Virus record (IMG/VR): IMGVR_UViG_3300031951_000034
Coordinates: 1 to 64,000 of that record
Length of the DNA stretch: 64,000 nucleotides
From: a virus
Reading direction: 5' to 3' (one strand)
Shown here: positions 1 through 64,000 of the stretch, piece after piece
How positions within the stretch are numbered: the stretch's first letter is position 1
How the letters are laid out: each line of letters begins with the position of its first letter
Program-made: the position numbers and the translations under genes
Notes under the pieces: generated by a model
Seen by the model: the letters and a program-made list of their open reading frames with translations, nothing else
What the model was told of the DNA's origin: nothing
The model's database searches: none

Positions 1-95
1 AAAATCCGAATGTAACTCCCAATCAAATATATGCAGATAAGAGATATATTCAGGACTATCAAAATTTCTTAAATAGAAATAAAAGAAGAAGGTAA
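1..95 (+). CDS. 3' end of an unidentified gene (partial)
   Basis: An open frame enters from the left edge and stops at TAA 93-95. It gives about 30 residues ending in a very basic tail (NRNKRRR). The last codons (AGA AGA AGG) also serve as the ribosome binding site of the next gene, which argues that the two are translationally linked. Too little is visible to name it; a head-module protein such as the portal would fit the position, but nothing in the residues proves that. Confidence 0.55.
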   Translation, partial: NPNVTPNQIYADKRYIQDYQNFLNRNKRRR

Positions 96-100
96 TAAAA

Positions 101-919
101 TTGATAAATAAAAAATCAGATTTTTTAGCCAGCGCGGCGTCTTTCATTCCAGTATTGGGGGGATCAATAGAGAAGAGTGGCAACGATCAATCAATTACAG
201 GAAGTCAAAGCACTCCTGGATTTTTAGGTCAATTAACAAAGGAAATAGTATTAGATCCACCTGTAGACGCTGTAAAAGATTTATCGTCATCAGCAAACCT
301 AGCATATTCTGGTGATCATGCTGGCGCTGGAGGTAAGTTTCTTTCTGGAGTTGGCAACGCTTTATTGACGGGATCTTCATTTGTCCCTGCTCTTGGGGTG
401 GCAGGAAAGGGAATTAGGCTATTAAGTAAAATTACCGGAGCTGGTGCAAAAGCCTTAAAATTGACTAATGCCGCAAGTAAGATTAATAGAGCTGGAGCTG
501 TTTCTTCAAAGTTTTTAAGGGCACCAAAAGCAATTCTGGGAAAGACCCCAGTATTGGGAGTATTAACGGGAAACAAAAATATATTTAAATATACAAAGCC
601 CCAAGCTGGTCAAAAATTTTTACAACCATCTAACTTATTAAGGTTAAGTGGAAACACAATGAAGGGTGTGGTCAATAGTGCACCCACCTTAGGAGCGGGT
701 CTAGGATTATCTGGAGCAGGCTCATTAATGTACTCATATAGCCCAAGTGGCCAAATGGATTCAATGCTGAATAGTAGTGTTTTTAGTGATATAATAGGAA
801 AAGACTTAACAGAAGAAATATCTGGACTATCCTCAAAGGATAAATTAAGAGTATTCCAGCACCTCAAAAACAAAACAGACATTCCAGAAAGAGTTCTAGG
901 CGACTGGACAAATTCATGA
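101..919 (+). CDS. Glycine/alanine-rich hydrophobic virion-type protein, unknown function
   Basis: This 272-residue protein is not recognised. It starts at TTG (101), chosen because AGAAGAAGG lies 8-16 bases upstream and no ATG occurs in a suitable place. Residues about 80-130 and 185-215 are rich in Gly, Ala and Leu with small-residue spacing typical of membrane-inserting or tightly packed helices (for example GAGLGLSGAGSL). The C-terminal 50 residues are polar and helical. It overlaps the next gene by four bases (ATGA). It shares the glycine-zipper character of three other proteins flanking the capsid genes, so an internal head or DNA-ejection role is a plausible inference only. Confidence 0.75.
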   Translation: MINKKSDFLASAASFIPVLGGSIEKSGNDQSITGSQSTPGFLGQLTKEIVLDPPVDAVKDLSSSANLAYSGDHAGAGGKFLSGVGNALLTGSSFVPALGVAGKGIRLLSKITGAGAKALKLTNAASKINRAGAVSSKFLRAPKAILGKTPVLGVLTGNKNIFKYTKPQAGQKFLQPSNLLRLSGNTMKGVVNSAPTLGAGLGLSGAGSLMYSYSPSGQMDSMLNSSVFSDIIGKDLTEEISGLSSKDKLRVFQHLKNKTDIPERVLGDWTNS

Positions 920-1812
920 GTAATATAAAAAGATTTTCAAGAGATTTTAGTGACGATCCAGATTACTCTCCTTCTTGGAGGGCTAACCAAGCATTCGAAT
1001 ATAGAAGGGTCCACAGGGAATTGCTTACTAGAGGGGAAGAAGATTTTGTTGTGATCCCAGAGGACGAGGACGATCAATACATAATAGATTATTTTTCATA
1101 TTTAGTTCATGGGGCCTGCAGATTCCCAGAAGTCAAATACGCACATTCTTGTTTTGTAAGTAATCACACAAGAGGATTTGGCACACAAATACAATCCATG
1201 CTTCTTGGCAAAAAGACACTTAAGGAAATCTCTTCAGAATTTAAAACAAAAGAGCAAAATATTGAGTGTTACTTAAAATTATTTTTCGATGTGTCTAGGT
1301 ATCTGGATAGTGAAAATTTTGTTTATTCAATTATTTCACCATATGATAGGTGGAAAGAGACTCCACAAGACGTAGTGGCAAGCTCAATATGGATGGGCAT
1401 TTCCTATGCGTTTGGCTGGGAGACAGCAAAATATATACTACAAAGAAGAATTAATGTGAACGATAGTATTGCTTCTAAGCTAGTAAATTCTATGAAGAAT
1501 TGCTTGGAGCTTCAGGCAAGTGAATATATACTTGGGGTTAGATTGATAAATCACGCTAGACCAAGTGACTTCGATAGACATATATCTTACACGAATGCAT
1601 TAAGTCTATCTGAGCAGACAAAACAAGGAGACGAAAATTTAAATTCAGATTTATTTAGAAAAGCACTTTGGGAAAGCATAACAGAGGTGTCATCGACGCT
1701 TAGCTACGATGATCCAGTTAGAAAAATAATCGGTGACAAAGAAAGAGAATCAAGAGGAGTAGACAAAAAAGAAATTAAAGAATTGACATATTTTTCTCCA
1801 CAACCATTATAA
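916..1812 (+). CDS. Unknown protein with a helix-turn-helix-like segment
   Basis: A 298-residue soluble protein, start ATG overlapping the upstream stop (ATGA). The N-terminus is charged; residues about 98-125 (GKKTLKEISSEFKTKEQNIECYL, split as GKKTLKEISSEF and KTKEQNIECYL) look like a helix-turn-helix of the kind seen in small terminase subunits and sigma region 4. The rest is helical without a catalytic motif I recognise. Its place at the head end of the head module, with a terminase-like gene at the other end of the window, makes a small terminase or packaging-associated role possible, but this is weak. Confidence 0.7.
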   Translation: MSNIKRFSRDFSDDPDYSPSWRANQAFEYRRVHRELLTRGEEDFVVIPEDEDDQYIIDYFSYLVHGACRFPEVKYAHSCFVSNHTRGFGTQIQSMLLGKKTLKEISSEFKTKEQNIECYLKLFFDVSRYLDSENFVYSIISPYDRWKETPQDVVASSIWMGISYAFGWETAKYILQRRINVNDSIASKLVNSMKNCLELQASEYILGVRLINHARPSDFDRHISYTNALSLSEQTKQGDENLNSDLFRKALWESITEVSSTLSYDDPVRKIIGDKERESRGVDKKEIKELTYFSPQPL

Positions 1813-1813
1813 T
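1783..1813 (+). promoter_or_regulatory. Candidate sigma70-type promoter before the 1837 gene
   Basis: TTGACA at 1783-1788 and TATAAT at 1808-1813 are both perfect hexamers, separated by 19 bases, slightly longer than ideal. They straddle the stop codon of the upstream gene and would start transcription about 15 bases before the ATG at 1837. That gene has no Shine-Dalgarno sequence. Confidence 0.4.
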
Positions 1814-1836
1814 TTATCTTAATATAATAAACACTT

Positions 1837-3252
1837 ATGATTTACGAGCGTATTGAAAAAGCACTTAATTCTGCTATCAAACTCCATAACTCTGGAACAA
1901 ATGCAAATGATAGTATTATAAAAGTAGCTAGAGAACATGAACTTAACCCAGAGACTATTAATAGAGTCATCGAAGCTTTCAATACTGCTAAGACAAAAGC
2001 TTATGTTAAAGTAGCAAAAGATAAATCAGCTGATTTTGACATAGCGGATAAAAAAACAGTAATAAATAGTGTATTCAACGAAGCTCAAATTCCTGCTAAT
2101 TCTGTTGTTTCAGAAATGAAAGAGGACTTGAATGATTTTCTTGCTACTGAAGAAGTATCTAAGACTGCTTCGGAAGAAGAGTTTAATATTGCAAGCACCT
2201 CGTCTATCCCCCTAGAATCAAGGATCAAAACAGCATTCTTCGCTATAAATGAACAGAACAGAGAATTAAGCGAAAAGAGAGATTACCTAATAGACAGCAG
2301 AGAGGCTTTCTATAAGGGGATGAAAGAAGCTTCAGAAATATTAGAGTTTACTGAAGAAAGAGAGAAAATAGCCGATTACGCTGCTCAAATTTTTTACGAG
2401 TATCAAGACAATAAACCAGCTGGAAGAATACTTGGGTTGATAGCTAAAGTCGCAAAGATAACAATAGATGATTTGTCTGAAAACTTATCTGGCGACATAA
2501 ATTATAGCGACAATAAATTTTTGAGATGCTTCTCCGGCCTAGTTGATTCTGAGTCTGCATATACTGACAGCGTAAAAGGATTTAATTCATTGGTTAGAGA
2601 TTGCTCAACCAAAGAAGCTGAATTAAGAAATTTAATCTGTGAGGCAAGTGGTATAAATAAAGAAGCTACTGCATCGAATTACTTGTGGAGCCCAGGAAGA
2701 GGAAATTTAGTTTCTACTCAAAAATTTGCAGAATTTCCATTCGACTTAATATCTGACTTTGATCAAATTGTTTTTGGTGACTCAAAAAAAAACACAATTA
2801 AGTCAATAAAAGTAGCTGACATGCTTAATCCAACAGCGGCTGTAATGAACCAGCTTGCAGATAATTTTAAGTCTAAGATAACTTCTTCAGATTCTGGCAT
2901 GGCTGGTGACGCCGCAAAAGGATATTCATTAAAGGTAAGAGGAATTGAAAGCCCTAAAAAACAACAGATAGATAAGCAAGAGATAGAAAACATCAAAAGA
3001 GAGGCTATCTTGAGAGAATTGATGAACGACGACATCATATCTCAGCAAGACCCATCGGAAATAGAAAATTCATACAATGCACTTATTCAATTGGCTCCAA
3101 ACGCTAGTATGATTAAGGATATAGCTAGGTCTGTACTCAGACAGGGTACAGCACAGGTGATAGACCCACATTTTGCTAATTCATTAGTTGAACTAGAAAA
3201 CAATTTATTAAAAACTAAAAACTTTGGTCAAGTTCAGCCACAACAAAGATGA
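1837..3252 (+). CDS. Helical head-module protein, unknown function
   Basis: A 471-residue, mostly alpha-helical, charged protein that I do not recognise. No membrane segment and no catalytic motif is visible. It contains several Lys-x-Ala-Ser tetrapeptides (KTAS at 109-112, KEAS at 163-166), a pattern recurring in neighbouring head proteins and resembling possible prohead-protease sites. The C-terminus ends in a Gln-rich tail (QVQPQQR). The ATG at 1837 follows an AT-rich 24-base gap without a Shine-Dalgarno sequence. The next gene overlaps its stop by four bases. A virion or core protein is likely by context. Confidence 0.75.
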   Translation: MIYERIEKALNSAIKLHNSGTNANDSIIKVAREHELNPETINRVIEAFNTAKTKAYVKVAKDKSADFDIADKKTVINSVFNEAQIPANSVVSEMKEDLNDFLATEEVSKTASEEEFNIASTSSIPLESRIKTAFFAINEQNRELSEKRDYLIDSREAFYKGMKEASEILEFTEEREKIADYAAQIFYEYQDNKPAGRILGLIAKVAKITIDDLSENLSGDINYSDNKFLRCFSGLVDSESAYTDSVKGFNSLVRDCSTKEAELRNLICEASGINKEATASNYLWSPGRGNLVSTQKFAEFPFDLISDFDQIVFGDSKKNTIKSIKVADMLNPTAAVMNQLADNFKSKITSSDSGMAGDAAKGYSLKVRGIESPKKQQIDKQEIENIKREAILRELMNDDIISQQDPSEIENSYNALIQLAPNASMIKDIARSVLRQGTAQVIDPHFANSLVELENNLLKTKNFGQVQPQQR

Positions 3253-3629
3253 AAACAAGAACCCTAAAATATATTTCAGATCAAAAATATTTCGTAGAGA
3301 TAAAAAATGAAGATTTCTCTGATGAAGACAATAAATTGATACAAAAATTTGGAGAGCCGGAAATAAATGTTGGTGGATTGTATGGAGAAGAGACTGTGCC
3401 TGGGGAAGCCCCAAGCCCAACAGCTGATTGGATACTCCCAAATAAATTTATTAAAGTCAAAAGAGGTTTTCAGCCATTTGTATGTTTTTTTGATAAAAGG
3501 TCCTTTACTGATGCGCAAACTAGAGCCAATTATCTAGCCGAGACGATTGTTACTAGAATACAATCTGCTATGTCTGTTCTCAGGTCCCAACAAGATTCAT
3601 ACACTAGTGAATCTGTAACAAATATTTAG
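3249..3629 (+). CDS. Small unknown head-module protein
   Basis: A 126-residue protein with start ATG overlapping the previous stop (ATGA). The N-terminal half is beta-like and acidic with a Gly/Pro-rich middle (GLYGEETVPGEAPSPTADW); the C-terminal third is a basic-to-neutral helix (RANYLAETIVTRIQSAMSV). No recognised family. Its tight coupling to the 1837 gene suggests a paired role. Confidence 0.7.
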   Translation: MKTRTLKYISDQKYFVEIKNEDFSDEDNKLIQKFGEPEINVGGLYGEETVPGEAPSPTADWILPNKFIKVKRGFQPFVCFFDKRSFTDAQTRANYLAETIVTRIQSAMSVLRSQQDSYTSESVTNI

Positions 3630-3645
3630 TAAGTAATTTTACAAG

Positions 3646-4509
3646 ATGTATATGATTTTAGAAAATGTTTTGACAAAAGTGCATGAAAAACTAGCTAATG
3701 ACGAAATCGGGTTAGCAATGCAAAAGTGTGACTCTGAGATGGGTGAACTTGCTCTAACTTGCTTGAGAGCAAAAAGAGTTAAACAAGCGCAATCACCAGA
3801 CTTAAATTCAATAAAAGATTTTATTTTGAGTGGGTTAAATTCCGCTGGTGATAAAATTAATAGCATCCCAGGAGGAAAAAATATCGCTGGTGGCATAGGT
3901 GGGGCAGCGCTAGGTGGTCTATTTGGAAATCTTTCTTCATCTAAGGGCGAGTTCGAAACAGATGATGACTTCAAAAGAAGAAAAAGAAACTCAACACTGA
4001 GTGGGTTGGTTGCTGGCGGTGCTGTTGGTGCTTCTGTACCATCTATATTAAATGGCTTGGGCAACACAGCTAAATCTATTGTTGCTGGTGATGGTGACCA
4101 AAAAGATACAATTAAGGATAAAGCTAAGAGCGTACTTAATCCCAATACTATATTGGGCACAGTGGGACTTGGTGGTGGCGGATTTTTGAATAATTATTTA
4201 ACTAAAAATAATTTAGCAACACTAACGAATAAAGCTAGGGAAGAAGGTGGAGAAGCTTTTCAAAAGGCTATAGGAGACCACACATATGGATCTGATACAG
4301 CTTTATTTAAAAAGTTAGAGAAATTTATGTCAAAAAGGGTCGGCGGTGGACTTGGTTCTCCTATAGTTAGAAAAGACCCAATGATTATGAGGGCATTAAA
4401 GAGTGCTTTAAAGAGAAAAATTTTATTACCGGTTGCTGGAGCTGCTGCGCTACCAGCATTAAATGAATTGTATCTTGGGGACAAATTCTTCGATAAACCA
4501 GCATTTTAA
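3646..4509 (+). CDS. Glycine-zipper membrane-hairpin-type virion protein
   Basis: A 287-residue protein with a helical, charged N-terminus (1-60), then two glycine-rich hydrophobic stretches (about residues 72-100, GGIGGAALGGLFG, and 118-145, GLVAGGAVGASVPSIL) separated by a charged segment with a basic run (FKRRKRN). A third Gly-rich patch lies near residue 175. This hairpin architecture recurs in the 9770 and 11527 genes. Such segments are typical of proteins that insert in membranes or pack inside virions. The Met-Tyr-Met start follows AAG at a short distance; the neighbouring ATG codons leave the exact start uncertain by a few residues. The family is not recognised. Confidence 0.72.
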   Translation: MYMILENVLTKVHEKLANDEIGLAMQKCDSEMGELALTCLRAKRVKQAQSPDLNSIKDFILSGLNSAGDKINSIPGGKNIAGGIGGAALGGLFGNLSSSKGEFETDDDFKRRKRNSTLSGLVAGGAVGASVPSILNGLGNTAKSIVAGDGDQKDTIKDKAKSVLNPNTILGTVGLGGGGFLNNYLTKNNLATLTNKAREEGGEAFQKAIGDHTYGSDTALFKKLEKFMSKRVGGGLGSPIVRKDPMIMRALKSALKRKILLPVAGAAALPALNELYLGDKFFDKPAF

Positions 4510-4512
4510 TAA

Positions 4513-5841
4513 ATGAGAAAATTAATTTTCAACGACTCGTTTGAGTATCCAGATGCGGAGTATCTGGTCAAAATAATTGATGACCCACAGAGAAGGGATA
4601 AAATAGCTTCGTCTGTTAGACATAGCTGGGGGGACATAGAGCCAATAAAAAATCACGCAATAATTCACTTAATTGCGCTTGGATCATTCGAAAAGACCGG
4701 AAGCAATTTAAACTTTGATGCTTTTGAGGAGGAGGTTTGTAAAAAATCTCATCCAACTTTCGTGAAGAAAGCTAAATTATACAGGCATCATAATAGTAAA
4801 GTCCCACATGAGCAGAGAGATGGAGACGTAATTAAATCTGCATACAATGAAAAAATGGGAAGAGTTGAGTTAGCTATTGCCGCTAATATAGACAAATGTG
4901 CTGACTGGCTTGGCAGAGTTGAAAGAGGTGGAGATGTTAAATTTTCTATGGGCTGGCATTGCGATAATGATGTTTGCTCTATATGCGGAAATGTAAGTAA
5001 AGCCCCGTCTGAATATTGCATTCACGTCAAGAAGGCCGCTCCACATCCATTTGGTAGAAATAAGATATTGTCAGATGGTAGAAAGTGTTTTGTATATAAC
5101 AGAGAGGGGTACTGGAACGACATATCATTTGTTGATCGTGGGGCAGACATGATAGCAATGGATTTAGCTAAAATCGCTGGGTTAGACCCAAGTGAGCCAA
5201 TGGGGGGAGCTGAACTAGCAGAGCTAATAGAAAATAGGATTTTATCTACACCCAAACTAGCTATAGCTGAAAAACTTTCTAAAATTCAAAAATACATAGA
5301 TGCAGTTGGCGTTAATGCTCCAAAAAATGTTTTAGACAAAACAGATCTATCTGAATCGGCAATAAGAGAATTACAGAAAAAAAATCCAAAAGATATGTTT
5401 GGTTGCTTATCAAAGAATGCATCAATTCTTCCTTTTAGGGTTTTTTATAAACTTGCTTCTGGATCTAGGTATAATGACTTTAAAAATTTAATAGACGAAA
5501 CAGAAGATGTAATAAGTGAGTGCATAAGACTTGAACTTAAAGAGGCTTCCAGTTTAGAGCAAATTGCATCTATCCATGACTTTGATTCATCTTGTAGTGG
5601 AAATATATCCATTACACAAAACACAAAAAACGAAATAAATAAATTTATCTTATCTTCAGAAGTTCAGGACGAAAAAATAAAAAAAGCAGTTCTTTACAAT
5701 GAGGAATTAAATGATAAAAAAACTTCTATAAAGCCAGAGTCTCGTGCTATGGTAAGACAATACCTAGCTTACAAGGTTGCTGCTTTAAATGATATATCCG
5801 CTAATGATGATGTAATATTCAATGCTTTTATGTTGAATTGA
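4513..5841 (+). CDS. Prohead maturation protease-like protein with zinc-knuckle insertion
   Basis: A 442-residue protein resembling phage head-maturation serine proteases. Seen in the sequence: a paired histidine (H92-H93 in LYRHHNS), an RVE strand, and KFSMG with S145 in the usual nucleophile context, then DISFVDRGAD (203-212), a strand-loop typical of this protease type. Directly after the serine sits a Cys4/CysHis knuckle (C155-x2-C158, C169-x-H171), a variant I associate with proteases of large phages. Residues 230-442 form an extra helical domain with several K-x-A-S motifs. It lies immediately upstream of the scaffold and capsid genes, the expected place for processing the prohead. The exact catalytic residues are inferred. 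Confidence 0.75.
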   Translation: MRKLIFNDSFEYPDAEYLVKIIDDPQRRDKIASSVRHSWGDIEPIKNHAIIHLIALGSFEKTGSNLNFDAFEEEVCKKSHPTFVKKAKLYRHHNSKVPHEQRDGDVIKSAYNEKMGRVELAIAANIDKCADWLGRVERGGDVKFSMGWHCDNDVCSICGNVSKAPSEYCIHVKKAAPHPFGRNKILSDGRKCFVYNREGYWNDISFVDRGADMIAMDLAKIAGLDPSEPMGGAELAELIENRILSTPKLAIAEKLSKIQKYIDAVGVNAPKNVLDKTDLSESAIRELQKKNPKDMFGCLSKNASILPFRVFYKLASGSRYNDFKNLIDETEDVISECIRLELKEASSLEQIASIHDFDSSCSGNISITQNTKNEINKFILSSEVQDEKIKKAVLYNEELNDKKTSIKPESRAMVRQYLAYKVAALNDISANDDVIFNAFMLN

Positions 5842-5902
5842 CATTCAAAAAAAGAGTGGACACAAAACTAAATACAAAATAAAATCAAAAAATATAAATA
5901 TT

Positions 5903-7597
5903 ATGAGTAAAAGAAAAGCTCCCAAATTTAACACAGTCCTTGAAGACTTTCGCAGATTCATCGGTGAATCTAAAACAGCTGAAGAGTCCCAAGGAAATAA
6001 CGAAACATCCATCTCAAAGGGCACTAGTGACTCTGAAGTAAATCAAGCTCTTCCTGGTTCTGGAAAAGCAACCGGTTCTAATTCAGACAAGGGGTTGTCC
6101 ATGGGTGTCGAAGCCACAGAAAAAGCTCCAGGAACAAAAGAGCCAACTCAAGAAGAGCGTTCCAGAAAAGAGTGTTCGCCATCTAGCAAGATTGCTGAGG
6201 ATGGTTCTGCTGCTGACCTTGTTAACAAACTTTTGAGTAATATCAAGCTTGCCACAGAAGAGCTCGAAAAACAGGCTGAAATGCCAGAGCAATTAAAGAA
6301 GGTTGTGGAAGAAAAAAAAGAGGATTCTGCTGAAGAAAAAGAAGAGTCGTCTGATGAAAAGGAAGAAGACAAGGAAGACAAGGAAGACAAAGAAGCTGCC
6401 GAAAAAAAATTAACAGAGGCTCAAAAAAAAATTGATTTAAACTCCAATGGCAAAATAGAGTCGAAAGATCTAGAAGCCCTCAGAAAAGAAGACAAACCCA
6501 AGGTTGCAGAAGATACAGTTAACACAGAAGAGGGTAAAGAAGAGGGTAAAGAAGAGGTTAAAGAAGCAAGCTCCAATGAAATAGACGAAGATGCGTTAGC
6601 GGAAAAAATTGCAATGCACTACAGAAATGTCTCTGTAGGATATGAATTAGGCAAGTTCCTGTTTAAGACCCTTGAGGATAAAATGGCTGAAGAAGCTGTA
6701 GCCCCCCAAGAAGCTCCAGAAGCTGGTTCGGCTGAAGGATCTGAGATTGAACTTATATTGCAAGCATTACAAGAATTAGTTCAAGAAGGACAAATATCAG
6801 AGGAGCAAGCACAACAGGTTTTAATGCAACTTCAATCTGCTACTGAGGGTGGCGCTGCTCCAGAAGGTGCTGCACCTGAACAGGAAGAAGCTCCAGAGGA
6901 AGCAACAGAAGAAGCTCCAGAAGAAGAAGAGCCCAAAACAGCATCTCTTTTTTCTGAAAAAGAAATAAAAGAAATTGAGACTAATATTAATAGTAAAGTA
7001 GCTGAATGGGTTTCTGAAGGCAAAACAGACAAAGAAATAACTGAACTCGTTAAGCAAGCTGCTGAAAACGATGCGAAAATTATTAACGAAAAAAAATCAG
7101 AAAAATTAGCCGCTGATGCTAATAACAGAAAGCTTGCAGCACTTGTTGAGCTTGGTTATTCGACTGAGCAAATCGAGGAATATTTCAAGACAGCACAGCA
7201 GCAAGATGAATTAAACAAAGCCATTGATAAAATGGTTTGCGATAAAGTTGCTGAGTTGAAAGAAGCTGGCAAAAATGACGCTGAAATAACTGAATACCTT
7301 AATCAAGCTGCCGTTGAGGACGCTAAATTAATTAAGTCCGCAATGGAACAAGAAAGTATCCAGGCCGCTATCTTAAATAAAGTCGCTGAAGAGAGAAAGC
7401 AAAAGATGGCCAATGTGTCTCCAGAAGTTCAACAAATCCTTCAAGCGCTTGAAGCCCTTCTTCAGTCTGGTCAGATCAGCGAAGAAGAAGCTATGCAAGT
7501 ATTACAAGAATTAGGCTTATCTGGCGGAGGAGAAGAAGCCGCTGCTGCACCAGCTGCACCCGAGGCTCAAGCTCCAGTTCCACCGCAAGCTGCTTAA
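5903..7597 (+). CDS. Acidic scaffold/core-like protein with internal repeats
   Basis: A 564-residue, extremely Glu/Lys-rich coiled-coil protein. The N-terminal 100 residues are polar and disordered; about 105-210 is a charged coiled-coil; 270 to the end contains two kinds of duplicated module. One is an ILQALxxLxQxGQISEExAxQVLxxL helix pair, near residues 280 and 510. The other is VAExxxxGKxDxEITExxxQAA, near residues 370 and 450. Gln/Pro/Ala-rich linkers separate them. Position between the protease and the capsid genes, acidity and repeats all fit a scaffold or prohead core protein destined for proteolysis. KTAS and KEAS motifs may be processing sites (inference). There is no Shine-Dalgarno sequence; a TATAAATA string sits 3 bases before the ATG. 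Confidence 0.7.
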   Translation: MSKRKAPKFNTVLEDFRRFIGESKTAEESQGNNETSISKGTSDSEVNQALPGSGKATGSNSDKGLSMGVEATEKAPGTKEPTQEERSRKECSPSSKIAEDGSAADLVNKLLSNIKLATEELEKQAEMPEQLKKVVEEKKEDSAEEKEESSDEKEEDKEDKEDKEAAEKKLTEAQKKIDLNSNGKIESKDLEALRKEDKPKVAEDTVNTEEGKEEGKEEVKEASSNEIDEDALAEKIAMHYRNVSVGYELGKFLFKTLEDKMAEEAVAPQEAPEAGSAEGSEIELILQALQELVQEGQISEEQAQQVLMQLQSATEGGAAPEGAAPEQEEAPEEATEEAPEEEEPKTASLFSEKEIKEIETNINSKVAEWVSEGKTDKEITELVKQAAENDAKIINEKKSEKLAADANNRKLAALVELGYSTEQIEEYFKTAQQQDELNKAIDKMVCDKVAELKEAGKNDAEITEYLNQAAVEDAKLIKSAMEQESIQAAILNKVAEERKQKMANVSPEVQQILQALEALLQSGQISEEEAMQVLQELGLSGGGEEAAAAPAAPEAQAPVPPQAA

Positions 7598-7621
7598 TAA
7601 AAAAAGGAGTAAAATATAAAT

Positions 7622-8014
7622 ATGAACAATTTTAAAGAATTAATCGAAAACGCTGCAAAGCTTGCAGAACAAGCCATACCAGCGTTTAAGGATCAAGAAA
7701 AACTCAAGGAAATAGAGCCACTTTATGAAAGTGCCGTTAAAAAAGCTGAACAACTTGAAAAAGTTGCTTCTTCCGAAAAAGAAAGCTTTAGATCTGGATT
7801 AAATAAAATAGCCGACACTTTAGTTACTAGAGGTATCTTAGAAGAGTCGAATAAAGTAGCATTTGTTTCTTCAATTGCTGATAACCCAACTGAAATCTTC
7901 AACGTGTTAGATAAAGTTGCTTCTGAACTAAAAGCAGAGAGCTTTGGTCAGCCAAGCAACTTGCAATCTCTCTCGGAATTAGATCCATTTGAGAAATTAG
8001 TAATGGAAGGATAA
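7622..8014 (+). CDS. Small helical head protein, unknown
   Basis: A 130-residue helical, Lys/Glu/Ala-rich protein, start ATG with a clear AAAGGAG element 12 bases upstream. It carries K-x-A-S motifs (KVASSEKE, KVASELKAE), like its head-module neighbours. It may be a second core or scaffold component, or a small capsid-associated protein. It is followed by a 146-base non-coding leader before the decoration gene. Confidence 0.68.
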   Translation: MNNFKELIENAAKLAEQAIPAFKDQEKLKEIEPLYESAVKKAEQLEKVASSEKESFRSGLNKIADTLVTRGILEESNKVAFVSSIADNPTEIFNVLDKVASELKAESFGQPSNLQSLSELDPFEKLVMEG

Positions 8015-8084
8015 TAAAAGTATTGATTATTTTTAATTAATATAACAAAATATTAAAAATCAGTTTATTCAAGAGTTTAAATTG

Positions 8085-8124
8085 ATATCGTCAGGCTCAC
8101 GAGACGATGCTACTAGAAGTAGTA
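8085..8124 (+). promoter_or_regulatory. Two hairpins in the leader of the decoration/capsid genes
   Basis: The 146-base gap 8015-8160 is AT-rich in its first half. It then holds two consecutive hairpins: ATCGTC 8087-8092 with GACGAT 8103-8108, and TACTA 8111-8115 with TAGTA 8120-8124 around a GAAG loop. They precede the AAGGAAA ribosome site of the next gene. They may stabilise the capsid mRNA; no terminator T-run follows them. Confidence 0.4.
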
Positions 8125-8160
8125 TGAAGTAGGAGCAAAACTAAAAAAAAGGAAACAAAC

Positions 8161-8667
8161 ATGTCTCTCGAAGTTAACGTAAATATCGTGAAGGGTTGGC
8201 CAAATCCTTCTGTCGTTGAGAAAAGCCTTGCTGCGGCCACTGGCGTGTCACTCTTTCAGGGTGATATTGCTGTTGTCGACTCCACTGGTAAGTGGACTAA
8301 AGCAGCTCATGGCACTACAATGACTCTTAGCGCTCTTCCATTTATCATAATGGTTGACAGCACAGACCCATCCACAAATCGTGGATCTCACATTCCATCC
8401 AGTTATCGTCAATTAGCGTATGGCGCTATTCACGGTATTGGATTCACCAATGCCCTCGAAATCGAAACAACTAATTACAAAACCACTGATTCTTATTCTG
8501 TTGGCTCTGAATTGGCTGTCGGTTCGGGATCGGGCGGAACGGTTGCTGGACAATTGAAACTCGCCGCTACAGGTGAAATCGTGATTGGAACAGTTACTCG
8601 TGCTCCATATACACTTGGAAACAAAACATATCTTACTTTTGTTCCAAGAGAAAATAGAACTAAATAA
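8161..8667 (+). CDS. Probable capsid decoration/stabilisation protein
   Basis: A 168-residue, beta-rich protein with Gly/Ser/Thr-rich loops and no long helices. It sits directly before the major capsid gene (17-base gap), the usual position of decoration or head-stabilising proteins such as lambda gpD-type or head-fibre proteins. Its codons use more C/G-ending triplets than neighbours, a sign of high expression shared with the capsid, sheath and tube genes. It has a good AAGGAAA ribosome site. The assignment rests on context and fold character, not on a recognised signature. Confidence 0.6.
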   Translation: MSLEVNVNIVKGWPNPSVVEKSLAAATGVSLFQGDIAVVDSTGKWTKAAHGTTMTLSALPFIIMVDSTDPSTNRGSHIPSSYRQLAYGAIHGIGFTNALEIETTNYKTTDSYSVGSELAVGSGSGGTVAGQLKLAATGEIVIGTVTRAPYTLGNKTYLTFVPRENRTK

Positions 8668-8684
8668 TTGGAGAATAATTTAAA

Positions 8685-9677
8685 ATGAATACTAACATTC
8701 CAGCTAAACTTATTAATGATAAATTCATGGAGAAGATCGCCTCGAACGATCTTAATAAAGCTGCTGAGGTCGCCACAGACTTCACACGTTTAACTCTCCG
8801 TGAAGAGGGTCTTCTTCGTAAAATCCTCCCACCTCAGACAATCACTGCCGCTGAGCTCGACAAACAGCTCGATACAGATGAGCCAGTCAAGATCGTTGAC
8901 AAAGAAGTTTCGCAACCACTCTCGATGAGCGTTGGTTTTGCTACTCTTCCTAAGAATCGTATCATGAAGGGTGACAGATATCGTGTTGACTTTGCTCGCA
9001 TCCTTAGCCCAAGCTACTTCCAAGACGTTCGTAGACTTGAGCAATACGATTACGATATCCGTAACGTGTTCAAAGAAAATGCGATTAAAGATCACATGAC
9101 AGCTGAAGACGTTCCATTCTTCCAGACAGTTGACGCTATCGTCGGCAACAATGGTAATAATGTGAGCGCCGTCACAGGTAAGGTTCAATACTATGACTTC
9201 ACAAATACAGCCAAGAACCCACTTGGTATTTCGACTGGCTGGACGCGTGAAGCCCTTGTAGAATCTACAAAAATCCTTTCGAAGGGTTTTACTCCTGCTG
9301 GTGCTGCACTTGGTGCTGAGCAAACTCCTATCCGTCTTAACACTGACCTCATCGTCATGAACGTTAATACTGGACGCGAGTACCTCAAGTTCCAACACGT
9401 CAATATCGGTGATCTCTCGACTGAGTTGTTCAAGGGCGGTCTTTCGGCCACTACACTTCTCGGCCACAAGCATCTCTTCACAATGAAGGACGACATCGTC
9501 AAGGACGGCGAGGTTTATTACTTTGCTGCCCCACAATTCCTTGGCAAGTTCTACGAACTCGAACAACCAACTATGTTTGTTGATCGTCGTGCGTTCATGG
9601 TTGAGTTCTTTATCTACTCCTCGATTGGTGCCTCTATCGGTAACCCATTTGGCGTGGCTAAAGCGAAATTCTTCTAA
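8685..9677 (+). CDS. Major capsid protein (HK97-fold type)
   Basis: A 330-residue protein with the organisation of large-phage major capsid proteins: a helical N-terminal arm with MEKIASND, a long beta/alpha middle with an insertion around 125-215, and a conserved C-terminal region (FLGKFYELEQPTMFVDRRAF) followed by FFIYSSIGASIGNPFGVAKAKFF, read as two consecutive parts. Codon use is strikingly biased to C-ending codons compared with the AT-rich surroundings, as expected for the most abundant virion protein. The gene has a GGAG ribosome site and is followed by a near-perfect intrinsic terminator. Its place after protease, scaffold and decoration genes supports the call. Confidence 0.82.
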   Translation: MNTNIPAKLINDKFMEKIASNDLNKAAEVATDFTRLTLREEGLLRKILPPQTITAAELDKQLDTDEPVKIVDKEVSQPLSMSVGFATLPKNRIMKGDRYRVDFARILSPSYFQDVRRLEQYDYDIRNVFKENAIKDHMTAEDVPFFQTVDAIVGNNGNNVSAVTGKVQYYDFTNTAKNPLGISTGWTREALVESTKILSKGFTPAGAALGAEQTPIRLNTDLIVMNVNTGREYLKFQHVNIGDLSTELFKGGLSATTLLGHKHLFTMKDDIVKDGEVYYFAAPQFLGKFYELEQPTMFVDRRAFMVEFFIYSSIGASIGNPFGVAKAKFF

Positions 9678-9704
9678 GAGTTTCCCTCCTGGTAAATAAA
9701 AACT

Positions 9705-9735
9705 GAGGCGGCAGAAATGCCGCCTCTTTTTTTTT
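9705..9735 (+). terminator. Intrinsic terminator after the capsid gene
   Basis: GAGGCGGCA (9705-9713) pairs perfectly with TGCCGCCTC (9718-9726) around a GAAA tetraloop and is followed by nine T residues (9727-9735). It is a textbook rho-independent terminator closing the head transcription unit. Confidence 0.93.
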
Positions 9736-9761
9736 GACAACTTAAGGTTATTTGTTATTAT
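9734..9761 (+). promoter_or_regulatory. Sigma70-type promoter immediately after the capsid terminator
   Basis: TTGACA (9734-9739), overlapping the end of the terminator T-run, is followed after 16 bases by TATTAT (9756-9761). It would restart transcription for the 9770 gene and the tRNA cluster. The expected start point is at or within a few bases of the ATG at 9770, so the mRNA could be nearly leaderless. Confidence 0.6.
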
Positions 9762-9769
9762 TTTTTAAT

Positions 9770-10300
9770 ATGAGTAAATATTCAAGCCTGTATTTAAACA
9801 AAATTGCTGAATCTATAAATGGCGAGGAAAAAAAATCTAAATCATTTAAGGAAAAAATTAAAACTTTTTTAAGAAACGTCGTGACAGGAACAGCTGCTGG
9901 AGCAGCTATCGGTGGAGGCGCTGGTTACGGATTAGCTGGACCCATTAGAGATATGACTAGCGGAATACCAGATATTCCAGGAGCTGCAATAGCTAGGGAA
10001 ATTCAAAATCCGTTATCAAATTTGAGGGGTGTAAGTATTCCAATGGGCATAGGTAGTGGAGCTATACTTGGAGCGTTAGGTGGCGCTACTCTTCCATACC
10101 TATATTCCAAGAGCGCACGCCAAAAGTTCTCAGATGAAAAACCATCTGGATTCATGACTAATATGCTTAAAGATATGACTCCTGACATAAAGAAAGATTT
10201 GGCCCCACAGGCCACTCAGGCAGACAAAAAATTCCAGGACGCCGTAAATAAATTAAAAGACAGTCACAAAAGCTTTAAAAATACATTTGGTTTAAAATAA
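9770..10300 (+). CDS. Glycine-zipper membrane-hairpin-type protein
   Basis: A 176-residue protein starting at ATG 9770 (MSKYSSLYLNKI); a longer frame begins further up but would lie in the promoter. Residues about 38-60 (TGTAAGAAIGGGAGYGLAG) and 92-112 (PMGIGSGAILGALGGATLP) are glycine-zipper hydrophobic stretches; the C-terminus is charged and helical. Its N-terminal signature MxKYxxxYLNK recurs in the 10973 and 11527 genes. Function unknown; the family's position around head and neck genes suggests a virion component that could act on membranes. Confidence 0.72.
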   Translation: MSKYSSLYLNKIAESINGEEKKSKSFKEKIKTFLRNVVTGTAAGAAIGGGAGYGLAGPIRDMTSGIPDIPGAAIAREIQNPLSNLRGVSIPMGIGSGAILGALGGATLPYLYSKSARQKFSDEKPSGFMTNMLKDMTPDIKKDLAPQATQADKKFQDAVNKLKDSHKSFKNTFGLK

Positions 10301-10306
10301 ATATAC

Positions 10307-10378
10307 TGCGGGATACAATTCTGGGAATTGGGGGGTCTCATAAGCCTCTTTAGGTGGGTTCGATTCCCACTCCCGCTA
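10307..10378 (+). tRNA. tRNA-Met (anticodon CAT)
   Basis: A cloverleaf can be drawn. The acceptor is TGCGGGA with TCCCGCT, with an unpaired T-T at positions 1-72. The D stem is CAAT/ATTG. The anticodon stem is 10332-10336 with 10344-10348, loop CTCATAA (anticodon 10339-10341). The T stem is GTGGG/CCCAC with a TTCGATT loop. CCA is encoded at 10379-10381. The mismatched first pair is reminiscent of initiator tRNAs, but the anticodon stem lacks their three G-C pairs, so initiator, elongator or a CAU-Ile tRNA remain possible. Confidence 0.85.
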
Positions 10379-10385
10379 CCATTAC

Positions 10386-10457
10386 GCCGACATAGCTCAG
10401 AGGTAGAGCTGCTGTTTTGTAAACAGCAGGTCGTTGGTTCGATTCCAACTGTCGGCT
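10386..10457 (+). tRNA. tRNA-Thr (anticodon TGT)
   Basis: Acceptor GCCGACA pairs with TGTCGGC. The anticodon stem GCTGT/ACAGC encloses TTTGTAA, giving anticodon TGT at 10418-10420. The T arm is canonical, with a TTCGATT loop. CCA is encoded at 10458-10460. It lies 5 bases after the Met tRNA's CCA, so the three tRNAs are processed from one transcript. Confidence 0.95.
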
Positions 10458-10465
10458 CCATTCTC

Positions 10466-10537
10466 GTCTCCATAGTGTAATGGTCAGCACCTTTCCCTTT
10501 CACGGAAATAGTAGGGGTTCAAATCCCCTTGGAGATG
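10466..10537 (+). tRNA. tRNA-Glu (anticodon TTC)
   Basis: Acceptor GTCTCCA pairs with TGGAGAT (one G-T pair). The anticodon stem TTTCC/GGAAA encloses CTTTCAC, giving anticodon TTC at 10499-10501. The T arm is GGGG with CCCC around TTCAAAT. CCA is encoded at 10538-10540. A Glu tRNA reading GAA suits this phage's Glu-rich scaffold and AT-rich codon use. Confidence 0.94.
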
Positions 10538-10553
10538 CCAACTAACATAAAAA

Positions 10554-10973
10554 ATGAATAGAATAAACTGGGAAGAGTACGCACTACAAATAGCAGGAGT
10601 AGCTAGAACAAGAAGCGAGGATCCATGGAAAAGGGTTGGTGTATGTATTCTAGACAAAAATAATAGAGTTATTTCAACTGGCTACAATGGATTAGCTCCA
10701 GGGAAAGTAGCTCCAGATGCTTTCTGGGAAGATAGAGAAAAAAGATTGCCGCTGGTAATACATGCAGAGACAAATGCATTATCGCTTGTAAATAACGGAG
10801 AAGGTTTTTTATTGGCTTCCACTTTAATGCCATGTCCAGCTTGTGCTTTGAACATAGCTGCACACGGCATAAAAAAGGTTATATACAAAGAAGTATACCA
10901 AAGGAGCGAAGAAGCTTTAAAAATTTTTGACTTTTACAATATTGAATACAAGCATATAATAAACACTATTTAA
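10554..10973 (+). CDS. Deoxycytidylate (dCMP) deaminase-like enzyme
   Basis: A 139-residue zinc deaminase. The active-site signature is complete: H70-A-E72 (HAETNAL), with E72 as proton shuttle, and P93-C94-x2-C97 (PCPAC) as zinc ligands. Family knowledge: dCMP deaminases convert dCMP to dUMP for dTTP synthesis and are common in large phages; the length fits. The early GYNGLAPG segment matches the substrate loop of this family rather than cytidine deaminases. It stands 13 bases after the tRNA cluster, in the tRNA operon, and its stop overlaps the next start. No thymidylate synthase is visible in the window. Confidence 0.88.
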   Translation: MNRINWEEYALQIAGVARTRSEDPWKRVGVCILDKNNRVISTGYNGLAPGKVAPDAFWEDREKRLPLVIHAETNALSLVNNGEGFLLASTLMPCPACALNIAAHGIKKVIYKEVYQRSEEALKIFDFYNIEYKHIINTI

Positions 10974-11512
10974 TGAATAAGTATTCAGAAAATTATTTAA
11001 ATAAATTGATTCAATCTGGATTAAACATGGATCACTCAAGGTCTTTTGTATCTGCAGGCAATCCAGCAAATCATGGACAAATATCTCCACTACAAGCCAA
11101 GTTGCAAGAACTTGGGTTAATGAGAAGACCTAATATATCTGATTATGCTTATGAATCAATGAAAGCTAGGGGTCGTATAACTAGTAAAAATATTCCGTCT
11201 ATATTAGCTTCAAACCCAAATTTAAAAATATTTGGTGAACTAGGAAAGAATACAATTTTTCAAGCATTATTTGATGCAATAACTCCAGGTGGAAGTAGGG
11301 TTGATGCATATAAATCAAGCCTAGGAAATTCATTGGGCGGATACGGTATTAAAAATATGGAAATAAATTCTGAATTATCTAAGAATTTTTTAAATAATCT
11401 AGATTCAACTATGGCTAATTCAGACGGTCAATGGGATTACTCAAAATCTCATGGATTTAATAGATCCGAGACAGTAAATAATTTAGCTGCATTTAAAAAG
11501 AAATTTGGATAG
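10973..11512 (+). CDS. Stand-alone copy of a tape-measure N-terminal domain
   Basis: A 179-residue protein whose residues 52-179 align with residues 86-216 of the 1807-residue tape-measure candidate at 21207. Both have RPxxSDYxxxSM, ASNP/AANP, a TPGGS-x2-DA motif, and the near-identical end DGQWDYxKSHGFNRxET followed by AAFxKKFG. The first 15 residues (MNKYSENYLNKL) instead match the N-termini of the 9770 and 11527 proteins. It overlaps the deaminase stop (TAATG). It could cap or interact with the tape measure or neck; function is unknown. Confidence 0.78.
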   Translation: MNKYSENYLNKLIQSGLNMDHSRSFVSAGNPANHGQISPLQAKLQELGLMRRPNISDYAYESMKARGRITSKNIPSILASNPNLKIFGELGKNTIFQALFDAITPGGSRVDAYKSSLGNSLGGYGIKNMEINSELSKNFLNNLDSTMANSDGQWDYSKSHGFNRSETVNNLAAFKKKFG

Positions 11513-11526
11513 TATAAATAAAAATT

Positions 11527-12018
11527 ATGAATAAATATGCAAATACATATATGGACTCATTATCAAAATCCATTAATGAGTATAAACCATTTAATCAAGT
11601 AGAATCAGTCGTTAAAGGACTCCCCGCTGCAGCAGCGGGTGGAGCTGGTATTGGTGCAATCCTCGGCGGATTAAGCCAAGCAGGTGATCCAGGGTACGAC
11701 AAAGATGGCAATAAAAAAAGTAGAGTCAAACAGATCCTAAAGGGCATGGCGCTTGGCGGTGCAACTGGCGGTGTTGTTGGCGGACTAGGCGCTGCAGCAA
11801 TCCCGTCCTTGTTTCAGGCAACACTTGAAGGTGGGAAAAATTTGGCAATGAAGAGTGTAGACAAAAATATTCCGAAGGACTCGATAAAAGGCAAAATTGA
11901 AAATTTCCTTAATAAGGGTAAGTTGCAAACACAAAGCGCAGTACTTTCAACTGGTATGCCGCAAATGAATGTTCAGCAACTCGGAGAAATGCTGAAATAT
12001 TATCAAGAGAATCAATAA
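11527..12018 (+). CDS. Glycine-zipper membrane-hairpin-type protein
   Basis: A 163-residue protein with N-terminus MNKYANTYMDSL, matching the 9770 and 10973 signatures. Two Gly/Ala-rich hydrophobic stretches (residues about 33-50, AAAAGGAGIGAILGGL, and 76-102, GMALGGATGGVVGGLGAAAIP) flank a charged turn (GYDKDGNKKSRVK). The C-terminus is Gln/Met-rich. The architecture is the same as in the 3646 and 9770 genes. Function unknown; possible ejection or vertex component. Confidence 0.72.
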   Translation: MNKYANTYMDSLSKSINEYKPFNQVESVVKGLPAAAAGGAGIGAILGGLSQAGDPGYDKDGNKKSRVKQILKGMALGGATGGVVGGLGAAAIPSLFQATLEGGKNLAMKSVDKNIPKDSIKGKIENFLNKGKLQTQSAVLSTGMPQMNVQQLGEMLKYYQENQ

Positions 12019-12026
12019 AAAAGATA

Positions 12027-12482
12027 ATGATTCCAGAAGTCCAGATAGTAACTCCACAGGATGTGCGATTCTTTATGATGGATCGCACTGCTTCTGAAAA
12101 TTTTTTACTGGATTCAGTTGAATTTTCTGATGAGGAAATACACTCTGGTATGCAGCTGACAGTAGATAAATACAATTCAACACTGCCAATGGTTGACGTG
12201 TATACAGTTGAAAATTTTCCGTATAGGTATGAAATGATGCTCGGAACAGCTGCATCGCTGCTTAGGTCAAAGTCAATAAACTACACTAGAAATAGGTTGG
12301 ATTTTTCAACTAAGGATGGAACAACTATCCAAGATAAACAGAAGACTGGAGAATACCTATCTATTGCGAATGTAATGATGCAAGAATTTGATCAACGTGT
12401 TACACAAATAAAGAAGACCAAAAATGCTGAGCAGGCTTTTGGATTTATTTCTGGGCCATACAGCTATTTAAGACCATTCTAA
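12027..12482 (+). CDS. Probable head-tail connector (neck) protein
   Basis: A 151-residue helical protein. The opening (PEVQIVTPQDVRFFMMDRTASEN) and the acidic helix FSDEEIHSGMQLTVDKYN resemble small head-completion/adaptor proteins that bind below the portal in large myoviruses. It ends in an aromatic tail (SGPYSYLRPF). Position between head genes and sheath, in tight array with two further neck-type genes, supports this. The family match is by general resemblance only. Confidence 0.6.
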   Translation: MIPEVQIVTPQDVRFFMMDRTASENFLLDSVEFSDEEIHSGMQLTVDKYNSTLPMVDVYTVENFPYRYEMMLGTAASLLRSKSINYTRNRLDFSTKDGTTIQDKQKTGEYLSIANVMMQEFDQRVTQIKKTKNAEQAFGFISGPYSYLRPF

Positions 12483-12483
12483 A

Positions 12484-13257
12484 ATGGCGTTCAAATTTAC
12501 TAAATTTTGCGTATCTGCATCTACTATTCAGGGTAGCTATGATATATCATGGTTTGGAATAGGGAACGGATTATTCAGTTTTGACATAGAGTGGGGACCA
12601 AATGAAAGTGGTCCATGGAAAACATTAAAGACTGTAATTAATGTATCAGACGTTACCCTCAAGTTTACTGATAGATTATTGTCTAATACAGACCCAATAT
12701 GGTTTAGGGCTGTTGCAAAAGAAAACGGTAAAATACAGGACATAAGCGTACCAAGTTTTTATAACAATAGTTTAAATAAACAAGATTTTCTAAGGTACAG
12801 AGAAATGCTCAGAAGATGGAATATGGAACTTAAAAAGTTTTCTGGGTTACCTGGTCTATTGTTGAGGTTAAAAACATTTGGTGAGGTTGCAGACAATGTG
12901 CATCCAATATTGGGTTCACCCATTGGAACAGAGGATGAATCTGGATTGGGTAAAAAATTCAAGGGTGGCTATTGGCCTGCTATAGAAATGTACGTAGCTT
13001 ACTCAGATGCTCCACCGACTACAACGAAACAATTGTCTGTTGAGGAGACAGGAATAACAGAACAAGATAATGTTTTATTTTTTGCGATGCCGTTCCCTAT
13101 AATAAAGCCACAAGATATTTGGATTGCACCATATACTAATTCTAGATATGAAGTGAGAAAGGTTGAGGAAATAGAATTTAGGACAATGACAATAAAACAA
13201 CAAGTCTTAGCATCAAGACTCCCAATGACTGATCCTGCTCACAAAATAAAAATTTAA
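12484..13257 (+). CDS. Neck/virion protein with N-terminal fibronectin-III-like domain
   Basis: A 257-residue protein. Residues about 5-90 have the strand pattern of an FnIII/Ig-like domain (ISWFGIGNGLFSFDIEWG, then GPWKTLKT and IWFRAVAK). The remainder is mixed alpha/beta with a helical segment (RYREMLRRWNMELKKFSG) and a basic C-terminus. It begins one base after the previous stop and two bases before the next gene, so the neck genes are translated together. Its likely role is a head-tail joining or neck component; this is inference from position. Confidence 0.6.
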   Translation: MAFKFTKFCVSASTIQGSYDISWFGIGNGLFSFDIEWGPNESGPWKTLKTVINVSDVTLKFTDRLLSNTDPIWFRAVAKENGKIQDISVPSFYNNSLNKQDFLRYREMLRRWNMELKKFSGLPGLLLRLKTFGEVADNVHPILGSPIGTEDESGLGKKFKGGYWPAIEMYVAYSDAPPTTTKQLSVEETGITEQDNVLFFAMPFPIIKPQDIWIAPYTNSRYEVRKVEEIEFRTMTIKQQVLASRLPMTDPAHKIKI

Positions 13258-13259
13258 AA

Positions 13260-13940
13260 ATGGATGCAAACGACACTTTAATCTCCCCAGATGGAGTTAG
13301 GCTTTATCCAATAAAGCCGCACACAGGACACAGAATAAAAAGTCCTATATATGCAATATCTGTTTTTGTGGCCACCCTTAAGCAGTTTTTTGGTACAGAA
13401 AATAGAATATCAACTGATTTCTCTAAGTATTTATGGAAAGAAGACCAAGCAGAATCAAATGTATGGATAAGCGAAGAGCATAACGCAAATAGATCTGTTA
13501 TAGGAAAAAGACCTGCAATACTTGTTGGCATCAAGCAAATAGCATATCCACAGCAATCACTAGGTGATTATTCTTTACATGATCTACAAAATTCCACAAC
13601 TTATATGTTGAATATAGTTGAATCTGTAATAAGATTTAGATGTATATCAGAGAATATGCTATCCAGTTTAGAACTGGCTACAGAAGTAAAATATTTTGTA
13701 TCGGCGTTTGGACATCAAATATCTGAAGCTTTTTGCTTTGAGAAATTCAGAGCGTCACAGATGACCGAAACACAAAAAATAGAAGAATATAAAGAGTTTT
13801 TCGTGACAGATTTTTTATGTGAGTTAAAATATCAAGAGATATTAGGAGTAAAAACAGAAAACCTTAGGATTAAATCTGTGTTTACAAACCTAATTTACTC
13901 TGACTCTGCCAAAAAAATCTTGTCAGAACAGAAAATCTAA
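13260..13940 (+). CDS. Probable tail terminator/completion protein
   Basis: A 226-residue protein lying directly before the sheath gene, where tail terminator (gp15/gpU-type) proteins are normally encoded. The region GKRPAILVGIKQIAYPQQSLGDY and the following strand-helix (NSTTYMLNIVESVIRF) fit the alpha/beta fold of terminators. No catalytic motif is present. It would cap the sheath/tube after tail polymerisation and mediate joining to the head. Confidence 0.6.
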   Translation: MDANDTLISPDGVRLYPIKPHTGHRIKSPIYAISVFVATLKQFFGTENRISTDFSKYLWKEDQAESNVWISEEHNANRSVIGKRPAILVGIKQIAYPQQSLGDYSLHDLQNSTTYMLNIVESVIRFRCISENMLSSLELATEVKYFVSAFGHQISEAFCFEKFRASQMTETQKIEEYKEFFVTDFLCELKYQEILGVKTENLRIKSVFTNLIYSDSAKKILSEQKI

Positions 13941-13962
13941 TAAATAATATAAAAATAAAATT

Positions 13963-16716
13963 ATGGCTAAAAGAACATACTTACTCCCACAGGTGATCGT
14001 TCAGCAAGATTTTGTGGCGCTCCCAGCAGCCGCTACCCAAGATCTTATTGCAGTGATCGTAGGACCCCAAAAATTGGTCAGAGACGTTAATGATCCAGAA
14101 GACGAATCTTTCGTTGATTATGGCGCATACAACAGCGTTACCGATCAAACATATAAAATTAAAGGATACACAGATTCGGATCTTCTCGAAAGAGATTCCG
14201 TTTTGCTTAACCTTAAAAACGTTACCGCTAAGTACGCTCAACTTTCTTCTCCAACAATTTCGGTTGGAAGCGTTCAAAACTTGCTTAAAATTTCCGATTC
14301 GGCTGATGGATTCGTCGCATACCCAGAAATTTCCGCAAGCAGAAATGCTGCTTTCAAGAACAGAGACGTTAAGGTTGGTGACTCTGTAGTAGTTTCTTCG
14401 GGTGGTGTCACACAACTTAAAACAAGAGTGTTTGACATTATCCGTGACAGAGTTGACGCTCAAATAGGAACAATTTCTGCTGATATCAGCAATAAATTCT
14501 ACTCCAGCAATGCTTTTTCGGTTGCAATTAATGAAGCATCTCCTGGGAGTAGATCTATCGCAGAAAGTGTTTCAAGTGATTATTCTGGAGATCTTAGGGC
14601 TGGTAGATTGGACGACACCTATACAGTTACAGTTACTGCTGGTGGAAGTGGATCTGCTGCTAAGTTTTCTGTTACAAGCTTGAATGGCGACAATGTTTCC
14701 GTTTCTTCCATCTCTGGCATTTCGCTTGCTGTCGGAACAAATGGACTTTCCATAGACTTTAGTTCTACTAATAATTTCGTTATTGGAGACTCATATGTTA
14801 TCTCGGTAGCGAAACAATTTCAGCAAAGTCTCCCATCCATTGATAACGCCGACCCAGGCAAAGATTATGCAGGGTTGTATGACACTGTATATGAGGTTGA
14901 GGTTATCAGAGGTGGAACATGGAGTCAAAGCATCGAACTTGTTGTTACGACCAATAATGCAGTTGACGCACTTCCTCCGCAAAAGCTTAACACTACCGAT
15001 GGGACATTCTTCCTTGGCTCGCTTGGTCTTGTCGGCAAGATAAACCTGATGGCAAATGCAGGCTTAAGAACTGGTGATATATTTTATATCCCTGTTGTGG
15101 CCTCCACAGCTGGCGAAGCTAGAACTATCAAGTTGCTTGATAAAATTCCATCTTCTGTAAACCCCTTATCGTCTGTTACGGTTGAGTTTTGCCACAATGT
15201 TGATTCAATAGTCATTCCACGTGCTGGTTATCCTAGACCTGGTGACAACGCTTGGTCTCTTGATGTTGATGATGAAACTGGTGAAGCTAACTTAACACTC
15301 CAGAGCGATATATATATCAACGATTCTCAGTTTACTGAGTTGAGCGGTGCATTATCGAATCTTGAGATCAAGAGCGCTAGAGTGTTTATTGGATACAAAG
15401 CCCTTCAACTTCAAAATGCACTTAGAATCAATTCTATCTCCGAACCATCGCTTATCCCAGCTCAATGCGGTAAGTTGGTCCCAGAGAACCCAATTGCTTA
15501 CGGTGTGTTAAAGGCTCTTCAAAACTCTGGTGGAACCAGAGTTTACTTTGTTCCTGTTGATGAAGACAATCTTGACGGGTATACAAGAGCTTTTGATTCT
15601 ACGCTTAATGAGGTTACTGCTTACTACATTGTTCCAATGTCGAACGATGAAAGAGTGATCCAAGCTGCTAAGGCTCACGTTGTAAGTGCGAGTGATGAAA
15701 TGGTTGCACGCGAAAGAATTGCAATCGTTAATCAATCTTTCTCGCCAACTACAATGATTTACGACAAATTAGCCGACGGTCAGACTGCATGGACTGGCTA
15801 TGTTGAAATGGCTCCTGGCACTGAACCAGCAGTCTACAACAGAGTCACGATCCCTGGTGCATCGTTACTCACAGACAGAGTTAGAGCTGGGGATACCTTC
15901 AGATCTAACTTCACTATTGATGCGTTAGGTAATGACGTCTATCAATCGTTTAAGGTTGTTGAAGTTATCGATGAGCAAACACTTAGACTTGAGTCTCCTG
16001 CATTTGCTTCTCCAGTTGGATCTGAATCCTCTCCTCGTAGAATTCAAATCGTGAGAAACTTAACCAAACGTGAACAGGCTGAAAAAATAGCTGCGTCTTC
16101 TGAAAGATTGGGCAATAGACGTGTTGTTAATGTCTGGCCAGATGTATTGAGAGACGGAGATTTATCTGTTGCTGGTTATTTTGCTGGGGCTGCTATTGCT
16201 GGATTAAAATCTGGTGTTGCTCCTCATCAACCAGTCACAAACGTTGTTATTAATGGTTTCACTAGAGCAGACAGATCGACTCCTTACTTCACAATGACCG
16301 ACCTCAACATAGTTGCTGGCGGTGGAACATGGATTATCGACCAAGACAGAAATGGTGGAGAGATATTCAATAGACACCAATTGACGACAGATTACACTGA
16401 TGACAATATGGCTGAAGTATCGATCACGACCAATCTTGACTCGATTTCCAAGTTGATCAGAGAAGATTTGAGACAATTTATTGGACAATGGAATAACCAT
16501 CCGTTCTTCCAGCAGCTCTTAAAGACAAGACTTGTTGATAGACTTACCTTCTTACAAGGCAGAGCTGTTACAGTTAAAGCTGGTCCTCAGTTGTTGAACT
16601 TCGAGATAACAAACATTGGAACTGATCCATTGATCAGAACTAGGGTCCTTGTTGACATTAATCTTACGTTGCCTTACCCAGTCAACGTGATCCAAGTTAA
16701 ACTTACTGTTATCTAA
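13963..16716 (+). CDS. Contractile tail sheath protein
   Basis: A 917-residue protein with sheath hallmarks. The N-terminus is a strand used for inter-subunit handshaking (YLLPQVIVQQDFVALP). A variable, beta-rich central insertion follows. The conserved C-terminal core includes INGFTRADRSTPYFTMTDLN, a following helix IREDLRQFIGQWNN, and a final strand PYPVNVIQVKLTVI. It is longer than most sheath proteins (T4 gp18 has 659 residues), consistent with extra surface domains at residues about 150-450. C-ending codons are enriched as in the capsid gene. It is followed by two tube genes, the standard order. Confidence 0.93.
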   Translation: MAKRTYLLPQVIVQQDFVALPAAATQDLIAVIVGPQKLVRDVNDPEDESFVDYGAYNSVTDQTYKIKGYTDSDLLERDSVLLNLKNVTAKYAQLSSPTISVGSVQNLLKISDSADGFVAYPEISASRNAAFKNRDVKVGDSVVVSSGGVTQLKTRVFDIIRDRVDAQIGTISADISNKFYSSNAFSVAINEASPGSRSIAESVSSDYSGDLRAGRLDDTYTVTVTAGGSGSAAKFSVTSLNGDNVSVSSISGISLAVGTNGLSIDFSSTNNFVIGDSYVISVAKQFQQSLPSIDNADPGKDYAGLYDTVYEVEVIRGGTWSQSIELVVTTNNAVDALPPQKLNTTDGTFFLGSLGLVGKINLMANAGLRTGDIFYIPVVASTAGEARTIKLLDKIPSSVNPLSSVTVEFCHNVDSIVIPRAGYPRPGDNAWSLDVDDETGEANLTLQSDIYINDSQFTELSGALSNLEIKSARVFIGYKALQLQNALRINSISEPSLIPAQCGKLVPENPIAYGVLKALQNSGGTRVYFVPVDEDNLDGYTRAFDSTLNEVTAYYIVPMSNDERVIQAAKAHVVSASDEMVARERIAIVNQSFSPTTMIYDKLADGQTAWTGYVEMAPGTEPAVYNRVTIPGASLLTDRVRAGDTFRSNFTIDALGNDVYQSFKVVEVIDEQTLRLESPAFASPVGSESSPRRIQIVRNLTKREQAEKIAASSERLGNRRVVNVWPDVLRDGDLSVAGYFAGAAIAGLKSGVAPHQPVTNVVINGFTRADRSTPYFTMTDLNIVAGGGTWIIDQDRNGGEIFNRHQLTTDYTDDNMAEVSITTNLDSISKLIREDLRQFIGQWNNHPFFQQLLKTRLVDRLTFLQGRAVTVKAGPQLLNFEITNIGTDPLIRTRVLVDINLTLPYPVNVIQVKLTVI

Positions 16717-16740
16717 TTTAGTAAATCTAAATAAAACACC

Positions 16741-17190
16741 ATGGCTGACATCTTTGGAAGAACAGTAGTACCAGTTGGTGGAGTTTACTCCTCGGATACG
16801 GCAGTAATGACCGTATCCGGGGCAGCTGGCTCAGGAGCTGGTGCCTTGGTCCAAAATGTTGAAGCTACATATACACAACAAGTAAACCAAATATTTGAGC
16901 TAGGATCTAATCAGGTCTACATGCAACTTGGACGTGCACAAGGTAATTTGACGATAGGAAAAATTCTTAGCAATCAAAACTTTGATAAAGCATTGTTCAA
17001 CTCTTGCGCTGGTGGGGCAACCTGTATAATACAGGCCTCCTCTGGCTGTCAGGGGCAAGGCAGCTCAAAACTAAAAGGTAAAACACTTACGGGTGTATTT
17101 GTAACTCAGTATGGAGTTTCGATGACAACTCAAGACCTTCTCATAAGAGAAAACCTCGTGGCTATGTTCACGGGGATGCAAGAATCATAA
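16741..17190 (+). CDS. Tail tube protein, copy A
   Basis: A 149-residue beta-rich protein immediately after the sheath. It is a clear paralogue of the next gene (identical PVGGVYSSDTAVMTVSG start, shared QLGRAQGxLTxGKILSN, FNSCAGG, QASSGCxGQG, LTGVFxTQYGVSMTTQDLL). Tube proteins polymerise into the inner tail tube; the size and place fit. The two genes share a 44-base stretch of identical DNA (16768-16811 and 17254-17297). Confidence 0.75.
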   Translation: MADIFGRTVVPVGGVYSSDTAVMTVSGAAGSGAGALVQNVEATYTQQVNQIFELGSNQVYMQLGRAQGNLTIGKILSNQNFDKALFNSCAGGATCIIQASSGCQGQGSSKLKGKTLTGVFVTQYGVSMTTQDLLIRENLVAMFTGMQES

Positions 17191-17223
17191 AAACAAAAAT
17201 AAAATAAAGAAAGAAATAATAAT

Positions 17224-17763
17224 ATGGCTAATGACCTTTTTGGAAGATCAGTGGTACCAGTTGGTGGAGTTTACTCCTCGGATACGGCAGTAATGACTGT
17301 GTCTGGGACAACATCCTCTGGCGTTGGAGCTTTAGTTCAAAACGTCGAGTGCAGTTATCAACAACAAGTTACTCAATTGTTTGAACTTGGTTCAAATTCG
17401 GCTTACATGCAACTTGGACGTGCACAGGGTCAATTAACTGTGGGCAAAATCCTCAGTAACATTGACTTTGATAGAGCATTGTTCAACTCTTGTGCCGGTG
17501 GTGGAACAGTTATTATCCAGGCTTCCTCTGGTTGCTATGGACAAGGAACTTCTACACTTAGAGGTAAGACACTTACTGGCGTTTTTATAACGCAATATGG
17601 TGTATCTATGACAACTCAAGACCTCTTGATTAGAGAAAACTTGGTTGCTACGTTTGTCGCTATGCAGGAGTCTACTCCAAGCAAAAACCCTAACGAAGTG
17701 GTAAATCCTGCTTCGAGAGCTCAAACTGTTGCAAACGCCGCCGCTGCTGCTGCTGCTGCTTAA
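17224..17763 (+). CDS. Tail tube protein, copy B, with poly-alanine tail
   Basis: A 179-residue paralogue of the preceding tube protein, longer by a C-terminal tail that runs TPSKNPNEVVNPASRAQ and ends in eight consecutive alanines (GCC/GCT run at 17735-17760). Either the two copies form different parts of the tail (for example tube and a tip/end ring), or one has been specialised. Which copy is the major tube protein cannot be told from sequence; copy B has more expression-biased codons. Confidence 0.75.
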   Translation: MANDLFGRSVVPVGGVYSSDTAVMTVSGTTSSGVGALVQNVECSYQQQVTQLFELGSNSAYMQLGRAQGQLTVGKILSNIDFDRALFNSCAGGGTVIIQASSGCYGQGTSTLRGKTLTGVFITQYGVSMTTQDLLIRENLVATFVAMQESTPSKNPNEVVNPASRAQTVANAAAAAAAA

Positions 17764-17780
17764 AACTAGTTAAAAAATTC

Positions 17781-17808
17781 TTTACACATTAAAAGAATTC
17801 AATATAAA
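17781..17808 (+). promoter_or_regulatory. Candidate promoter overlapping the tube terminator region
   Basis: TTTACA (17781-17786) and TATAAA (17803-17808) are 16 bases apart, close to sigma70 consensus. Transcription would start within the hairpin at 17811-17835, so this is either a real promoter whose mRNA begins with a stem-loop or a chance match in AT-rich DNA. Confidence 0.3.
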
Positions 17809-17810
17809 TA

Positions 17811-17843
17811 GGCAACGTGATTTTTGCACGTTGCCTATTTTAA
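17811..17843 (+). terminator. Hairpin terminator after the tube genes
   Basis: GGCAACGTG (17811-17819) pairs perfectly with CACGTTGCC (17827-17835) and is followed by TATTTTAATTT. It separates the highly expressed sheath/tube unit from the baseplate genes. The T-run is interrupted, so it may be leaky. Confidence 0.75.
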
Positions 17844-17858
17844 TTTAGTATAATCTAC

Positions 17859-20249
17859 ATGGCACAAAGAAATTCAACATCTCCTAGTTACAGATCGATG
17901 TCTGCTGGTATGCCATCGCCATCTGATCCCATCAATGCAACTAATAGCGATTATGTAGACAGAGAACCTAATCAATATGCACAGTTTTCTGTGATGATAG
18001 GAAGAGTAGTTGATAGCTGGCCAGAACATAATACTGCATTGGTGTCCGTTGGGTTTAATGCATACATTAGATGCGTTTATAATGCATCAATATTTGGCAG
18101 TGTAAGTGCTGTAACAGAGATTTATTCTCCGCAAATAGGTGATCATGTTATTGTTTCTAAGGCTCAAGATACGACATATGGTATAATTATTGCATCTGTT
18201 CTTATGCCTGGAGAGGCTATTAAAGGCTCTAAAATCACTCCATCAATATTTAAAGAATACAAGCAAACATTTTTTTCTATAGGCAAGCCATCTACATTTG
18301 ATTGTGATGAATTAAAATTAAATGCAGACCAAACATCTATCCCTAGCGATGTTATTCCTGGAGAGGTTTCTTCTATATCTGAAACTCATGTAGGTAGAGT
18401 ACAGGGTAAGTATTATTATAGAACTCAAGCTGGAAATCTTGTTTCTATAACTTTAAATTCAATAGATGATCTATTAGACGTAGTTGCCCATAATACTCAA
18501 ATATATAATTCATCATTTAGGTTAAGAGGGTTTTGCGACTATGGAAGAAGCAATCTTGAGATATTGTTTTCTCCTGACCTGAAATCGTTCGTTAAAGATC
18601 AAAGAAGCAATCACACAAACAAGATGACTTCTGGATGGCTTTCATCTGGTATCGGTCTAGAAACAAATAAAAGCGTCAAGCAGGGGACCTCTCATTCAGA
18701 TACATGGGTTGACGAACTAGGCATACAATCTGTCTGTACCACTTCTTCAGCGTGGATGCAAAAATTAAATGGTCTATATTTTCCTATACAGCAAAAACAA
18801 GAAGACGATTTAAATAACGAAGGGGATAAAGAAATATTTGACGCTGCACAAAGGAAGGGATTCAAAATATCTCCAGAGGATCAACATCCAGCTGCTTTTG
18901 GGTGTATGGCAAGAGACTATACGGCATGGCAAATGTCTGGGGGATATAGATTTAAGAGATACGAGAAATACGAAAAAGACTGGAAAGATCCAGAGCCAAA
19001 AGAGGGCAAAAAAAATGAAATGGGTGGGGGGCAATACTGCTCTTTTGGGAAGATTAACGTTATTAAGCAAGAAGTAGAGGGACTATCCGATTACCAGCAA
19101 TCAAGAGAGGGTGAAGCTTTTTGTGGTGTATTGCCGGATGGTTCAGTTTTACTGAGAGACGCATGGGGATCTAGCGTAGAGCTAAGAGGAGGAAAGCTTG
19201 TTTTAACCTCAGTAAAAGACATAGAAATAATATCAGGTAAAAATGTAATTGCACTAGCTGGAAATGACTTAGTATTAAAGGGCAAAAAATCAGCAGAAAT
19301 ACACACAACTGAACAAAACATTAGAATTAGATCCGGTAAACACACGTTAATAGATTCTAAAAAGGGCAGTATACAATTAACTGCATTAGATAGCGGTGGA
19401 GTAGATGTAATAGGAAAAACTGGAGATGAATACATTCCGTCAGGTATAGTGCTAAAAACTAATACAAATGTTTTGTCCAGAGCGCCTATAATCAATTCTG
19501 TTGCAGACGTAGCTGTCGCTATAATGGGACCAGAAAACAGTACTGGTCCATTTGTTTTAGTAAGATCTAGTGCATCTCTTCACTGGGCGGATACAGTTCA
19601 TTTTATGTATACTGAAACAGGCACGCCTCCAAAGAGAAAGGGTATGGTAATGGTTGGTGCTGGAAGTGTTCAATGCGGTCAATTTGGGGTTTTTGAGGAA
19701 ACTGCATATACCAAAGGATATTGCATGGCTGAAAAAAGCTTGATTGCTATAGACCATATTTTTACAAATGGAATACATGGCTCAAAAAGAAATTATCCAT
19801 TTGTTGTTCCGCTTAAGGATCCAATTAAGATACCTCCAGAAGAATATGAAAGATACGCAAAGTTTGGCGAAATATCTGAGGAGGTTCCACAAGTAAAGGT
19901 CATAGAAGATTGTAGAGCACCATGGGTAACTGAGGATTATCCAGAAATAGCATGGAGGTATAGAAAAATAAAAGAATATAACACTCTAGAGCATTTATGG
20001 TTTGAATCTTTTTGGCAAAGACAGTATAAAGATAATCTTAAAACTTGGGACCATTCATCAGATAAGGACATGTACAAAGAAATGGCATGGCCAGGAAAAG
20101 AATATCTAGATGGATCTAAACAGTGCTGGATAACATACAAAGAAAAGAATGTATCAGAAGACGGAACGCCAAAAATGTATAAGGAACAAACAGATGAGGG
20201 CGGAAGTTTTGAAAAATTAACATACCAAGATATAAAATATCACGCATAA
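17859..20249 (+). CDS. Baseplate spike/hub protein (gp5/VgrG-like, OB fold plus beta-helix)
   Basis: A 796-residue protein. Residues about 40-112 form an OB-fold-like domain (FSVMIGRVVDSW, ALVSVGFNAYIRCVYN, YSPQIGDHVIVS), as in gp5/gpV-type spikes. Around residues 420-530 there are short beta repeats (LRGGKLVLTSVKDIEIISG, LVLKGKKSAEIHTTEQ, IRIRSGKHTLIDSKKGS) characteristic of the triple-stranded beta-helix needle. The C-terminal 200 residues are aromatic-rich and may be an accessory domain. No lysozyme motif is seen in the 240-residue insert between the OB fold and the helix. It would form the membrane-piercing tip at the end of the tube. Confidence 0.8.
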   Translation: MAQRNSTSPSYRSMSAGMPSPSDPINATNSDYVDREPNQYAQFSVMIGRVVDSWPEHNTALVSVGFNAYIRCVYNASIFGSVSAVTEIYSPQIGDHVIVSKAQDTTYGIIIASVLMPGEAIKGSKITPSIFKEYKQTFFSIGKPSTFDCDELKLNADQTSIPSDVIPGEVSSISETHVGRVQGKYYYRTQAGNLVSITLNSIDDLLDVVAHNTQIYNSSFRLRGFCDYGRSNLEILFSPDLKSFVKDQRSNHTNKMTSGWLSSGIGLETNKSVKQGTSHSDTWVDELGIQSVCTTSSAWMQKLNGLYFPIQQKQEDDLNNEGDKEIFDAAQRKGFKISPEDQHPAAFGCMARDYTAWQMSGGYRFKRYEKYEKDWKDPEPKEGKKNEMGGGQYCSFGKINVIKQEVEGLSDYQQSREGEAFCGVLPDGSVLLRDAWGSSVELRGGKLVLTSVKDIEIISGKNVIALAGNDLVLKGKKSAEIHTTEQNIRIRSGKHTLIDSKKGSIQLTALDSGGVDVIGKTGDEYIPSGIVLKTNTNVLSRAPIINSVADVAVAIMGPENSTGPFVLVRSSASLHWADTVHFMYTETGTPPKRKGMVMVGAGSVQCGQFGVFEETAYTKGYCMAEKSLIAIDHIFTNGIHGSKRNYPFVVPLKDPIKIPPEEYERYAKFGEISEEVPQVKVIEDCRAPWVTEDYPEIAWRYRKIKEYNTLEHLWFESFWQRQYKDNLKTWDHSSDKDMYKEMAWPGKEYLDGSKQCWITYKEKNVSEDGTPKMYKEQTDEGGSFEKLTYQDIKYHA

Positions 20250-20253
20250 AAAT

Positions 20254-20811
20254 ATGGAACAAAAAGAAACACTACAATCGATAAAAGAGTCAGCTATTCC
20301 TACTATAGAGGGTAATGAAACAACTAGCTCTTCTCTAAAGCTACCAAGACTAGAAATAACAGATAAAGATAGAGATCTTTACGCTGAGTGTTTAGCTACT
20401 GGAAACGTATTTAGACAGAAGTTTGAAAACACTAAGTTAAAAATTAATATAGAACTAAAAGATAAAACAAAAAAAGAGACAGACATCATCTCAAGACAGG
20501 TAGATAAAATATATAACGATGGACTACTATATTCAGTCCAAGAATATATAAATTTATTTAACTTAGGCTGTTTGTATTATCAATTGGCGTCAATTAACGG
20601 CGTAGAACAAATCAAAGAATATCCAGCCAGCGTATGGGAAATGAAAGACTTTAATTTATTGACCGCAATAGATAAAAGTCCGGTAGGGTCTCTTCCCTCT
20701 TCAAGTTTGTATATATTAATGGGGATGATGACACAATTTAACCAAAAACTTTACGATTTGGCAAAAGAAGCATTTGATGTAAATTTTTCGAAACCCGCAA
20801 AAGGTTCCTAA
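20254..20811 (+). CDS. Tail assembly chaperone, short form (G-like)
   Basis: A 185-residue helical, charged protein just before the tape-measure gene, the classical place of tail assembly chaperones. Near its end, codons GTA AAT TTT contain the slippery heptamer A AAT TTT (20781-20787) in the correct phase, and a strong hairpin follows. Most ribosomes would stop at TAA 20809-20811 (short form); some shift -1 and read the downstream frame (long form). In other phages G/GT chaperones coat the tape measure during tail assembly. Confidence 0.72.
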   Translation: MEQKETLQSIKESAIPTIEGNETTSSSLKLPRLEITDKDRDLYAECLATGNVFRQKFENTKLKINIELKDKTKKETDIISRQVDKIYNDGLLYSVQEYINLFNLGCLYYQLASINGVEQIKEYPASVWEMKDFNLLTAIDKSPVGSLPSSSLYILMGMMTQFNQKLYDLAKEAFDVNFSKPAKGS

Positions 20812-20834
20812 CCAGACAGGCCTTTTTGCGGGGT
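20781..20834 (+). promoter_or_regulatory. Programmed -1 ribosomal frameshift signal
   Basis: The slippery site AAATTTT (20781-20787, phase X XXY YYZ) is followed after 6 bases by a stem. CCCGCAAAAGG (20794-20804) pairs with CCTTTTTGCGGG (20821-20832, one bulged T), and flanking AAA/TTT can extend it. The stop codon of the zero frame is in the loop. The -1 frame is open from 20778 through 21149. Confidence 0.72.
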
Positions 20835-21149
20835 TTGACTGGTAGTAGTAAGTCTGTTGAAGATATGCCGTTGCTGTATGAAAAGATACGGCTTGAGATG
20901 GCTCGTGGAGGTTTTGAGCACGAAAATTACATGGAGATACTCAAGACAAAGATAAATGTTTTAGGTGGAATGAATTTTATATCACCAGAAAACATAAATA
21001 AGGCAAATTCAAATAGAACTGAAAACTTCAATAAATTCATAGAGTCTTGCTACCCATACATAAAATTAGCGAAGCCAGAGGCCAAAAAAATGAAAACAAA
21101 TGAAGAGTTAATAGAAGAATATAAAAAGATGTTCCCCGACATGAAGTAA
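20787..21149 (+). CDS. Tail assembly chaperone, frameshift extension (T part of GT-like protein)
   Basis: This open frame has no credible own start (only a TTG at 20826 without a good ribosome site). It lies in the -1 frame relative to the short chaperone and overlaps its end. After the slip at 20781-20787 it adds 120 residues, giving a fusion of about 298 residues. The extension is helical (LLYEKIRLEMARGGFEHENY) and ends in a Lys/Glu-rich helix. Independent translation from TTG cannot be excluded. Confidence 0.7.
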   Translation, partial: FETRKRFLTRQAFLRGLTGSSKSVEDMPLLYEKIRLEMARGGFEHENYMEILKTKINVLGGMNFISPENINKANSNRTENFNKFIESCYPYIKLAKPEAKKMKTNEELIEEYKKMFPDMK

Positions 21150-21206
21150 TAAACTGTTTATTAATTTTGTCTTTCTGGTTAAATAAATAAAAGATATAGT
21201 AATATA

Positions 21207-24200
21207 GTGAATCCATATAGCATATTAGATAACCAAAGGGTCCCAGGTTTTGGTGGTGGAGTGAACCCAGAAATTCCACCTGGAGTTAATTTGCCATACG
21301 GTTATCCATCGTTCTCAGCTATAGACAGAGCAAGAAATGCCGCAAACTCTGGGTTTGCACCAGCTTCGTCAATAGCTACAGGAAATCCGATGTTCGATAC
21401 GATGATAAATTTAATGATGTCATCGTTTAATGGTGGAAGGCCAATGCTAGGTACATTTAAGAGGCCAACAGTATCGGATTATCAGCAAACCTCAATGCAG
21501 GAAAGATACAGGGTTTTTGACTTAGCTAAACCATCACTACTTGCAGCAAATCCAATGTTAGCTGAATTAGGCGACATAGGACAAAATAGATTGTTCCAGG
21601 AGTTCATGGACCAATATACACCAGGCGGAAGTATGACTGATGCATTCGGCGTAGTGATGGGGAATTTTACTGAAAATATGGCTGGTCCTGGTATTAGGAA
21701 TGCAGAAGCAAATGCCATACACGCAGCAAACATAGTTAGGAATGTTAGCAATGGAATGTCAGACAAAGATGGACAGTGGGATTATTTTAAATCTCACGGT
21801 TTCAATAGAGCAGAAACATTCCAGAATATGGCTGCATTTAATAAAAAGTTTGGTGGTTATGTTGGTGAAATAACTGATCGATCACAGCAAGCAAAAGATA
21901 ATAATTTATCTAAATTAGCTGGAGAGGTATTAAAAAGGCCATCTCTTCCTTATGGTCCAACCCCACAGAGAGTACAGGAAATAGATCAGGCAAGAAAAGA
22001 TCATGCAAGGGCACAAAACATTTTATCTAACCAGACGTTAGATATACCAACTCCAAAGGTAAACGTAACAGAACCAGTTAAACTAGCTAGAGATGTTATA
22101 GAGAGAGCAGACAGAGAAGGAAAACTAACAGTAGAGGATAAAGAGGAAATATCTAAATATTCTGAAGCTCTTAATGCAATAAATACATTAAACCAGCAAA
22201 ATACTGAGAACGTTAAGAATACTGAAAATCAAGAAAATATTACTAATACTGAGAACGTTACCAATACTACAAATACCACAAACGCTACAAATAAAACAGA
22301 TAAAGTAGAAGAAATAATAAAAAAAATAGATGAAAGAGTTGGGGTAAACACCCCAGAAATGCCCGAAACGCCAGTTGAAATAGATGATACCCCAAAGTTA
22401 GATACAACTATTAATCAGGTACAAAAAATAATTGAAAAGCATGGGACTAAACAAGAGATAGAGACTTTTAATAACCAAAAGGAGACCATACTTAAGCAGT
22501 CTAAAAGATCTGTAGATATAACAGAACCATCCAAATTAGTTAGAGATGTACTGTCAAGAGCGGACCAAGAGGGAAGAATAACCGAGCAAGACGCAAATAA
22601 AATACAAGAAGAGTCACCCAAAATTATCAATGCTATTAGTAAGGTTCCGGGAACTCAACCAAGGGTAAGCACAGAATCAAGAAATAAAGCAACTAGCACT
22701 TTAGACCAACTATCTAATATTGTAGAAAAATTTGGCACAGACGACGAGAAAACTAAATTTAAGCAGGAACTACAAAAAATAAGTAAAACAGATAAAATCC
22801 TTGTAAACGATAGTATAGCTGAAAAAGAAAAAATACAAAAAAACGAAAGTGATAGATTATCTGAAATAAATTCAAATTTCTCTTCCGAGATAGAACAATT
22901 ATCTACAGAGGAAAAAAAACAAGATTTTAGGCAAAAAGTACAAGAACTTACTGGTTCAAACTTAAAGGCTATAGACAAAAAAATAGATTCCGATTTTTCG
23001 GGTATCATAGACGAGATAGAGCAACCAGAAAAGAAAGAAGAATTTAGACAAAAATTACGAAAAGTTGCTTTTTCTGATAAGGGAAAATTAAAAGAAGAAA
23101 AATCTAGTACGGAAACTCCTAGAATAGAAAATGAATTTTCTGACATCATCGGTAAAATACAGGAGCCAGAAAAGAAAAAGCAGTTCATAGAGAGTGTTAA
23201 AAAAATAAGTGAATCCAAAACAAATGAGATGGATTCAAATATAAACAAAACAATTTCAGAAACCCCTCAAATACTGGAAACACCAAAAGAGGAGCAGCAA
23301 CAAATCAAAGATAGATTTAAAAAATTCGCTGAATCATCTGCGTCAGAAAAAAGCAGCAATTCAGAAGATATATATAATCAATCCAAGTATCATGAGAAAG
23401 AATTTGCTGATATTATCAATAATCTTCCAGAGGAACAAAAACAGCAATTTAGTCAAAAAATACAAGGCTTAACTGAGTTTGGATCAAATAATATACAGGA
23501 ACAAGAACGCAAAATAAAAGAAAGTTTCCCTGAAATAATTGAAAAATTAGACACACAAGAGAAAAAACAAAATTTTGTATCTAGGGTCCAAGATATTCAA
23601 AACTATGAACAAAATAAAACATCACAACAAAAATATTCTGATACAGGTGGCTTGGATTTAATTGGAGAACTGGATTCACCAAAAGAAAAGCAAGAATTTA
23701 GTCAAAAAATGCAGGAGATAGATAGACAGTCTCCAGCGCAGAAAAGCGAAGGATTTTCATCGAAGCTTAATCCTTTTAGAGAAAAAGAGGTAAAGCAGAT
23801 AGATATAACCGCACCTACTGCTCTAGCAAAAAATGCTGTAGATAGGGCCAGAAAAAATAATATTATATCTGAGAGAGACGAGAAAGATCTTTCATATTAC
23901 TCTGACGCAAATGAGGCTATTAACACTCTTTCTTCAATGGAGGAAAGTCAAAAGGAGAAAGATAGGAACTCTAGGGTGAACGTAGCGCCTGGACAGGATC
24001 TTGATAGCCACTTATCTGAATATGAAGTTGCTATTAAAAAATACGGGACACCAGAAGAACAAAAAACTTTTGAGGAGCAAAAAAATAAGATAATTGAATC
24101 AACAACAGTTGATTTAACCGATACGGCAAAATTAGTTAAACAGGTGATGCAGAGAAAATCTGAATTACCTAAAGACGATAAAGCTAAACAAGAAAAGGCA

Positions 24201-26630
24201 AAAGAAGCTGAAAAATTAGTCAAGCAATTAGATGAAACTGGAACAGTCACAAGAAGAAATGATGAATCATTAGTTAAAACGATTGATGACGTTTCAGAGG
24301 TTGTTAATTCTATTGGGACAGAACAAGAAAAGAAAGAATTCGCCAAACAATCAAGTAGCGTAAAGAAAAAACTAGGAATACAAGAAAGCAACTCAACAAT
24401 TAGTTCTGAAAAAGAAATAGACATAAGTGATCCAACTAAGCTAGTTAGGGGAATAGTTGAAAGAGCAGATAAAGAAGGCAGAATAGGAAATAAAGAAAGA
24501 GAAGAAATATCCTCTTATACTGAGGCCGTTGACGCTTTGACAAAAGCCAAGAAACAAGAAGAAACTAAAACGAAGACAGATACAGACAAAAAATCAAGCA
24601 ATGTATCTGTGACAGGCGAAGAAAAACTTAGAGCGACATTAGATCAATTCTCAAAAATAGCTTTAAAGCTTGGCACTGAAAACGAAGTGAGACAGCTTAG
24701 ACAGCAATCAGACACTATAGTACGAGAAAATAATGACAAGGTAGAGCAGGCAAGAAATACCGAAAAAAATATAATAGAGAAATTCGGTTCAGAGAAAGAC
24801 ATAAAAGAAGCTAAAAAAATAACCGAAAATATACCAAGCTCTGGGCTACAATCTCTATCCGAGACAAGAACTCCACAGAATGCAAAAGAGCAAGACAAAC
24901 AGGTAGAAGATATAAGCGAGCTTAATAGCATGGTTAGGGAAGCTCAAAACGTTTTCGGTTCAGATACTGGTCTAGGTGAACTAATGGATAGGGTAGGAGA
25001 TCTTGTCGAGGGGGCATCAGGAATGTCTACAGGAAAGGTAAGAGACTTACTGCAAAAAATACAAGCTACCGCTGTTGTTGTTGATATGAGTAACGAAGCA
25101 ATTGCTAGGTATTTCGAAGTGACAAATGAGATGTACAAAGGAATGGGTGTGAAGGGGGGCAATCACACAAATATGGCTCAAAACGCATTAATCGCTGCAA
25201 AAGGCGTTACAGATGCAAGAAAGAAAGAAGCTCAGGCCAAGGGTGAAATGTATACAGGTGAATCTACCGAAGAAATGGCCGTTAAAATAGCTGAATACCA
25301 AGGAAGAGTGGCTAGATCATCAGAAAACCAGGATTTAGCTGCTGCACTTGCTACTCTTGGGACAGAGGGGGAAGAAGGTAGAGTAGGCCAAGAAATGAAG
25401 CAAGCAATGGACGCAGGAGACTTCAAAAAAGCCAGAGAAATAAAAGAACAAGCTATTTCATCCGGTAGAATATCCAAAAATACTGAATTGATGATGTCTA
25501 TAAGGTCAGCTGAATATGAAAAAAATGGTGGTGTATCAGAAAATGACTATAAACTTATACAGTCAAAATATGGAATGGATGGCGACTATTTCAAGAACTT
25601 GACGGGGGAAAATTATGAATTTGTCCGTAAACAAGTATACGGGAACATAGCCGACACGATACTTGGATCAAGAAATGATTCAATTTACGCCAGTACGATA
25701 GAGGAAACTGGGGTCGGGAAAGAGGGCACCGCAAAATTAAGGGAAGCTATATCAGATGGCAAAATAACACAGGAAGACATTACAGATGATAAAAAGTTAA
25801 AACAAAAAATATCTGAAATATTGCCAACAGCAAACCAAGAACAAATTCAACAAATTGCAGGGACAATTGGTACCGCATCTAACCAGGGTAATGTTGTAGA
25901 TCAATTTAAGGTAGCTGGAAGTGAAGAGGCAATGAAAGAGATAGCAAATATAAACAGGGAAAGAGCGGAAGTGGACGCGGAAGTTAAGCATGTAAATGAG
26001 ACAAGAGGTCCCTTACTCAGGGATTTTAATATAGGAGAAAAGGCAATGGGTGTGATGTCTAAGGTCTATAAGGACTTAAAAAAAGAGGGCAATGAGGACG
26101 GGCAAATTAGTTTCGAAAGCGTTGTGAGGTCGGCTAAGGGCCAACTTGGCGATTACGACAAAATGACAGCCAAAGAAAAGGAAATAGGAGAAGCTCAATT
26201 AGATTTAGTAACAGGAAAGGGTGGAAAACTTGTCGAGATGCACTCCACGGCAAAACAAGAAGCACATGAAGAAGCAGTAAAGGAAGTAGCTAAAATAGAA
26301 AAAAGCGGTACAAAATTAAGTGAAGAAACGAAAAAGAAATACACTGAAGAATACGAAAATAAAATATTCGAAGAAAAGAAAAGTAAAATAGCCGAAGAAC
26401 TTGAAAACGGAAAAGTAAAATTACAAGGAGAGGAAGCGGAAAAAGAAAAGAAAAATGATTTCGACCCCAAAAATGCATTAGATAGAATATTAACAGCATT
26501 AGAGGGAATAGCTGGTAAGCTTGGGGTTGAGACGAATAAAGCTTCTTCAAAGAGTTCTACTGGTGGGGCGGAAAGCAAAACAGAAAACAATGGATCATGG
26601 TGGAACCCATTTGATCCAAGACCAAAATAA
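21207..26630 (+). CDS. Tape measure protein candidate with modular repeats
   Basis: An 1807-residue protein starting at GTG, no Shine-Dalgarno site. Domains: a Gly/Pro-rich N-terminus (1-85); residues 86-217 homologous to the free 10973 protein; a long charged, largely coiled-coil region (about 250-1270); and a more globular, Gly/Ala-containing C-terminal part (about 1290-1650) before a final Lys/Glu helix. The coiled-coil holds five copies of a module beginning [VI]DITxPxKLVRDVxxRAD, at about residues 284, 435, 864, 968 and 1070. Each is followed by a IxxKxGTxxE helix. About six copies of a 45-residue FxxIIxxLxxxEKKxxFxxxVQ unit lie at 556-842. Size and position after the chaperones indicate the tail length ruler. 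Confidence 0.75.
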   Translation: MNPYSILDNQRVPGFGGGVNPEIPPGVNLPYGYPSFSAIDRARNAANSGFAPASSIATGNPMFDTMINLMMSSFNGGRPMLGTFKRPTVSDYQQTSMQERYRVFDLAKPSLLAANPMLAELGDIGQNRLFQEFMDQYTPGGSMTDAFGVVMGNFTENMAGPGIRNAEANAIHAANIVRNVSNGMSDKDGQWDYFKSHGFNRAETFQNMAAFNKKFGGYVGEITDRSQQAKDNNLSKLAGEVLKRPSLPYGPTPQRVQEIDQARKDHARAQNILSNQTLDIPTPKVNVTEPVKLARDVIERADREGKLTVEDKEEISKYSEALNAINTLNQQNTENVKNTENQENITNTENVTNTTNTTNATNKTDKVEEIIKKIDERVGVNTPEMPETPVEIDDTPKLDTTINQVQKIIEKHGTKQEIETFNNQKETILKQSKRSVDITEPSKLVRDVLSRADQEGRITEQDANKIQEESPKIINAISKVPGTQPRVSTESRNKATSTLDQLSNIVEKFGTDDEKTKFKQELQKISKTDKILVNDSIAEKEKIQKNESDRLSEINSNFSSEIEQLSTEEKKQDFRQKVQELTGSNLKAIDKKIDSDFSGIIDEIEQPEKKEEFRQKLRKVAFSDKGKLKEEKSSTETPRIENEFSDIIGKIQEPEKKKQFIESVKKISESKTNEMDSNINKTISETPQILETPKEEQQQIKDRFKKFAESSASEKSSNSEDIYNQSKYHEKEFADIINNLPEEQKQQFSQKIQGLTEFGSNNIQEQERKIKESFPEIIEKLDTQEKKQNFVSRVQDIQNYEQNKTSQQKYSDTGGLDLIGELDSPKEKQEFSQKMQEIDRQSPAQKSEGFSSKLNPFREKEVKQIDITAPTALAKNAVDRARKNNIISERDEKDLSYYSDANEAINTLSSMEESQKEKDRNSRVNVAPGQDLDSHLSEYEVAIKKYGTPEEQKTFEEQKNKIIESTTVDLTDTAKLVKQVMQRKSELPKDDKAKQEKAKEAEKLVKQLDETGTVTRRNDESLVKTIDDVSEVVNSIGTEQEKKEFAKQSSSVKKKLGIQESNSTISSEKEIDISDPTKLVRGIVERADKEGRIGNKEREEISSYTEAVDALTKAKKQEETKTKTDTDKKSSNVSVTGEEKLRATLDQFSKIALKLGTENEVRQLRQQSDTIVRENNDKVEQARNTEKNIIEKFGSEKDIKEAKKITENIPSSGLQSLSETRTPQNAKEQDKQVEDISELNSMVREAQNVFGSDTGLGELMDRVGDLVEGASGMSTGKVRDLLQKIQATAVVVDMSNEAIARYFEVTNEMYKGMGVKGGNHTNMAQNALIAAKGVTDARKKEAQAKGEMYTGESTEEMAVKIAEYQGRVARSSENQDLAAALATLGTEGEEGRVGQEMKQAMDAGDFKKAREIKEQAISSGRISKNTELMMSIRSAEYEKNGGVSENDYKLIQSKYGMDGDYFKNLTGENYEFVRKQVYGNIADTILGSRNDSIYASTIEETGVGKEGTAKLREAISDGKITQEDITDDKKLKQKISEILPTANQEQIQQIAGTIGTASNQGNVVDQFKVAGSEEAMKEIANINRERAEVDAEVKHVNETRGPLLRDFNIGEKAMGVMSKVYKDLKKEGNEDGQISFESVVRSAKGQLGDYDKMTAKEKEIGEAQLDLVTGKGGKLVEMHSTAKQEAHEEAVKEVAKIEKSGTKLSEETKKKYTEEYENKIFEEKKSKIAEELENGKVKLQGEEAEKEKKNDFDPKNALDRILTALEGIAGKLGVETNKASSKSSTGGAESKTENNGSWWNPFDPRPK

Positions 26631-26644
26631 TAAAATCATAAAAT

Positions 26645-27097
26645 ATGGGCGATATATTAGTTGCGCAAAGAGGACATATAATAAAAAGCAAAGACAAAAG
26701 GATTGTGATTGCTAGTCTTAACCCATCTATATCTGGAGAGGGTGAGATTCTTGTTGTATCTAACGTATCAATAGCCAGAAACCAGGTTACACAGTACGTA
26801 AAAACTCTTGACGACAAAACTTTCGGATATGCCTGGGGCGAAGGAGTTGGAGCAATACGTGTTAGTGGCTACATATTTTTGATGGAGTGTGCATCTCCTA
26901 AGGGAGATGGGGTAGCTAACGTAGATCAGTATTATGACAAAAATAATGTGTATACAAAGGGTGGTCCATGTACTTTGTCTATTGGTGGAGCATCATGGAT
27001 TGGGTATCTAGAAAGAGAGACACTAGATTTGCAGATGACTCAATTTAATTTTGGTCAATTTAGTTTAGATTTCTCAATAATTAAAACAACCTCCTAA
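26645..27097 (+). CDS. Baseplate/tube-initiator-type protein, unknown
   Basis: A 150-residue beta-rich protein between the tape measure and hub. Strand-like segments (IASLNPSISGEGEILVVSNVS, split as IASLNPSISG and EGEILVVSNVS; GAIRVSGYIFLMEC; CTLSIGGASWIGYLERETLDL) are compatible with a tube-like fold, so a tube-initiator or hub-ring role is plausible. No specific family is recognised. The ATG follows an A-rich leader without a Shine-Dalgarno sequence. Confidence 0.6.
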   Translation: MGDILVAQRGHIIKSKDKRIVIASLNPSISGEGEILVVSNVSIARNQVTQYVKTLDDKTFGYAWGEGVGAIRVSGYIFLMECASPKGDGVANVDQYYDKNNVYTKGGPCTLSIGGASWIGYLERETLDLQMTQFNFGQFSLDFSIIKTTS

Positions 27098-27098
27098 A

Positions 27099-27860
27099 AT
27101 GGTAGAAGAAATTAGAACATACTTACTAAACGATAATAGTTTTTCTGATATAACTTATATCGATAAAAATTATTCTCCCGTTAAGCTTAGCAAACTGTTT
27201 TCAGAGTTTAGAAATTGCTTGCTTATCGGCAATAACCAGACTGAGCCGGAAATTCAAGTCTGGAGAGCTGACACGATAATTGATGCTATATATAGAGACA
27301 GAGATCTCTCAAAAATAGCTTTCAAGAATTTTGACAACAGACGAATACCATCAAAAAACTTAAACGAAACAAATTTTTTACCTACAATTAAGCAAAGCTT
27401 TTACGACGATAGAGTATTGATAAAATTGGACTCAGAAACTTCACCTCAAGACGGAATTTATAATAAGACAGTATCGCTTAAAAAAATATCTAACAATATA
27501 TTGAAGGTATCATTTAAGTCTAAATATAGTAACTTAAATACAGACAAACAATTAGTATTTACATTTAAGGGTAATATATCTAATTTTTCATATATACCGG
27601 AAACAAGAATAAGAATTGGTTTATCAAATTGTTCACAAATACCATTTGATTTACTACAGATAAAAATAAAATATCCTTATTTTTTTAACTTAAACAACTT
27701 AATTGACAATATTAATCAGATTGGTGGAGTAGAAGAGCTAATATGGATAAACAAAAAAGCGTATGAAGAAGTATTTAATATATATTCAAGAACAGATAGA
27801 CCATACAAAAAAATGTTGTGTTTACTGCTTGCTTACGCTATCTCATTAAAATGGCAATAA
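27099..27860 (+). CDS. Unknown baseplate-region protein
   Basis: A 253-residue mixed alpha/beta protein, one base after the previous stop. No motif is recognised. Its last ten bases overlap the start of the hub gene (ATG 27851), so the two are translationally coupled. Probably a hub-associated protein by position. Confidence 0.62.
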   Translation: MVEEIRTYLLNDNSFSDITYIDKNYSPVKLSKLFSEFRNCLLIGNNQTEPEIQVWRADTIIDAIYRDRDLSKIAFKNFDNRRIPSKNLNETNFLPTIKQSFYDDRVLIKLDSETSPQDGIYNKTVSLKKISNNILKVSFKSKYSNLNTDKQLVFTFKGNISNFSYIPETRIRIGLSNCSQIPFDLLQIKIKYPYFFNLNNLIDNINQIGGVEELIWINKKAYEEVFNIYSRTDRPYKKMLCLLLAYAISLKWQ

Positions 27861-29191
27861 AATACTGCGCTTTTCTAGACAACATAGTAAAACCTGAAGT
27901 AACTCTAAATGGAGACAGAGTGGTTCAGGCTCGTGTTGTAAATCAAGTGGGCGAAATACCCACTGCAACTGTATTGATAAAACCAGAAGATGCGATTAAA
28001 TATACATCTCCAGACCAAGAACTTCAATTAAAAATATCAAACACACCAGGGGCTGGCCTTTTATTCAAGGGGTATTTAAGTGGAGTAAATTTCTCTAATA
28101 TGAGCGGTAATATTAGTGCTGGCGTCGACATAATACATAAAGCAAGAGATCTACAGGAAACTTCAAGCGTCGTTCCTGGTGTATCCAAATCGGGGAACGC
28201 CGAGATGGAAACAATTTTATACAGAGACAAGAAAAAGATAATGGAGGGGCAAAGTGGTGCATATCAAAAATTCGATATAAATAAGCCATTTCCAGAAGCT
28301 ATATGCACAGGGATAATAGATTGGCTAAATTCAGTTAAAACCACTCAAATACCCAAAAGTAGAGCTGGAGAGAAAGATAAAGCTATATCAATGCTTTCAT
28401 GGATAGCAAGTAATTCAACTGATATGGGAAAATTTTTTGCTCCTGATCTGATTGATAGGGTTTGCAAATTTTGCTCAAATATTCTTGAAAGATCACATAT
28501 ATCTAGTGATATATGGGATGTATTATCCATTATAATAGGGTCATTTGACGCAACACTTGTTTGTATGCCTGACGGAAGAATAATAATGACACCTAATTTT
28601 TGTGGAGTCTCAGCTTCTGGAAATGATGTCCAATCTGAAATAATACAAAAAATGGACAGAAGTTGTCAAATAAAGAGATCCCCAAAGGAATGCGTTATAA
28701 TGTCAAACGTTTGTTTGTATTCCGTAAAAAATGAACCGACTAGATGTGCTGTAGCACAATCAGTGGACGAAAATCCTGGATCTAGGGGGTCATTATTAGT
28801 TTCTGCTCCAGGCTGGTGTTCTGATATAGACAGTAAAAAGGGAGCTGATTTAGCTCAAAGAGGTATGGACAGTCTATCTAAAGCTATTTTATATAGAGAA
28901 GCACATAAAACCAGAACATTCAATATAGTAACACCAATTTGCAGGTCAGCCGTCCCAGGCACATGCGCTACGTTTATTCCTGCTTCAGGTGTTAAAAATT
29001 TCAATGGACAACCAATAGATATATTTGAGGAAAAATTTGATGGATATTGTTATAAGGTTGAACACATATTGGATGTAGAATCATGGACAACTATTTTTCA
29101 TTTTCAGGCATGTGTAGAAGAATCATCTGGTATTAAAAAGTTAAGTAATCATCCTTTGTTTCCAGACGCTAAAATGATAAAATGGGATTAA
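27851..29191 (+). CDS. Baseplate hub protein (gp27/gpD-like)
   Basis: A 446-residue protein. ATG 27851 (MAIKYCAFLDN) is preferred over an in-frame GTG at 27818, which would lie inside the upstream gene. The first 110 residues show the paired beta-domain of hub proteins (VRVVNQVGEIPTATVLIKPED-like strands and LLFKGYLSGVNF). The middle contains helices and several cysteines (VCKFCSN), and the C-terminal third has ITPxFCGV and strand repeats. Hub trimers hold the spike and connect it to the tube. The assignment combines strand pattern with position before gp25- and gpJ-like genes. Confidence 0.62.
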   Translation: MAIKYCAFLDNIVKPEVTLNGDRVVQARVVNQVGEIPTATVLIKPEDAIKYTSPDQELQLKISNTPGAGLLFKGYLSGVNFSNMSGNISAGVDIIHKARDLQETSSVVPGVSKSGNAEMETILYRDKKKIMEGQSGAYQKFDINKPFPEAICTGIIDWLNSVKTTQIPKSRAGEKDKAISMLSWIASNSTDMGKFFAPDLIDRVCKFCSNILERSHISSDIWDVLSIIIGSFDATLVCMPDGRIIMTPNFCGVSASGNDVQSEIIQKMDRSCQIKRSPKECVIMSNVCLYSVKNEPTRCAVAQSVDENPGSRGSLLVSAPGWCSDIDSKKGADLAQRGMDSLSKAILYREAHKTRTFNIVTPICRSAVPGTCATFIPASGVKNFNGQPIDIFEEKFDGYCYKVEHILDVESWTTIFHFQACVEESSGIKKLSNHPLFPDAKMIKWD

Positions 29192-29195
29192 TTTT

Positions 29196-29909
29196 ATGGA
29201 TCAAGACCCTGAAAAATATTGGCAAGAATGGAAAAAGAAGCCAACCCCGGAGAATCTTTTAAATACTGTAAAGGCTTTTGACGGATTAATAAATACAAGC
29301 ATCGGACAACAAAAATCAATAAATCCTACGTTATTAAGAAGTAGAGCAAAGATTTTAGTTTCACAAGCAGTAAAAACATACTCTCCATCTGAGGGGACAA
29401 GATTATCTACACATGTATATAATTATCTCAGGCCATTGAACAGAGACGCTAAAAACATGACAGAAATATCCCCATTGTCTCGTCACTTTAGCGAGGAAAC
29501 AGGTAAATATATAAATTTTATAAATGAATTCTCTCAGGAAAACGGAAGAGAACCAGACGATTCGGAAATAATGGATAATCTTGGTATAAGTAAGGGTAAA
29601 TTAAATAAATTAAACCAATCAGTAAAATATGAGATTCCAGAGAGTCAATTAGTTGGTGGGGTAGAATTAGATGAAGACGAGGAGTCTAATAGATTAAATT
29701 TATGGACAGATTATGTCTACAACGATTTAGATAGTTTTGGCAAAAAAATATTAGACTACAAATTAGGTAGGAACGGTAATCCAGTGATGTCAAATGATGA
29801 CATTGCCATAAAACTTAAGATTTCCCCGTCAGAGGTTTCAATTAGGTCGGCAAAAATAGCTGAAAAGATATTGAATGGAGTAAACTCCAGAGAAAAAATA
29901 ATACAATGA
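29196..29909 (+). CDS. Sigma-70-family-like factor within the baseplate cluster
   Basis: A 237-residue protein with the layout of an alternative sigma factor. Residues about 45-80 (RAKILVSQAVKTYSPSEGTRLSTHVYNYL) correspond to region 2, with the typical G-T-x-L-x-T-[HY]-x-Y segment. About 95-145 resembles region 3 (FSQENGREPDDSEIMDNLGISKGKLNKL). About 175-225 is a helix-turn-helix like region 4 (MSNDDIAIKLKISPSEVSIRSAKI). It lies between hub and wedge genes and its stop overlaps the next start. It may direct late transcription, or the fold may have been reused structurally; neither can be decided from sequence. Confidence 0.68.
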   Translation: MDQDPEKYWQEWKKKPTPENLLNTVKAFDGLINTSIGQQKSINPTLLRSRAKILVSQAVKTYSPSEGTRLSTHVYNYLRPLNRDAKNMTEISPLSRHFSEETGKYINFINEFSQENGREPDDSEIMDNLGISKGKLNKLNQSVKYEIPESQLVGGVELDEDEESNRLNLWTDYVYNDLDSFGKKILDYKLGRNGNPVMSNDDIAIKLKISPSEVSIRSAKIAEKILNGVNSREKIIQ

Positions 29910-30304
29910 AGGCTTTAAACTCATACTCTAGTAAATTTTCTTCATGGGAGGATTCTAGGAAAACTGCGTGGGCGGGGGCAATGATGCCTAGATTTAAAAT
30001 AGAATCCTTCTGGGATAATATAGATGATTACTTTGAAAAGGTTGATAGAGATGACGTAATAGATAAACTAGTTTCCAAGAAAAAGGGGGAAGTAACAATC
30101 AAGGATTGGTCCCCATATAAGCTTGAGGGTTTCCATAGTTTACACCTAGAAAAGGCAATGAGATATAGGTATGCAAATTATGGCGAAGATGGTTTTGCAA
30201 ATATAAAAAACGCATACGCCACAGAGTCTACGCAGGCAGCTGATAGAAAGAAAATATCTTCAGAAATGCATTCGGCTATACATACATGGGAATATAAAGA
30301 GTAA
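29906..30304 (+). CDS. Small unknown protein coupled to the sigma-like gene
   Basis: A 132-residue charged protein rich in Trp, Tyr and Lys (SSWEDSRKTAWAGAMMPRFK; WSPYKLEGFHSLHLEKAMRY). It starts by ATGA overlap with the sigma-like gene. No family is recognised. Co-translation suggests a functional pair, for example a partner or a baseplate component. Confidence 0.6.
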   Translation: MKALNSYSSKFSSWEDSRKTAWAGAMMPRFKIESFWDNIDDYFEKVDRDDVIDKLVSKKKGEVTIKDWSPYKLEGFHSLHLEKAMRYRYANYGEDGFANIKNAYATESTQAADRKKISSEMHSAIHTWEYKE

Positions 30305-30315
30305 AATATTTGAAT

Positions 30316-30777
30316 ATGCCAACAACAACTAATTATAGTAACAGATTAATAGACTTGTCTTTATTTCCAGAAAAGACAAGTGAATCTCCAGTTAATCTTG
30401 GCATTAGGCCTATTCCATTAGTCATAACAGGAAAATTAAAGGCTTCGCAAAATTATATAAGAATTTTATTAAGTGACGTGGGGGAAAGAAAAGAAAACAA
30501 ATTATTTGGTTCAACTTTATATTCTAGCTTTAAGACAACTAATATAAGTTTTCCTGTTCAGATTTATCAAATATTCTCATCTCAAAATCTTTTGGTTTTA
30601 AAATGGATAAAAGAAAGATACAATGATCAAACCCCCCTAGATGAAAGAATAGAAAAAGTAGAACTAATTAATTATGGCGTACAACCAGGTGGACAGATAA
30701 TTTTAGATATAAAATTGTATACACAAGCAGGAGAAACAGCAGAAATTCACTTACCAGTTAAATGGCAAAAAACTTAA
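30316..30777 (+). CDS. Baseplate wedge protein (gp25-like)
   Basis: A 153-residue protein; ATG 30316 is chosen, an in-frame TTG at 30310 being less likely. The core fits the gp25/gpW family: IRILLSDVGERKENKLFGSTL aligns with the usual LLxTxPGERxxxPxFGxxL, and PLDERIEKVELINYGVQPGG with the wPRIxVxxVxV strand pair. It is followed directly by the gpJ-like gene, the universal gp25-gp6 order of contractile baseplates. It would hold the sheath-initiating wedge interface. Confidence 0.65.
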   Translation: MPTTTNYSNRLIDLSLFPEKTSESPVNLGIRPIPLVITGKLKASQNYIRILLSDVGERKENKLFGSTLYSSFKTTNISFPVQIYQIFSSQNLLVLKWIKERYNDQTPLDERIEKVELINYGVQPGGQIILDIKLYTQAGETAEIHLPVKWQKT

Positions 30778-30778
30778 T

Positions 30779-32464
30779 ATGGCTGATCCAATAGAAAATT
30801 TCAATTTAGTAGAAGGTATAAACTTAAATGACTCTTCTTTTTCTGAGGATGAGATACTATCTGCTCAAAGTATTTTAAGGCAATACATTTCAGATAATTA
30901 TCAAGATATAGATTTTTCTGAGCTATCATCTTTAAATGATTTGTTAATAAGACCTTTTGCTCAGATATTTTTGATTTTAAAAAAATTAATAGAAGAATTC
31001 TCTAAAACAAATACTATTTATAGTGCGTTATCGCTGCCTGAATCATCTAGTGATAAGATAGTTGATGCATTATTGTCTAATTTTAATATCAAAAGAAGGC
31101 AGGGATACATATCAACTGGTTTTGTAAAAATAAATCTTACTAACTTTTCTGAGTCCTTTTCGATAGATGAGTCAATTAAGTTTAAAACAAATAATGGTTT
31201 AATATTTTCATCTTCGGGAGCGTTTTCAGGGTCAGTATCTCCAACTGCCTCTAATCAACTTAAAATATATTCGGACTCTACAGGTACCCAAAAATTCGTA
31301 ATAGTTCCATTCGTTGCGGAAAAAGAAGGTTCGGAATATAATATAGAGCAGTATACAACTTTAAATATATTAAATTCAAGGACGGGCATAATATCTGCAA
31401 ACGCTTTTTCTAAGTTTTCTGGAGGGCAGAATAAAGAGTCCAATCAAGAAGTTATAGATAGAATCATTCCAGCTCTTTCTACTAGAAACCTTGCCTCTCC
31501 TCTTGCGATTGAACAAACACTCAGAGATAACTTTCCAGAAATACAGCAAATATCAATTCATGGAGTAAACAGTGAATTGATGTCAAGGAATTCACATAAT
31601 ATTTTTGGGATAAAATCTGGTAGTTTTTGTGATATTTATGTAAAAACATCTTCTTTCGTAGAAGAGTTTTTTGAACAAAATTTAGTGGCACAGAAAATAA
31701 CGCAATCTATAATTAACTTAGATAACTCACTTGCTCCATACCTTGGGAAATATTTACTAAAATTATCTAGAAATGAATTACCTGGTAATTATAGAATAAC
31801 TAGGGTTTTCTCTAAAGAGTTAGAACTCACTACATTAAGTAGCTTTAATATACTTAGCGTAAGAAGAAAATTTGATAAATACAGCGTATCTAATACCGTA
31901 GATAATTATATATTTAATACTCAGGAGTCAACTTATTCTAGTTATTCATACCAAGACATAATATTTGACGGAGTCGGTAACAATTCAGATACTATGTCTG
32001 TAACTGTTTTCGCGGAAATGATCCCCTCTATACAAAGAATACAACAATTTGTTAATCAGCCTGGAGCTCAGTCAGCTTTAATTGATACGCTTGTCAGAGC
32101 GTGTATACCATGTTTTATAAGTACATCAGAAATAACTGTAAGAACTAAGCTTAATTCGACTACACCAGAAAAAATACAGAACAATATAATAGACTATATA
32201 AACTCAGTAAACCCCAGAAAAGAAGAGATCAGAATAGATAAAATTATTTCATCTATAATGCAAGACAGTAATGTTTTATCCGTTAATACACCGATAATGA
32301 TAAATGCTGAAATACTTGCACCAGACATAAATTTCACTACGATAAAGTTGTACTCTGAGTCTACGTTGGTTATACCAAAAAACATTCAATTAGGGTACTC
32401 AAGGGACAATATAGGATTCTTTGCTCGTAAATCTGGAATTCCTGTAACATTAATAGAAATATAA
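30779..32464 (+). CDS. Baseplate wedge protein (gp6/gpJ-like)
   Basis: A 561-residue protein one base after the gp25-like gene. Residues 180-260 match the Baseplate_J pattern (FSGGQNKESNQEVIDRIIPA, RNLASPLAIEQTLRDNFPEI), where a Gly-Gly-x-D/N-x-E sequence precedes helical repeats. The N-terminal 70 residues are helical and acidic. gp6/gpJ proteins form the iris ring of the wedge and link neighbouring wedges. The length fits the family (T4 gp6 is about 660). Confidence 0.78.
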   Translation: MADPIENFNLVEGINLNDSSFSEDEILSAQSILRQYISDNYQDIDFSELSSLNDLLIRPFAQIFLILKKLIEEFSKTNTIYSALSLPESSSDKIVDALLSNFNIKRRQGYISTGFVKINLTNFSESFSIDESIKFKTNNGLIFSSSGAFSGSVSPTASNQLKIYSDSTGTQKFVIVPFVAEKEGSEYNIEQYTTLNILNSRTGIISANAFSKFSGGQNKESNQEVIDRIIPALSTRNLASPLAIEQTLRDNFPEIQQISIHGVNSELMSRNSHNIFGIKSGSFCDIYVKTSSFVEEFFEQNLVAQKITQSIINLDNSLAPYLGKYLLKLSRNELPGNYRITRVFSKELELTTLSSFNILSVRRKFDKYSVSNTVDNYIFNTQESTYSSYSYQDIIFDGVGNNSDTMSVTVFAEMIPSIQRIQQFVNQPGAQSALIDTLVRACIPCFISTSEITVRTKLNSTTPEKIQNNIIDYINSVNPRKEEIRIDKIISSIMQDSNVLSVNTPIMINAEILAPDINFTTIKLYSESTLVIPKNIQLGYSRDNIGFFARKSGIPVTLIEI

Positions 32465-32467
32465 AAC

Positions 32468-34252
32468 TTGAAAGACGATTTAACATATAACAAGAATTTT
32501 TCAGACTTTCTTGGGTCTTTTTGGTCATCTATATTTGATGCTGGTGACTTTTCTCAGGCACTTGGTGGTGCATATTCTGAGACGTTAATACAAAATTATT
32601 TAGATTTAGTAGATGTAATAAATTCGTGTTCAGTTGGTACCGTTCCTATATTCTCTAGGCAAAATGTATTTCCTGTAGTCATATCTAAAAATAATTTTTA
32701 CAAAAACATAGACAATCCAGAATATGGAGATGGCTCTTATTATGGTGTTCAACCAAATGAATCAAAGTATTCATCTGGTGATATTATCAGGTATGGTACT
32801 GCATCATCATTAAATAAAAAATTTTACATAGAGCTAAAAAACAAGGATATTGTAAGCTTAGGAGCTGTTGCAATTAATAGATTGTTTGAGCCATCAGTTA
32901 CATACCTAAATGGGGTTGATTTTTCTCTTTATCGCGGAGGTATACTATTCAAAGAAGACCCATTTCTAAACCCATTAATTCCAAAAAGAAAAATAATAGA
33001 TAAAGACCTAGTAGAGATAGACGAAGAGCTAATACTATGGATATGTGACGTAGATATTGACAAATTTTTAATATACAAACAATTTGGGTATACGTTCACT
33101 AATTTAAGGACATCGTCTGAACAATACAAAGACATAACCATAAAATTGTTTGAACTAGTATCTAAAGGACCAAGTGTATTTGCGCTTAGGTCGTATTTAT
33201 CTGTTATATCCGGAAGCCCATTGATTAGAGAGCCACTAGAAACAATACAAGATATACACAAAAATCCAGACGATGATACAACACTTGTTATAACCGACTT
33301 TAATGTATACAAACTGCAGGATAAACAGATAATATCAAATGACATAAAGATTGGAATTAGCGTAAAATCTGGGACACCGCTAGTTGATGTAGTTAATATA
33401 GTTAACACTAAAGACAAAAATTGGTGGGCAAATTTTGCGTCACTTCCGCTGCCTAAAAAATCATCAACTAATGTTGATACATATATATCATTTCCTAATA
33501 AATATATAAAAATCAAATACGGTAAAAAAATATCCCCCAATAACACATTATCCACTTCAGTTTTTTTTGACCTAATTGGTGAAACTAAAACTATAGAAAA
33601 TTTTTGGAAACGCGTATTTGAAAAGGCTAAGCAAAGTCAAATTTATTATGGGTACGAAATATTTAAAAAATATGCAAATTATCAAGATGCACAATTAGAT
33701 TTTGAAAATAATTTAGAGTTTTCTGTTAATCCTGCTCAAATTTTTTCTGAAGATTTTTTTTACGGAAATGTCTTACCGATAAAAATTGATTTAAGTAAAA
33801 TAAATGACATAGAAGTGTTCTTTTCTACTATAAACCCGATAAAAGATAACACGCCGGTTAATGTTATATTGATGTTCTTTTTAGAGTTAAGTGGAATAGA
33901 AAAATACGAAATGCTTTTAGATAATAGGCAAAGTTATGCTACTTCTGTCAATTTAAGTGATTTATTAAATTTAAACACTAGTTCATTTCCAGATAAAACT
34001 AATCAGGGGTATAATACCCCAGAACTAGATAAATGGAATAATTTTGTTGATACTCCAGAAGTTATAGAGGCAATATCTATTGAAGTAAATGTCAGTAAAA
34101 ACAAAAAATCTGGAAGATTTTACAAAAACAATTTTGATGACAATAACTTATCTAGTAATGGTTTTTTACTTGAAAAATTCGATCTTTCATCTACAACTAA
34201 TTTAGTGCAAAATATAGAGCTTAAACAAATACCAAAATGCGCAATACTATAA
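32468..34252 (+). CDS. Baseplate wedge-associated protein, unknown
   Basis: A 594-residue protein beginning with TTG (32468), as no ATG is near. It has long beta-rich stretches and helical linkers, with no recognised motif. Immediate succession after gp25/gpJ-like genes is the place of gp7/gpI-type wedge proteins. Its end overlaps the next gene by 16 bases. Confidence 0.6.
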   Translation: MKDDLTYNKNFSDFLGSFWSSIFDAGDFSQALGGAYSETLIQNYLDLVDVINSCSVGTVPIFSRQNVFPVVISKNNFYKNIDNPEYGDGSYYGVQPNESKYSSGDIIRYGTASSLNKKFYIELKNKDIVSLGAVAINRLFEPSVTYLNGVDFSLYRGGILFKEDPFLNPLIPKRKIIDKDLVEIDEELILWICDVDIDKFLIYKQFGYTFTNLRTSSEQYKDITIKLFELVSKGPSVFALRSYLSVISGSPLIREPLETIQDIHKNPDDDTTLVITDFNVYKLQDKQIISNDIKIGISVKSGTPLVDVVNIVNTKDKNWWANFASLPLPKKSSTNVDTYISFPNKYIKIKYGKKISPNNTLSTSVFFDLIGETKTIENFWKRVFEKAKQSQIYYGYEIFKKYANYQDAQLDFENNLEFSVNPAQIFSEDFFYGNVLPIKIDLSKINDIEVFFSTINPIKDNTPVNVILMFFLELSGIEKYEMLLDNRQSYATSVNLSDLLNLNTSSFPDKTNQGYNTPELDKWNNFVDTPEVIEAISIEVNVSKNKKSGRFYKNNFDDNNLSSNGFLLEKFDLSSTTNLVQNIELKQIPKCAIL

Positions 34253-34872
34253 AAGAAACTTACGAACCATCATGTATTGGTACGGTAACTATGGGTTATA
34301 GGAATTTAAAGACAAATTCATTTACCCCAATCTTCCATAAAAAAAATCTAATAATGTATGGCGCTGCAGATATAATGTCTAGGTTAGTATCTGGCGATAA
34401 CAGATACTCTATATCCCATATGTATTATCATTATATCAATACTTCAGTGGTTCCATCTTTATATGAGGTTAATAGTAGAGCTGATGGTATAAATTTTTTC
34501 TCAACTCTCGGCAACACAACAGAGGATTGGATAAGGATACCTATTTTAACGTCAGCAAAAATAGATACTTACTATGACTTTGCTCCAGGCGAAGAGCAAA
34601 ACAATGTATATAGTGGAAATATGGCTACGTTTGTTGCAACAAGCGCCTCGCATCCAACTCAACAAGGGGAATCTAATGCATCCCCATCAAATTATTTCGC
34701 TTATGCGGGGGACAATGGTCCATCAAAAATAATAGGAGTAGCATTAGCTAGTTCACCAGATCCATTAAACAAATATAAAGATATTGTGTTTAGTCGACTC
34801 GCTTTATCTTCCCCAATAACTGTTCAAGAGAATAGCTACATAGACTGTTTTTGGTCTATTGCATTTAAATAA
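34237..34872 (+). CDS. Baseplate/fibre-connector protein, unknown
   Basis: A 211-residue beta-rich protein overlapping the previous gene. The segment KNLIMYGAADIMSRLVSG followed by ISHMYYHY resembles an opening seen in fibre-base or baseplate proteins of several large phages. The C-terminus SYIDCFWSIAFK looks like a terminal beta strand. Likely attaches fibres to the baseplate; inference by position. Confidence 0.6.
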   Translation: MRNTIKETYEPSCIGTVTMGYRNLKTNSFTPIFHKKNLIMYGAADIMSRLVSGDNRYSISHMYYHYINTSVVPSLYEVNSRADGINFFSTLGNTTEDWIRIPILTSAKIDTYYDFAPGEEQNNVYSGNMATFVATSASHPTQQGESNASPSNYFAYAGDNGPSKIIGVALASSPDPLNKYKDIVFSRLALSSPITVQENSYIDCFWSIAFK

Positions 34873-34889
34873 AAACATAAACCAAAAAT

Positions 34890-37193
34890 ATGGCTAATAC
34901 ATGGGTTCCACTAATTAAGCCTCCAATAGATGGAGAGCCTATAAATCAAGAGACCGAAGCTAGACCAATAAGAGCTCTTCAACAGAGAACCGATTTCTTG
35001 TTCGAGAGACTGAATGATTTTAGTTCCCAGAACGGGAAACTAGTTATACAGAATGTAAGAGTTTCAAACGATGTAGAAGTCGGGGACTGGGTTTTCTTTA
35101 ATAACGAGAGCCAAAAATATGAAAAGGCTATAGCAGAGGGTGTTTTCGATAACGAAACAAAACAATACAAAGCCTCTGATAGAACGTTTGTAGTTGGATT
35201 ATGTGTACATAAAAATCAGACACTCGGTTCAATATTAATGAGTGGCTGGATTAATGACATTAAAGACTTTCAAATTGCTAATGTGCGTCAAATGCTTGAA
35301 GACACTACAGAGCAATTTAATCCAGGAAGATTTTATTTATCTAGGAAAAAACCAGGTAAAATGACTTCAGTGGGTGGAGCTCCATTAGTACAATTAGGAT
35401 TTTTTACGGAGAAAGATGCTTTTGTTCAGCCACTACAAAAAGATATATTTGAATCACATATACACTATAAATTTACGCTAGAAGCAAAACCATCTGCAAG
35501 CCAAAACATATCCAGAAAGGGTTACGTAGAAAAAAATGGTATAAAGTATGTTGATTATTTTTACTCTTCATCCAGGCCAGAAGGAGATGTTCCTCCATTT
35601 ATAATGTGTTTAAAGGGCAATGGATCATATACATCTATTGCTGAACAATTTAGAATTGATATTGTAAAAACTACTGACAATAAAATTGGATTTAGATTTG
35701 GAAGAGGTTCATTACTTGATTTTGATGATCCATCTAGCGGGTCAATTGAAGTCGTCTCTCAGGTTAGCATACCTGACTACGGAAAATGGATCACAATACC
35801 AAATACTGGTATAGATATTTCTTTCGTCAGGCATGATGGCGTGTATTCGGGTAACACCCTTCAACAAGATTTTACTACTGCAATGTCTACGGACGGTGCT
35901 GATAAATTTTGCATTTATTATCCGTTCGACACAAATGGATGGACAAACGTTAACTCATTTGATGGGAGATATACAGTAGGCACAAAATATAGATACTTAA
36001 GAGAGTTCAATAAAAGGGTAAACGCAGTTTGGCCTCCTACTCCGACAGAATCTGTAACAATAAGCAATAATGGTATAGATTTAATAGAGTCGAAAGATTT
36101 TAAATGTTTTCCACAAGACTTATTCTGGGTCCCTGGAACCTTCAGCAACAACGAACAAAAAACAGATTCTCCATGGCCTCATGACTATATTGCTAGAAGA
36201 ATTGATACCGACCCAGATCCAAATCAATCACTAAGCAAGTACCTACAATTGTTTTTCTCAAAGGCAAACGTAAGTACGGCAAGACCACTAGTGCTTTCAC
36301 TTCAAAGTTTTACTCCAGCAATACAAGTACTTGATTGCTTTACGAAAGAAGAGTCAACTACAGGTAATCTTGCAATTGATCTAAGACTCGACTTAAATAC
36401 TACAGACGGCCCAGATGCGGACAAGTGCTTCTCTAGAATTGATTCAGATACTCAAAAGTTTGTAACATCCCCCCTCGTAAGCAGAGTTATTGCGGGTCAG
36501 GGGATAGAGATCAAGAATTTACAGGGTAACTCAGCTGAAACAGGTAAGGTTATTATATCGAGCACAACAATACAATCATCTGGTGAGGTATCTATAGTTT
36601 CGCTAAAAAACGCAAAAGAATATTTACATAATGGAGTTATGCCCTGTGTAACATTCTTGCCTCCTGGATCCGCTAAATGCCAGATGGTAGCAAAAATAAA
36701 AATACCATATCAGGCCGTGCCAGAGAGCAGTGGAGTAAAATTATTTTTATCTTCAAATGTATTTGGATCCTCCTCTGTATCGCAAACAAATACATATAAT
36801 GCACTATTTAAGGCAAATTACTATGTATTTCCGTCAGGACTTGGTAATGCCCCTAGAGCCTCTTGGAATAACTTTAACCTTAATTACATTGATGACTCAA
36901 GTGATGAAGTATCTTTTGATATAAAATACTGGAAAACTCAACTAACCAATTACTTAGCTTATACGGTAGACAAAAATCAATTCCCTAAACAGGGTTCAAT
37001 AATATCAAACAACGGAAACACTGATTTATTTGTTTTATACGGAAAGATAAACAATATAAATCAACAAAAAATAAGACCAGGTGATGTTGTTTATGTTATG
37101 ATAGAAAGAGTTTCTACGTTTGGAGAAGACGGAGATACTTACCCTGGAGATATAAGCTTTTTAGATATAAACTGGAGAACGGAGGTTATCTAG
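34890..37193 (+). CDS. Large tail fibre/baseplate protein, unknown
   Basis: A 767-residue beta-rich protein. The N-terminus is helical (ETEARPIRALQQRTDFLFER), as in proteins anchored in the baseplate, followed by beta domains with many Asn/Ser/Gly turns. The segment FVVGLCVHKNQTLGSILMSG near residue 95 is a motif I associate with structural tail proteins, but I cannot name the family. Its last base is shared with the next start (TAGTG). Confidence 0.62.
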   Translation: MANTWVPLIKPPIDGEPINQETEARPIRALQQRTDFLFERLNDFSSQNGKLVIQNVRVSNDVEVGDWVFFNNESQKYEKAIAEGVFDNETKQYKASDRTFVVGLCVHKNQTLGSILMSGWINDIKDFQIANVRQMLEDTTEQFNPGRFYLSRKKPGKMTSVGGAPLVQLGFFTEKDAFVQPLQKDIFESHIHYKFTLEAKPSASQNISRKGYVEKNGIKYVDYFYSSSRPEGDVPPFIMCLKGNGSYTSIAEQFRIDIVKTTDNKIGFRFGRGSLLDFDDPSSGSIEVVSQVSIPDYGKWITIPNTGIDISFVRHDGVYSGNTLQQDFTTAMSTDGADKFCIYYPFDTNGWTNVNSFDGRYTVGTKYRYLREFNKRVNAVWPPTPTESVTISNNGIDLIESKDFKCFPQDLFWVPGTFSNNEQKTDSPWPHDYIARRIDTDPDPNQSLSKYLQLFFSKANVSTARPLVLSLQSFTPAIQVLDCFTKEESTTGNLAIDLRLDLNTTDGPDADKCFSRIDSDTQKFVTSPLVSRVIAGQGIEIKNLQGNSAETGKVIISSTTIQSSGEVSIVSLKNAKEYLHNGVMPCVTFLPPGSAKCQMVAKIKIPYQAVPESSGVKLFLSSNVFGSSSVSQTNTYNALFKANYYVFPSGLGNAPRASWNNFNLNYIDDSSDEVSFDIKYWKTQLTNYLAYTVDKNQFPKQGSIISNNGNTDLFVLYGKINNINQQKIRPGDVVYVMIERVSTFGEDGDTYPGDISFLDINWRTEVI

Positions 37194-38155
37194 TGGCACA
37201 AAGTATAATTTTCCCTGAGTGGCTAAACTCCAACTCTGTTAGAAATTACCCAATAGCAGAAAACTGCTCTAGAATTGACAAGAGCGGGTCGTATACAATA
37301 TCGAACGATCTAATTGTCTCTGCACAGGTCAATCATTCAAGAGCGTACGCAGATGGAGTATTTTTTATATCTGGTCTATTTGTATCTGTCCCAGTTATTA
37401 AGATATCTATATCGTATCAACCTGAAGATACTTTAATTTCTCCGACATATATATCAACAATAGAAATAGATACTAAAAATTTTTCTAAATTTAGTTACCA
37501 TTCTTTTATTGGTCAGAATGAAAACTCATCAGTGCTTGGAGCAATTGCGGTAGGTGATATAGCAGAGACGATAAACAGGGGTCTAGGTAATTTCGATTTT
37601 GATAGCTCCTCAACTAAGCTAGAAATAAATTGTAGATTTGTTTCTATGCCGTCTATGCAATACATAGATATATATGATTCAAATAATGTATTAATTCATA
37701 GAGCCACTGATGTTTTAAAGATAAAAGCTGGACAAAACGTAAGAATAACGTACGACCCATTAATAAATATAGATACTGGCGAGACCGACCAATATGGTTG
37801 CGTAAAGATAGATGCAATAGTAGATGAGAACGTCATAAAAGAACCAGACGGGTGTGAAACAGCTAAAGCCTTTTACAGTCCATGTATAAAAACTATTAAT
37901 GGTGTTAGGCCAGACTCAAATGGAAACTTTTGGATAGAGGAGTCGGAATGCATAGGGATTGATGAGTACAAAGATGCCAACTCTATAAAAGTTAACGATT
38001 TATGTTCAAGTTCTTGCTGTGGCTGTGTTGATCTAGAATTTTTGACTGCAGGATTAGAACAGTTAAAACAACAGGAAGAAAGACTTAGGGAACTTGTTTT
38101 AACAACTCAAGGAACTCAAAGTGAGTTACTTGCAAACTTAATTGCAAATCTGTGA
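37193..38155 (+). CDS. Fibre-associated paralogue 1 (W-x-NS-x-R-x-[FY]P family)
   Basis: A 320-residue protein starting at GTG; a GGAGG ribosome site 8-12 bases upstream decides this start. The N-terminal motif FPEWLNSNSVRNYPI is shared with the next four genes. Beta-rich residues 20-200 follow. Then come ING at about 233 with the pattern INGVRPDSNGNFWIE, a cysteine cluster (CSSSCCGC, near 275) and a C-terminal coiled coil. The ING-x-x-P-D-x-x-G-x pattern is common in phage tail fibres. Function unknown; perhaps adaptor or fibre-trimerising protein. Confidence 0.7.
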   Translation: MAQSIIFPEWLNSNSVRNYPIAENCSRIDKSGSYTISNDLIVSAQVNHSRAYADGVFFISGLFVSVPVIKISISYQPEDTLISPTYISTIEIDTKNFSKFSYHSFIGQNENSSVLGAIAVGDIAETINRGLGNFDFDSSSTKLEINCRFVSMPSMQYIDIYDSNNVLIHRATDVLKIKAGQNVRITYDPLINIDTGETDQYGCVKIDAIVDENVIKEPDGCETAKAFYSPCIKTINGVRPDSNGNFWIEESECIGIDEYKDANSIKVNDLCSSSCCGCVDLEFLTAGLEQLKQQEERLRELVLTTQGTQSELLANLIANL

Positions 38156-39783
38156 AAAATATACAAGAATGGCAGCAAGAAAATTCAATAAGGGCGTTTC
38201 CATTCAGTGAAAAAACAATTTCAGCTAATGGAATTCCAAAGGATTTTATCGTAGATCTTAAATTTTTTCCAGACTACTATTCAAACAATTCTATATATTT
38301 ATCTAGCGTTATATATAGCTCGCAAAATGATTCATACGTTCTTGAATTTAAATATTCACAAACAGAAGAAATAGCAATTATTTCTGGATCAATTTCTCGA
38401 AGAAGAAGCGTACAGAAAAATGGAATAACTACTAGCGTAAACAGAAAAGGAGATCAAATAACATTAAAATATAGTAATCCTGTATTTTCTCAGATAACTG
38501 GATATGCTACAAAATATGCGGTATGCATGTTTACTATTGGTTCTTCCTGGGATAACGCTTTGCAGAATTTATCCAACCTTGATAAAGAATCATCGTTGCT
38601 TGATTCATCGGTAATAAATCCAGGAAGCAAGGGTTTTAGGAGAGTTTTCATACAAAAACTTCCAGACTATATAACAAGCAGTAATCCTAATTTTTATGTA
38701 GCCCCCTCTATTCCAGAAGAAAATGAATGGGGCAGGGAGATTATACAAAAAATAAAAGCTGGGCCTAACGTAGTTTTCTCCAAAGATTTAGTAGACCCCA
38801 ATCTAATAATTGTTTCTGCTACTCCAGTAGCAACCACTAGTAATGATTCTACGCTAAACACGGACATTAAGTTTATTAATAATGTTGGCCCAGATGATAC
38901 AGGTAGATTTAGGTTGAATACTGTAGGATGCTTAACAAAAATAGAGAGACCAGAAACACGATTTTCTGATGACTCACCAGACGAACAACAAGATATAAAG
39001 TTATTGAATTCTGTACAGCTTCTCAGTGATTGTTTACCGTGTTGCGGGTGCGAAAAATACAGAGCATATACAGCAGCAATAGAGAGAAGGTCTAGAAAAT
39101 TAAAAGAAGTGTGCGATCTACTTGTGCAAATGGTTACATCAAACACCGAGCTGTACAATGACGCTGTAAATAAAATAAATAAAGAAAGACGGCCAATTTG
39201 TAGGGTGAGAAACCTGAGAGTATTTGAAGATCAATTTAGAATTAGTGTGCAGAACACCTGCTCAGTTCCAATTTATGTGGACTTTAGGTTGAGTGTTGTT
39301 GGAGGATTTGGCATAGAACCACAAAGTTTTTCTATACTAGAATTTGACCCTAGCCTGGAGTCAGACAAGCCACCCTTGATATATTCTTCAATCGAGGAGC
39401 TTCCTGCTTTGACTACTACGCCAAAAGACTATTACAATAATTCACCTGATTTACCTAGCGGATTTTTCGGAGGTTTTGTTATTGGATCAAACTCTGAATA
39501 TGGAGATATCAAACCAATAATGCCAGGTAGCTATACAGATATAACTTTTGTTGCTAATTTTCCTGTATTTGATTTAAAAGACAATAACCTTACAATAAAA
39601 TGTGAATCTAACGGCATATATGGTGGGACAGTTAACGACGATCAAGTATGGACAGGAACTTATGGATGCAAGAAAGATGTCTGGATAGCTAGATATGAAT
39701 ATGGTCCAGTTTTGCAGTCAAAAAGTTGCGGCGGAGAATTGATAAGTAGACAAACCTATAGAGTTATACAATTAGATCAATAA
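38152..39783 (+). CDS. Fibre-associated paralogue 2 with cysteine cluster
   Basis: A 543-residue member, starting at GTG overlapping the previous stop. It has the N-terminal motif IQEWQQENSIRAFPF, the motif INNVGPDDTGRFRLN near residue 241, and a cysteine cluster (DCLPCCGC) plus helix, closely matching paralogue 1 through that point. It then continues with about 200 extra residues of beta-rich sequence. This extension may be a receptor-binding or surface domain. A KxSCGG motif lies near the C-terminus. Confidence 0.7.
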   Translation: MKNIQEWQQENSIRAFPFSEKTISANGIPKDFIVDLKFFPDYYSNNSIYLSSVIYSSQNDSYVLEFKYSQTEEIAIISGSISRRRSVQKNGITTSVNRKGDQITLKYSNPVFSQITGYATKYAVCMFTIGSSWDNALQNLSNLDKESSLLDSSVINPGSKGFRRVFIQKLPDYITSSNPNFYVAPSIPEENEWGREIIQKIKAGPNVVFSKDLVDPNLIIVSATPVATTSNDSTLNTDIKFINNVGPDDTGRFRLNTVGCLTKIERPETRFSDDSPDEQQDIKLLNSVQLLSDCLPCCGCEKYRAYTAAIERRSRKLKEVCDLLVQMVTSNTELYNDAVNKINKERRPICRVRNLRVFEDQFRISVQNTCSVPIYVDFRLSVVGGFGIEPQSFSILEFDPSLESDKPPLIYSSIEELPALTTTPKDYYNNSPDLPSGFFGGFVIGSNSEYGDIKPIMPGSYTDITFVANFPVFDLKDNNLTIKCESNGIYGGTVNDDQVWTGTYGCKKDVWIARYEYGPVLQSKSCGGELISRQTYRVIQLDQ

Positions 39784-39787
39784 TTAT

Positions 39788-40711
39788 ATGATAGGAGATA
39801 TTGAAGATTGGTATAATTTAAACTCATTAAGGTCTTATCCATTTGAGTATAAAAAATATGAATTATCAGACAAGAATTTTACATTCTCTGATTTATTGAT
39901 TGTTGATTGTATGGCAATTGTTCATGTGAATGATGCTAAAATATCTTTGTCTTCAATACATTTTTCTGGAAATATTTTTACAGCAACTTTTTATGACTCA
40001 ATCCTTGATCAAGATATTTTTATGGCTCAAGGAAGTCTTTTAAATAAATTTGTGTCATCTCCAATTATTCCGTTGTCTGATGTGGGGGTATCTGGGAATG
40101 TGGCTTTTGGTGATTTAACAAAATTCTATCACATGAGATTAAGCGGATTGCATAAATTTACAAATACAAATATACCTTTAATAAACTACTGTTATATATG
40201 TGCTGGAGAGCCCGCAATAAAATCAATTGAGTACAACATGGGAAAAGTAGTTGGAGACATAGACTTGTCTACGATTGGTTTACTTAACACCATGGTAGAT
40301 TCCAATAATAATACAATTAGGCAAATAAATCAAAACGGAGTTACCCAAAAAGTAGTAATAGATCAATCAAATGTTTTATTTTATTTATCCGACCCATCAG
40401 TCATAGAGGATATATGTCAACCTCCAAGGACTGTATGTGATTGTCCACATACACCAATTAAAAAAATTAATAATGTATCACCTAATCCTCAAAACGGTAA
40501 TATAAATATTGAGGTTGGTGATTTTAAATTAAATGAACAAAACGGAAAATTTGAATTAGAGGTTGGAAGCAGTTCCAGTGGATTAGAGATAGAAAATACT
40601 GCTGATGGTATAATTTTATCTTTGCAGAAAAATAGCGAAGAAATATGTGAAGACACTAAAATTATACCATTTCCAGATGGAAGACTACCTAGCGAAGAGT
40701 TTATAATATAA
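39788..40711 (+). CDS. Fibre-associated paralogue 3
   Basis: A 307-residue member: N-terminal IEDWYNLNSLRSYPF, beta-rich middle, cysteine-bearing segment (ICQPPRTVCDCPHTP) and INNVSPNPQNGNINIE at about 226. It ends acidic. It lies 4 bases after paralogue 2. Role as for the family; unknown. Confidence 0.68.
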   Translation: MIGDIEDWYNLNSLRSYPFEYKKYELSDKNFTFSDLLIVDCMAIVHVNDAKISLSSIHFSGNIFTATFYDSILDQDIFMAQGSLLNKFVSSPIIPLSDVGVSGNVAFGDLTKFYHMRLSGLHKFTNTNIPLINYCYICAGEPAIKSIEYNMGKVVGDIDLSTIGLLNTMVDSNNNTIRQINQNGVTQKVVIDQSNVLFYLSDPSVIEDICQPPRTVCDCPHTPIKKINNVSPNPQNGNINIEVGDFKLNEQNGKFELEVGSSSSGLEIENTADGIILSLQKNSEEICEDTKIIPFPDGRLPSEEFII

Positions 40712-40713
40712 AA

Positions 40714-41433
40714 ATGGAAGCATTAACATACAAAGAGTGGAGAAATCAAAACTCCGAATCTACTTTTCCGTTTACTTACAATAATTCGGAAATAGATAAT
40801 ACTATTTTTATTGATGCTTCCTTAGTAGTCTATGAAGACACTGATATATGGTTATCTAGTCTGTCTTTGAAGGTTGATTCATTCTATGGAGAATTAAAGT
40901 CCGGTAGCTCTAGAAAATACACTTTTTCATCAAACGATCAAATTACCCCATACAAATTAATACCAATAATGGATAGTAGGGGTATTTCGGTAGGTAGTAT
41001 AATTACTGGTACATATTTTTTGAATTTATCTAACAATAGAAAATCTTTTTCTAAGAATTTTGACAGCAGACAAATTCTATTAAATCCTACTTGTTTATTT
41101 ACGTACCCATCAAAGCAGGTTTCTTCAATAAAAATTGGGCCTCAAAGAATAAATGGTTTTATAAACTTTCATGAAGGACCAGGGGTCGAGATGAATGGAA
41201 ATAGCAATATAATTGTTTTTGACTCTATAGGCAAAAATAGTTCTAATGCAATTGATGAATGCTGTGATCCAAATCAAATTATATTAAAAAAAATAAATGG
41301 TATATCTCCAGAGGAGCTAGATTTATATATAAAGCCAAGAGACGTTGGGCAGCCGTCTAACACACTAGACGAAAGACAGGTTATAAGAATAAATCAGTCA
41401 GAGGGTGGGATAAAAATAGAATTAACCAAATGA
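40714..41433 (+). CDS. Fibre-associated paralogue 4
   Basis: A 239-residue member: N-terminal YKEWRNQNSESTFPF, beta-rich body, CC doublet (DECCDPNQ) and INGISPEELDLYIK at about 192. It starts two bases after paralogue 3 and overlaps paralogue 5 by four bases. The shortest of the five; unknown function. Confidence 0.68.
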   Translation: MEALTYKEWRNQNSESTFPFTYNNSEIDNTIFIDASLVVYEDTDIWLSSLSLKVDSFYGELKSGSSRKYTFSSNDQITPYKLIPIMDSRGISVGSIITGTYFLNLSNNRKSFSKNFDSRQILLNPTCLFTYPSKQVSSIKIGPQRINGFINFHEGPGVEMNGNSNIIVFDSIGKNSSNAIDECCDPNQIILKKINGISPEELDLYIKPRDVGQPSNTLDERQVIRINQSEGGIKIELTK

Positions 41434-42275
41434 ATAGCTCTTATCCATCTTTTTTCTCTGAAAACTCTAATAGATCTTTTCCTTTCGTAGAGAACACGGT
41501 TTCTAGTAAGGTTAAAAACTCGTGTTTCATAGATTTTAAATGCTGGACAAGGTTTAAGACACATGAGTCCCCCAGCCTATACTTGGTCGCAAACTATTCA
41601 GCAGATTTACCAAATGAGTATAAGCAATTTTTGTTAGATGGATTTTGCACATTATTTTTTTTAGTACACAAGGTACCAGAAAATGAGCATGTATTTAATG
41701 GGATGATATGTGTATATATTCCATTAGACAATTCTCAATGGCCGTATTTAGGTGTATCCAGTGTGTGGAATTCTAGTGGAATTAAAATGTTTGAATTAAG
41801 GACTTTGGTAAATTCTTCTGTATTGGATATTGCATCAAATCCTGATAATTATTTATTTCCATCAAATTTATTTAGCAACCAAGGTGATATAGGGTTAAAA
41901 ATAGAACCAACTCAAGTAATCTACTCAGGTAATATAGTTATCGATGAATTAAATATTGTAGACCAGGATGGATATCACAAAAAAAATATAAATGGTGATG
42001 TGAAGGTTTCTCCTGGATATAATTCCTATATTTATCAAGCTGATAAAAAGTTTACAATTAATTCATCCGCAAATATAGGATCAGGCAAAAGATATAATGA
42101 CGAAAAAAACGATATCTGTAATGGAGTATTTTCAATAAATGGAGTGACACCAGATGAATCTGGAAACTTTAAGATAGAGGGTGACAATGGCGTATTGATA
42201 TTCAATCTTCCGGAAGAATATAAAATAGTGGTAGCTATTGATCCAAAAACAAAAATAGCGAAATGCCAGACGTAA
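41430..42275 (+). CDS. Fibre-associated paralogue 5
   Basis: A 281-residue member: N-terminal [15 protein letters not shown] (the Trp replaced by Phe), beta-rich body, and [15 protein letters not shown] at about 235, near the C-terminus. Its end overlaps the first collagen gene by 13 bases, so the last paralogue and the first collagen chain are translated together. This links the family physically to the collagen fibres. Confidence 0.68.
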
Positions 42276-44422
42276 AAAATACAATAACAGATTGTGAGTT
42301 TACTCCTCCATATATCTTGGAGTGTGAAGTAAAAATACCTAACTTTGTTTTTTTGTGTCCATCTCCAAAACAGGTTACACCAACCATATTTAGCGTAGAA
42401 TACGCTATACCTGGGTGTGTTGGGGCCACTGGCATACAAGGTACTCCAGGTGGTTTCGGTATACCTGGAGCAGTTGGAGCAATTGGGGCTACTGGGCAAA
42501 CTGGCCAACAAGGACTCCCTGGTTCTACTGGTATAACTGGTGATATAGGTTTAAGTGGCCCTCCTGGCCCTCCTGGTGGTTTTGGAGCAACTGGAGTAGA
42601 TGGACCCCCTGGAATCGCTGGACCAGTAGGTCCAGCTGGTCCAACAGGGCCTACTGGCCCACCAGGAGTTATTGGACCCAAAGGGGATACTGGAAAAAAC
42701 GGCAGCACTGGTCCCGCTGGACCAGATGGGCAACCAGGAAAAACAGGCAAGGTGGGATTACCTGGTTTACCTGGAAGCACTGGGACTGTTGGGCCTCCTG
42801 GAGTAGATGGACCTCAAGGAAGAGTTGGCCCAACTGGATCCAGGGGATTGCCTGGAGTATCTGGTCCTGTGGGGCCCCCTGGGCCTGTAGGGCCACCAGG
42901 TGGCGCTGGAGGACCTGGCGTTCCTGGAGCTTCTGGTTCTATTGGTCAACCTGGTGCTTCTGGCAGTCCAGGAAATCCTGGTACACCTGGTCCTGCTGGG
43001 CCTCCTGGTCCAATAGGAAATCCTGGACCAACTGGTCCACCTGGTACAAGCCCTTCTGGGCCACCTGGACCACCAGGAGGGCCAGGCCCAACTGGACCAC
43101 AAGGTCCTGCTGGCTCAAATGGAAACCCTGGGCCACCTGGAGTTACTGGACCACCTGGGGCGTCTGGTGCGCAAGGAGCATCTGGATCTGCTGGACCCCA
43201 AGGTCCTGCTGGACCTGCAGGTCAACCTAACTTAAATTTTGGTCCTCCTGGACCTCCTGGACCTAGTGGAACTCCTGGTTCTCCTGGTCCAACTGGACCT
43301 CCTGGCACTTCTTTACCGGGTCCTACTGGTCCTCCTGGACCTCCTGGACCTAGTGGAACTCCTGGTTCTGCTGGTACTCCTGGCGGAGTTGGGCCTGTTG
43401 GGCCACCTGGTCCTGCTGGGCCACCTGGTCCTTCAAACTTAAACTTTGGACTACCAGGTCCTCCTGGGGCAAGTGGCACTATGGGGCCACCTGGGCCAAC
43501 TGGACCTCCTGGAGCAACAGGTACAAACGGAAATCCGTCCCCAGGGCCAACTGGACCACCTGGTCCCCCTGGACCTGGGGCTTCTGGTAGTTACGGAAAC
43601 CCAGGGCCAACTGGGCCACCAGGAGCACCTGGTGCACCAAATTCTAATTTTGGACCTCCTGGTCCTGCTGGAACAAGTGTGCCTGGACTTCCTGGTCCTC
43701 CTGGACCCCCCGGAACAAATATACCTGGATTAACTGGACCGCCTGGGCCTCCTGGCCCAACTGGTCCACCTGGACCTCCTGGGCCAAGTGGAGCACCAAA
43801 TTCTAATTTTGGACCTCCTGGACCTCCAGGACTTCCATCTACTGTACCTGGACCGCCTGGGCCTCCAGGTCCTCCTGGGCCTAGTGGAACTCCAGGTACA
43901 TCAGGAAATCCTGGACCACCTGGCATAACTGGGCCTGATGGTCAACCTGGTCCTCCTGGAGCGAGCGGAACACCAAATAATAATCCTGGTCCTACTGGTG
44001 CATCTGGGGCAAGCGGGACCCCAAATACTACTCCTGGGCCTCCAGGTCCTCCTGGAGCCTCAGGATCAAATGGGCCTGCTGGAGCTCCAGGTCCTATTGG
44101 TCCACCTGGACCTGCTGGATCAAATGGTGTTGATGGGCTTATTGGCCCTATGGGACCTGTTGGTCCTCCTGGGCCAAGTGGTGCTGTAGGTGCACCTGGT
44201 GTATCTGGGCCCCCTGGCCCAACTGGACCTCCTGGTCTTTCTGGACCTCCTGGTCTTTCTGGACCTCCTGGTCTTTCTGGACCTGCTGGAGTAACTGGAC
44301 CCACTGGGGTAACTGGACCCCCTGGAAGTATACCACAACCTGGAACAGCTGGCGGAAATGGACAATCGAATTGTAGTGGTAGCTGTCAGATATGTTTTTA
44401 CATGAGAAGTCCAAGTTGCTAG
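42263..44422 (+). CDS. Collagen-like fibre chain A
   Basis: A 719-residue protein. Residues 1-50 form a non-collagen head with cysteines ([18 protein letters not shown]). From residue 51 (GCV) to about 687 there is an almost uninterrupted Gly-X-Y repeat rich in GPP, GPT, GAS. A few phase breaks occur, such as N-x-NFG and GTSxPG. The C-terminal 32 residues are cysteine-rich ([11 protein letters not shown]). Gly-X-Y repeats form a triple helix; bacteria usually lack prolyl hydroxylase, so stability would rest on length. The region is GC-rich compared with its surroundings. Likely a tail or head fibre. Confidence 0.88.
44213..44298 (+). repeat. 86-base direct repeat shared by collagen chains A and C (copy 1)
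   Basis: This stretch, encoding [19 protein letters not shown] and GPAGVTG-type repeats, is identical base for base with 48476-48561 in chain C, 4263 bases downstream. Inside it a 18-base unit (GGACCTCCTGGTCTTTCT) is repeated three times in tandem. Confidence 0.85.
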
Positions 44423-44449
44423 TATTATTACTAAATTTTTTTTATATCA

Positions 44450-46552
44450 ATGGATAAAGATTGTAAATTTATTCCCCCAGTTTTGTCTGATTGTGAGATA
44501 CAGGTTAAGCTACCAGATTTAATATGTAAAACTCCTGTTTTTGTATATAGTGTACTAAACACACAAGACTTAACCATTGGAATTCCAGGATGTAGTGGTG
44601 TTCCTGGAATTCCTGGTATAATTGGTCTTGACGGAAGCCCAGGCGCACCAGGCGCTCCCGGATTGATGGGTTCAACCGGTATTACGGGGGCCGTAGGAGT
44701 TAAAGGAGCAACAGGAGCAACTGGGTTAGCTGGTCCAACTGGTAACATTGGATTGCCTGGGCCCGCAGGACCGCCTGGGGATCCTATCCCTGGCCCAACT
44801 GGACCAATAGGAAATCAAGGCAAGAAAGGTGAAGATGGTCCCAAAGGAAACCCAGGTAAAGATGGTATACCAGGTCCTCCAGGATTGCCTGGGGTTCCTG
44901 GGTTAGATGGATCAGATGGTGTACGAGGTCTTCCTGGGATTAATGGAGCTACTGGATTACCTGGGGCTCCTGGGGTAATTGGTTTGACTGGGGGTCCGGG
45001 AGCGACGGGATTAACAGGAAATCCAGGCAATCAAGGACCTCCTGGGGTAGTTGGGGCTTCAGGCAACCCTGGACCCATGGGGCCACCAGGAGCGATTGGT
45101 TCTACTGGATCTGTTGGCTTACCTGGCCAAACGGGTAGTGATGGACCAGTTGGTCCTCCTGGTCCTGCTGGTCCTGCTGGTGGTGTAGGTCCTCCCGGTC
45201 CCCCTGGAGCATCAGGCACAGCTGGTCCTGCTGGTCCTGCTGGTGGTATTGGTAATCCTGGTCCAGTTGGTCCTCCTGGTGCCTCAGGATCTATTGGTGT
45301 GGCTGGACCTCCTGGTCCAACAGGACCACCTGGACCTACTGGTGTTGCGGGGACTAACGGTATTTCTGGCCCTCCTGGGCCATCTGGACCCGATGGAGTT
45401 ACTGGACCACCTGGCCCTACCGGTCCCCCAGGGGGCAATGGACCAAATGGCAACCAAGGTCCACCTGGAGCTACTGGAGTTGGTAACCCTGGACCTACTG
45501 GGCCTACAGGTCCTCCTGGGCCTAGTGGTACTTCCGGTAATCCAGGTGTATCTGGGCCGCCTGGATCAAGTGGACCTGCTGGACCTGCTGGAAACCCTGG
45601 AGTAACTGGACCACCTGGCCCAACTGGACCTCCTGGAGGTGTAGGACCTGCTGGATCTCAAGGTCCTGTTGGGCCTGCTGGAAATCCAGGAACTAATGCA
45701 ACCCCTGGACCTCCTGGACCTCCTGGACCTCCTGGACCCTCAGGCAGTGGCGGAGGCACTGGACCTCCTGGGCCTCCTGGACCTAGCGGAACTCCTGGTA
45801 ATAATGGACCAACTGGACCACCTGGCCCACCTGGGTACGGTATAACTGGTCCACCTGGACCACCTGGACCTAATAATGATGGCACCCCCGGAATACAAGG
45901 AGTAACTGGGCCTCCTGGTCCAACAGGACCACCTGGGCTACCTGGGAATGACGGTTTAACTGGACCACCTGGGCCTACAGGTCCTCCTGGATATAGTGTT
46001 ACTGGTCCTCCTGGTCCTGCTGGCCCTCCTGGAACTCCTGGAATATCGAATACTACTCCTGGACCACAAGGTCCTGCTGGATCACCTGGTCCTCCTGGAC
46101 CACCTGGACCATCTGGCTCGAATGGATACAATGGACCAACTGGGCCTCCTGGACCACCTGGACCAGATGGAGTAACTGGACCAGCAGGGCCGCCAGGACC
46201 TAACGGAAATCCAAATAGTAACTTTGGACCTCCTGGTCCTCCAGGTCCTACTGGCCCTGCTGGTTCTTCTAGCACTGTTAACGGGGTTCCAGGTCCGCCA
46301 GGTCCTACTGGCCCTGCTGGTCCTCCTGGGCCAAGTGGTGCTGTAGGTGCACCTGGTGTAACTGGACCTCCGGGGGTATCTGGTCCTGCTGGAGTTTCTG
46401 GACCTCCTGGTCTTTCTGGACCTGCTGGAGTAACTGGACCCCCTGGAGTAACTGGACCGCCTGGAGTAACTGGACCACCAGGAACTCCTGGGCCTCCTGG
46501 GCCTCCTGGTGGAAATACCTGTACTTCTTGCGTTACATGTAGTTGGTATTAA
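44450..46552 (+). CDS. Collagen-like fibre chain B
   Basis: A 700-residue protein built like chain A. The head is residues 1-43 ([20 protein letters not shown]). Gly-X-Y runs from 44 (GIPGCSG) to about 688. It has a short cysteine-bearing tail ([10 protein letters not shown]). Chain B has the lowest number of visible phase breaks. Its C-terminal repeats ([16 protein letters not shown]) and DNA resemble the end of A and C. It starts 27 bases after chain A. Confidence 0.88.
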
Positions 46553-46573
46553 TATATAATACACTTACACTGA

Positions 46574-48685
46574 ATGAATGACTGTGATTTTACGCCACCG
46601 CTAATTGAGCCTTGTGACATTAAATTAATAGATCCTATTAATTTATGTAAAACCCCAGAGATATTAGACAATTTAGAAATCAATACTCAAATTGATCCGA
46701 TAGACGGGTGTCTCGGGGCAACAGGTCCATCTGGTCAACAGGGAATACCAGGAGTTAATGGATCTCCTGGTGCTTTTGGAATTACTGGAGCAACAGGATT
46801 AATTGGAGCAACAGGATCTACTGGGGTAACTGGCCCCATGGGTGATCCAGGCAGAAATGCAGGAGCTACTGGTTCTTTTGGGGCAATAGGAAAAAAAGGG
46901 GTAAATACAATGGGTCCAGTAGGACCCAGAGGCCCCACTGGACCAGATGGTTTACAAGGAGATACTGGACCAGATGGAGATGATGGACTGCCAGGTGTGC
47001 AGGGGCCACCAGGTAAAGATGGACCGCCAGGATTAAATGGAGCGACTGGATTACCTGGGGCTATTGGGGTTCCTGGGCTTAGAGGAGCTACAGGTATGCA
47101 GGGCGCAACAGGAAACGTAGGTCCGCCTGGACAAAAAGGATATGACGGACCAGTTGGACCGATGGGAGCAACTGGACAACAAGGTCCACAAGGAACCATA
47201 GTAGGTCCTCCTGGTGCGTCTGGCTCACCTGGTCTTGCTGGTCCATCTGGAACCCCTGGAACACCGAATACTACTCCTGGTCCTGCTGGTCCCCCAGGAA
47301 CAACACCTGGTCCGCAGGGTCCACCTGGACCCCAAGGGCCAGCCGGAGGGGTTGGCAATCCTGGACCACCTGGAGTTAGTGTCACTGGACCACCTGGGCC
47401 TCCTGGCGCTACTGGCGCGGCTGGACCGCAAGGAGCCCCTGGCAATCCAGGAGCTACTGGGCCTGCAGGATTGGCTGGGCAATCTGGACCGCCTGGAATT
47501 GCTGGACCATCTGGACCGCCTGGATCAAATGGGCCTGCTGGAGCTCCTGGCGCTCCAGGAATATCTGTGTCTGGACCACCTGGACCACCTGGACCGGCTG
47601 GTTACGGAGCTCCAGGTCCTACTGGTCCACCTGGACCAACAGGCCCTCCTGGACAAAATAACGCAGTAGATGGTGCATCCGGTCTTGCTGGTCCTCCTGG
47701 TCCAACTGGACCTCCTGGAACATCAGGATCAAATGGACCTGCTGGAGCTCCAGGTCCAGCTGGGTCTATTATTCCTGGAATCAGTGGACCTCCTGGTCCT
47801 CCTGGACCCAGTGGAACTCCAGGCTCAAGTCTTCCTGGACCTCCTGGGCCTACAGGTCCTCCTGGGGGTGGAACTCCTGGTCCTCCTGGTCCAACTGGAC
47901 CTCCTGGAGCATCAGGATCAAATGGGCCTGCTGGAGCTCCAGGTCCAACTGGATCTATTATTCCTGGACCTACTGGGAATACTGGGCCGACTACTTCACC
48001 GCCTGGTTCACCTGGCTCTCAGGGAGCTACTGGTCCTGCTGGTCCACCTGGACCAACTGGATCAGGAGGGCCGCCTGGATCAAATGGGCCTGCTGGAGCT
48101 CCAGGTCCAACTGGATCTACTACTCCTGGACCTACTGGCCCACCTGGACCTACCGGATCGCATGGCGTAGATGGACAAACTGGGCCATATGGTCCCCCTG
48201 GAGCATCTGGGGCACAAGGAGCAACTGGGGCATCTGGTACACCTGGTTCAGACGGTTCACCTGGCCCAGCGGGCCCATCTGGCTCGCCTGGATCAAATGG
48301 GCCTGCCGGACCTAGCGGATCTGCCGGTACGGACGGTTTAACTGGACCACCTGGGCCTACAGGTCCTCCTGGACCACCTGGACCATCTGGCTCGGCTGGA
48401 TACGATGGACCAACTGGGCCTCCTGGACCACCTGGACCTACTGGTCCCCCAGGAGTTGCCGGACCATCTGGGCCACCTGGCCCAACTGGACCTCCTGGTC
48501 TTTCTGGACCTCCTGGTCTTTCTGGACCTCCTGGTCTTTCTGGACCTGCTGGAGTAACTGGTCCTGCTGGAGTAACTGGTCCTGCTGGACACCCAGGTAC
48601 AACCGCTGACGGGAGTACTGTAGGTGCAAGAGGTCCCGGTGGATGCGCAAATGCTAATTCTTGCTGTCAGGCGAAATTCAGTTAA
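46574..48685 (+). CDS. Collagen-like fibre chain C
   Basis: A 703-residue protein. The head is 1-44 ([20 protein letters not shown]), then Gly-X-Y starts at GCL (45) and runs to about 670. The tail contains CANANSCC. Internal repeats [14 protein letters not shown] recur several times at the DNA level (47525, 47728, 47918, 48076). Same architecture and near-identical length to A and B. Confidence 0.88.
48476..48561 (+). repeat. 86-base direct repeat shared by collagen chains A and C (copy 2)
   Basis: Identical to 44213-44298. Synonymous sites are also identical, which indicates recent gene conversion or duplication rather than protein-level selection alone. Confidence 0.85.
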
Positions 48686-48695
48686 TAATATATTT

Positions 48696-49418
48696 ATGCA
48701 AAAAACAGTTTTGATTATAAAGAGAGAAACAAGCAACAGTAATAGAATAGACAGCGGTAAGCTATTGCAGCTTGCAGGTTTTTTACTTAAAGTAAGTGTA
48801 GATGTTGCACACAATATAGATAGAAATATATTTGTAATGCAACGAGATGTTTCATCTTCTTATTCACAAAATGAATTAGACACATTTTATTCCGTAGCTT
48901 CAGTTGGAGAACTTGAATGGATACCAGCGAATCATCCGGATCCCAGTGGTACAAGTTTTTTTAGAACTGATACAATTGAATTAATGTTCGAAAGCAAAAA
49001 AGAATTAGAGGATTCTTGGAGGAAAATATCATCAGAGGTATTTAGCTTAGCTGAATCGAATGATTTATCTATAAATATTGAACCAGATTTAATCGCGTCT
49101 TATCCGTCAGATGCTATAAGTTTATATTATGGAGTTACAAATAGCACGCCATCGGCCACGGAAATATCTGGTTTAACTAACTTACCAACTCCAATACAGG
49201 ACCTTAAACATATAGACACATTTGATGGAGATAGTTATTTCACGGTAGCCATCCCAATATATACTAAAGACAGAAATTTTTATATAGACAATACACTTGC
49301 TTTGTCTGTAAAAAGTGATATGACAATAACAAATAAATACGATGTACCAATTCCATACAAAGTATATACAACTACTGATGAAGTTCCACCTGGACTTCAC
49401 ACAATAACATTTAAATAA
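48696..49418 (+). CDS. Unknown protein downstream of the collagen genes
   Basis: A 240-residue mixed alpha/beta protein; ATG 48696 is used because an upstream in-frame start would lie within the collagen gene. No family is recognised. N-terminal helix (RIDSGKLLQLAGFLLKVSVDV), a Ser/Asp-rich middle and a beta-rich C-terminus. Perhaps a fibre chaperone or base protein by position. Confidence 0.62.
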   Translation: MQKTVLIIKRETSNSNRIDSGKLLQLAGFLLKVSVDVAHNIDRNIFVMQRDVSSSYSQNELDTFYSVASVGELEWIPANHPDPSGTSFFRTDTIELMFESKKELEDSWRKISSEVFSLAESNDLSINIEPDLIASYPSDAISLYYGVTNSTPSATEISGLTNLPTPIQDLKHIDTFDGDSYFTVAIPIYTKDRNFYIDNTLALSVKSDMTITNKYDVPIPYKVYTTTDEVPPGLHTITFK

Positions 49419-49419
49419 T

Positions 49420-49725
49420 ATGGTAATAACAAAAAAAAGAGCTTTATCTTTGGCTTCTTCATTGTCTATCGCTAAAGACATACCGGAGTTCATTCCAGTG
49501 TACGAGCAATTTAAAGTTAAAAATTCAGAGCTACAAAAAAAGAAAGGCTGCAGCTCTTGCGAAGTTAATTCATTATTTGCGGATGTATCTGATCAAGCAT
49601 TAGCAGTAATGACAACGCTATCTGAGAGCAGTAAGAAAAAATTAAAAGAGATACTAGCTACTGACGGGCCAATATATGTTTATAGCTCTAGCAAGGCCGG
49701 GGTCAATATGAAGAGGATAGATTAA
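49420..49725 (+). CDS. Small CxxC-containing protein
   Basis: A 101-residue helical, Lys-rich protein with GCSSCEV (a CxxC pair) near residue 45. It begins one base after the previous stop and ends two bases before the fibre gene. A CxxC pair beside cysteine-rich fibre chains could be a metal or redox site, but nothing more is visible. Confidence 0.6.
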   Translation: MVITKKRALSLASSLSIAKDIPEFIPVYEQFKVKNSELQKKKGCSSCEVNSLFADVSDQALAVMTTLSESSKKKLKEILATDGPIYVYSSSKAGVNMKRID

Positions 49726-49727
49726 AT

Positions 49728-51470
49728 ATGAACATATTTTGTTTTATTTTTGTTTACGTAGTTCTATCTGTTTCTGTTTTTGCACAGTCAAAGCCATTGG
49801 ACCTATCTAACGCTATTCTACAGTTAAGCGACTATCAGCAAAAAATTGCAAAGGGGCAAGCAAATGGATACGCTCCACTTGATTCTAGTATATTGGTTCC
49901 ACCTCAATATATTTTCCCAAATTTTAACTCAAGTCCATCTGGTACAATTTGGACTAAGTCTTCGAATGGGACACTTCAATCTATCTCAAATTCTCTTAAT
50001 TTTTATGATGGTGGGCTTTTGATAAATAGAGTGAAAATAGGTTCGCTAGGAGATGATAAATATGGAATATCTATTGATCCTAATCAATCTAACCCATTAT
50101 TTATAAGCGCTGGTTCATCTAGCGGAAGAATATATTTCCAAAACGGTAATGAGGTTGGGGCAGCAAACACAAATAATACAGATTATTTATGGTCAATAAA
50201 AAGCTCTGGTCAGTTTAAACTAGGTACAGGAAATTTTTCTGGTGACATAAATTTAGGTTCAAAAAATATAGTTGAGGTTAGTGAGATAAAACCTTCATCA
50301 CCTCTACCAGGTCAGTCATTAACTGGCATCAAGGTTAAACTATCTAGTTCGTCTCCAGAAATTTCTAGTCTAGGAGCAGACCAAACACTTAAATTTACTG
50401 GTTCGAATTTTAATCTAGGAATTAATGACATATCAGCAATTGATTCAAACTATCAAATTAAAAAGTCATTTGCATTAAACATATCAACTGCTGATGCTAG
50501 ATATGCGAAGCTTGGTACAGTAAATTCCTGGCCCCAAACTCAAAACTTTAATCAAGTAGCCCTAGGAACACCTCTTTCAACTCAATATGGCGGATTAGGG
50601 GTAGACCTAAGCACTGAATCTGGCAAGGCCATAGCAAGGACTAATCTTGGTATAGATCAAACCCAGCCATTCAATATTAGACTTCAGCAAATATCTAATA
50701 TGTCCCCCTCGATTAATTCATTTATTGTCGGTACTACCGGAAATGGTTTTGCGCAAAAGACAAAAGATGAAACAGTTCAAATACTGGGATTAGTTCCAGG
50801 ACAGAACATTCAACCATTCAGTACACTTTTGTCTTCTATCTCTAGCTCATCCAACAATACAGATAGCGGAGTTAAATATTTTTATGTACTTTCTGGCGGT
50901 GTAACTCCAACTGTAAATAGACGGTCATCTATAGATGCTAGGTCAGACTTAGGATTATCAATATTGGGCTCAAGCCTAGTCACAGCTACTTCAGCAACAA
51001 GTATGCAAGCACTTTTACAGCTTTTACCTGGAACACATGTTCAGCAATTCAATACCATACTATCTCAAATATCTTCAAATAATTGGACTGGTTCTACCTC
51101 AATAACTACTGTTGGTAATGTTGCGCAAGGGAGGTGGGAGTCTACAGCGATAACACCAAATAGAGGTGGAACTGGGTTAACTCAAGTACCCGCTCAAGGA
51201 CAAATTATTGCTGGAACATCTACTGGATCGTATGAACTAACTAGATCATTAACCCTTCAATCATTAGCGCTAACCTCTAACAGCACGTCAGTATCTCCAC
51301 TTACCACAAATTCAACTGCAAAAGTTAATAACTTAAATGCAGACCTCGTAGATGGAATAGATCTTAGCACTCAGTTAAATAAAACAGTAACTTTTATTGA
51401 CGGACAAACAAAAACTCATACAATTGTTATTGAAAACGGATTAATAAAAAGCTGGGAAAAGACACCTTAG
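49728..51470 (+). CDS. Tail fibre protein with an N-terminal signal-peptide-like sequence
   Basis: A 580-residue fibre. Residues 1-20 (MNIFCFIFVYVVLSVSVFAQ) look like a Sec signal peptide with VFA-Q as cleavage site. Then comes ANGYAPLDSSILVPPQY, a typical phage-fibre linker, and repeated beta-fibre units such as LGLVPGQNIQPFSTLLSSIS and LLPGTHVQQFNTILSQIS. RGGTGLT and NADLVDGIDL occur near the end, both well-known tail-fibre elements. Export of a phage fibre is unusual; the hydrophobic start may instead anchor it. Confidence 0.75.
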   Translation: MNIFCFIFVYVVLSVSVFAQSKPLDLSNAILQLSDYQQKIAKGQANGYAPLDSSILVPPQYIFPNFNSSPSGTIWTKSSNGTLQSISNSLNFYDGGLLINRVKIGSLGDDKYGISIDPNQSNPLFISAGSSSGRIYFQNGNEVGAANTNNTDYLWSIKSSGQFKLGTGNFSGDINLGSKNIVEVSEIKPSSPLPGQSLTGIKVKLSSSSPEISSLGADQTLKFTGSNFNLGINDISAIDSNYQIKKSFALNISTADARYAKLGTVNSWPQTQNFNQVALGTPLSTQYGGLGVDLSTESGKAIARTNLGIDQTQPFNIRLQQISNMSPSINSFIVGTTGNGFAQKTKDETVQILGLVPGQNIQPFSTLLSSISSSSNNTDSGVKYFYVLSGGVTPTVNRRSSIDARSDLGLSILGSSLVTATSATSMQALLQLLPGTHVQQFNTILSQISSNNWTGSTSITTVGNVAQGRWESTAITPNRGGTGLTQVPAQGQIIAGTSTGSYELTRSLTLQSLALTSNSTSVSPLTTNSTAKVNNLNADLVDGIDLSTQLNKTVTFIDGQTKTHTIVIENGLIKSWEKTP

Positions 51471-51473
51471 AAT

Positions 51474-51998
51474 ATGAAAGACATAGTTGAAGGAAATATA
51501 TTTGCGCCTGACTACATGACAATTCCCACTATTCAGGCTCCGTTACCAGGAAATGACCCAGTTGTGTATACAAGAGGGCAGACATTATCTTTTATGGTTA
51601 AGTATCCAGCTGGTACTAAAAGACTTTTATTTACTGTTAGTGGAAGAATTTATGCGTCTGGGGGTGAACTATTCAAACAAATAGTTTATCCAGACCCAAA
51701 CTCAGGTGGAGTAGCAGAGTTTACTGTTACTGGTGCAGATACTTTAGCTCTGCCGACTGGAATGTTTTATTGGGATATTTTTCAGTTGAGAGATGATGGA
51801 TCTAGAGATATATGGAACTCATACAATAAGGGAACATTTAATCTAGTTGATAGTCCATCTGTACATTTCCTAGAAAACGATATGCCACCTGAAGAATGCT
51901 GGACTAGCGACGAAATTCACGTCCCTGGGTGTCACGAACACTGCGACACTAAGGAATGTTTAACCGAGACGTCAGTAATTGATGCTGGTGAATATTAA
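51474..51998 (+). CDS. Ig/BppU-like adhesion protein with Cys/His tail
   Basis: A 174-residue protein. Residues 35-130 form a strand-rich domain (LSFMVKYPAGTKRLLFTVSG, TGADTLALPTGMFYWDIFQL) like the N-terminal BppU-type domains found in phage fibre and baseplate adhesins. The C-terminal 40 residues are rich in Cys, His and acidic residues (CHEHCDTKEC), suggesting metal binding. The starts and stops of the neighbouring genes are within a few bases. Confidence 0.6.
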   Translation: MKDIVEGNIFAPDYMTIPTIQAPLPGNDPVVYTRGQTLSFMVKYPAGTKRLLFTVSGRIYASGGELFKQIVYPDPNSGGVAEFTVTGADTLALPTGMFYWDIFQLRDDGSRDIWNSYNKGTFNLVDSPSVHFLENDMPPEECWTSDEIHVPGCHEHCDTKECLTETSVIDAGEY

Positions 51999-52047
51999 AA
52001 AAAATAATTATTGATTTTATGTCGGTGTCGTATAGAAATACTCATTT

Positions 52048-53199
52048 ATGAGATTTCACATTCTTGGATTGCCTCACACGGTTACAAATAAAGAATTTGT
52101 TGCCTGTGCGTACACACAAAAAGTATTAAAGTTTGGGAAGATGATGAAAGCTAGGGGCCATGAAATAATACATTATGGCCATGAAGATTCTGAGCTTGTT
52201 TGCGATGAACATGTGAGTGTCCTTACAAATAAAGACTTCAGTGATGTATATGGATCTCACGACTGGAGAAAAAAATTCTTCAAGTTTGACGTAAACGATA
52301 ATGCATATCAGACGTTCCATAAGAACGCAATAACAGAGATACAAAAGAGAAAACAAAAAAATGATTTTCTTTTACCTTTTTGGGGCTATGGGGTAAAGGC
52401 AATATGTGATGCACACGAAGACATGATTGTTGTGGAACCAGGAATAGGATACGCTGGTGGACATTGGGCTAAGTGGAAAGTATTTGAGTCTTATGCTATT
52501 TATCACGCTTATTGCGGATTACAGAATGTCGGTCAATGCAATCAATCATGGTATGATGTAGTTATTCCCAACTATTTTGATTTAAATGATTTCGAGTACT
52601 CAGATAAAAAAGAAGATTATTTTTTGTACCTAGGGAGAGTATATGACGGTAAAGGAGTTCATGTAGCAATACAAGCAGCTGAAAAAGCTGGAGTCAAGCT
52701 AGTTATAGCTGGCCAAAAAGATGAAAACTTCAAGATACCTAGCTCAGTTGAATATATTGGATATGCAGATATAGATACACGCAAAAAATTAATGAAATAT
52801 GCAAAAGCTAGTTTTATCCCAAGCATGTATGTAGAGCCTTTTGGTGGAGTTCAAATAGAGAATTTATTGTCTGGCACACCAACAATAACTACAGATTGGG
52901 GTTGCTTTGCAGAAAATAATATACATGGCATAACTGGATATAGATGCAGAACAATGGGGGACTTTATATCTGCAATAAAAAATATAGATAAAATAAAACC
53001 ATCGGATTGTAGAAAATGGGGAGAGAATTTTTCTTTAGAATCTGTTGGAGCGATGTATGAAAAATATTTTCAAGACGTATTAAATGTATATACTGGCAAT
53101 GGTTGGTATTCCGGTGAATCTGAGCTTTTTCTAAAGTATTTGGATAGAAACTATACATCTCTTGAGGGTAGTACAAAAGTTAACGAACTTATTCCATAA
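52048..53199 (+). CDS. Glycosyltransferase, GT4-like (GT-B fold)
   Basis: A 383-residue enzyme. The C-terminal Rossmann domain has the donor-binding signature: YLGRVYDGKGVHVAIQAAEK (about 195-215) and VEPFGGVQIENLLSGTPTI with the E-x7-E pair (around 270). The N-terminal part has an HxxxxHEDSE-like segment and is compatible with acceptor binding. It probably transfers a nucleotide-sugar-derived residue to a virion protein, host polymer or DNA. Its position right after the fibre genes makes fibre glycosylation an attractive hypothesis. Confidence 0.82.
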   Translation: MRFHILGLPHTVTNKEFVACAYTQKVLKFGKMMKARGHEIIHYGHEDSELVCDEHVSVLTNKDFSDVYGSHDWRKKFFKFDVNDNAYQTFHKNAITEIQKRKQKNDFLLPFWGYGVKAICDAHEDMIVVEPGIGYAGGHWAKWKVFESYAIYHAYCGLQNVGQCNQSWYDVVIPNYFDLNDFEYSDKKEDYFLYLGRVYDGKGVHVAIQAAEKAGVKLVIAGQKDENFKIPSSVEYIGYADIDTRKKLMKYAKASFIPSMYVEPFGGVQIENLLSGTPTITTDWGCFAENNIHGITGYRCRTMGDFISAIKNIDKIKPSDCRKWGENFSLESVGAMYEKYFQDVLNVYTGNGWYSGESELFLKYLDRNYTSLEGSTKVNELIP

Positions 53200-53224
53200 T
53201 AAATTAGATATACAATTTTAGTAT

Positions 53225-53395
53225 ATGGGCAAAACGATTAGACGCTTAGGTGAACAAGCAGATGGTAAATCAAAAAGAAAAAATGATTACCACTCTTTTA
53301 TTAAAAAGAAAAAAAATAAAAGCGAAAGACGTAGAGCAAAACTAGATCCAGAGACTCCCCCAGCATACGGTAAGTACAAAGGATGGGAGACTTGA
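53225..53395 (+). CDS. Very basic small protein
   Basis: A 56-residue protein starting at ATG 53225 (MGKTIRRLGEQADGKSKRKN). Nearly half the residues are Lys or Arg (FIKKKKNKSERRRAKLD). Small basic proteins of this kind, with an end near D-P-E-T-P, occur in many phages; function unknown, possibly nucleic-acid binding. Directly downstream an alternative frame is open and protein-like (see findings). Confidence 0.6.
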   Translation: MGKTIRRLGEQADGKSKRKNDYHSFIKKKKNKSERRRAKLDPETPPAYGKYKGWET

Positions 53396-53556
53396 ATTAG
53401 AAGCAGCGGCGTGGAGAGTCAAACGGTTCGATGCATGGCTACATGCCGTGGGCAAAACCGAAGAGATAACGTGGACACGCAACAAGAGGAAGACGAACAC
53501 CTCATAAAAAACGGCTATCAAAATTAGATGGAGTAACGACCATCCTGCTTCTTTTT
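53396..53556 (+). ncRNA. Candidate structured RNA, or frameshifted reading frame
   Basis: This 160-base patch is visibly more G/C-rich than the flanks. AGAAGCAG (53399-53406) can pair with CTGCTTCT (53545-53552), which runs into T-rich sequence. Inside are CGGTT/AACCG (53424-53428 with 53456-53460), enclosing GCATG/CATGC (53433-53437 with 53442-53446), and GATGG/CCATC (53527-53531 with 53540-53544). A protein reading is also possible, because all three + frames are largely open. It resembles no RNA class I can name. Confidence 0.35.
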
Positions 53557-53647
53557 GTTTAACCAGAAAATGAAAAAATTAAAACAACTTTACTTATGCC
53601 TAGAAAGTCTCAGTATGGGATTTTCCGGTACCAGAAAATTACTAAAA

Positions 53648-53908
53648 ATGAATAAATATAAAATAGAGATGTCTCGTGGATGTACTGCAGACGCTTTCAT
53701 TGTTAATAATGAAGATTATTATGATCTTCCAGAAGATAAACAAAAAGAGTTCGTAGATTACGTCATAGAACAGATACGGGAAGCTATGAATAGATCAGAG
53801 ATTCACGCCCATACTCTTGTTGAGCTTTTTCAGCCAGATAATTGGGAAACGTCTGAGAGATGTGAGCAGTGCGGAGACTCGGTTCATACCGAATACTGGA
53901 ATTTATAA
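53648..53908 (+). CDS. Small protein with C-terminal CxxC motif
   Basis: An 86-residue protein using ATG 53648 (MNKYKIEMSRG), which has the AAAATG context typical here; in-frame ATG 53570 would add 26 residues. An acidic helical middle (DLPEDKQKEFVDYVIEQIRE) and CEQCGDSVHTEYW at the end, with C-x2-C. No family recognised. Confidence 0.58.
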   Translation: MNKYKIEMSRGCTADAFIVNNEDYYDLPEDKQKEFVDYVIEQIREAMNRSEIHAHTLVELFQPDNWETSERCEQCGDSVHTEYWNL

Positions 53909-53909
53909 T

Positions 53910-54188
53910 ATGTATTTTCAGCTATCATTAAAAAACCTTTTTCAAACTAAAACTACTTACAAAAATATTTGCTCTATATTTAAGCAGGTCTCAAAAAATA
54001 AAAATATTGAGTTTGAGCTATTCTTCTTTAATGATTACACCTTTAAGGTAGAGCTAGACGCTAGTTTCATTACTGGAAGAGACCACGCTGGAGTATCTTT
54101 TGAATTAAATATTCTAGGAGCTTCTATTAATATTAATTTTTATGACTCAAGGCATTGGGACTACGAAAATAAAATCTGGGAAGAGTAA
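53910..54188 (+). CDS. Small unknown protein
   Basis: A 92-residue protein with beta character (FELFFFNDYTFKVELDASF; ELNILGASININFYD) starting one base after the previous stop. An upstream in-frame start exists but would overlap the previous gene by over 90 bases. Not recognised. Confidence 0.58.
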   Translation: MYFQLSLKNLFQTKTTYKNICSIFKQVSKNKNIEFELFFFNDYTFKVELDASFITGRDHAGVSFELNILGASININFYDSRHWDYENKIWEE

Positions 54189-54192
54189 AAAT

Positions 54193-54465
54193 ATGAATGA
54201 AACTGTAATACAAAAAATTACCGACTTAACCGACAAACTATACGAGTTAATTGGTCGGGACCACCACAAGGACCGAGACTGTCATTATTTTATAGAGACA
54301 AAGTGGAGCTACGGAAGACCACCGGTATATGTGATTGTACATAATGGATATATTTTTGATGACATCAGTGAAGAATGGGCTAGTTATGAATTGGCCTGTA
54401 TAAGGTTAAAAGAATTGCTGGAAAGACATGTAAAGTATTTAATGGAATTAGATACGGAACAATAG
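54193..54465 (+). CDS. Small unknown protein
   Basis: A 90-residue helical-beta protein; ATG 54193 preferred over an earlier in-frame ATG (54142) inside the preceding gene. The motif FIETKWSYGRPPVYVIVHNGY looks like a strand pair, followed by an amphipathic helix (YELACIRLKELLERHVKY). Small proteins of this form are common in accessory regions of large phages. Confidence 0.58.
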   Translation: MNETVIQKITDLTDKLYELIGRDHHKDRDCHYFIETKWSYGRPPVYVIVHNGYIFDDISEEWASYELACIRLKELLERHVKYLMELDTEQ

Positions 54466-54675
54466 GGGGGGTACCTCAAAAATATACATTTTTTGCCATA
54501 ATATAATGTAGATATCCTTTATCTATCTAATATATTGTGTAAGCCTTTGGTTTATTGGGTATATTTGTATTTATCATATTGTAGTTTAGTATTGATCATA
54601 AGTTGATGGTTAAATCACGCCAATCCTCTTTGGATGGGGGATTGGCGTGAAACCAATTTTACAATAATTATTATT
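54466..54675 (+). other. Non-coding spacer with a strong hairpin before the tRNA
   Basis: 210 bases with no credible gene. The first 140 bases are very AT-rich with TA-rich words; a TATAAT-like string occurs near 54503-54508 without a matching -35. A 12-bp perfect stem (54615-54626 with 54639-54650, CACGCCAATCC with GGATTGGCGTG in the core) stands about 25 bases before the tRNA. Confidence 0.6.
54615..54650 (+). other. 12-bp hairpin upstream of tRNA-Met
   Basis: TCACGCCAATCC (54615-54626) pairs perfectly with GGATTGGCGTGA (54639-54650) around a 12-base loop. The tail is AAACCAATTTTA, so it is a weak terminator at best. It may be a processing stem or terminate the upstream operon inefficiently. 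Confidence 0.6.
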
Positions 54676-54748
<73 letters not shown>

Positions 54749-54749
54749 C

Positions 54750-55043
54750 TTTTTTGTGGTGCATACTTTTAGTGTAATAGTTAAAGCCTGATTTAATCTA
54801 TTAACACTAAACTCGACTTGGCGAGTATAAACAGGTATCTAAGCCAAGTGCGGCAAACCATATGAGTATGGTTGCAATATCCCGATAGCAGCGTTTTGCT
54901 ATCGGCTAGTTGCCTCATTGAACGATAATGAGGTGAAACTGCATGGGAACGATCATCGTTCGATTAGAGCAGTGCAGTGGCTAGAAAAACCGGTGTTCCT
55001 ATACAGAGCTCTACCGGCAATTTTCGTCGCCGACAGGCAAAAA
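54750..55043 (+). ncRNA. Candidate large structured RNA with seven hairpins
   Basis: About 290 bases without a convincing gene, and richer in G/C than the neighbours. Consecutive stems: TTAGTGTAATAG 54769-54780 with 54798-54810; ACTCG/CGAGT 54811-54826; ACCATA/TATGGT 54857-54872; CCGATAGCA/TGCTATCGG 54882-54905 (perfect 9 bp); CCTCATT/AATGAGG 54913-54933; ACTGCA/TGCAGT 54938-54978 enclosing GAACG/CGTTC; CCGGT/ACCGG 54990-55017. It starts right after the tRNA. No known RNA family is recognised, though several large phage RNAs lie next to tRNAs. Confidence 0.55.
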
Positions 55044-55113
55044 AACCTCTAACCGAGGTCATAACTTTAACCCGTAAAATAGGGTTAAAGACATTGACTC
55101 TCGGTTAGAGGTT
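55044..55113 (-). terminator. Long hairpin terminator of the minus-strand genes
   Basis: AACCTCTAACCGAG (55044-55057) pairs perfectly over 14 bases with CTCGGTTAGAGGTT (55100-55113), and an inner 9-bp stem (55065-55073 with 55082-55090) is nested. On the minus strand it is followed by TTTTT. It overlaps the last codons and stop of the minus-strand gene at 55105, and separates it from the + strand RNA region. Confidence 0.8.
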
Positions 55114-55818
55114 ATTTCCATATAGCGGATCGTTACGCTTTTTGTTAGCTACTGAGTTAATTTCGGACGACAGGTTGTTTACTATGTCCTCCAATTGATC
55201 TTCAGAGATCCATGGCAACATTTTGATTTGCTTAAACAGAAGAACGGACTGGTCTCTTATGTATTCATTTAAGAGTCCGGTAGCATAATCTGATTTTGAA
55301 TCCATTTGATTCATCTCTGCTCCGTATGTGCTGCCAAGATATTTCTCTGGCATTTTTGCAAAATGCAATTGAGGAGGAGGAGCAGTAAAGCCTTCCTGAT
55401 CTAGTACAACACCAACTAAAGAGGATATATCAGTTGAAAATAATTCAGAATCGTCATCGTCATTTAGAGAAACCTCTATTACGCCCCATGTAAATTCTGC
55501 AACGGTCATTTCTGCTAATTCGTCTGGATCATTTTCATTATTTAACACAGAGCATACTGCTGTGAACGCTACCCAGTCTTTATAGAAACTATTACTAGTA
55601 ATTGACGATATTATAGAGTGTAATCTATCAAGATTCTCTTCATCTATTTTTACGTCCAGTGTATCAGTAAGCTCCATCGCAAGAGTCTCTGGTTCCCATT
55701 CGTAAATGTCAGTACCAAAAAAATGAAGAGCTATTGCATGAGACACAGTAGCCATTGTACCAGGGGTAGCCATTATTCTTCCAGCTACTTCCTGGTCTTT
55801 TGTTTTGTATGGTAACAT
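55105..55818 (-). CDS. Unknown minus-strand protein 2
   Basis: A 237-residue acidic, mostly helical protein, second gene of a two-gene minus-strand operon (3-base gap after the first). The middle holds a run of acidic residues (SLNDDDDSELF), then a Pro-rich turn (APPPQLHF), and the end is basic. No family is recognised. It may be a virion or packaging component. Confidence 0.68.
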   Translation of the reverse strand: MLPYKTKDQEVAGRIMATPGTMATVSHAIALHFFGTDIYEWEPETLAMELTDTLDVKIDEENLDRLHSIISSITSNSFYKDWVAFTAVCSVLNNENDPDELAEMTVAEFTWGVIEVSLNDDDDSELFSTDISSLVGVVLDQEGFTAPPPQLHFAKMPEKYLGSTYGAEMNQMDSKSDYATGLLNEYIRDQSVLLFKQIKMLPWISEDQLEDIVNNLSSEINSVANKKRNDPLYGNNL

Positions 55819-55821
55819 TAC

Positions 55822-56838
55822 TTATAGGTATGAAGCTAAAACTTTTCTCTGTTCTTCGCTTAGTCCAGCGATCTTGCTCAAATCCTCAGAATCAGTTCCA
55901 ATACCTATTTCCTCAAAAGCTTCTTTTGTTAATGCAGACTTAAAAACTTCTTGATCAATTGACTGGAGGTCTAATAAAGAATATTTCTCTTCACCCAGTT
56001 CAATTAGGCTTGCCATTTTCTGTGCTTCAACCATGGAAGTATTAAATACACTTTGAAACGGATCTTGAATAGATTTGCCGTAAAATCTTTGAAGCTTGTT
56101 TTGTTGATCAATGGTTTCTAGCATCTCTGCTATCTTTTTCATTCCATCCATCGTCTTCTCTTCAGAGCTTTCAAGAGCGTCTGCTATCTTGCAGAGAGCC
56201 ACTTTATCCGAATCGTCAGAAAGTCTAACGGCTCTTGCCTTGACTTGTTCAGCTAACTTTTGTGTGTTTGTGATATTTCTCCCAGAAACTTGAAGTATTC
56301 TATCTGGAATATTCTTATTGAATTTAGAAAGCTCGTTCGCGATTTTTTCCGCGCACGCAACTTTTTCATTAAAAGTGCATTTATCAATCAAATTAGATAT
56401 AAACTCGTTCGAGAACTTCTCTATGTTTGTTTGATCACCGGCATATTTAATTGTTTTGCCGTTTTTATTTGTTAGCGTTATTTCCCATGTGTCTTCATGG
56501 CTTGCTATCTTGTTGCTTAAAGCTGTTTCACTTTTAATTTGTTCCTTAAGCTTTTCAACGTCCTCGGAAATATTAAAAAAGCTTGCTGCTTTGATTATCT
56601 TTTGTTCGACCTCGTTATTTGGATTGTTAGCTCCATAATAATACGCAGCACTAACAAATACATTCGCTGGATCCGTTATTGGTAGGCTTCTCGTGCTTTC
56701 AGAGGCAAAAGCAGAGTCTGGCAAAGAGCTTAATTCATCTTGCTCTAAAGAGCTTGCTTCTTTTATAAAGTTTGGTACTTCTTTATCTTTAAAAATTTTG
56801 ATAAAGTTATAACCGTAGTCGTAGTAAAAGTCTTTCAT
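55822..56838 (-). CDS. Unknown minus-strand protein 1
   Basis: A 338-residue helical charged protein with no recognised domain. It carries the K-x-A-S pattern typical of the head-module proteins of this phage (KEASSLEQDE, KIASHEDTW, KMASLIE). That suggests a virion or core protein whose gene moved to the other strand (inference). Its start codon lies two bases from the start of the divergent + strand gene, so promoters must lie inside the coding sequences. Confidence 0.7.
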   Translation of the reverse strand: MKDFYYDYGYNFIKIFKDKEVPNFIKEASSLEQDELSSLPDSAFASESTRSLPITDPANVFVSAAYYYGANNPNNEVEQKIIKAASFFNISEDVEKLKEQIKSETALSNKIASHEDTWEITLTNKNGKTIKYAGDQTNIEKFSNEFISNLIDKCTFNEKVACAEKIANELSKFNKNIPDRILQVSGRNITNTQKLAEQVKARAVRLSDDSDKVALCKIADALESSEEKTMDGMKKIAEMLETIDQQNKLQRFYGKSIQDPFQSVFNTSMVEAQKMASLIELGEEKYSLLDLQSIDQEVFKSALTKEAFEEIGIGTDSEDLSKIAGLSEEQRKVLASYL

Positions 56839-56840
56839 AT

Positions 56841-59267
56841 ATGTCCTCTATTAATTTAGTCAAATTATTGTCAACTTGCAAGGTTCTTCAATCAGGTACA
56901 ATTGTACCAATTGCAGCCTGTAGATGCCACAATAAAATAGATAATCAAGAAAGTCTAGAAATATTAACAAATGGCCCAGAGCCTATATTTAGGTGTTTTA
57001 AGTGTGGAGAATCTTACTGTGCTACATCATATATGCTGAAAAGGCTTGGGATGACCGATACTCAAGTAATAAATAAATTAATAGAATGTGGGTTTTCGAT
57101 TAATGAGTCAAATTACTTAGTTAGAAGAGGAGTCAAGTATTTAGAGTTTTTAACTAAATTTGAGACGGGCAGGCATGACTACAGGGAAAAGGTTCAATTA
57201 GATGAAAGAAGAATTAAGAGTTATGGAGATTGGTCACAGATCTCTGGCGCTGCATTAAATACCTTATTCTTTAGTAGATCTACAAGTAAATTAAATCAAT
57301 CAGTGGACTATAGTGTACTGATGACTAGGGATGAGAATGGCATACCAAATAAATGCTTAATTTACACTCTTTTGGGTTCTTATATAAGTGAAGTGAAAGT
57401 TCCAGTCCCTAGTGGTAAAATATCTATCTTAGCTGAGAGATGGACTGACTTTGTGCAGTGGACCAGCAAAATAATATTAACTGATTCATCTTTCCTTGCT
57501 TCCAATATATCAAAATCACTGGTTGATACCCAGGGCTTAATATCCTGCCCAGTGGGCGTTATGCTTGGATCGGAAAGCTCAGCAACATTCTTCAATAAGA
57601 TTTCACCAAAGACAGATGTAGTTCTTGGACTTGAAGAAAAGAGCTATAAATTTGCCTGCTTAAGTAATGCATCAACAGATGTATACATATACCGACTCAC
57701 TCAAACTGAGTCTGGTCTTTTTTCTATTACAAAAAGCTTTGATGACGAGATAAACAGAATAACTCCAGTTGATATTGTTCGAGATATAGTATACGAGCTA
57801 AAGCTATCTAATAAAAACGAAATTAAAAGTTTTTGTAATGAAATACTTAAAATGCATAATTGCTCGGATCATTTTAGGAATAGATTAATTGATTTTTATT
57901 GTCTTGAGACAGATACAGACAAAAAAAAGATAAATGAAGCAATAGCAATTTTTGGAACTAGTGTAAACAGTTTTTCAGCAGCTAATAAACAATTTAAGGT
58001 ACACAATAATTGTTATAATGAAGTTCTTCAAGACTGGACAATGAAACCTGTTAGTAACTTCTGGGTAAACATAAACAAAGCTCTTTGCGATGATGAGGGG
58101 AAAATAGAATATGATTGCACGCTGTTTATAGGAGACAACGAAGTTCAGTTTTTTATTCCTCACTGTGACTTCTTCCAGCACAAAAAACTATTTAAAGTAA
58201 TTAATTCTATTTGCGTAAAAAATTCATTAGAACAAGCTTACATGAACGCAAATAAATTAGTTATACAGGCAACTCCATATATTATAAGGGGACTAAATTC
58301 TTCAAAAGTAAACACAGTAAAGAAAGAAACTTATGGAATAAGTAATGAAACTCTTGTAGCTGAAACATTTAAGTGTGATAGAACTGGTATAATTATTTGC
58401 GACAATATAATAGGAGAGAATAATTTAAAAATAAGGACGCCAATAAATTTAAATAATATCAAGGAATACAATAAATTATGTAAAAATCAAATTAATGAAC
58501 TATGTTCGTCTGCCTTTGGCGCTGAAGTATTTGCGGCGTCTTTACAGTTTATACATTCTTTGATTAAAAATGATGTATCACATATTGTATCAAATAAAAA
58601 TATAGTAAGAGCAATATCTGAGGTTCTTGGCATAAGTACAGTAAATAATTTAGTTAAAAGCAAGATGCCACAAGCAATAGAAAAAACACTAAGCACAAAA
58701 AATTTAAATAAAAATTGCTGCACTATTTCGGTGATTGATAGTGACCAAAAATATACAAAAAATTTTATAACCCTGAAAACAGACACTAAACCTCAAATTT
58801 TAAATACAACAGAACCTATGCTGTTATTTATATTTAAGTTTTGCCTGGATAACTTAAATTCAAATTACTCAAAAAACGCAGAAAAACTTTTAAGTAGGGC
58901 TGACCAAGTCTATAACCTAAGAAACGCTATAGCAAAAATGTACAACGCTCAACAGTGTTTAGAGTCTTTTGCTTGGTATATAACAGAAGACATTAATTTA
59001 TCTAAATTTATTGAGACAGACGATAGTGGCACAAATATATATATAAAAGTGTTCACTGAATTAAAGGAAATGGGTTATGACTTCAAAAAGTCAGAGATAA
59101 TAAAATTACTTAAACTTAACCGCAAAAAGGTAACTTATCCTATGATTGACCCCAAAGATAGAAGAGTATTTATCAGGATAGGATTGCCAAATCCAATACA
59201 AGATCAAATAAACAACAAAAACAACACATGGACAACGATAAAGACGAGACATATTTTGATGAATTAA
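56841..59267 (+). CDS. Primase-like protein with CHC2-type zinc finger
   Basis: An 808-residue protein. Residues about 25-65 (CRCHNKID, FRCFKCGESYCATSYMLKRL) match a DnaG-type zinc ribbon: C-x-C-H ... F-x-C-F-x-C-G. Residues about 205-280 contain a possible degenerate TOPRIM-like block (IILTDSSFLASN, ISCPVGVML). The rest is unassigned; no Walker A motif is apparent. The C-terminus overlaps the next gene by 40 bases. It may act in replication initiation. Confidence 0.6.
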   Translation: MSSINLVKLLSTCKVLQSGTIVPIAACRCHNKIDNQESLEILTNGPEPIFRCFKCGESYCATSYMLKRLGMTDTQVINKLIECGFSINESNYLVRRGVKYLEFLTKFETGRHDYREKVQLDERRIKSYGDWSQISGAALNTLFFSRSTSKLNQSVDYSVLMTRDENGIPNKCLIYTLLGSYISEVKVPVPSGKISILAERWTDFVQWTSKIILTDSSFLASNISKSLVDTQGLISCPVGVMLGSESSATFFNKISPKTDVVLGLEEKSYKFACLSNASTDVYIYRLTQTESGLFSITKSFDDEINRITPVDIVRDIVYELKLSNKNEIKSFCNEILKMHNCSDHFRNRLIDFYCLETDTDKKKINEAIAIFGTSVNSFSAANKQFKVHNNCYNEVLQDWTMKPVSNFWVNINKALCDDEGKIEYDCTLFIGDNEVQFFIPHCDFFQHKKLFKVINSICVKNSLEQAYMNANKLVIQATPYIIRGLNSSKVNTVKKETYGISNETLVAETFKCDRTGIIICDNIIGENNLKIRTPINLNNIKEYNKLCKNQINELCSSAFGAEVFAASLQFIHSLIKNDVSHIVSNKNIVRAISEVLGISTVNNLVKSKMPQAIEKTLSTKNLNKNCCTISVIDSDQKYTKNFITLKTDTKPQILNTTEPMLLFIFKFCLDNLNSNYSKNAEKLLSRADQVYNLRNAIAKMYNAQQCLESFAWYITEDINLSKFIETDDSGTNIYIKVFTELKEMGYDFKKSEIIKLLKLNRKKVTYPMIDPKDRRVFIRIGLPNPIQDQINNKNNTWTTIKTRHILMN

Positions 59268-60424
59268 TTAATGAAATAAAACCCCCAAAATGCCCCAAAT
59301 GTGGAAGCGACGACGTAATGACGAACCAATTCCACGCTATATGCCTAACCAATTGCGGATGGGTTGGTGACCTATCTGATGTTGCATCTAACTGTTCTAT
59401 ACTTAAAAGTATTTTTGTATGTGAGAGTTTTTTCAATTTAATAAATACTGGACCAAATAGCATAAAGCAGACAGCATTTGAAATCGCTAAACAAAAGGGG
59501 CTACCTGGATCAGATAACGAAAAAACTATATCAGTTGCTCGCGCATTTCTAAGTGAATTTGATGACTTTGGAGAAGAGATTAATTCAACAAGTTATTATT
59601 CAGATAGATTTATAAAATTACTTAAGCTAAATTCTTTAACTACTTTAAATAGGCTTTGCCATTTATTTGTAAAAATGGATGAAGAGAACCTAAACGTAAA
59701 TAGAACAATACAAGCGTATACAGGATTGATAGATCCTCAAGATAGCAAGGAAATATTAGGTAGTCAGAACAGTGATGAAGCTTTTTTGAGGAAGACCAAC
59801 TTAAATATAGAAAAGAAAAAAACTGATTTTGATGACTACCTGGTGTCTATAAGACACTCAGTTTATGGACGGCCAGACCTCTTTTTTCAAAGAGAGTTTA
59901 CAAAAACTGGAGCATACACAGATAAAAGTAAGCCAAGTATTAATATTTTAAATACGTCAAACATTTGGCAGCCTTTTTATTGGCCATCTATTGATTTTTC
60001 CGCTTCTAATCTTCTTAGGCTTGCAGCAGTTATACAGATCGGCCAAGACAATTTAACTTATGTAGTAAATGAATGCATGGATACTGGCAATTTTTTAGCT
60101 GGTGTTTACAAGCGAAACATTTACTCAAAAGATGTTAAATTTGTTAAGTCTAAAGCTGAAACATCTGAAGAAGCTATAAGGAGAATTAGAACGTCTTTTG
60201 AAAAAACTTTATTAGACGCAGAAAAAAATAATGTTTTCGTTGACCTTAGTTGGATAAAGGACTGGGGCTATGAATACACTCTAGATAAGAGTGTCCACGA
60301 AGTGGTTTCAGCCGCTTTCTGGAGGCAGTCATTATCAATAGAAATGCTTAATTTAATTGGATACAGTAAAGATACGTTGCTGGATGAGATGTATCAAGAG
60401 ATGACACAAAACCATATAAAATAA
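59228..60424 (+). CDS. Zinc-ribbon protein of unknown function
   Basis: A 398-residue protein overlapping the primase-like gene by 40 bases. Near the N-terminus a CPKCGSDDVMTNQFHAICLT segment followed by NCGWVG gives four cysteines in a ribbon (C-x2-C ... C-x3-C). The remainder is helical and rich in Asn/Lys, with no known catalytic motif. The coupling suggests a replication or DNA-associated partner of the upstream gene. Confidence 0.62.
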   Translation: MDNDKDETYFDELINEIKPPKCPKCGSDDVMTNQFHAICLTNCGWVGDLSDVASNCSILKSIFVCESFFNLINTGPNSIKQTAFEIAKQKGLPGSDNEKTISVARAFLSEFDDFGEEINSTSYYSDRFIKLLKLNSLTTLNRLCHLFVKMDEENLNVNRTIQAYTGLIDPQDSKEILGSQNSDEAFLRKTNLNIEKKKTDFDDYLVSIRHSVYGRPDLFFQREFTKTGAYTDKSKPSINILNTSNIWQPFYWPSIDFSASNLLRLAAVIQIGQDNLTYVVNECMDTGNFLAGVYKRNIYSKDVKFVKSKAETSEEAIRRIRTSFEKTLLDAEKNNVFVDLSWIKDWGYEYTLDKSVHEVVSAAFWRQSLSIEMLNLIGYSKDTLLDEMYQEMTQNHIK

Positions 60425-60475
60425 ATTATTGTCCCATAAAACCTAGAAAAGTAGTTTGCTTATAGAAAGTAATTA

Positions 60476-61447
60476 ATGAAACCAAAAATATTAATATATG
60501 GAATGGGAGTTTGGTCACACGCCAGAGTTTACTGGGATCTAATAAATAACCTGTCGGATGAGTTTAACTTTAACTTTATTTCATGGACTTTTGATGGCAA
60601 TTTTGATTTTAATCAATTGTCTAAAAGTTTTGATGCAATATTGATAGACATGAATTCAGCGCAGGAGTGCATTGATGTAGTATTCAATCAAGAAACAATA
60701 AATAAGGTGCTGCCTATTTGCCATGGACCACAGCAAGTTGCTGACTACACCTTTAGGTCAAAAAAAAGTAGACTAAATTCATACACAAATAGAGATATTT
60801 TATATAAAGATACTGATATATTTAGAAATATTTTATGTGTATCTCCTAACACAATTCACGCAATTAAAAAAGAGATACCAGAAATATCTTCAAAGCTTTT
60901 ATTGACCCCACTAGGTGTTGATCAAAATAATTTTAAGATATCAAAATACACCAGGGAAGAAGTTAAGACACTAGGATATTTTACTCACTACAATTCATTG
61001 CATTGTCAGGGGATGGACACAAAAAGAGGGCATCTCGCAAAGCGTGTTTCTGAATTGACAGGAATACCTTTGTATATGAGGTCAGATTCTCCCTATCAAG
61101 TAATGGACCAAATGTATAAAAATATTGACGTATACTTAATGACATCAATCTATGAATCTGGCCCACTTGGATTATTTGAGGCTGGTATATGTGGAATACC
61201 AATTATATCATCACCAGCTGGTTACGCTCCACAATTCCTAAGTAATGGAGGGGGAGTAATGACCGAAACATTTGATGAAGAAGAATACATCAAAATGGCT
61301 GTAAATGTTTTGAATTACTGGAAGAAAAACCCAAAAGACTTTCAAAGAGAGTCCTTAAAAGTAATGCAAAACACTATTGAAAATCATTCATGGGAAGCAG
61401 TAAAAGACAAGTGGGTTAAATCAATAAAAAAATTCATAGATCCTTAA
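60476..61447 (+). CDS. Glycosyltransferase, GT-B family
   Basis: A 323-residue enzyme unrelated in detail to the one at 52048. LLLTPLGVDQNNFKI and the C-terminal YESGPLGLFEAGICGIPIIS (E-x7-E, residues about 229-248) are GT4-type donor-binding features. The N-terminus starts with KPKILIYGMGVWSHARVYWD, a Gly-rich acceptor-side loop. It stands in its own gap (51 bases upstream). Virion or host-polymer glycosylation is the likely role; the acceptor is unknown. Confidence 0.78.
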   Translation: MKPKILIYGMGVWSHARVYWDLINNLSDEFNFNFISWTFDGNFDFNQLSKSFDAILIDMNSAQECIDVVFNQETINKVLPICHGPQQVADYTFRSKKSRLNSYTNRDILYKDTDIFRNILCVSPNTIHAIKKEIPEISSKLLLTPLGVDQNNFKISKYTREEVKTLGYFTHYNSLHCQGMDTKRGHLAKRVSELTGIPLYMRSDSPYQVMDQMYKNIDVYLMTSIYESGPLGLFEAGICGIPIISSPAGYAPQFLSNGGGVMTETFDEEEYIKMAVNVLNYWKKNPKDFQRESLKVMQNTIENHSWEAVKDKWVKSIKKFIDP

Positions 61448-61474
61448 AAACACAAAAACAACAACCAAAACAAC

Positions 61475-61936
61475 ATGAACGAATTAGAACAACTCCAAGA
61501 CGGTATAACTAAAAACAAGAAAGCTATTTTTTCTGCGTTGTCGGTATTAAACGTGGGGGAAGTAAGTGCTTCTTATAGTGGATCCGGAGATAGTGGATCT
61601 ATCAATGACATAACTTTTTGGATAAAAAATAAAAAAACTAAAAAATTTGAACAAGTATTTGACTGGAAAAAAATATGCGGTAAAACTCCTAAAATCACAA
61701 TAACTGAAATAAATCATTCTTGGGGGTCGACACAATTCCAGTTAGAGTCAAAAGAAAAAGAACTCGATATATACGAAGCAGTTGAAACTTATTTGTATCA
61801 AGTATTAGAGTCACGTCATCCAGGATGGGAAATCAACGCAGGATCTAACGGTGACTTTCAATTTTTTGTTGAAGACAACAAAATAGACTGGAGTCATTGC
61901 ACAATGATAGAAGACTACGAAACAAGCACGCTTTAA
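61475..61936 (+). CDS. Conserved accessory protein (DUF6878-like)
   Basis: A 153-residue protein of the kind with SYSGSGDSGSI near residue 33 and HPGWEINAGSNGDFQF near residue 113. I believe it belongs to an uncharacterised family (DUF6878) found in mobile elements; the name should be checked. No function is known. It overlaps the following gene by one base (TAATG). The leader is A/C-rich with no Shine-Dalgarno sequence. Confidence 0.7.
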   Translation: MNELEQLQDGITKNKKAIFSALSVLNVGEVSASYSGSGDSGSINDITFWIKNKKTKKFEQVFDWKKICGKTPKITITEINHSWGSTQFQLESKEKELDIYEAVETYLYQVLESRHPGWEINAGSNGDFQFFVEDNKIDWSHCTMIEDYETSTL

Positions 61937-62277
61937 TGAGTCACCCATACCATCACAGCATGTCTTCTGTGAAAAAGTGGGGTGGATGCGTAGACGATTA
62001 TATAGAAATACATAACTGGTTTGACCAAAGCAAAGAAATGTTTGCTGATTTCAGGCACAGAGCTTTAAGGCATCACTCCGAAGGCATATATCAATGTGAA
62101 AGACAATTTGGCACAACAATAACACTATCTACCGGAAAGATCATACCGACTAGGTGGGTTGCCGAACAACATGTAGCAGAAGACTTGGGACGTATACCAA
62201 GTATTCAGGACTGGTTTGAAAATATACAACCAAAGACCTGGATGAGAAGACCGCAAAAATTAACAGAAGAACTATAA
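61936..62277 (+). CDS. Conserved accessory protein (DUF6915-like)
   Basis: A 113-residue protein. HPYHHSMSSVKKWGG at the start, IHNWFDQSKEMFADFRHRAL and RHHSEGIYQCE, with many histidines, match an uncharacterised family I know from bacteria and phages (I believe DUF6915). Possibly metal-dependent because of the conserved histidines. It sits beside the DUF6878-like gene; both are often seen in accessory regions. Confidence 0.75.
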   Translation: MSHPYHHSMSSVKKWGGCVDDYIEIHNWFDQSKEMFADFRHRALRHHSEGIYQCERQFGTTITLSTGKIIPTRWVAEQHVAEDLGRIPSIQDWFENIQPKTWMRRPQKLTEEL

Positions 62278-62279
62278 AA

Positions 62280-62588
62280 ATGGAAAATAAACAAACACAA
62301 AAAAACAATAAATTCATGTTTAAGTGGAAGAAAAGATTTGGCGATGACAGATCTTTTAGTTGGTTAGAGTGTCACATAAAAGAACTAGGATGGACTTATG
62401 GAATAGAAGAAGGGTTTAAAAAAAATGGATATACTGCATGGGTTGAGCTAGTTAGGTTCGCTGAGCCAGTTACTATAATTAAAAAACCAGCAAAAACTAT
62501 AGAGGAAGCAGAAAAAGAGTGTAAAAAACATTTTGTATCTACTTCCGATAAGATTCAGGAATATATAAAGAAAAACAAAGTAAAATAA
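62280..62588 (+). CDS. Small unknown protein
   Basis: A 102-residue basic protein (KWKKRFGDDRSFSWLECHIK, EKECKKHFV) with a beta-helix pattern and no recognised motif. It starts two bases after the previous gene in a run of small accessory genes. Confidence 0.58.
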   Translation: MENKQTQKNNKFMFKWKKRFGDDRSFSWLECHIKELGWTYGIEEGFKKNGYTAWVELVRFAEPVTIIKKPAKTIEEAEKECKKHFVSTSDKIQEYIKKNKVK

Positions 62589-62590
62589 AG

Positions 62591-63016
62591 ATGAGTACTC
62601 ATCCAAGGACAGATAAAGTTTCAACTCCACATATAGGTTTTTACTCATGCGCCACAGTACCATCTAGTTTTGCCGCTGAGCTGGAAACAGAAAATGAGTC
62701 ACTAAAAAAAGAAATTGAAACACTTAAAACTAAAATAGTTAATCAATGTGATCGTATACGGTATTTAGAGGGTGCCACAAGTCATGACTGCGGAACACCG
62801 CTTTCAATAGCATTACGCGAGCGTGATGATGCCAGAAATGCTTTTACAATCGCAACAGACGAAATGGTTAAGGCACAATCAAAGACGCGAGAAATATCCA
62901 TGAAACTACAGACAGAATTGTCAGAATTAAAGCTGCATAATAGTAATTTGCAAATGTCCAACATACGATTAAATAATTTATTATGCGAACACGGAATACT
63001 TGAATATGGGAACTAA
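62591..63016 (+). CDS. Coiled-coil small protein
   Basis: A 141-residue protein with a short N-terminal stretch starting MSTHPRTDKVSTP and a long coiled coil (ELETENESLKKEIETLKTK and SKTREISMKLQTELSEL). Its beginning with HPRTD plus a coil is a common type of small phage protein of unknown role. A degenerate CGTP segment lies in the middle. Confidence 0.6.
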   Translation: MSTHPRTDKVSTPHIGFYSCATVPSSFAAELETENESLKKEIETLKTKIVNQCDRIRYLEGATSHDCGTPLSIALRERDDARNAFTIATDEMVKAQSKTREISMKLQTELSELKLHNSNLQMSNIRLNNLLCEHGILEYGN

Positions 63017-63278
63017 AAAAAGATGTATAGATATGGTGCGGACAACTGACGGAAGGCACCCAGAAGACGCTATATATGAGGTGGTGTCGTTTTTTATAAA
63101 ATTAAATGAATTAATGAATTTAGAGTTTTCAAGATTATATAAAAGTTTAAATATGAATCACCAAGGAATTAAAATACTTCAAGAATACATAAATTCTTGC
63201 CGGAATCATGATTTTGAAGATTTTTCACATTATCTAGAAACAATTAATAAAGATTACAATAAATTAATAAAAAAATAA
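63006..63278 (+). CDS. Small unknown protein
   Basis: A 90-residue helical protein with ATG 63006, overlapping the previous gene by 11 bases; a TTG at 63000 in the same frame is less likely. Rich in Asn and Lys; no motif recognised. Confidence 0.55.
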   Translation: MGTKKRCIDMVRTTDGRHPEDAIYEVVSFFIKLNELMNLEFSRLYKSLNMNHQGIKILQEYINSCRNHDFEDFSHYLETINKDYNKLIKK

Positions 63279-63279
63279 A

Positions 63280-63621
63280 ATGAGCAATAATGAGTATACC
63301 CCCCATAAATGGGTTATAGTTAAAATATATGGAGAAAACATAAAAACCACTTATAAGGTTTTTGGCTGCTGGTACGGGGGGTACACAGGCAGCGATTCTT
63401 GGCAAATGAACAGCGGAATACAGAGCGCTGAAAAAGTGGGAGAAAATTGGATATTTAAAGGGTTTTCTGGGTCTGTGTACATATGTAATCCAGGAAATTA
63501 TGGATTAAGTCTATACTGCAGTGGCGAACTTGAACAAATTATAGAAAGGTCAAAAAAAGAGGGGGTTACTGTTTGGCCTATGCATGGTGGCCTCGACTGG
63601 ACTAAATTTGATTATGAGTGA
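63280..63621 (+). CDS. Small conserved phage protein
   Basis: A 113-residue beta-rich protein with the pattern HKWVIVKIYG ... YKVFGCWYGGYTGSDSWQMNSGI ... FKGFSGSVYIC. This layout occurs in many phages in small accessory genes; the function is unknown to me. It ends overlapping the next gene by 8 bases. Confidence 0.62.
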   Translation: MSNNEYTPHKWVIVKIYGENIKTTYKVFGCWYGGYTGSDSWQMNSGIQSAEKVGENWIFKGFSGSVYICNPGNYGLSLYCSGELEQIIERSKKEGVTVWPMHGGLDWTKFDYE

Positions 63622-63808
63622 CGAACATAAAGTCGTAAGATTAATTCAAGACTCCCAAAGAATGGGATTCAAGATAAGAAAATGTAAAAATGGACTACAG
63701 TTAATACACAAGAATAAAAATGTCCATATACACACTATTCATAAGGGGAAGAGAGCATTACATCCATTGATCAGATTTCTTGATAAAACATCTGCAATTC
63801 TTCAATAA
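63614..63808 (+). CDS. Small basic protein, HicA-like possibility
   Basis: A 64-residue basic protein (MGFKIRKCKNGLQLIHKNKN, HIHTIHKGKRALHPL). The length and His/Lys-rich end are faintly like HicA-type dsRNA-binding toxins, but the conserved Gly-Ser-His loop is absent, so this is only a suggestion. Its stop overlaps the convergent minus-strand gene by 7 bases. Confidence 0.5.
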   Translation: MSDEHKVVRLIQDSQRMGFKIRKCKNGLQLIHKNKNVHIHTIHKGKRALHPLIRFLDKTSAILQ

Positions 63809-64000
63809 AATGGTGCAACCTCTTCTCCTATGTCTCTGATGTATGGTGCATTGACGGACATATTTGATGGCATACCAGCCATAGCAGGTAAATCAGTTAT
63901 TCCAAGTGCAGCAGTAAATATTGCATATCCCAGTGCATGTACAAAGTCGTCTGGTCTATCTTTATATCTGCTGTACCTTCTGACAGTTATTCCATGTGTA
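63802..64000 (-). CDS. terL: C-terminal part of a probable large terminase subunit (partial)
   Basis: The minus strand is open from the right edge to a TGA at 63802-63804, giving 66 residues. The segment RPDDFVHALGYAIFTAALG resembles the C-terminal nuclease-domain motif (D-D-x-[VL]-H-A-L-x-Y-A) of phage large terminases. The rest lies outside the window. Orientation is opposite to the structural genes. The call rests on this one motif and the tail. Confidence 0.6.
   Translation of the reverse strand, partial: THGITVRRYSRYKDRPDDFVHALGYAIFTAALGITDLPAMAGMPSNMSVNAPYIRDIGEEVAPFY

Follow-up and report, generated by a model that had tools for sequence, protein, structure and literature searches.

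A probable −1-frameshifted tail assembly chaperone in a divergent lineage of contractile-tailed phages

Frameshifted tail assembly chaperones are known in phages P2 and Mu and in lambda, a siphovirus whose slippery site is G_GGA_AAG. They are widespread in long-tailed phages, with a higher level of shifting in P2 (PMC5009743). Among myoviruses, phage Adele and its relatives combine a frameshifted chaperone that has a conserved GTTTTT motif with multiplied tube genes (PMC12846349), and in Bacillus phage G (NC_023719) the annotation joins gp181 and gp182 into one tail assembly chaperone. Here we describe a two-frame locus in a 64,000-nucleotide stretch of viral DNA (the window), which makes up the first 64 kb of a viral contig of 131 kb. 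We consider it very probable that ORF A of this locus encodes the tail assembly chaperone of a phage with a contractile tail and that a −1 frameshift extends this protein into a long form of 299 aa.

ORF A (20254..20811) encodes 185 aa and is assigned as the N-terminal chaperone protein (TAC-N, the analogue of lambda gpG) on the basis of its reading frame, its homologues and a predicted fold match to 2ob9 and 3klu. It is overlapped by an open −1 frame (20778..21149), a putative T-like C-terminal extension (B) whose post-shift codons run from 20787; these frames, the junction elements and the neighbouring tail genes all lie on the + strand. The −1 frame is closed upstream by a stop at 20775-20777 and ORF A ends with a TAA at 20809..20811, so that any shift must fall between position 20778 and the stop of A. 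A slip of one base would give the junction ...N F / F E T R K R F L T R Q A F L R G..., after which the frame stays open to 21149, with 120 codons beyond the junction and 113 beyond the stop of A. The preliminary description had pointed to a correctly phased AAATTTT, to a downstream stem over the zero-frame stop and to a position just before the tape measure, and we recover all three: the heptamer A_AAU_UUU occupies 20781..20787 in phase with A (GTA AAT TTT TCG), the stem pairs 20794..20804 with 20822..20832, and the A/B pair (20254-21149) directly precedes the tape measure gene (21207..26630). Its account of the −1 frame as 'start-less' over 120 codons holds for the length and for the stretch 20787-20825, in which there is no start codon; further on, a TTG at 20826..20828, the first possible start, and an ATG at 20865 are both in frame.

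The layout resembles that of lambda gpG/gpGT in that a single gene immediately ahead of the tape measure would give a short and a −1-extended form, the slippery site comes close to where the first frame ends and the extension domain has more than 100 residues. It differs in the slippery site, in the tail type, in a putative spike gene upstream of the chaperone and in the absence of any detectable sequence relationship to the lambda proteins. The myovirus setting, which had at first been offered as a contrast to the lambda-like phages, is not unusual in light of P2, Mu and the Adele-like phages discussed above. The chaperones of Vandenendeviridae and Andersonviridae, to which the Adele work refers (PMC12846349), share with this locus the contractile tail, multiplied tube genes and a −1 shift ahead of the tape measure gene, where TAC-N ends in a conserved poly-T motif (GTTTTT); the window instead carries AUUUUUC with a conserved stem, and the likeness drawn here is one of motif and layout. 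Bacillus phage G has a distantly related sheath (gp178), followed by two tube-like or structural genes, the joined chaperone pair and the tape measure, and the predicted fold of gp181 resembles that of A, whereas a sequence comparison of A with gp181 gave no match. Phage G has no spike gene in between, and its heptamer, A_AAA_AAC, lies directly before the stop. In the phage G sequence the gp181/gp182 pair spans 10472-11574, and this A_AAA_AAC is its likely shift site.

In the surrounding tail module, the sheath gene (13963..16716), related to the annotated tail sheath gp178 of Bacillus phage G, is followed by two putative tail tube genes, assigned by position (16741..17190 and 17224..17763, the second 81% identical to the first), and by a putative VgrG/gp5-like spike gene (17859..20249), for which the evidence is its position and a weak DUF2345 match (E 0.033, below the cutoff). 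The 1807-aa product of the gene after B has a homologue of 789 aa in one of the related lineages described below, L011, with which both ends can be aligned; the combination of a large length difference and conserved ends is how a tape measure protein behaves. The altered gene order, with a putative spike between tube and chaperone, had been remarked on at the outset and is present in all three lineages that we compare, since the two relatives of the window share the order sheath, tube, putative spike, A/B and tape measure. The tandem pair of tube-like genes is seen in the window, and each of the two relatives has one tube gene. In L003 the chaperone and the tape measure are separated by a nucleotide-metabolism-like gene (DUF4406+DUF6378, 8847-9563) that overlaps the end of B; in L011 a transposase-like gene (IS200/REP-type) and other ORFs, identified by eye, occupy the same interval (9423-11616).

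A DNA-level search of the phage collection found nothing similar to the window. Protein searches of IMG/VR returned two independent relatives, L003 and L011, whose ORF A is 57-58% and 47% identical to that of the window and whose −1 frame is 53% and about 53-54% identical to B. Two further contigs were not counted as independent, since L012 has the same sequence as L011 and L002 shows no difference from the window in the 1061 bases compared. The comparison thus covers three distinct lineages only, all of them metagenome-derived. No relative of B was found in GTDB genomes, where a 9-residue motif pattern matched only contigs without a relative; the same pattern in IMG/VR returned the known lineages and two contigs without a convincing relative. 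Among more distant sheath relatives (L019-L026), a homologue of A or B was not detected. Both relatives have the same two-frame layout, in which the −1 frame is entered shortly before the first frame ends, and in both the two frames, the in-phase U-run and the stem are retained. Together with the fold match of A, this supports the initial reading of the locus as a −1-frameshifted chaperone of the G/GT type.

The string AAATTTT carries no meaning by itself, occurring 65 times in the window against 52 expected. Its setting is distinctive: the + strand ORFs of 100 aa or more contain 209 X_XXY_YYZ sites in phase, and the one at 20781 alone is followed by a −1 extension of at least 30 codons beyond the stop of its own frame. 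Conservation of the heptamer had been named beforehand as a test of the frameshift, and the outcome is divided. The slippery codons are AAU UUU in the window and in L003 and GAU UUU in L011, so that the exact X_XXY_YYZ pattern is held in two of the three lineages and becomes A_GAU_UUU in the third, while the core AUUUUUC (20783-20789) is invariant. From pairing rules, the Asp-tRNA of L011 would re-pair poorly on AGA, and the UUU codon would still be able to slip on UUUU. Because the core and the stem are conserved and the exact heptamer is not, slippage of a single tRNA on UUUU is possible. Either the heptamer works without its P-site half or slipping occurs one codon later, on U_UUU_UCN. L011 carries an exact U_UUU_UCC, and the window U_UUU_UCG, ahead of a close structure. 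In Podospora, −1 shifting at U_UUU_UCC has been reported (PMC5009743), and there too the site precedes a close structure, although it is read by eukaryotic ribosomes in an unrelated gene; a motif named 'five' is listed among phage −1 motifs by PRFect (PMC10885494). We tentatively raise the idea, which we think somewhat improbable, that the essential slip here is that of one tRNA-Phe on UUUU, within the core U_UUU_UCN and with the stem nearby, and not the tandem slip on A_AAU_UUU, such that loss of the P-site half is tolerated. An internal Shine-Dalgarno-like AGAAG or GAGG lies about 10 nt upstream in the window and L003; by eye, L011 does not have it at the same spacing, and we make no claim for it.

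The stem is formed by the arms CCCGCAAAAGG (20794..20804) and CUUUUUGCGGG (20822..20832), and its loop contains the stop of A. Its stable part begins 6 nt past the heptamer; closer in, some additional weak pairs could form. A 73-nt fold of the region has a predicted free energy of -23.4 kcal/mol (z -2.2; 5 of 200 shuffles were as good), and the stem region is the most stable of the 284 segments of 45 nt in the gene. As the preliminary description had suggested should be examined in homologues, the stem is kept in both L003 and L011: in each of the three lineages 6 nt separate the UUU codon from a CCCGC...GCGGG stem, a spacing within the 5-9 nt of the canonical −1 signal. Counting pairs across the three lineages showed no compensatory change, and since 9 of the 11 pairs never vary, pair counts do not separate the stem from coding constraint. 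The 3' arm overlaps Phe-Leu-Arg-Gly codons that are identical in all three lineages. Elsewhere, invariant residues kept their codon in 16 of 49 cases for two-fold degenerate amino acids and in 4 of 45 for those of higher degeneracy, which puts the chance of all four codons being kept at about 2e-4, a rough figure that was derived from a hand-copied list and ignores composition. An H-type pseudoknot between the loop and downstream sequence could form in all three lineages; each candidate pairing is near chance (shuffle P 0.20, 0.12 and 0.07), and we do not claim it. A search of Rfam gave one sub-threshold chance match only.

The zero frames of the three lineages end in NFSKPAKGS, NFSIPAKGF and DFSDPAKDS, each followed by the stop, and the corresponding −1 frames begin FETRKRFLTRQAFLRG, FYTRERFLIRQVFLRG and FRSRKRFLIRQAFLRG. 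This stretch bears on whether B could instead be a separate gene, translated by coupled re-initiation at the TTG at 20826, 14 nt after the stop of A, or at the ATG at 20865. Both codons are in frame and conserved in all three lineages, and a short AGG (20818-20820) lies ahead of the TTG. Against this, the −1-frame residues F, R, R, F, L, R, Q and F ahead of the TTG are conserved, including an arginine whose codon changes in its first base (AGA, AGG and CGT across the lineages), and this protein-level conservation upstream of the TTG argues for entry from the frame of A. The TTG would, moreover, sit inside the stem, and neither it nor the ATG has a Shine-Dalgarno match of more than 3 bases; we therefore regard an independent start of B as very unlikely. 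Slippage of RNA polymerase on the T-run, in place of the ribosome, appears more improbable still. The run of five T that it would use is invariant in all three lineages, but five T is shorter than the runs usually needed for transcriptional slippage, and a stem at 6 nt fits ribosomal shifting. Least likely of all, and already refuted by the homologue sequences, is a sequencing error or a decayed gene, for which the frame break itself and nothing else speaks, given that three independent lineages, all metagenome-derived and at ~47-58% protein identity, share the break at one position and that both frames are under constraint.

Neither A nor B has a match above the cutoff in Pfam, PHROG or NCBIfam, which says little, since tail assembly chaperones diverge fast. 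A structural model of A was built with AlphaFold from the three-sequence alignment and is fairly confident (pLDDT 76.6, pTM 0.75); that of B is unusable (pLDDT 50). Foldseek returned nothing significant for the model of A against the PDB, and the matches to solved chaperones come from re-alignment of the Foldseek candidates with VIA-align. The top two were the HK97 tail assembly chaperone 2ob9 (Z 6.1, 99 of 107 residues) and YqbN 3klu (Z 5.5), and all other rows had Z below 4. Residues 44-167 of A are predicted to share this fold, at a sequence identity of 6-8%. In BFVD the best match of A was the chaperone of Rhodococcus phage Finch, and others included gp181 and gp182 of Bacillus phage G. 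Values of 5.5-6.1 represent a moderate fold match; with the two best solved matches in the chaperone family and the viral models in agreement, these moderate scores suggest that A has the chaperone fold.

The analysis shows the anatomy of the sequence, its conservation and the fold match of A. It suggests a model for expression of the gene pair by −1 frameshifting, in which we infer the shifting, its rate and the binding roles of the products as follows. Most ribosomes would terminate at 20809-20811 and release the 185-aa short form. A minority would pause at the stem-loop that spans the stop and slip back one base on the U-run, either by re-pairing from AAU UUU to AAA UUU or with the Phe-tRNA on UUUU alone, and these would continue to 21149 to give the long form of 299 aa, extended at its C terminus by 120 aa. 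If lambda gpG/gpGT is a guide, a large number of short-form and a small number of long-form copies may coat the tape measure protein, with the extra domain of the long form recruiting the tube protein. The case is ordinary in kind, being a known mechanism in a divergent, little-studied phage lineage. It assigns a function to a gene pair that matches no family, in three phage lineages that are otherwise uncharacterised, and adds an instance in which the A-site U-run and the stem persist although the slippery heptamer does not keep its P-site half. Frameshift predictors built on a required X_XXY_YYZ can profit from this case, which also supplies a correct annotation of the fusion.

Several other features of the tail region were seen in passing. 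Upstream of the sheath, the gene at 10973-11512 encodes a 179-aa protein with 48% identity over 136 aa to residues 81-216 of the tape measure, in its N-terminal part, and is a stand-alone paralogue of the end domain of the tape measure. This protein and two other consecutive, otherwise different ones (9770-10300 and 11527-12018) have an N-terminal tag in common, which reads MSKYSSLYLNKI, MNKYSENYLNKL and MNKYANTYMDSL in the order 9770-10300, 10973-11512 and 11527-12018; the corresponding tag in L011 (159-833) is MNKYAKLYLTEI. In the distant relatives L019 and L020, a (F)WxGFEKxA-like tag is instead present at the start of, or within, many small proteins. These shared tags are possibly signals for targeting to the virion or procapsid. 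Amid the baseplate genes, the window encodes a Sigma-70 region 3-like protein (29196-29909; Pfam E 5e-6), which is conserved in L011 (16612-17322).

Follow-up and report, generated by a model that had tools for sequence, protein, structure and literature searches.

In tail-fibre and baseplate-periphery assemblies such as those of phage T4, several different proteins are joined in series and lead from the baseplate to the receptor. For collagen-like proteins encoded in E. coli prophages, a role as trimeric side tail fibres containing coiled coils was inferred (PMC3368898). In the Salmonella phage Arash (OQ632216), the counterparts of the sigma factor, the baseplate J-like protein and the GSFW protein treated below (gp10, gp13 and gp14, respectively) were found in virions by mass spectrometry; since the Arash virion list of 116 proteins also holds enzymes, this detection is supportive, not decisive (PMC10585845).

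The DNA analyzed here (the window) is a stretch of 64,000 nucleotides and forms part of the 131,288-base IMG/VR virus record IMGVR_UViG_3300031951_000034. Genes for a tail sheath, a major head protein, a baseplate J-like protein and a sigma factor are present in it, and on the basis of these genes the record was assigned to a contractile-tail phage. Five genes encoding proteins of 239 to 543 residues had been reported in the initial annotation as tandem paralogues with a shared head motif, and the ORF list places all of them where they had been described, on the plus strand, with the last ORF running into the first of the collagen-like genes (overlap 42263-42275). Overlapping start and stop codons within the string suggest a single co-expressed operon. 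Four tRNA genes are present, three of them between the phage's head genes and its tail genes and one beyond the tail region, downstream. All features are listed in Table 1.

Table 1. Features of the window. Slots A to E are the positions within the string of five head genes; bits are scores of the slot HMMs.
Feature	Position	Strand	Remarks
tRNA genes (Met, Thr, Glu)	10307-10540		between head and tail genes
Sigma factor gene	29196-29909		inside tail module; equivalent place in Arash and D181
Baseplate J-like protein	30779-32464	+	Pfam E 0.0013, short of cut-off; syntenic homologue in Arash and D181
GSFW gene	32468-34252	+	adjoins baseplate J, conserved; homologue Arash gp14
~210-aa gene	34237-34872	+	conserved upstream of string; independent HMM E 1.1e-18
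GEP gene	34890-37193	+	immediately precedes first head gene where flank suffices; independent HMM E 4.2e-86
Head protein 1	37193-38155	+	320 aa, GTG start; slot A, 171.6 bits
Head protein 2	38152-39783	+	543 aa; slot B 37.3 bits, narrowly above slot A 33.1 bits
Head protein 3	39788-40711	+	307 aa; slot C, 51.2 bits
Head protein 4	40714-41433	+	239 aa; slot D, 55.6 bits
Head protein 5	41430-42275	+	281 aa; slot E, 49.9 bits
Collagen-like gene 1	42263-44422	+	719 aa, Cys-bearing N-terminus
Collagen-like gene 2	44450-46552	+	700 aa
Collagen-like gene 3	46574-48685	+	703 aa
tRNA gene (Met)	54676-54749		downstream of tail region

The relationship of the five genes was examined with a head-domain HMM built from other phages only, from which the window and its closest relatives were excluded. 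Among the 363 ORFs of the 131-kb contig, this HMM picks exactly these five (E values 2.1e-13, 2.1e-13, 5.6e-11, 1.9e-6 and 1.3e-4), while the next ORF has an E value of 0.11 and the best matches in five shuffles range from 0.05 to 0.74. The five and no others were also recovered from the full contig by a separate search with a profile that includes them. By profile-profile alignment, the unit common to all five comprises ~240 residues and consists of a head (W-x3-NS-x-R-x-[FY]-P), a beta-rich domain that contains an I-V-D block, and the motif IN[GN]-x-x-P. Most pairs are related across most of this unit; comparisons were weak for gene 5 with slots C and D and for gene 2 with slot C. Homology among the five reaches past the head motif and over most of the ~240-residue unit; the initial description as a tandem paralogous series is supported. 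The head motif is present in all five genes, with its R replaced by E in gene 4. The second motif is likewise found in each (INGVRPD, INNVGPD, INNVSPN, INGISPE and INGVTPD in genes 1 to 5), yet not always near the C-terminus as had been stated: it is located at residue 235 of 320 in gene 1 and, at residue 242 of 543, in the middle of the protein in gene 2.

Beyond the unit, the five proteins differ. In head protein 1, the head, the beta-rich domain and INGVRPD are followed by a D-x-C-x3-CCGC cluster and a 42-residue C-terminal helix; the signature of slot A given below reads DLCSSSCCGC here, with S for P of D-x-C-x-x-P-CCGC, and the predicted helix spans residues 278-319. Head protein 2 contains the head unit, CCGC and a long C-terminal extension which is also kept in the nearest relative. 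Head protein 3 is without the long C-terminal domain present in slot C of other phages, and head protein 4 represents the minimal unit. None of the five translations contains Gly-X-Y repeats on inspection, whereas the three downstream genes have them.

Searches of the five proteins against Pfam, PHROGs v4, NCBIfam and PDB sequences gave no match above noise, and the same was true for their relatives; at 0.01, all 44 head domains examined lacked a PHROG match. The earlier remark that a described family with this exact head was not known agrees with the library searches. Single-protein searches of viral contigs returned nothing beyond a near-identical contig, and a wide alignment of the proteins had no stretch usable for pattern search. 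When viral contigs were scanned with a degenerate DNA pattern representing the head, 30 stretches were found. In about half of these, the motif lies at most 16 residues from a start codon in an ORF of ~260-510 residues; the remaining stretches look like chance matches. Alignment of the genuine relatives exposed the signature D-x-C-x-x-P-C-C-G-C in the C-terminal part, with a predicted helix behind it. A scan with this signature gave at least 120 stretches, and the gathered loci contain at least 65 complete proteins of ~300-325 residues with both signature and head (at least 53 without near-duplicates). An iterated HMM search of the gathered ORFs yielded ~200 head matches, which partly come from overlapping copies of one contig.

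In 40 of 40 IMG/VR records (the window's and 39 others, most of them >100 kb), a profile search found 2-5 heads per record, mostly 4 or 5; the 39 others were preselected for holding a relative, hence copy number was measured, not prevalence. Low counts are partly due to contig ends and to weak detection of slot B. Tblastn with several members against 50,697 phage records found no head, at a sensitivity too low to exclude distant members, and matches to S-CBP4 reached an E value of 0.2 only and were not counted as a head. Tblastn with the proteins of the window and its relatives found no cultured phage with a head string. In the literature searched, no description of the head family, the head signature or the five-slot arrangement was found. 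The head family is widespread in large environmental phages and yet undescribed. A scan of genome contigs detected it in two metagenome-assembled genomes, of Synechococcaceae and Planctomycetaceae; these matches are possibly binned or chimeric phage sequence, and the host assignment is unsafe. On the contig binned as Synechococcaceae (L165, 1-11932), slots A and B are followed immediately by apparently bacterial genes, which represents either a chimera, a binning error or an integrated remnant. In practical terms, WLNxNSxRxYP and DxCxxPCCGC are simple search signatures with which a host-recognition locus otherwise left as hypothetical genes can be located. The conserved family and the five-slot order are markers for a broad set of large environmental phages, and annotation libraries lack them.

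For the assignment of slots, HMMs were made from genes picked by position in other phages, where proteins of slot A have ~313 aa (with CCGC), B ~450-630 (with CC), C ~515-970, D ~260 and E ~300. Window genes 1-5 score highest with the HMMs of slots A, B, C, D and E, in this order; for gene 2 the decision between B and A is narrow, and profile-profile alignment favours A. In a phylogenetic tree, slots A, C and D each form a single group with support of 85-99 and slot E one with support of 61, while B needs two changes. Gene 1 is placed with A, gene 5 with E and gene 2 beside A; genes 3 and 4 fall on no supported slot. It follows from the slot-wise grouping together with the slot matches that the string is ancient and that its positions are not interchangeable. 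Each position retains a distinct identity from phage to phage, which agrees better with a series of differing adapters than with five copies of one fibre. That the string arose by recent tandem duplication, with a copy number still drifting and no specialised roles, is hardly credible: the tandem layout, the common origin and the 2 to 5 detected copies would fit, but genes at one position are more closely related between phages than to the adjacent genes of the string, and a simple recent duplication was rejected on the basis of this tree.

The C-terminal domains of slot C are long and variable in several phages. In L066, slot C contains a module of ~40 residues that also occurs in annotated tail-fibre and minor tail proteins, and this slot may therefore reach the host surface; PHROG matches of this module also include 'peptidase' and 'head decoration', thus the module is not diagnostic of fibres. 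A lectin-like reading of the C-termini of slot C came from inspection of the residues, had no library match and was discarded. Long poly-serine stretches occur between domains of slot C proteins in L056 (1663-3936), L116 (2129-4291) and L065 (8870-10471). Between two head genes of L021, a 350-aa ORF is present (1102-2154), a putative IS200/IS605 TnpB.

The surroundings of the string are conserved. Where the flank suffices, the usual order is baseplate J, GSFW, ~210-aa gene, GEP, slots A-E and a collagen-like or Pro-rich gene. The string is always located downstream of the GEP gene and, where the flank allows, also of baseplate J and GSFW. HMMs for the GSFW, ~210-aa and GEP genes were built without the window group, and the GSFW HMM matches the window gene with an E value of 4e-76. 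The L162 orthologue of the baseplate J-like protein passes the Pfam cut-off. Downstream, collagen-like genes follow the string in the window, L162, L047, L073 and L117 (E 2.6e-51 with Pfam Collagen for the L047 gene); several other phages have just one collagen-like or Pro-rich gene behind the string, or two. G+C content climbs from ~0.35 to 0.55 across the collagen-like genes of the window (42263-48685). In the nearest relative, L162, gene 1 is 52-53% identical and the five heads precede three collagen-like genes (14831-16105). The collagen-like proteins of L162 have 143-145 aa versus 700-719 aa in the window, with similar Cys-bearing ends; five heads and three collagens are retained in both despite the ~fivefold change in collagen length. 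The proposal of one head protein per collagen or fibre fails on these numbers, five heads facing three collagen-like genes in both phages and the string facing one or two collagen-like or Pro-rich genes elsewhere. Because collagen-like prophage proteins were inferred to be side tail fibres, the genes downstream of the string are plausible fibres (PMC3368898).

The structure of gene 1 was predicted with AlphaFold2 from 49 sequences (mean pLDDT 83.9). In the model, the W is carried by a short helix at the N-terminus; a beta domain predicted with confidence (~residues 20-150), a second beta part and the 42-residue C-terminal helix follow. In the model of gene 4, which with a mean pLDDT of 65.0 is not to be over-read, the strand order matches that of gene 1. 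Foldseek against the PDB gave no match at E 0.001 and no tail-protein relative; weak matches were to C2-like sandwiches and coiled coils. The nearest fold arrangement is C2-like (VIA Z ~5 over 80-89 residues), which is inside the range of common arrangements, and this resemblance between predicted and known folds is taken as no evidence of relation.

Judged from sequence and gene order, the five proteins would constitute an undescribed tail family, for which we see about an even chance that it links the distal baseplate to the collagen-like fibres as an adapter or branching layer; this is the most likely of the readings considered. It is favoured by the unit common to all five, the matching strand order, the slot order, the neighbourhood of baseplate and collagen-like genes, the virion detection of the Arash baseplate J and GSFW homologues, the slot C module of L066 and the operon-like overlaps, and weakened by five heads against three collagens, which gives no simple pairing, and by the missing fold relative among tail proteins. 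Homology, slot order, gene neighbourhood and the lack of a match to known families are demonstrated for the five head proteins; their presence in the virion, docking, trimerisation and fibre attachment we infer. One ~240-residue unit would have been duplicated anciently into five specialised slots whose order was retained, and the shared unit would serve as docking face, although the head residues may instead be structural. Slot A, and probably B too, would be trimerised by the C-terminal helix beside the CCGC cluster; slots B and C carry additional C-terminal domains, and slots D and E would be bare adapters.

Rather unlikely, but the strongest competitor of the adapter layer, is that the five act in parallel as receptor-binding short fibres or spikes, in which the unit anchors each protein separately to the baseplate and each slot binds a different surface feature, the collagen-like proteins being separate long fibres. 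A common N-terminus with divergent C-termini is the usual mark of a shared anchor, and the variable domains of slot C, one with a tail-fibre module, would suit receptor binding. However, homology spans most of the ~240-residue unit and thus goes beyond an anchor; slots D and E, like window gene 3, hardly extend past the unit, and strict slot order and identity are untypical of exchangeable receptor-binding proteins. Fibre chaperone genes often sit beside long fibre genes, and the string adjoins such genes, which would agree with five non-virion helpers, i.e., chaperones or assembly factors that fold and attach the collagen-like fibres. We consider this quite improbable, as five large, beta-rich, slot-conserved proteins with a C-terminal helix or fibre-type domains look structural and copy number does not track collagen number.

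If the adapter reading is right, the string exemplifies how a complex tail tip can be built, with one anciently duplicated unit taking on five fixed roles. An extended form of it, which we regard as speculative and unlikely, is that one large group of uncultured contractile-tail phages assembles its apparatus for host contact from five ordered homologous adapters, each docking through the common unit either to the following adapter or at a separate site, as a modular scaffold for swapped collagen-like or other surface-binding elements. Such a scaffold would have no described counterpart among the tail architectures of cultured phages.

Compared with known systems, Arash and the Vibrio phage D181 (OZ196140) match the window in possessing sigma factor, baseplate J and GSFW genes and in the order of these three, but differ in having no head gene anywhere in either genome, and the profiles of the ~210-aa and GEP genes have no match below E 0.09 there. 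No heads occur in Rctr197k either, which is weakly related in baseplate J. The genes downstream of the string resemble the E. coli prophage side tail fibres in being collagen-like with non-collagen ends (PMC3368898); in contrast to these fibres, the five head proteins are without the Gly-X-Y repeat and without a Pfam phage fibre match. To T4-type assemblies, for which no sequence or clear fold relation to the head proteins was found, the comparison concerns the way of working only, and the window differs by using five homologous proteins that share one unit. A phage tail adhesion apparatus is a known kind of device, whereas the protein family, the head signature and the five-slot order have no counterpart in the libraries and papers searched.

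Follow-up and report, generated by a model that had tools for sequence, protein, structure and literature searches.

In the heterotrimeric collagens of animals (types I, IV and IX, and C1q), different chains of equal tract length are combined, with cysteines at the ends, and the non-collagenous ends select the chains. Mixed-chain collagen has so far been considered an animal trait, whereas homotrimers are the form described for prokaryotes. A review terms the prokaryotic proteins homotrimers (PMC8968730), in agreement with an earlier, sequence-only reading of the DNA studied here, which stated that bacterial collagens are regarded in this way. The collagens of E. coli prophages are trimeric fibres encoded by single genes (PMC3368898). 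In Pasteuria ramosa, three Pcl collagen genes, one per group, lie in a row with fixed order and orientation, and the infection phenotype is associated with the triplet as a unit and not with individual genes (PMC13233619, PMC10329263). The function of the triplet is given as unknown, and the word heterotrimer is absent from both papers. A full-text literature search, whose coverage mostly leaves out subscription papers, found no paper on heterotrimeric phage collagen among the titles listed.

The collagen locus and its relatives

The window, the whole stretch of 64,000 nucleotides analysed here, belongs to a virus record of 131,288 bases from an uncultured tailed phage. Judging from its tail sheath gene, the phage is a contractile-tailed myovirus. 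The features of the window are listed below, together with the tail orthologues of a short-chain relative.

13963..16716, + strand: tail sheath (PHROG 279, 1.4e-12)
21207..26630, + strand: putative tape-measure protein, 1807 aa, assigned from its position
37193..42275, + strand: five tandem paralogues (320, 543, 307, 239 and 281 aa) with an N-terminal NS-x-R-x-[FY]-P-[FI] motif
42263..44422, + strand: collagen chain A, 719 aa (ORF; Pfam PF01391, 8.2e-74)
42263..42412, + strand: chain A head, residues 1-50, C-x9-C-x10-C
42413..44371, + strand: chain A Gly-X-Y tract, 653 residues, about 203 triplets
44203..44326, + strand: C-terminal end of the chain A Gly-X-Y tract, 93.5% DNA identity to 48466-48589 in C and similar to 46350-46465 in B
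44372..44422, + strand: chain A cysteine tail; orthologue in the relative GCSPCSICLFMQ
44450..46552, + strand: collagen chain B, 700 aa (ORF)
44450..44578, + strand: chain B head, residues 1-43
44579..46519, + strand: chain B Gly-X-Y tract, 644 residues from the conserved Gly-Cys
46520..46552, + strand: chain B cysteine tail; orthologue in the relative CSSCVKCTWA
46574..48685, + strand: collagen chain C, 703 aa (ORF)
46574..46705, + strand: chain C head, residues 1-44
46706..48643, + strand: chain C Gly-X-Y tract, 646 residues
48644..48685, + strand: chain C cysteine tail; orthologue in the relative CAGGTDGVCYQAIFQ

The earlier reading had described three collagen genes in a row, encoding 719, 700 and 703 residues, in which Gly-X-Y repeats start at residues 51, 44 and 45 and are placed between cysteine-bearing heads and short cysteine tails. 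The open reading frames and their translations confirmed this architecture, with four, three and three cysteines in the tails of A, B and C, respectively. The collagen model PF01391 matched chain A with 243.7 bits against a cut-off of 27.2 and was the sole result of the Pfam scan of this chain, from which PfN (PF08400) and PfC (PF06820) are absent. Each chain contains 203–207 Gly-X-Y triplets, and the tracts are interrupted by 14–15 (A), 9–10 (B) and 16–18 (C) breaks. At the DNA level, the tracts contain slippage-prone tandem units of 9, 18 and 27 nt. The head cysteines are located at residues 11, 21 and 32 of A, 5, 15 and 26 of B, and 4, 14 and 25 of C, with identical spacing, and a fourth cysteine in each chain lies in the first Gly-Cys of the tract. 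The block at 44203..44326 in A and that at 48466-48589 in C stand at equal distance from the C-terminus.

The collagen genes are flanked upstream by the five paralogues and downstream by small genes, which are also conserved. The paralogue array is retained in relatives with and without collagen, and its products are probably baseplate or fibre-attachment proteins. A structure model of one such putative adapter contains a fair beta-rich domain at residues 20–145, for which no significant fold match was obtained (best PDB E 0.04), and a second adapter model was of poor quality. The assignment of one adapter to each collagen chain was rejected, since the FPF paralogue array comprises four to five genes in relatives without collagen.

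Distant cultured relatives of the phage are Salmonella phage Arash and Vibrio phages D69, D148 and D181, with 26–35% identity in the protease, capsid and sheath proteins. No homologue of the 34–49 kb region of the window was found in the searched records or stretches of these four phages. Alignments of the capsid and sheath with these distant relatives were used to reach related phages. A scan with the major capsid alignment identified L015 and L014, with capsids 78% and 85% identical, respectively; scans with the 38152 protein, the 34890 protein and an alignment of the three heads matched the same virus only. A second IMG/VR contig (L004) carries a collagen locus 99.96% identical to that of the window, with identical chain lengths. 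The record of L015 (G002) contains a homologous locus, L080, with flanking homologues across 27–52 kb of the window at 31–62% identity. The place of the collagens in L080 is occupied by three genes of 143, 137 and 143 aa, with the gene order of the window. Two further records (L085 and L086) are the same virus as L080 (at least 99.96%) and encode identical chains; accordingly, the three short-chain records were counted as one independent lineage, hereafter the relative.

A more distant phage, G021, has homologues of several flanking genes and a single collagen gene of 708 aa, whose head comprises 409 residues with repeated cysteine units of the C-[FY]...P..CP kind. By eye, these units resemble the single head unit of the window chains. 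Still more distant records (L097-L100) keep the FPF paralogues without collagen. Among 54 records searched for collagen, matches came only from the three records of the short-chain virus and from one relative with a single chain, and the trio was found in two independent lineages only, the window phage and the relative. Neither the chain A head nor the relative's short chain matched any cultured phage searched; trios there are possible, since BLAST masks low-complexity sequence.

Length and register of the three chains

Tract length was counted with the conserved Gly-Cys as the start and the first cysteine of the tail as the end point. The tracts of A, B and C comprise 653, 644 and 646 residues in the window, versus 88, 81 and 83 for the corresponding chains a, b and c of the relative. 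The chains of the relative are approximately five times shorter, yet their tract lengths are again matched. The net differences between the lineages amount to 565 (A), 563 (B) and 563 (C) residues, and the offset order A > C > B is kept, with A exceeding C by 7 residues in the window and 5 in the relative, and C exceeding B by 2 in both. When independent block-wise growth was simulated, the three chains agreed within 3 residues in 0.03–0.36% of runs, in a crude model whose assumption of equal means is generous to the null. Nearby homologous genes have lengths within about 10% of each other (320/313, 307/277, 239/236 and 281/274 aa in the window/relative). Since these neighbours keep their length, it is the collagen tract that varies, although in step among the chains. 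The tails pair by gene order, A with a, B with b and C with c (for example GCAGGTDGVCYQAIFQ in the relative), and these chain-specific cysteine tails are conserved as orthologues in the two lineages. All six heads share the C-x9-C-x10-C spacing.

Breaks in the Gly-X-Y pattern, located by a simple parse, were compared among the chains. At native numbering, six breaks of B and C coincide within 3 residues, where 1.6–2.3 are expected (p 0.0005–0.005); the coincidences between A and B and between A and C without shifts are not significant. With shifts of up to 9 residues for A and up to 2 for C, allowed for data and controls alike, five breaks lie within 2.5 residues of each other in all three chains, against an expectation of 1.1, and no jittered control out of 1500 reaches five. 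The best shifts, −6 for A and −2 for C, are close to the length offsets. The breaks of the short chains a, b and c roughly align, at 12/9/9, 46/-/44 and 71/65/68. Tract DNA identity near the diagonal reaches 38–42% at best against an off-diagonal mean of 36%, within about 2 SD. Collinear tract DNA is confined to the last ~180 nt, which are 84–94% identical between the genes, and a few stretches of 32–41 nt. Since most of the tract DNA has no collinear similarity, recent copying fails to explain the matching breaks; their positions could have been inherited from a common ancestral chain through old shared descent. The locus resembles heterotrimeric collagens in that its different chains agree in tract length and register and have stayed together in evolution.

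Proposed composition and placement of the fibre

A length match at the level of single residues is unneeded for homotrimeric fibres, and the best explanation is therefore one triple helix of A, B and C. We consider it likely, on the basis of these sequence comparisons, that the chains are three different strands of an obligate ABC heterotrimer, for which a 1:1:1 ratio would be the simplest reading. The heterotrimer had been proposed from the window by itself, and the proposal gains indirect support from the relative, whose trio could have contradicted it but is again length-matched with orthologous tails, and from the coincident breaks. One A, one B and one C would fold into a single triple helix. 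At the N-terminus, the homologous cysteine heads would join the chains and attach the fibre to the virion. Selection of one chain of each type would fall to the chain-specific cysteine tails at the opposite end, which would also fix the register, probably through disulphides between the chains. We infer both the trimer composition and the disulphides. The three genes, directly downstream of the baseplate-region genes, would encode a virion fibre of the contractile-tailed phage; this location is suggested by gene order, the collagens following the sheath and baseplate-region genes. The rod would measure approximately 185 nm in the window phage (~650 residues × 0.286 nm) and approximately 24 nm in the relative. 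Against an ABC trimer, several breaks are chain-specific, and a single helix would have to accommodate them. The distant phage G021 manages with a single chain, and the occurrence of the trio in only two independent lineages also counts against it.

The putative tape-measure gene occupies the position usual for such genes, where two small genes precede it and the putative hub and baseplate-region genes follow. Its product has 1807 aa versus 789 aa in the relative, in which the ends are homologous and about 1000 middle residues are absent. The tape-measure candidate of G021 (1130 aa) was chosen by position only and has no BLAST match to the other two. Tracts of 84, 259 and 648 residues plotted against putative tape measures of 789, 1130 and 1807 aa give a slope of 0.557 tract residue for each tape-measure residue, from a fit with n=3 that includes one phage whose collagen head differs and whose tape measure is unconfirmed. 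For a rod parallel to the tail, a slope of 0.52–0.55 is expected, at 1.5–1.57 Å per tape-measure residue and 2.86 Å per collagen residue. That tract length follows putative tape-measure length approximately as a rod along the tail would is only a lead. If the lead is right, the fibre would run along the tail, where the long tail fibres of T4 lie when retracted. The more specific proposal of an obligate ABC heterotrimer along the contractile tail, with a rod length tuned to the tail so that tape measure and collagen lengthen together, is tentative, and we hold it with considerable doubt.

The lysine and arginine residues lie nearly all within the first 150 tract residues (6 of 6 in A, 6 of 6 in B and 7 of 8 in C). 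In this charged zone, mixed trimers near the nominal register reach up to 4–5 favourable and 0 unfavourable axial pairs. Three C chains give 3 unfavourable pairs and 0 favourable ones, and three A chains give 1 and 4, respectively; these scores, the best of many, are weak evidence for a mixed trimer. A KGD motif occurs in chain A and a KGE motif in chain B.

Alternatively, the locus may produce three homotrimeric fibres, AAA, BBB and CCC, of equal length, which form a side-by-side bundle or span the same distance on the virion. Published descriptions present the characterised collagens of prokaryotes and phages as homotrimers (PMC8968730, PMC3368898). The KGD and KGE motifs are stabilising in homotrimers as well, and the electrostatic score of A homotrimers is good; both points speak against an obligate ABC trimer. 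Furthermore, a common distance constraint would make the lengths co-vary, and the tract does follow the putative tape-measure length. However, separate fibres under such a constraint could differ by several residues over a rod of 185 nm, whereas the observed agreement is 0–2 residues with the sign of the offsets kept. The charged zone seems repulsive in C homotrimers, and the retention of exactly three chain types is left unexplained, as are the coincident breaks. We regard three separate homotrimers as unlikely.

A common spatial constraint could also act on trimers of variable composition, with A2B, ABC and C3 occurring together, for example. Such mixing would be compatible with the homologous heads and with the similarity of the last ~180 nt of the tracts, but the conservation of chain-specific tails in two lineages suggests chain selection, and we consider free mixing very improbable. 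Hardly any credence is due to a lack of functional coupling, in which triplication with gene conversion, or assembly repeat collapse, produced the matched lengths: the short C-terminal blocks exchanged or conserved among the genes and the slippage-prone units favour it, but most of the tract has no collinear DNA similarity, the tails are chain-specific, the same lengths recur in separate contigs of each virus (at least 99.96% identical), and independent growth seldom agrees within 3 residues.

If the ABC heterotrimer is correct, mechanisms that choose the chains and set their register would have arisen outside the animals, with ends as short as ~45 and 10–16 residues. The chains of the relative (143, 137 and 143 aa) would represent a very small natural system for testing chain selection, and bacteria could be made to produce mixed collagens from them. 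Should the relation to tail length be real, the collagen would be a second length-matched component of the phage tail.

Comparison with known collagen systems

The Pcl triplets of Pasteuria ramosa are the nearest precedent, sharing with the phage locus three consecutive collagen genes in fixed order that are kept as a unit. The phage genes show a layout of this type, with A-B-C order and orthologous tails in two phages; the resemblance is organisational only, and the Pcl genes differ in being bacterial genes of a spore-forming Daphnia parasite. The E. coli prophage proteins EPclA/B (PMC3368898) are similar in that a phage collagen shaft lies between non-collagenous ends. They differ in being products of single genes, described as trimeric side-tail proteins that contain PfN, PCoil and PfC domains, whereas the Pfam scan gave neither PfN nor PfC for chain A. 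FibU of Staphylococcus phage 80alpha (PMC7048315) likewise carries a collagen-like segment on a baseplate fibre protein; in contrast, this segment is short (about 30 residues) and a single gene encodes it. Compared with the collagens of animals, to which no homology is claimed, the phage chains differ in having ends of only 10–50 residues and are alike in their equal tracts and cysteine-bearing ends.

Candidate modification enzymes

The virus record that contains the window (G000) encodes an oxygenase, found on its stretch L009, and two glycosyltransferases lie within the window:
L009:7741-8379 (G000 111741-112379), 2OG-Fe(II) oxygenase (PF13640, 1.3e-12)
52048-53199, first glycosyltransferase
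60476-61447, second glycosyltransferase

The top solved relative of the oxygenase is prolyl 3-hydroxylase 1 (3e-6), followed by weaker matches to prolyl 4-hydroxylases. Pro occupies 30-42% of the Y positions in the collagens of the window phage and few of those in the related phage with the short collagen trio, in whose records, which are partial, no homologue of the oxygenase was found. The viral collagen of the window phage is possibly hydroxylated. Its Y positions are also rich in Thr, and these residues could serve as glycosylation targets. The first glycosyltransferase shares ~70% identity with Synechococcus phage proteins.

Collagen-like and tape-measure genes

L081:7799-9925 (-), single-chain collagen of the distant relative
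21207-26630, putative tape-measure protein, 1807 aa
L101:15175-17544, putative tape-measure protein of the relative, 789 aa
L103:5236-8628 on the reverse complement (reverse strand), putative tape-measure protein of the distant relative, 1130 aa

The 409-residue head of the single-chain collagen is composed of repeated Cys units; by eye, these are similar to the unit that occurs once in the head of each of chains A, B, and C. An additional short collagen-like tract, rich in GAT/GAS, is located inside a fibre-like gene at the record's end (L010:6559-7251). Across these three genomes, a longer collagen tract accompanies a longer putative tape-measure protein.

Further genes and leaders

37193-42275, five tandem paralogues with an NS-x-R-x-FPF motif
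29196-29909, Sigma-70 region 3-like protein (PF04539, 5e-6)
L009:8481-9008, SET-domain protein (PF00856, 3e-14)
44423-44449, leader of B
46553-46573, leader of C

The paralogues, the first of which carries a conserved CSxxCCGC, gave no match in Pfam, PHROG, and fold comparisons and are retained in distant phages without collagen. The Sigma-70 region 3-like gene sits amid baseplate-region genes, and its product is 62% conserved in the relative. Both leaders are A+T-rich and lack a Shine-Dalgarno sequence, a pattern also seen in Bacteroidota and their phages, which gives a hint of what the host may be.
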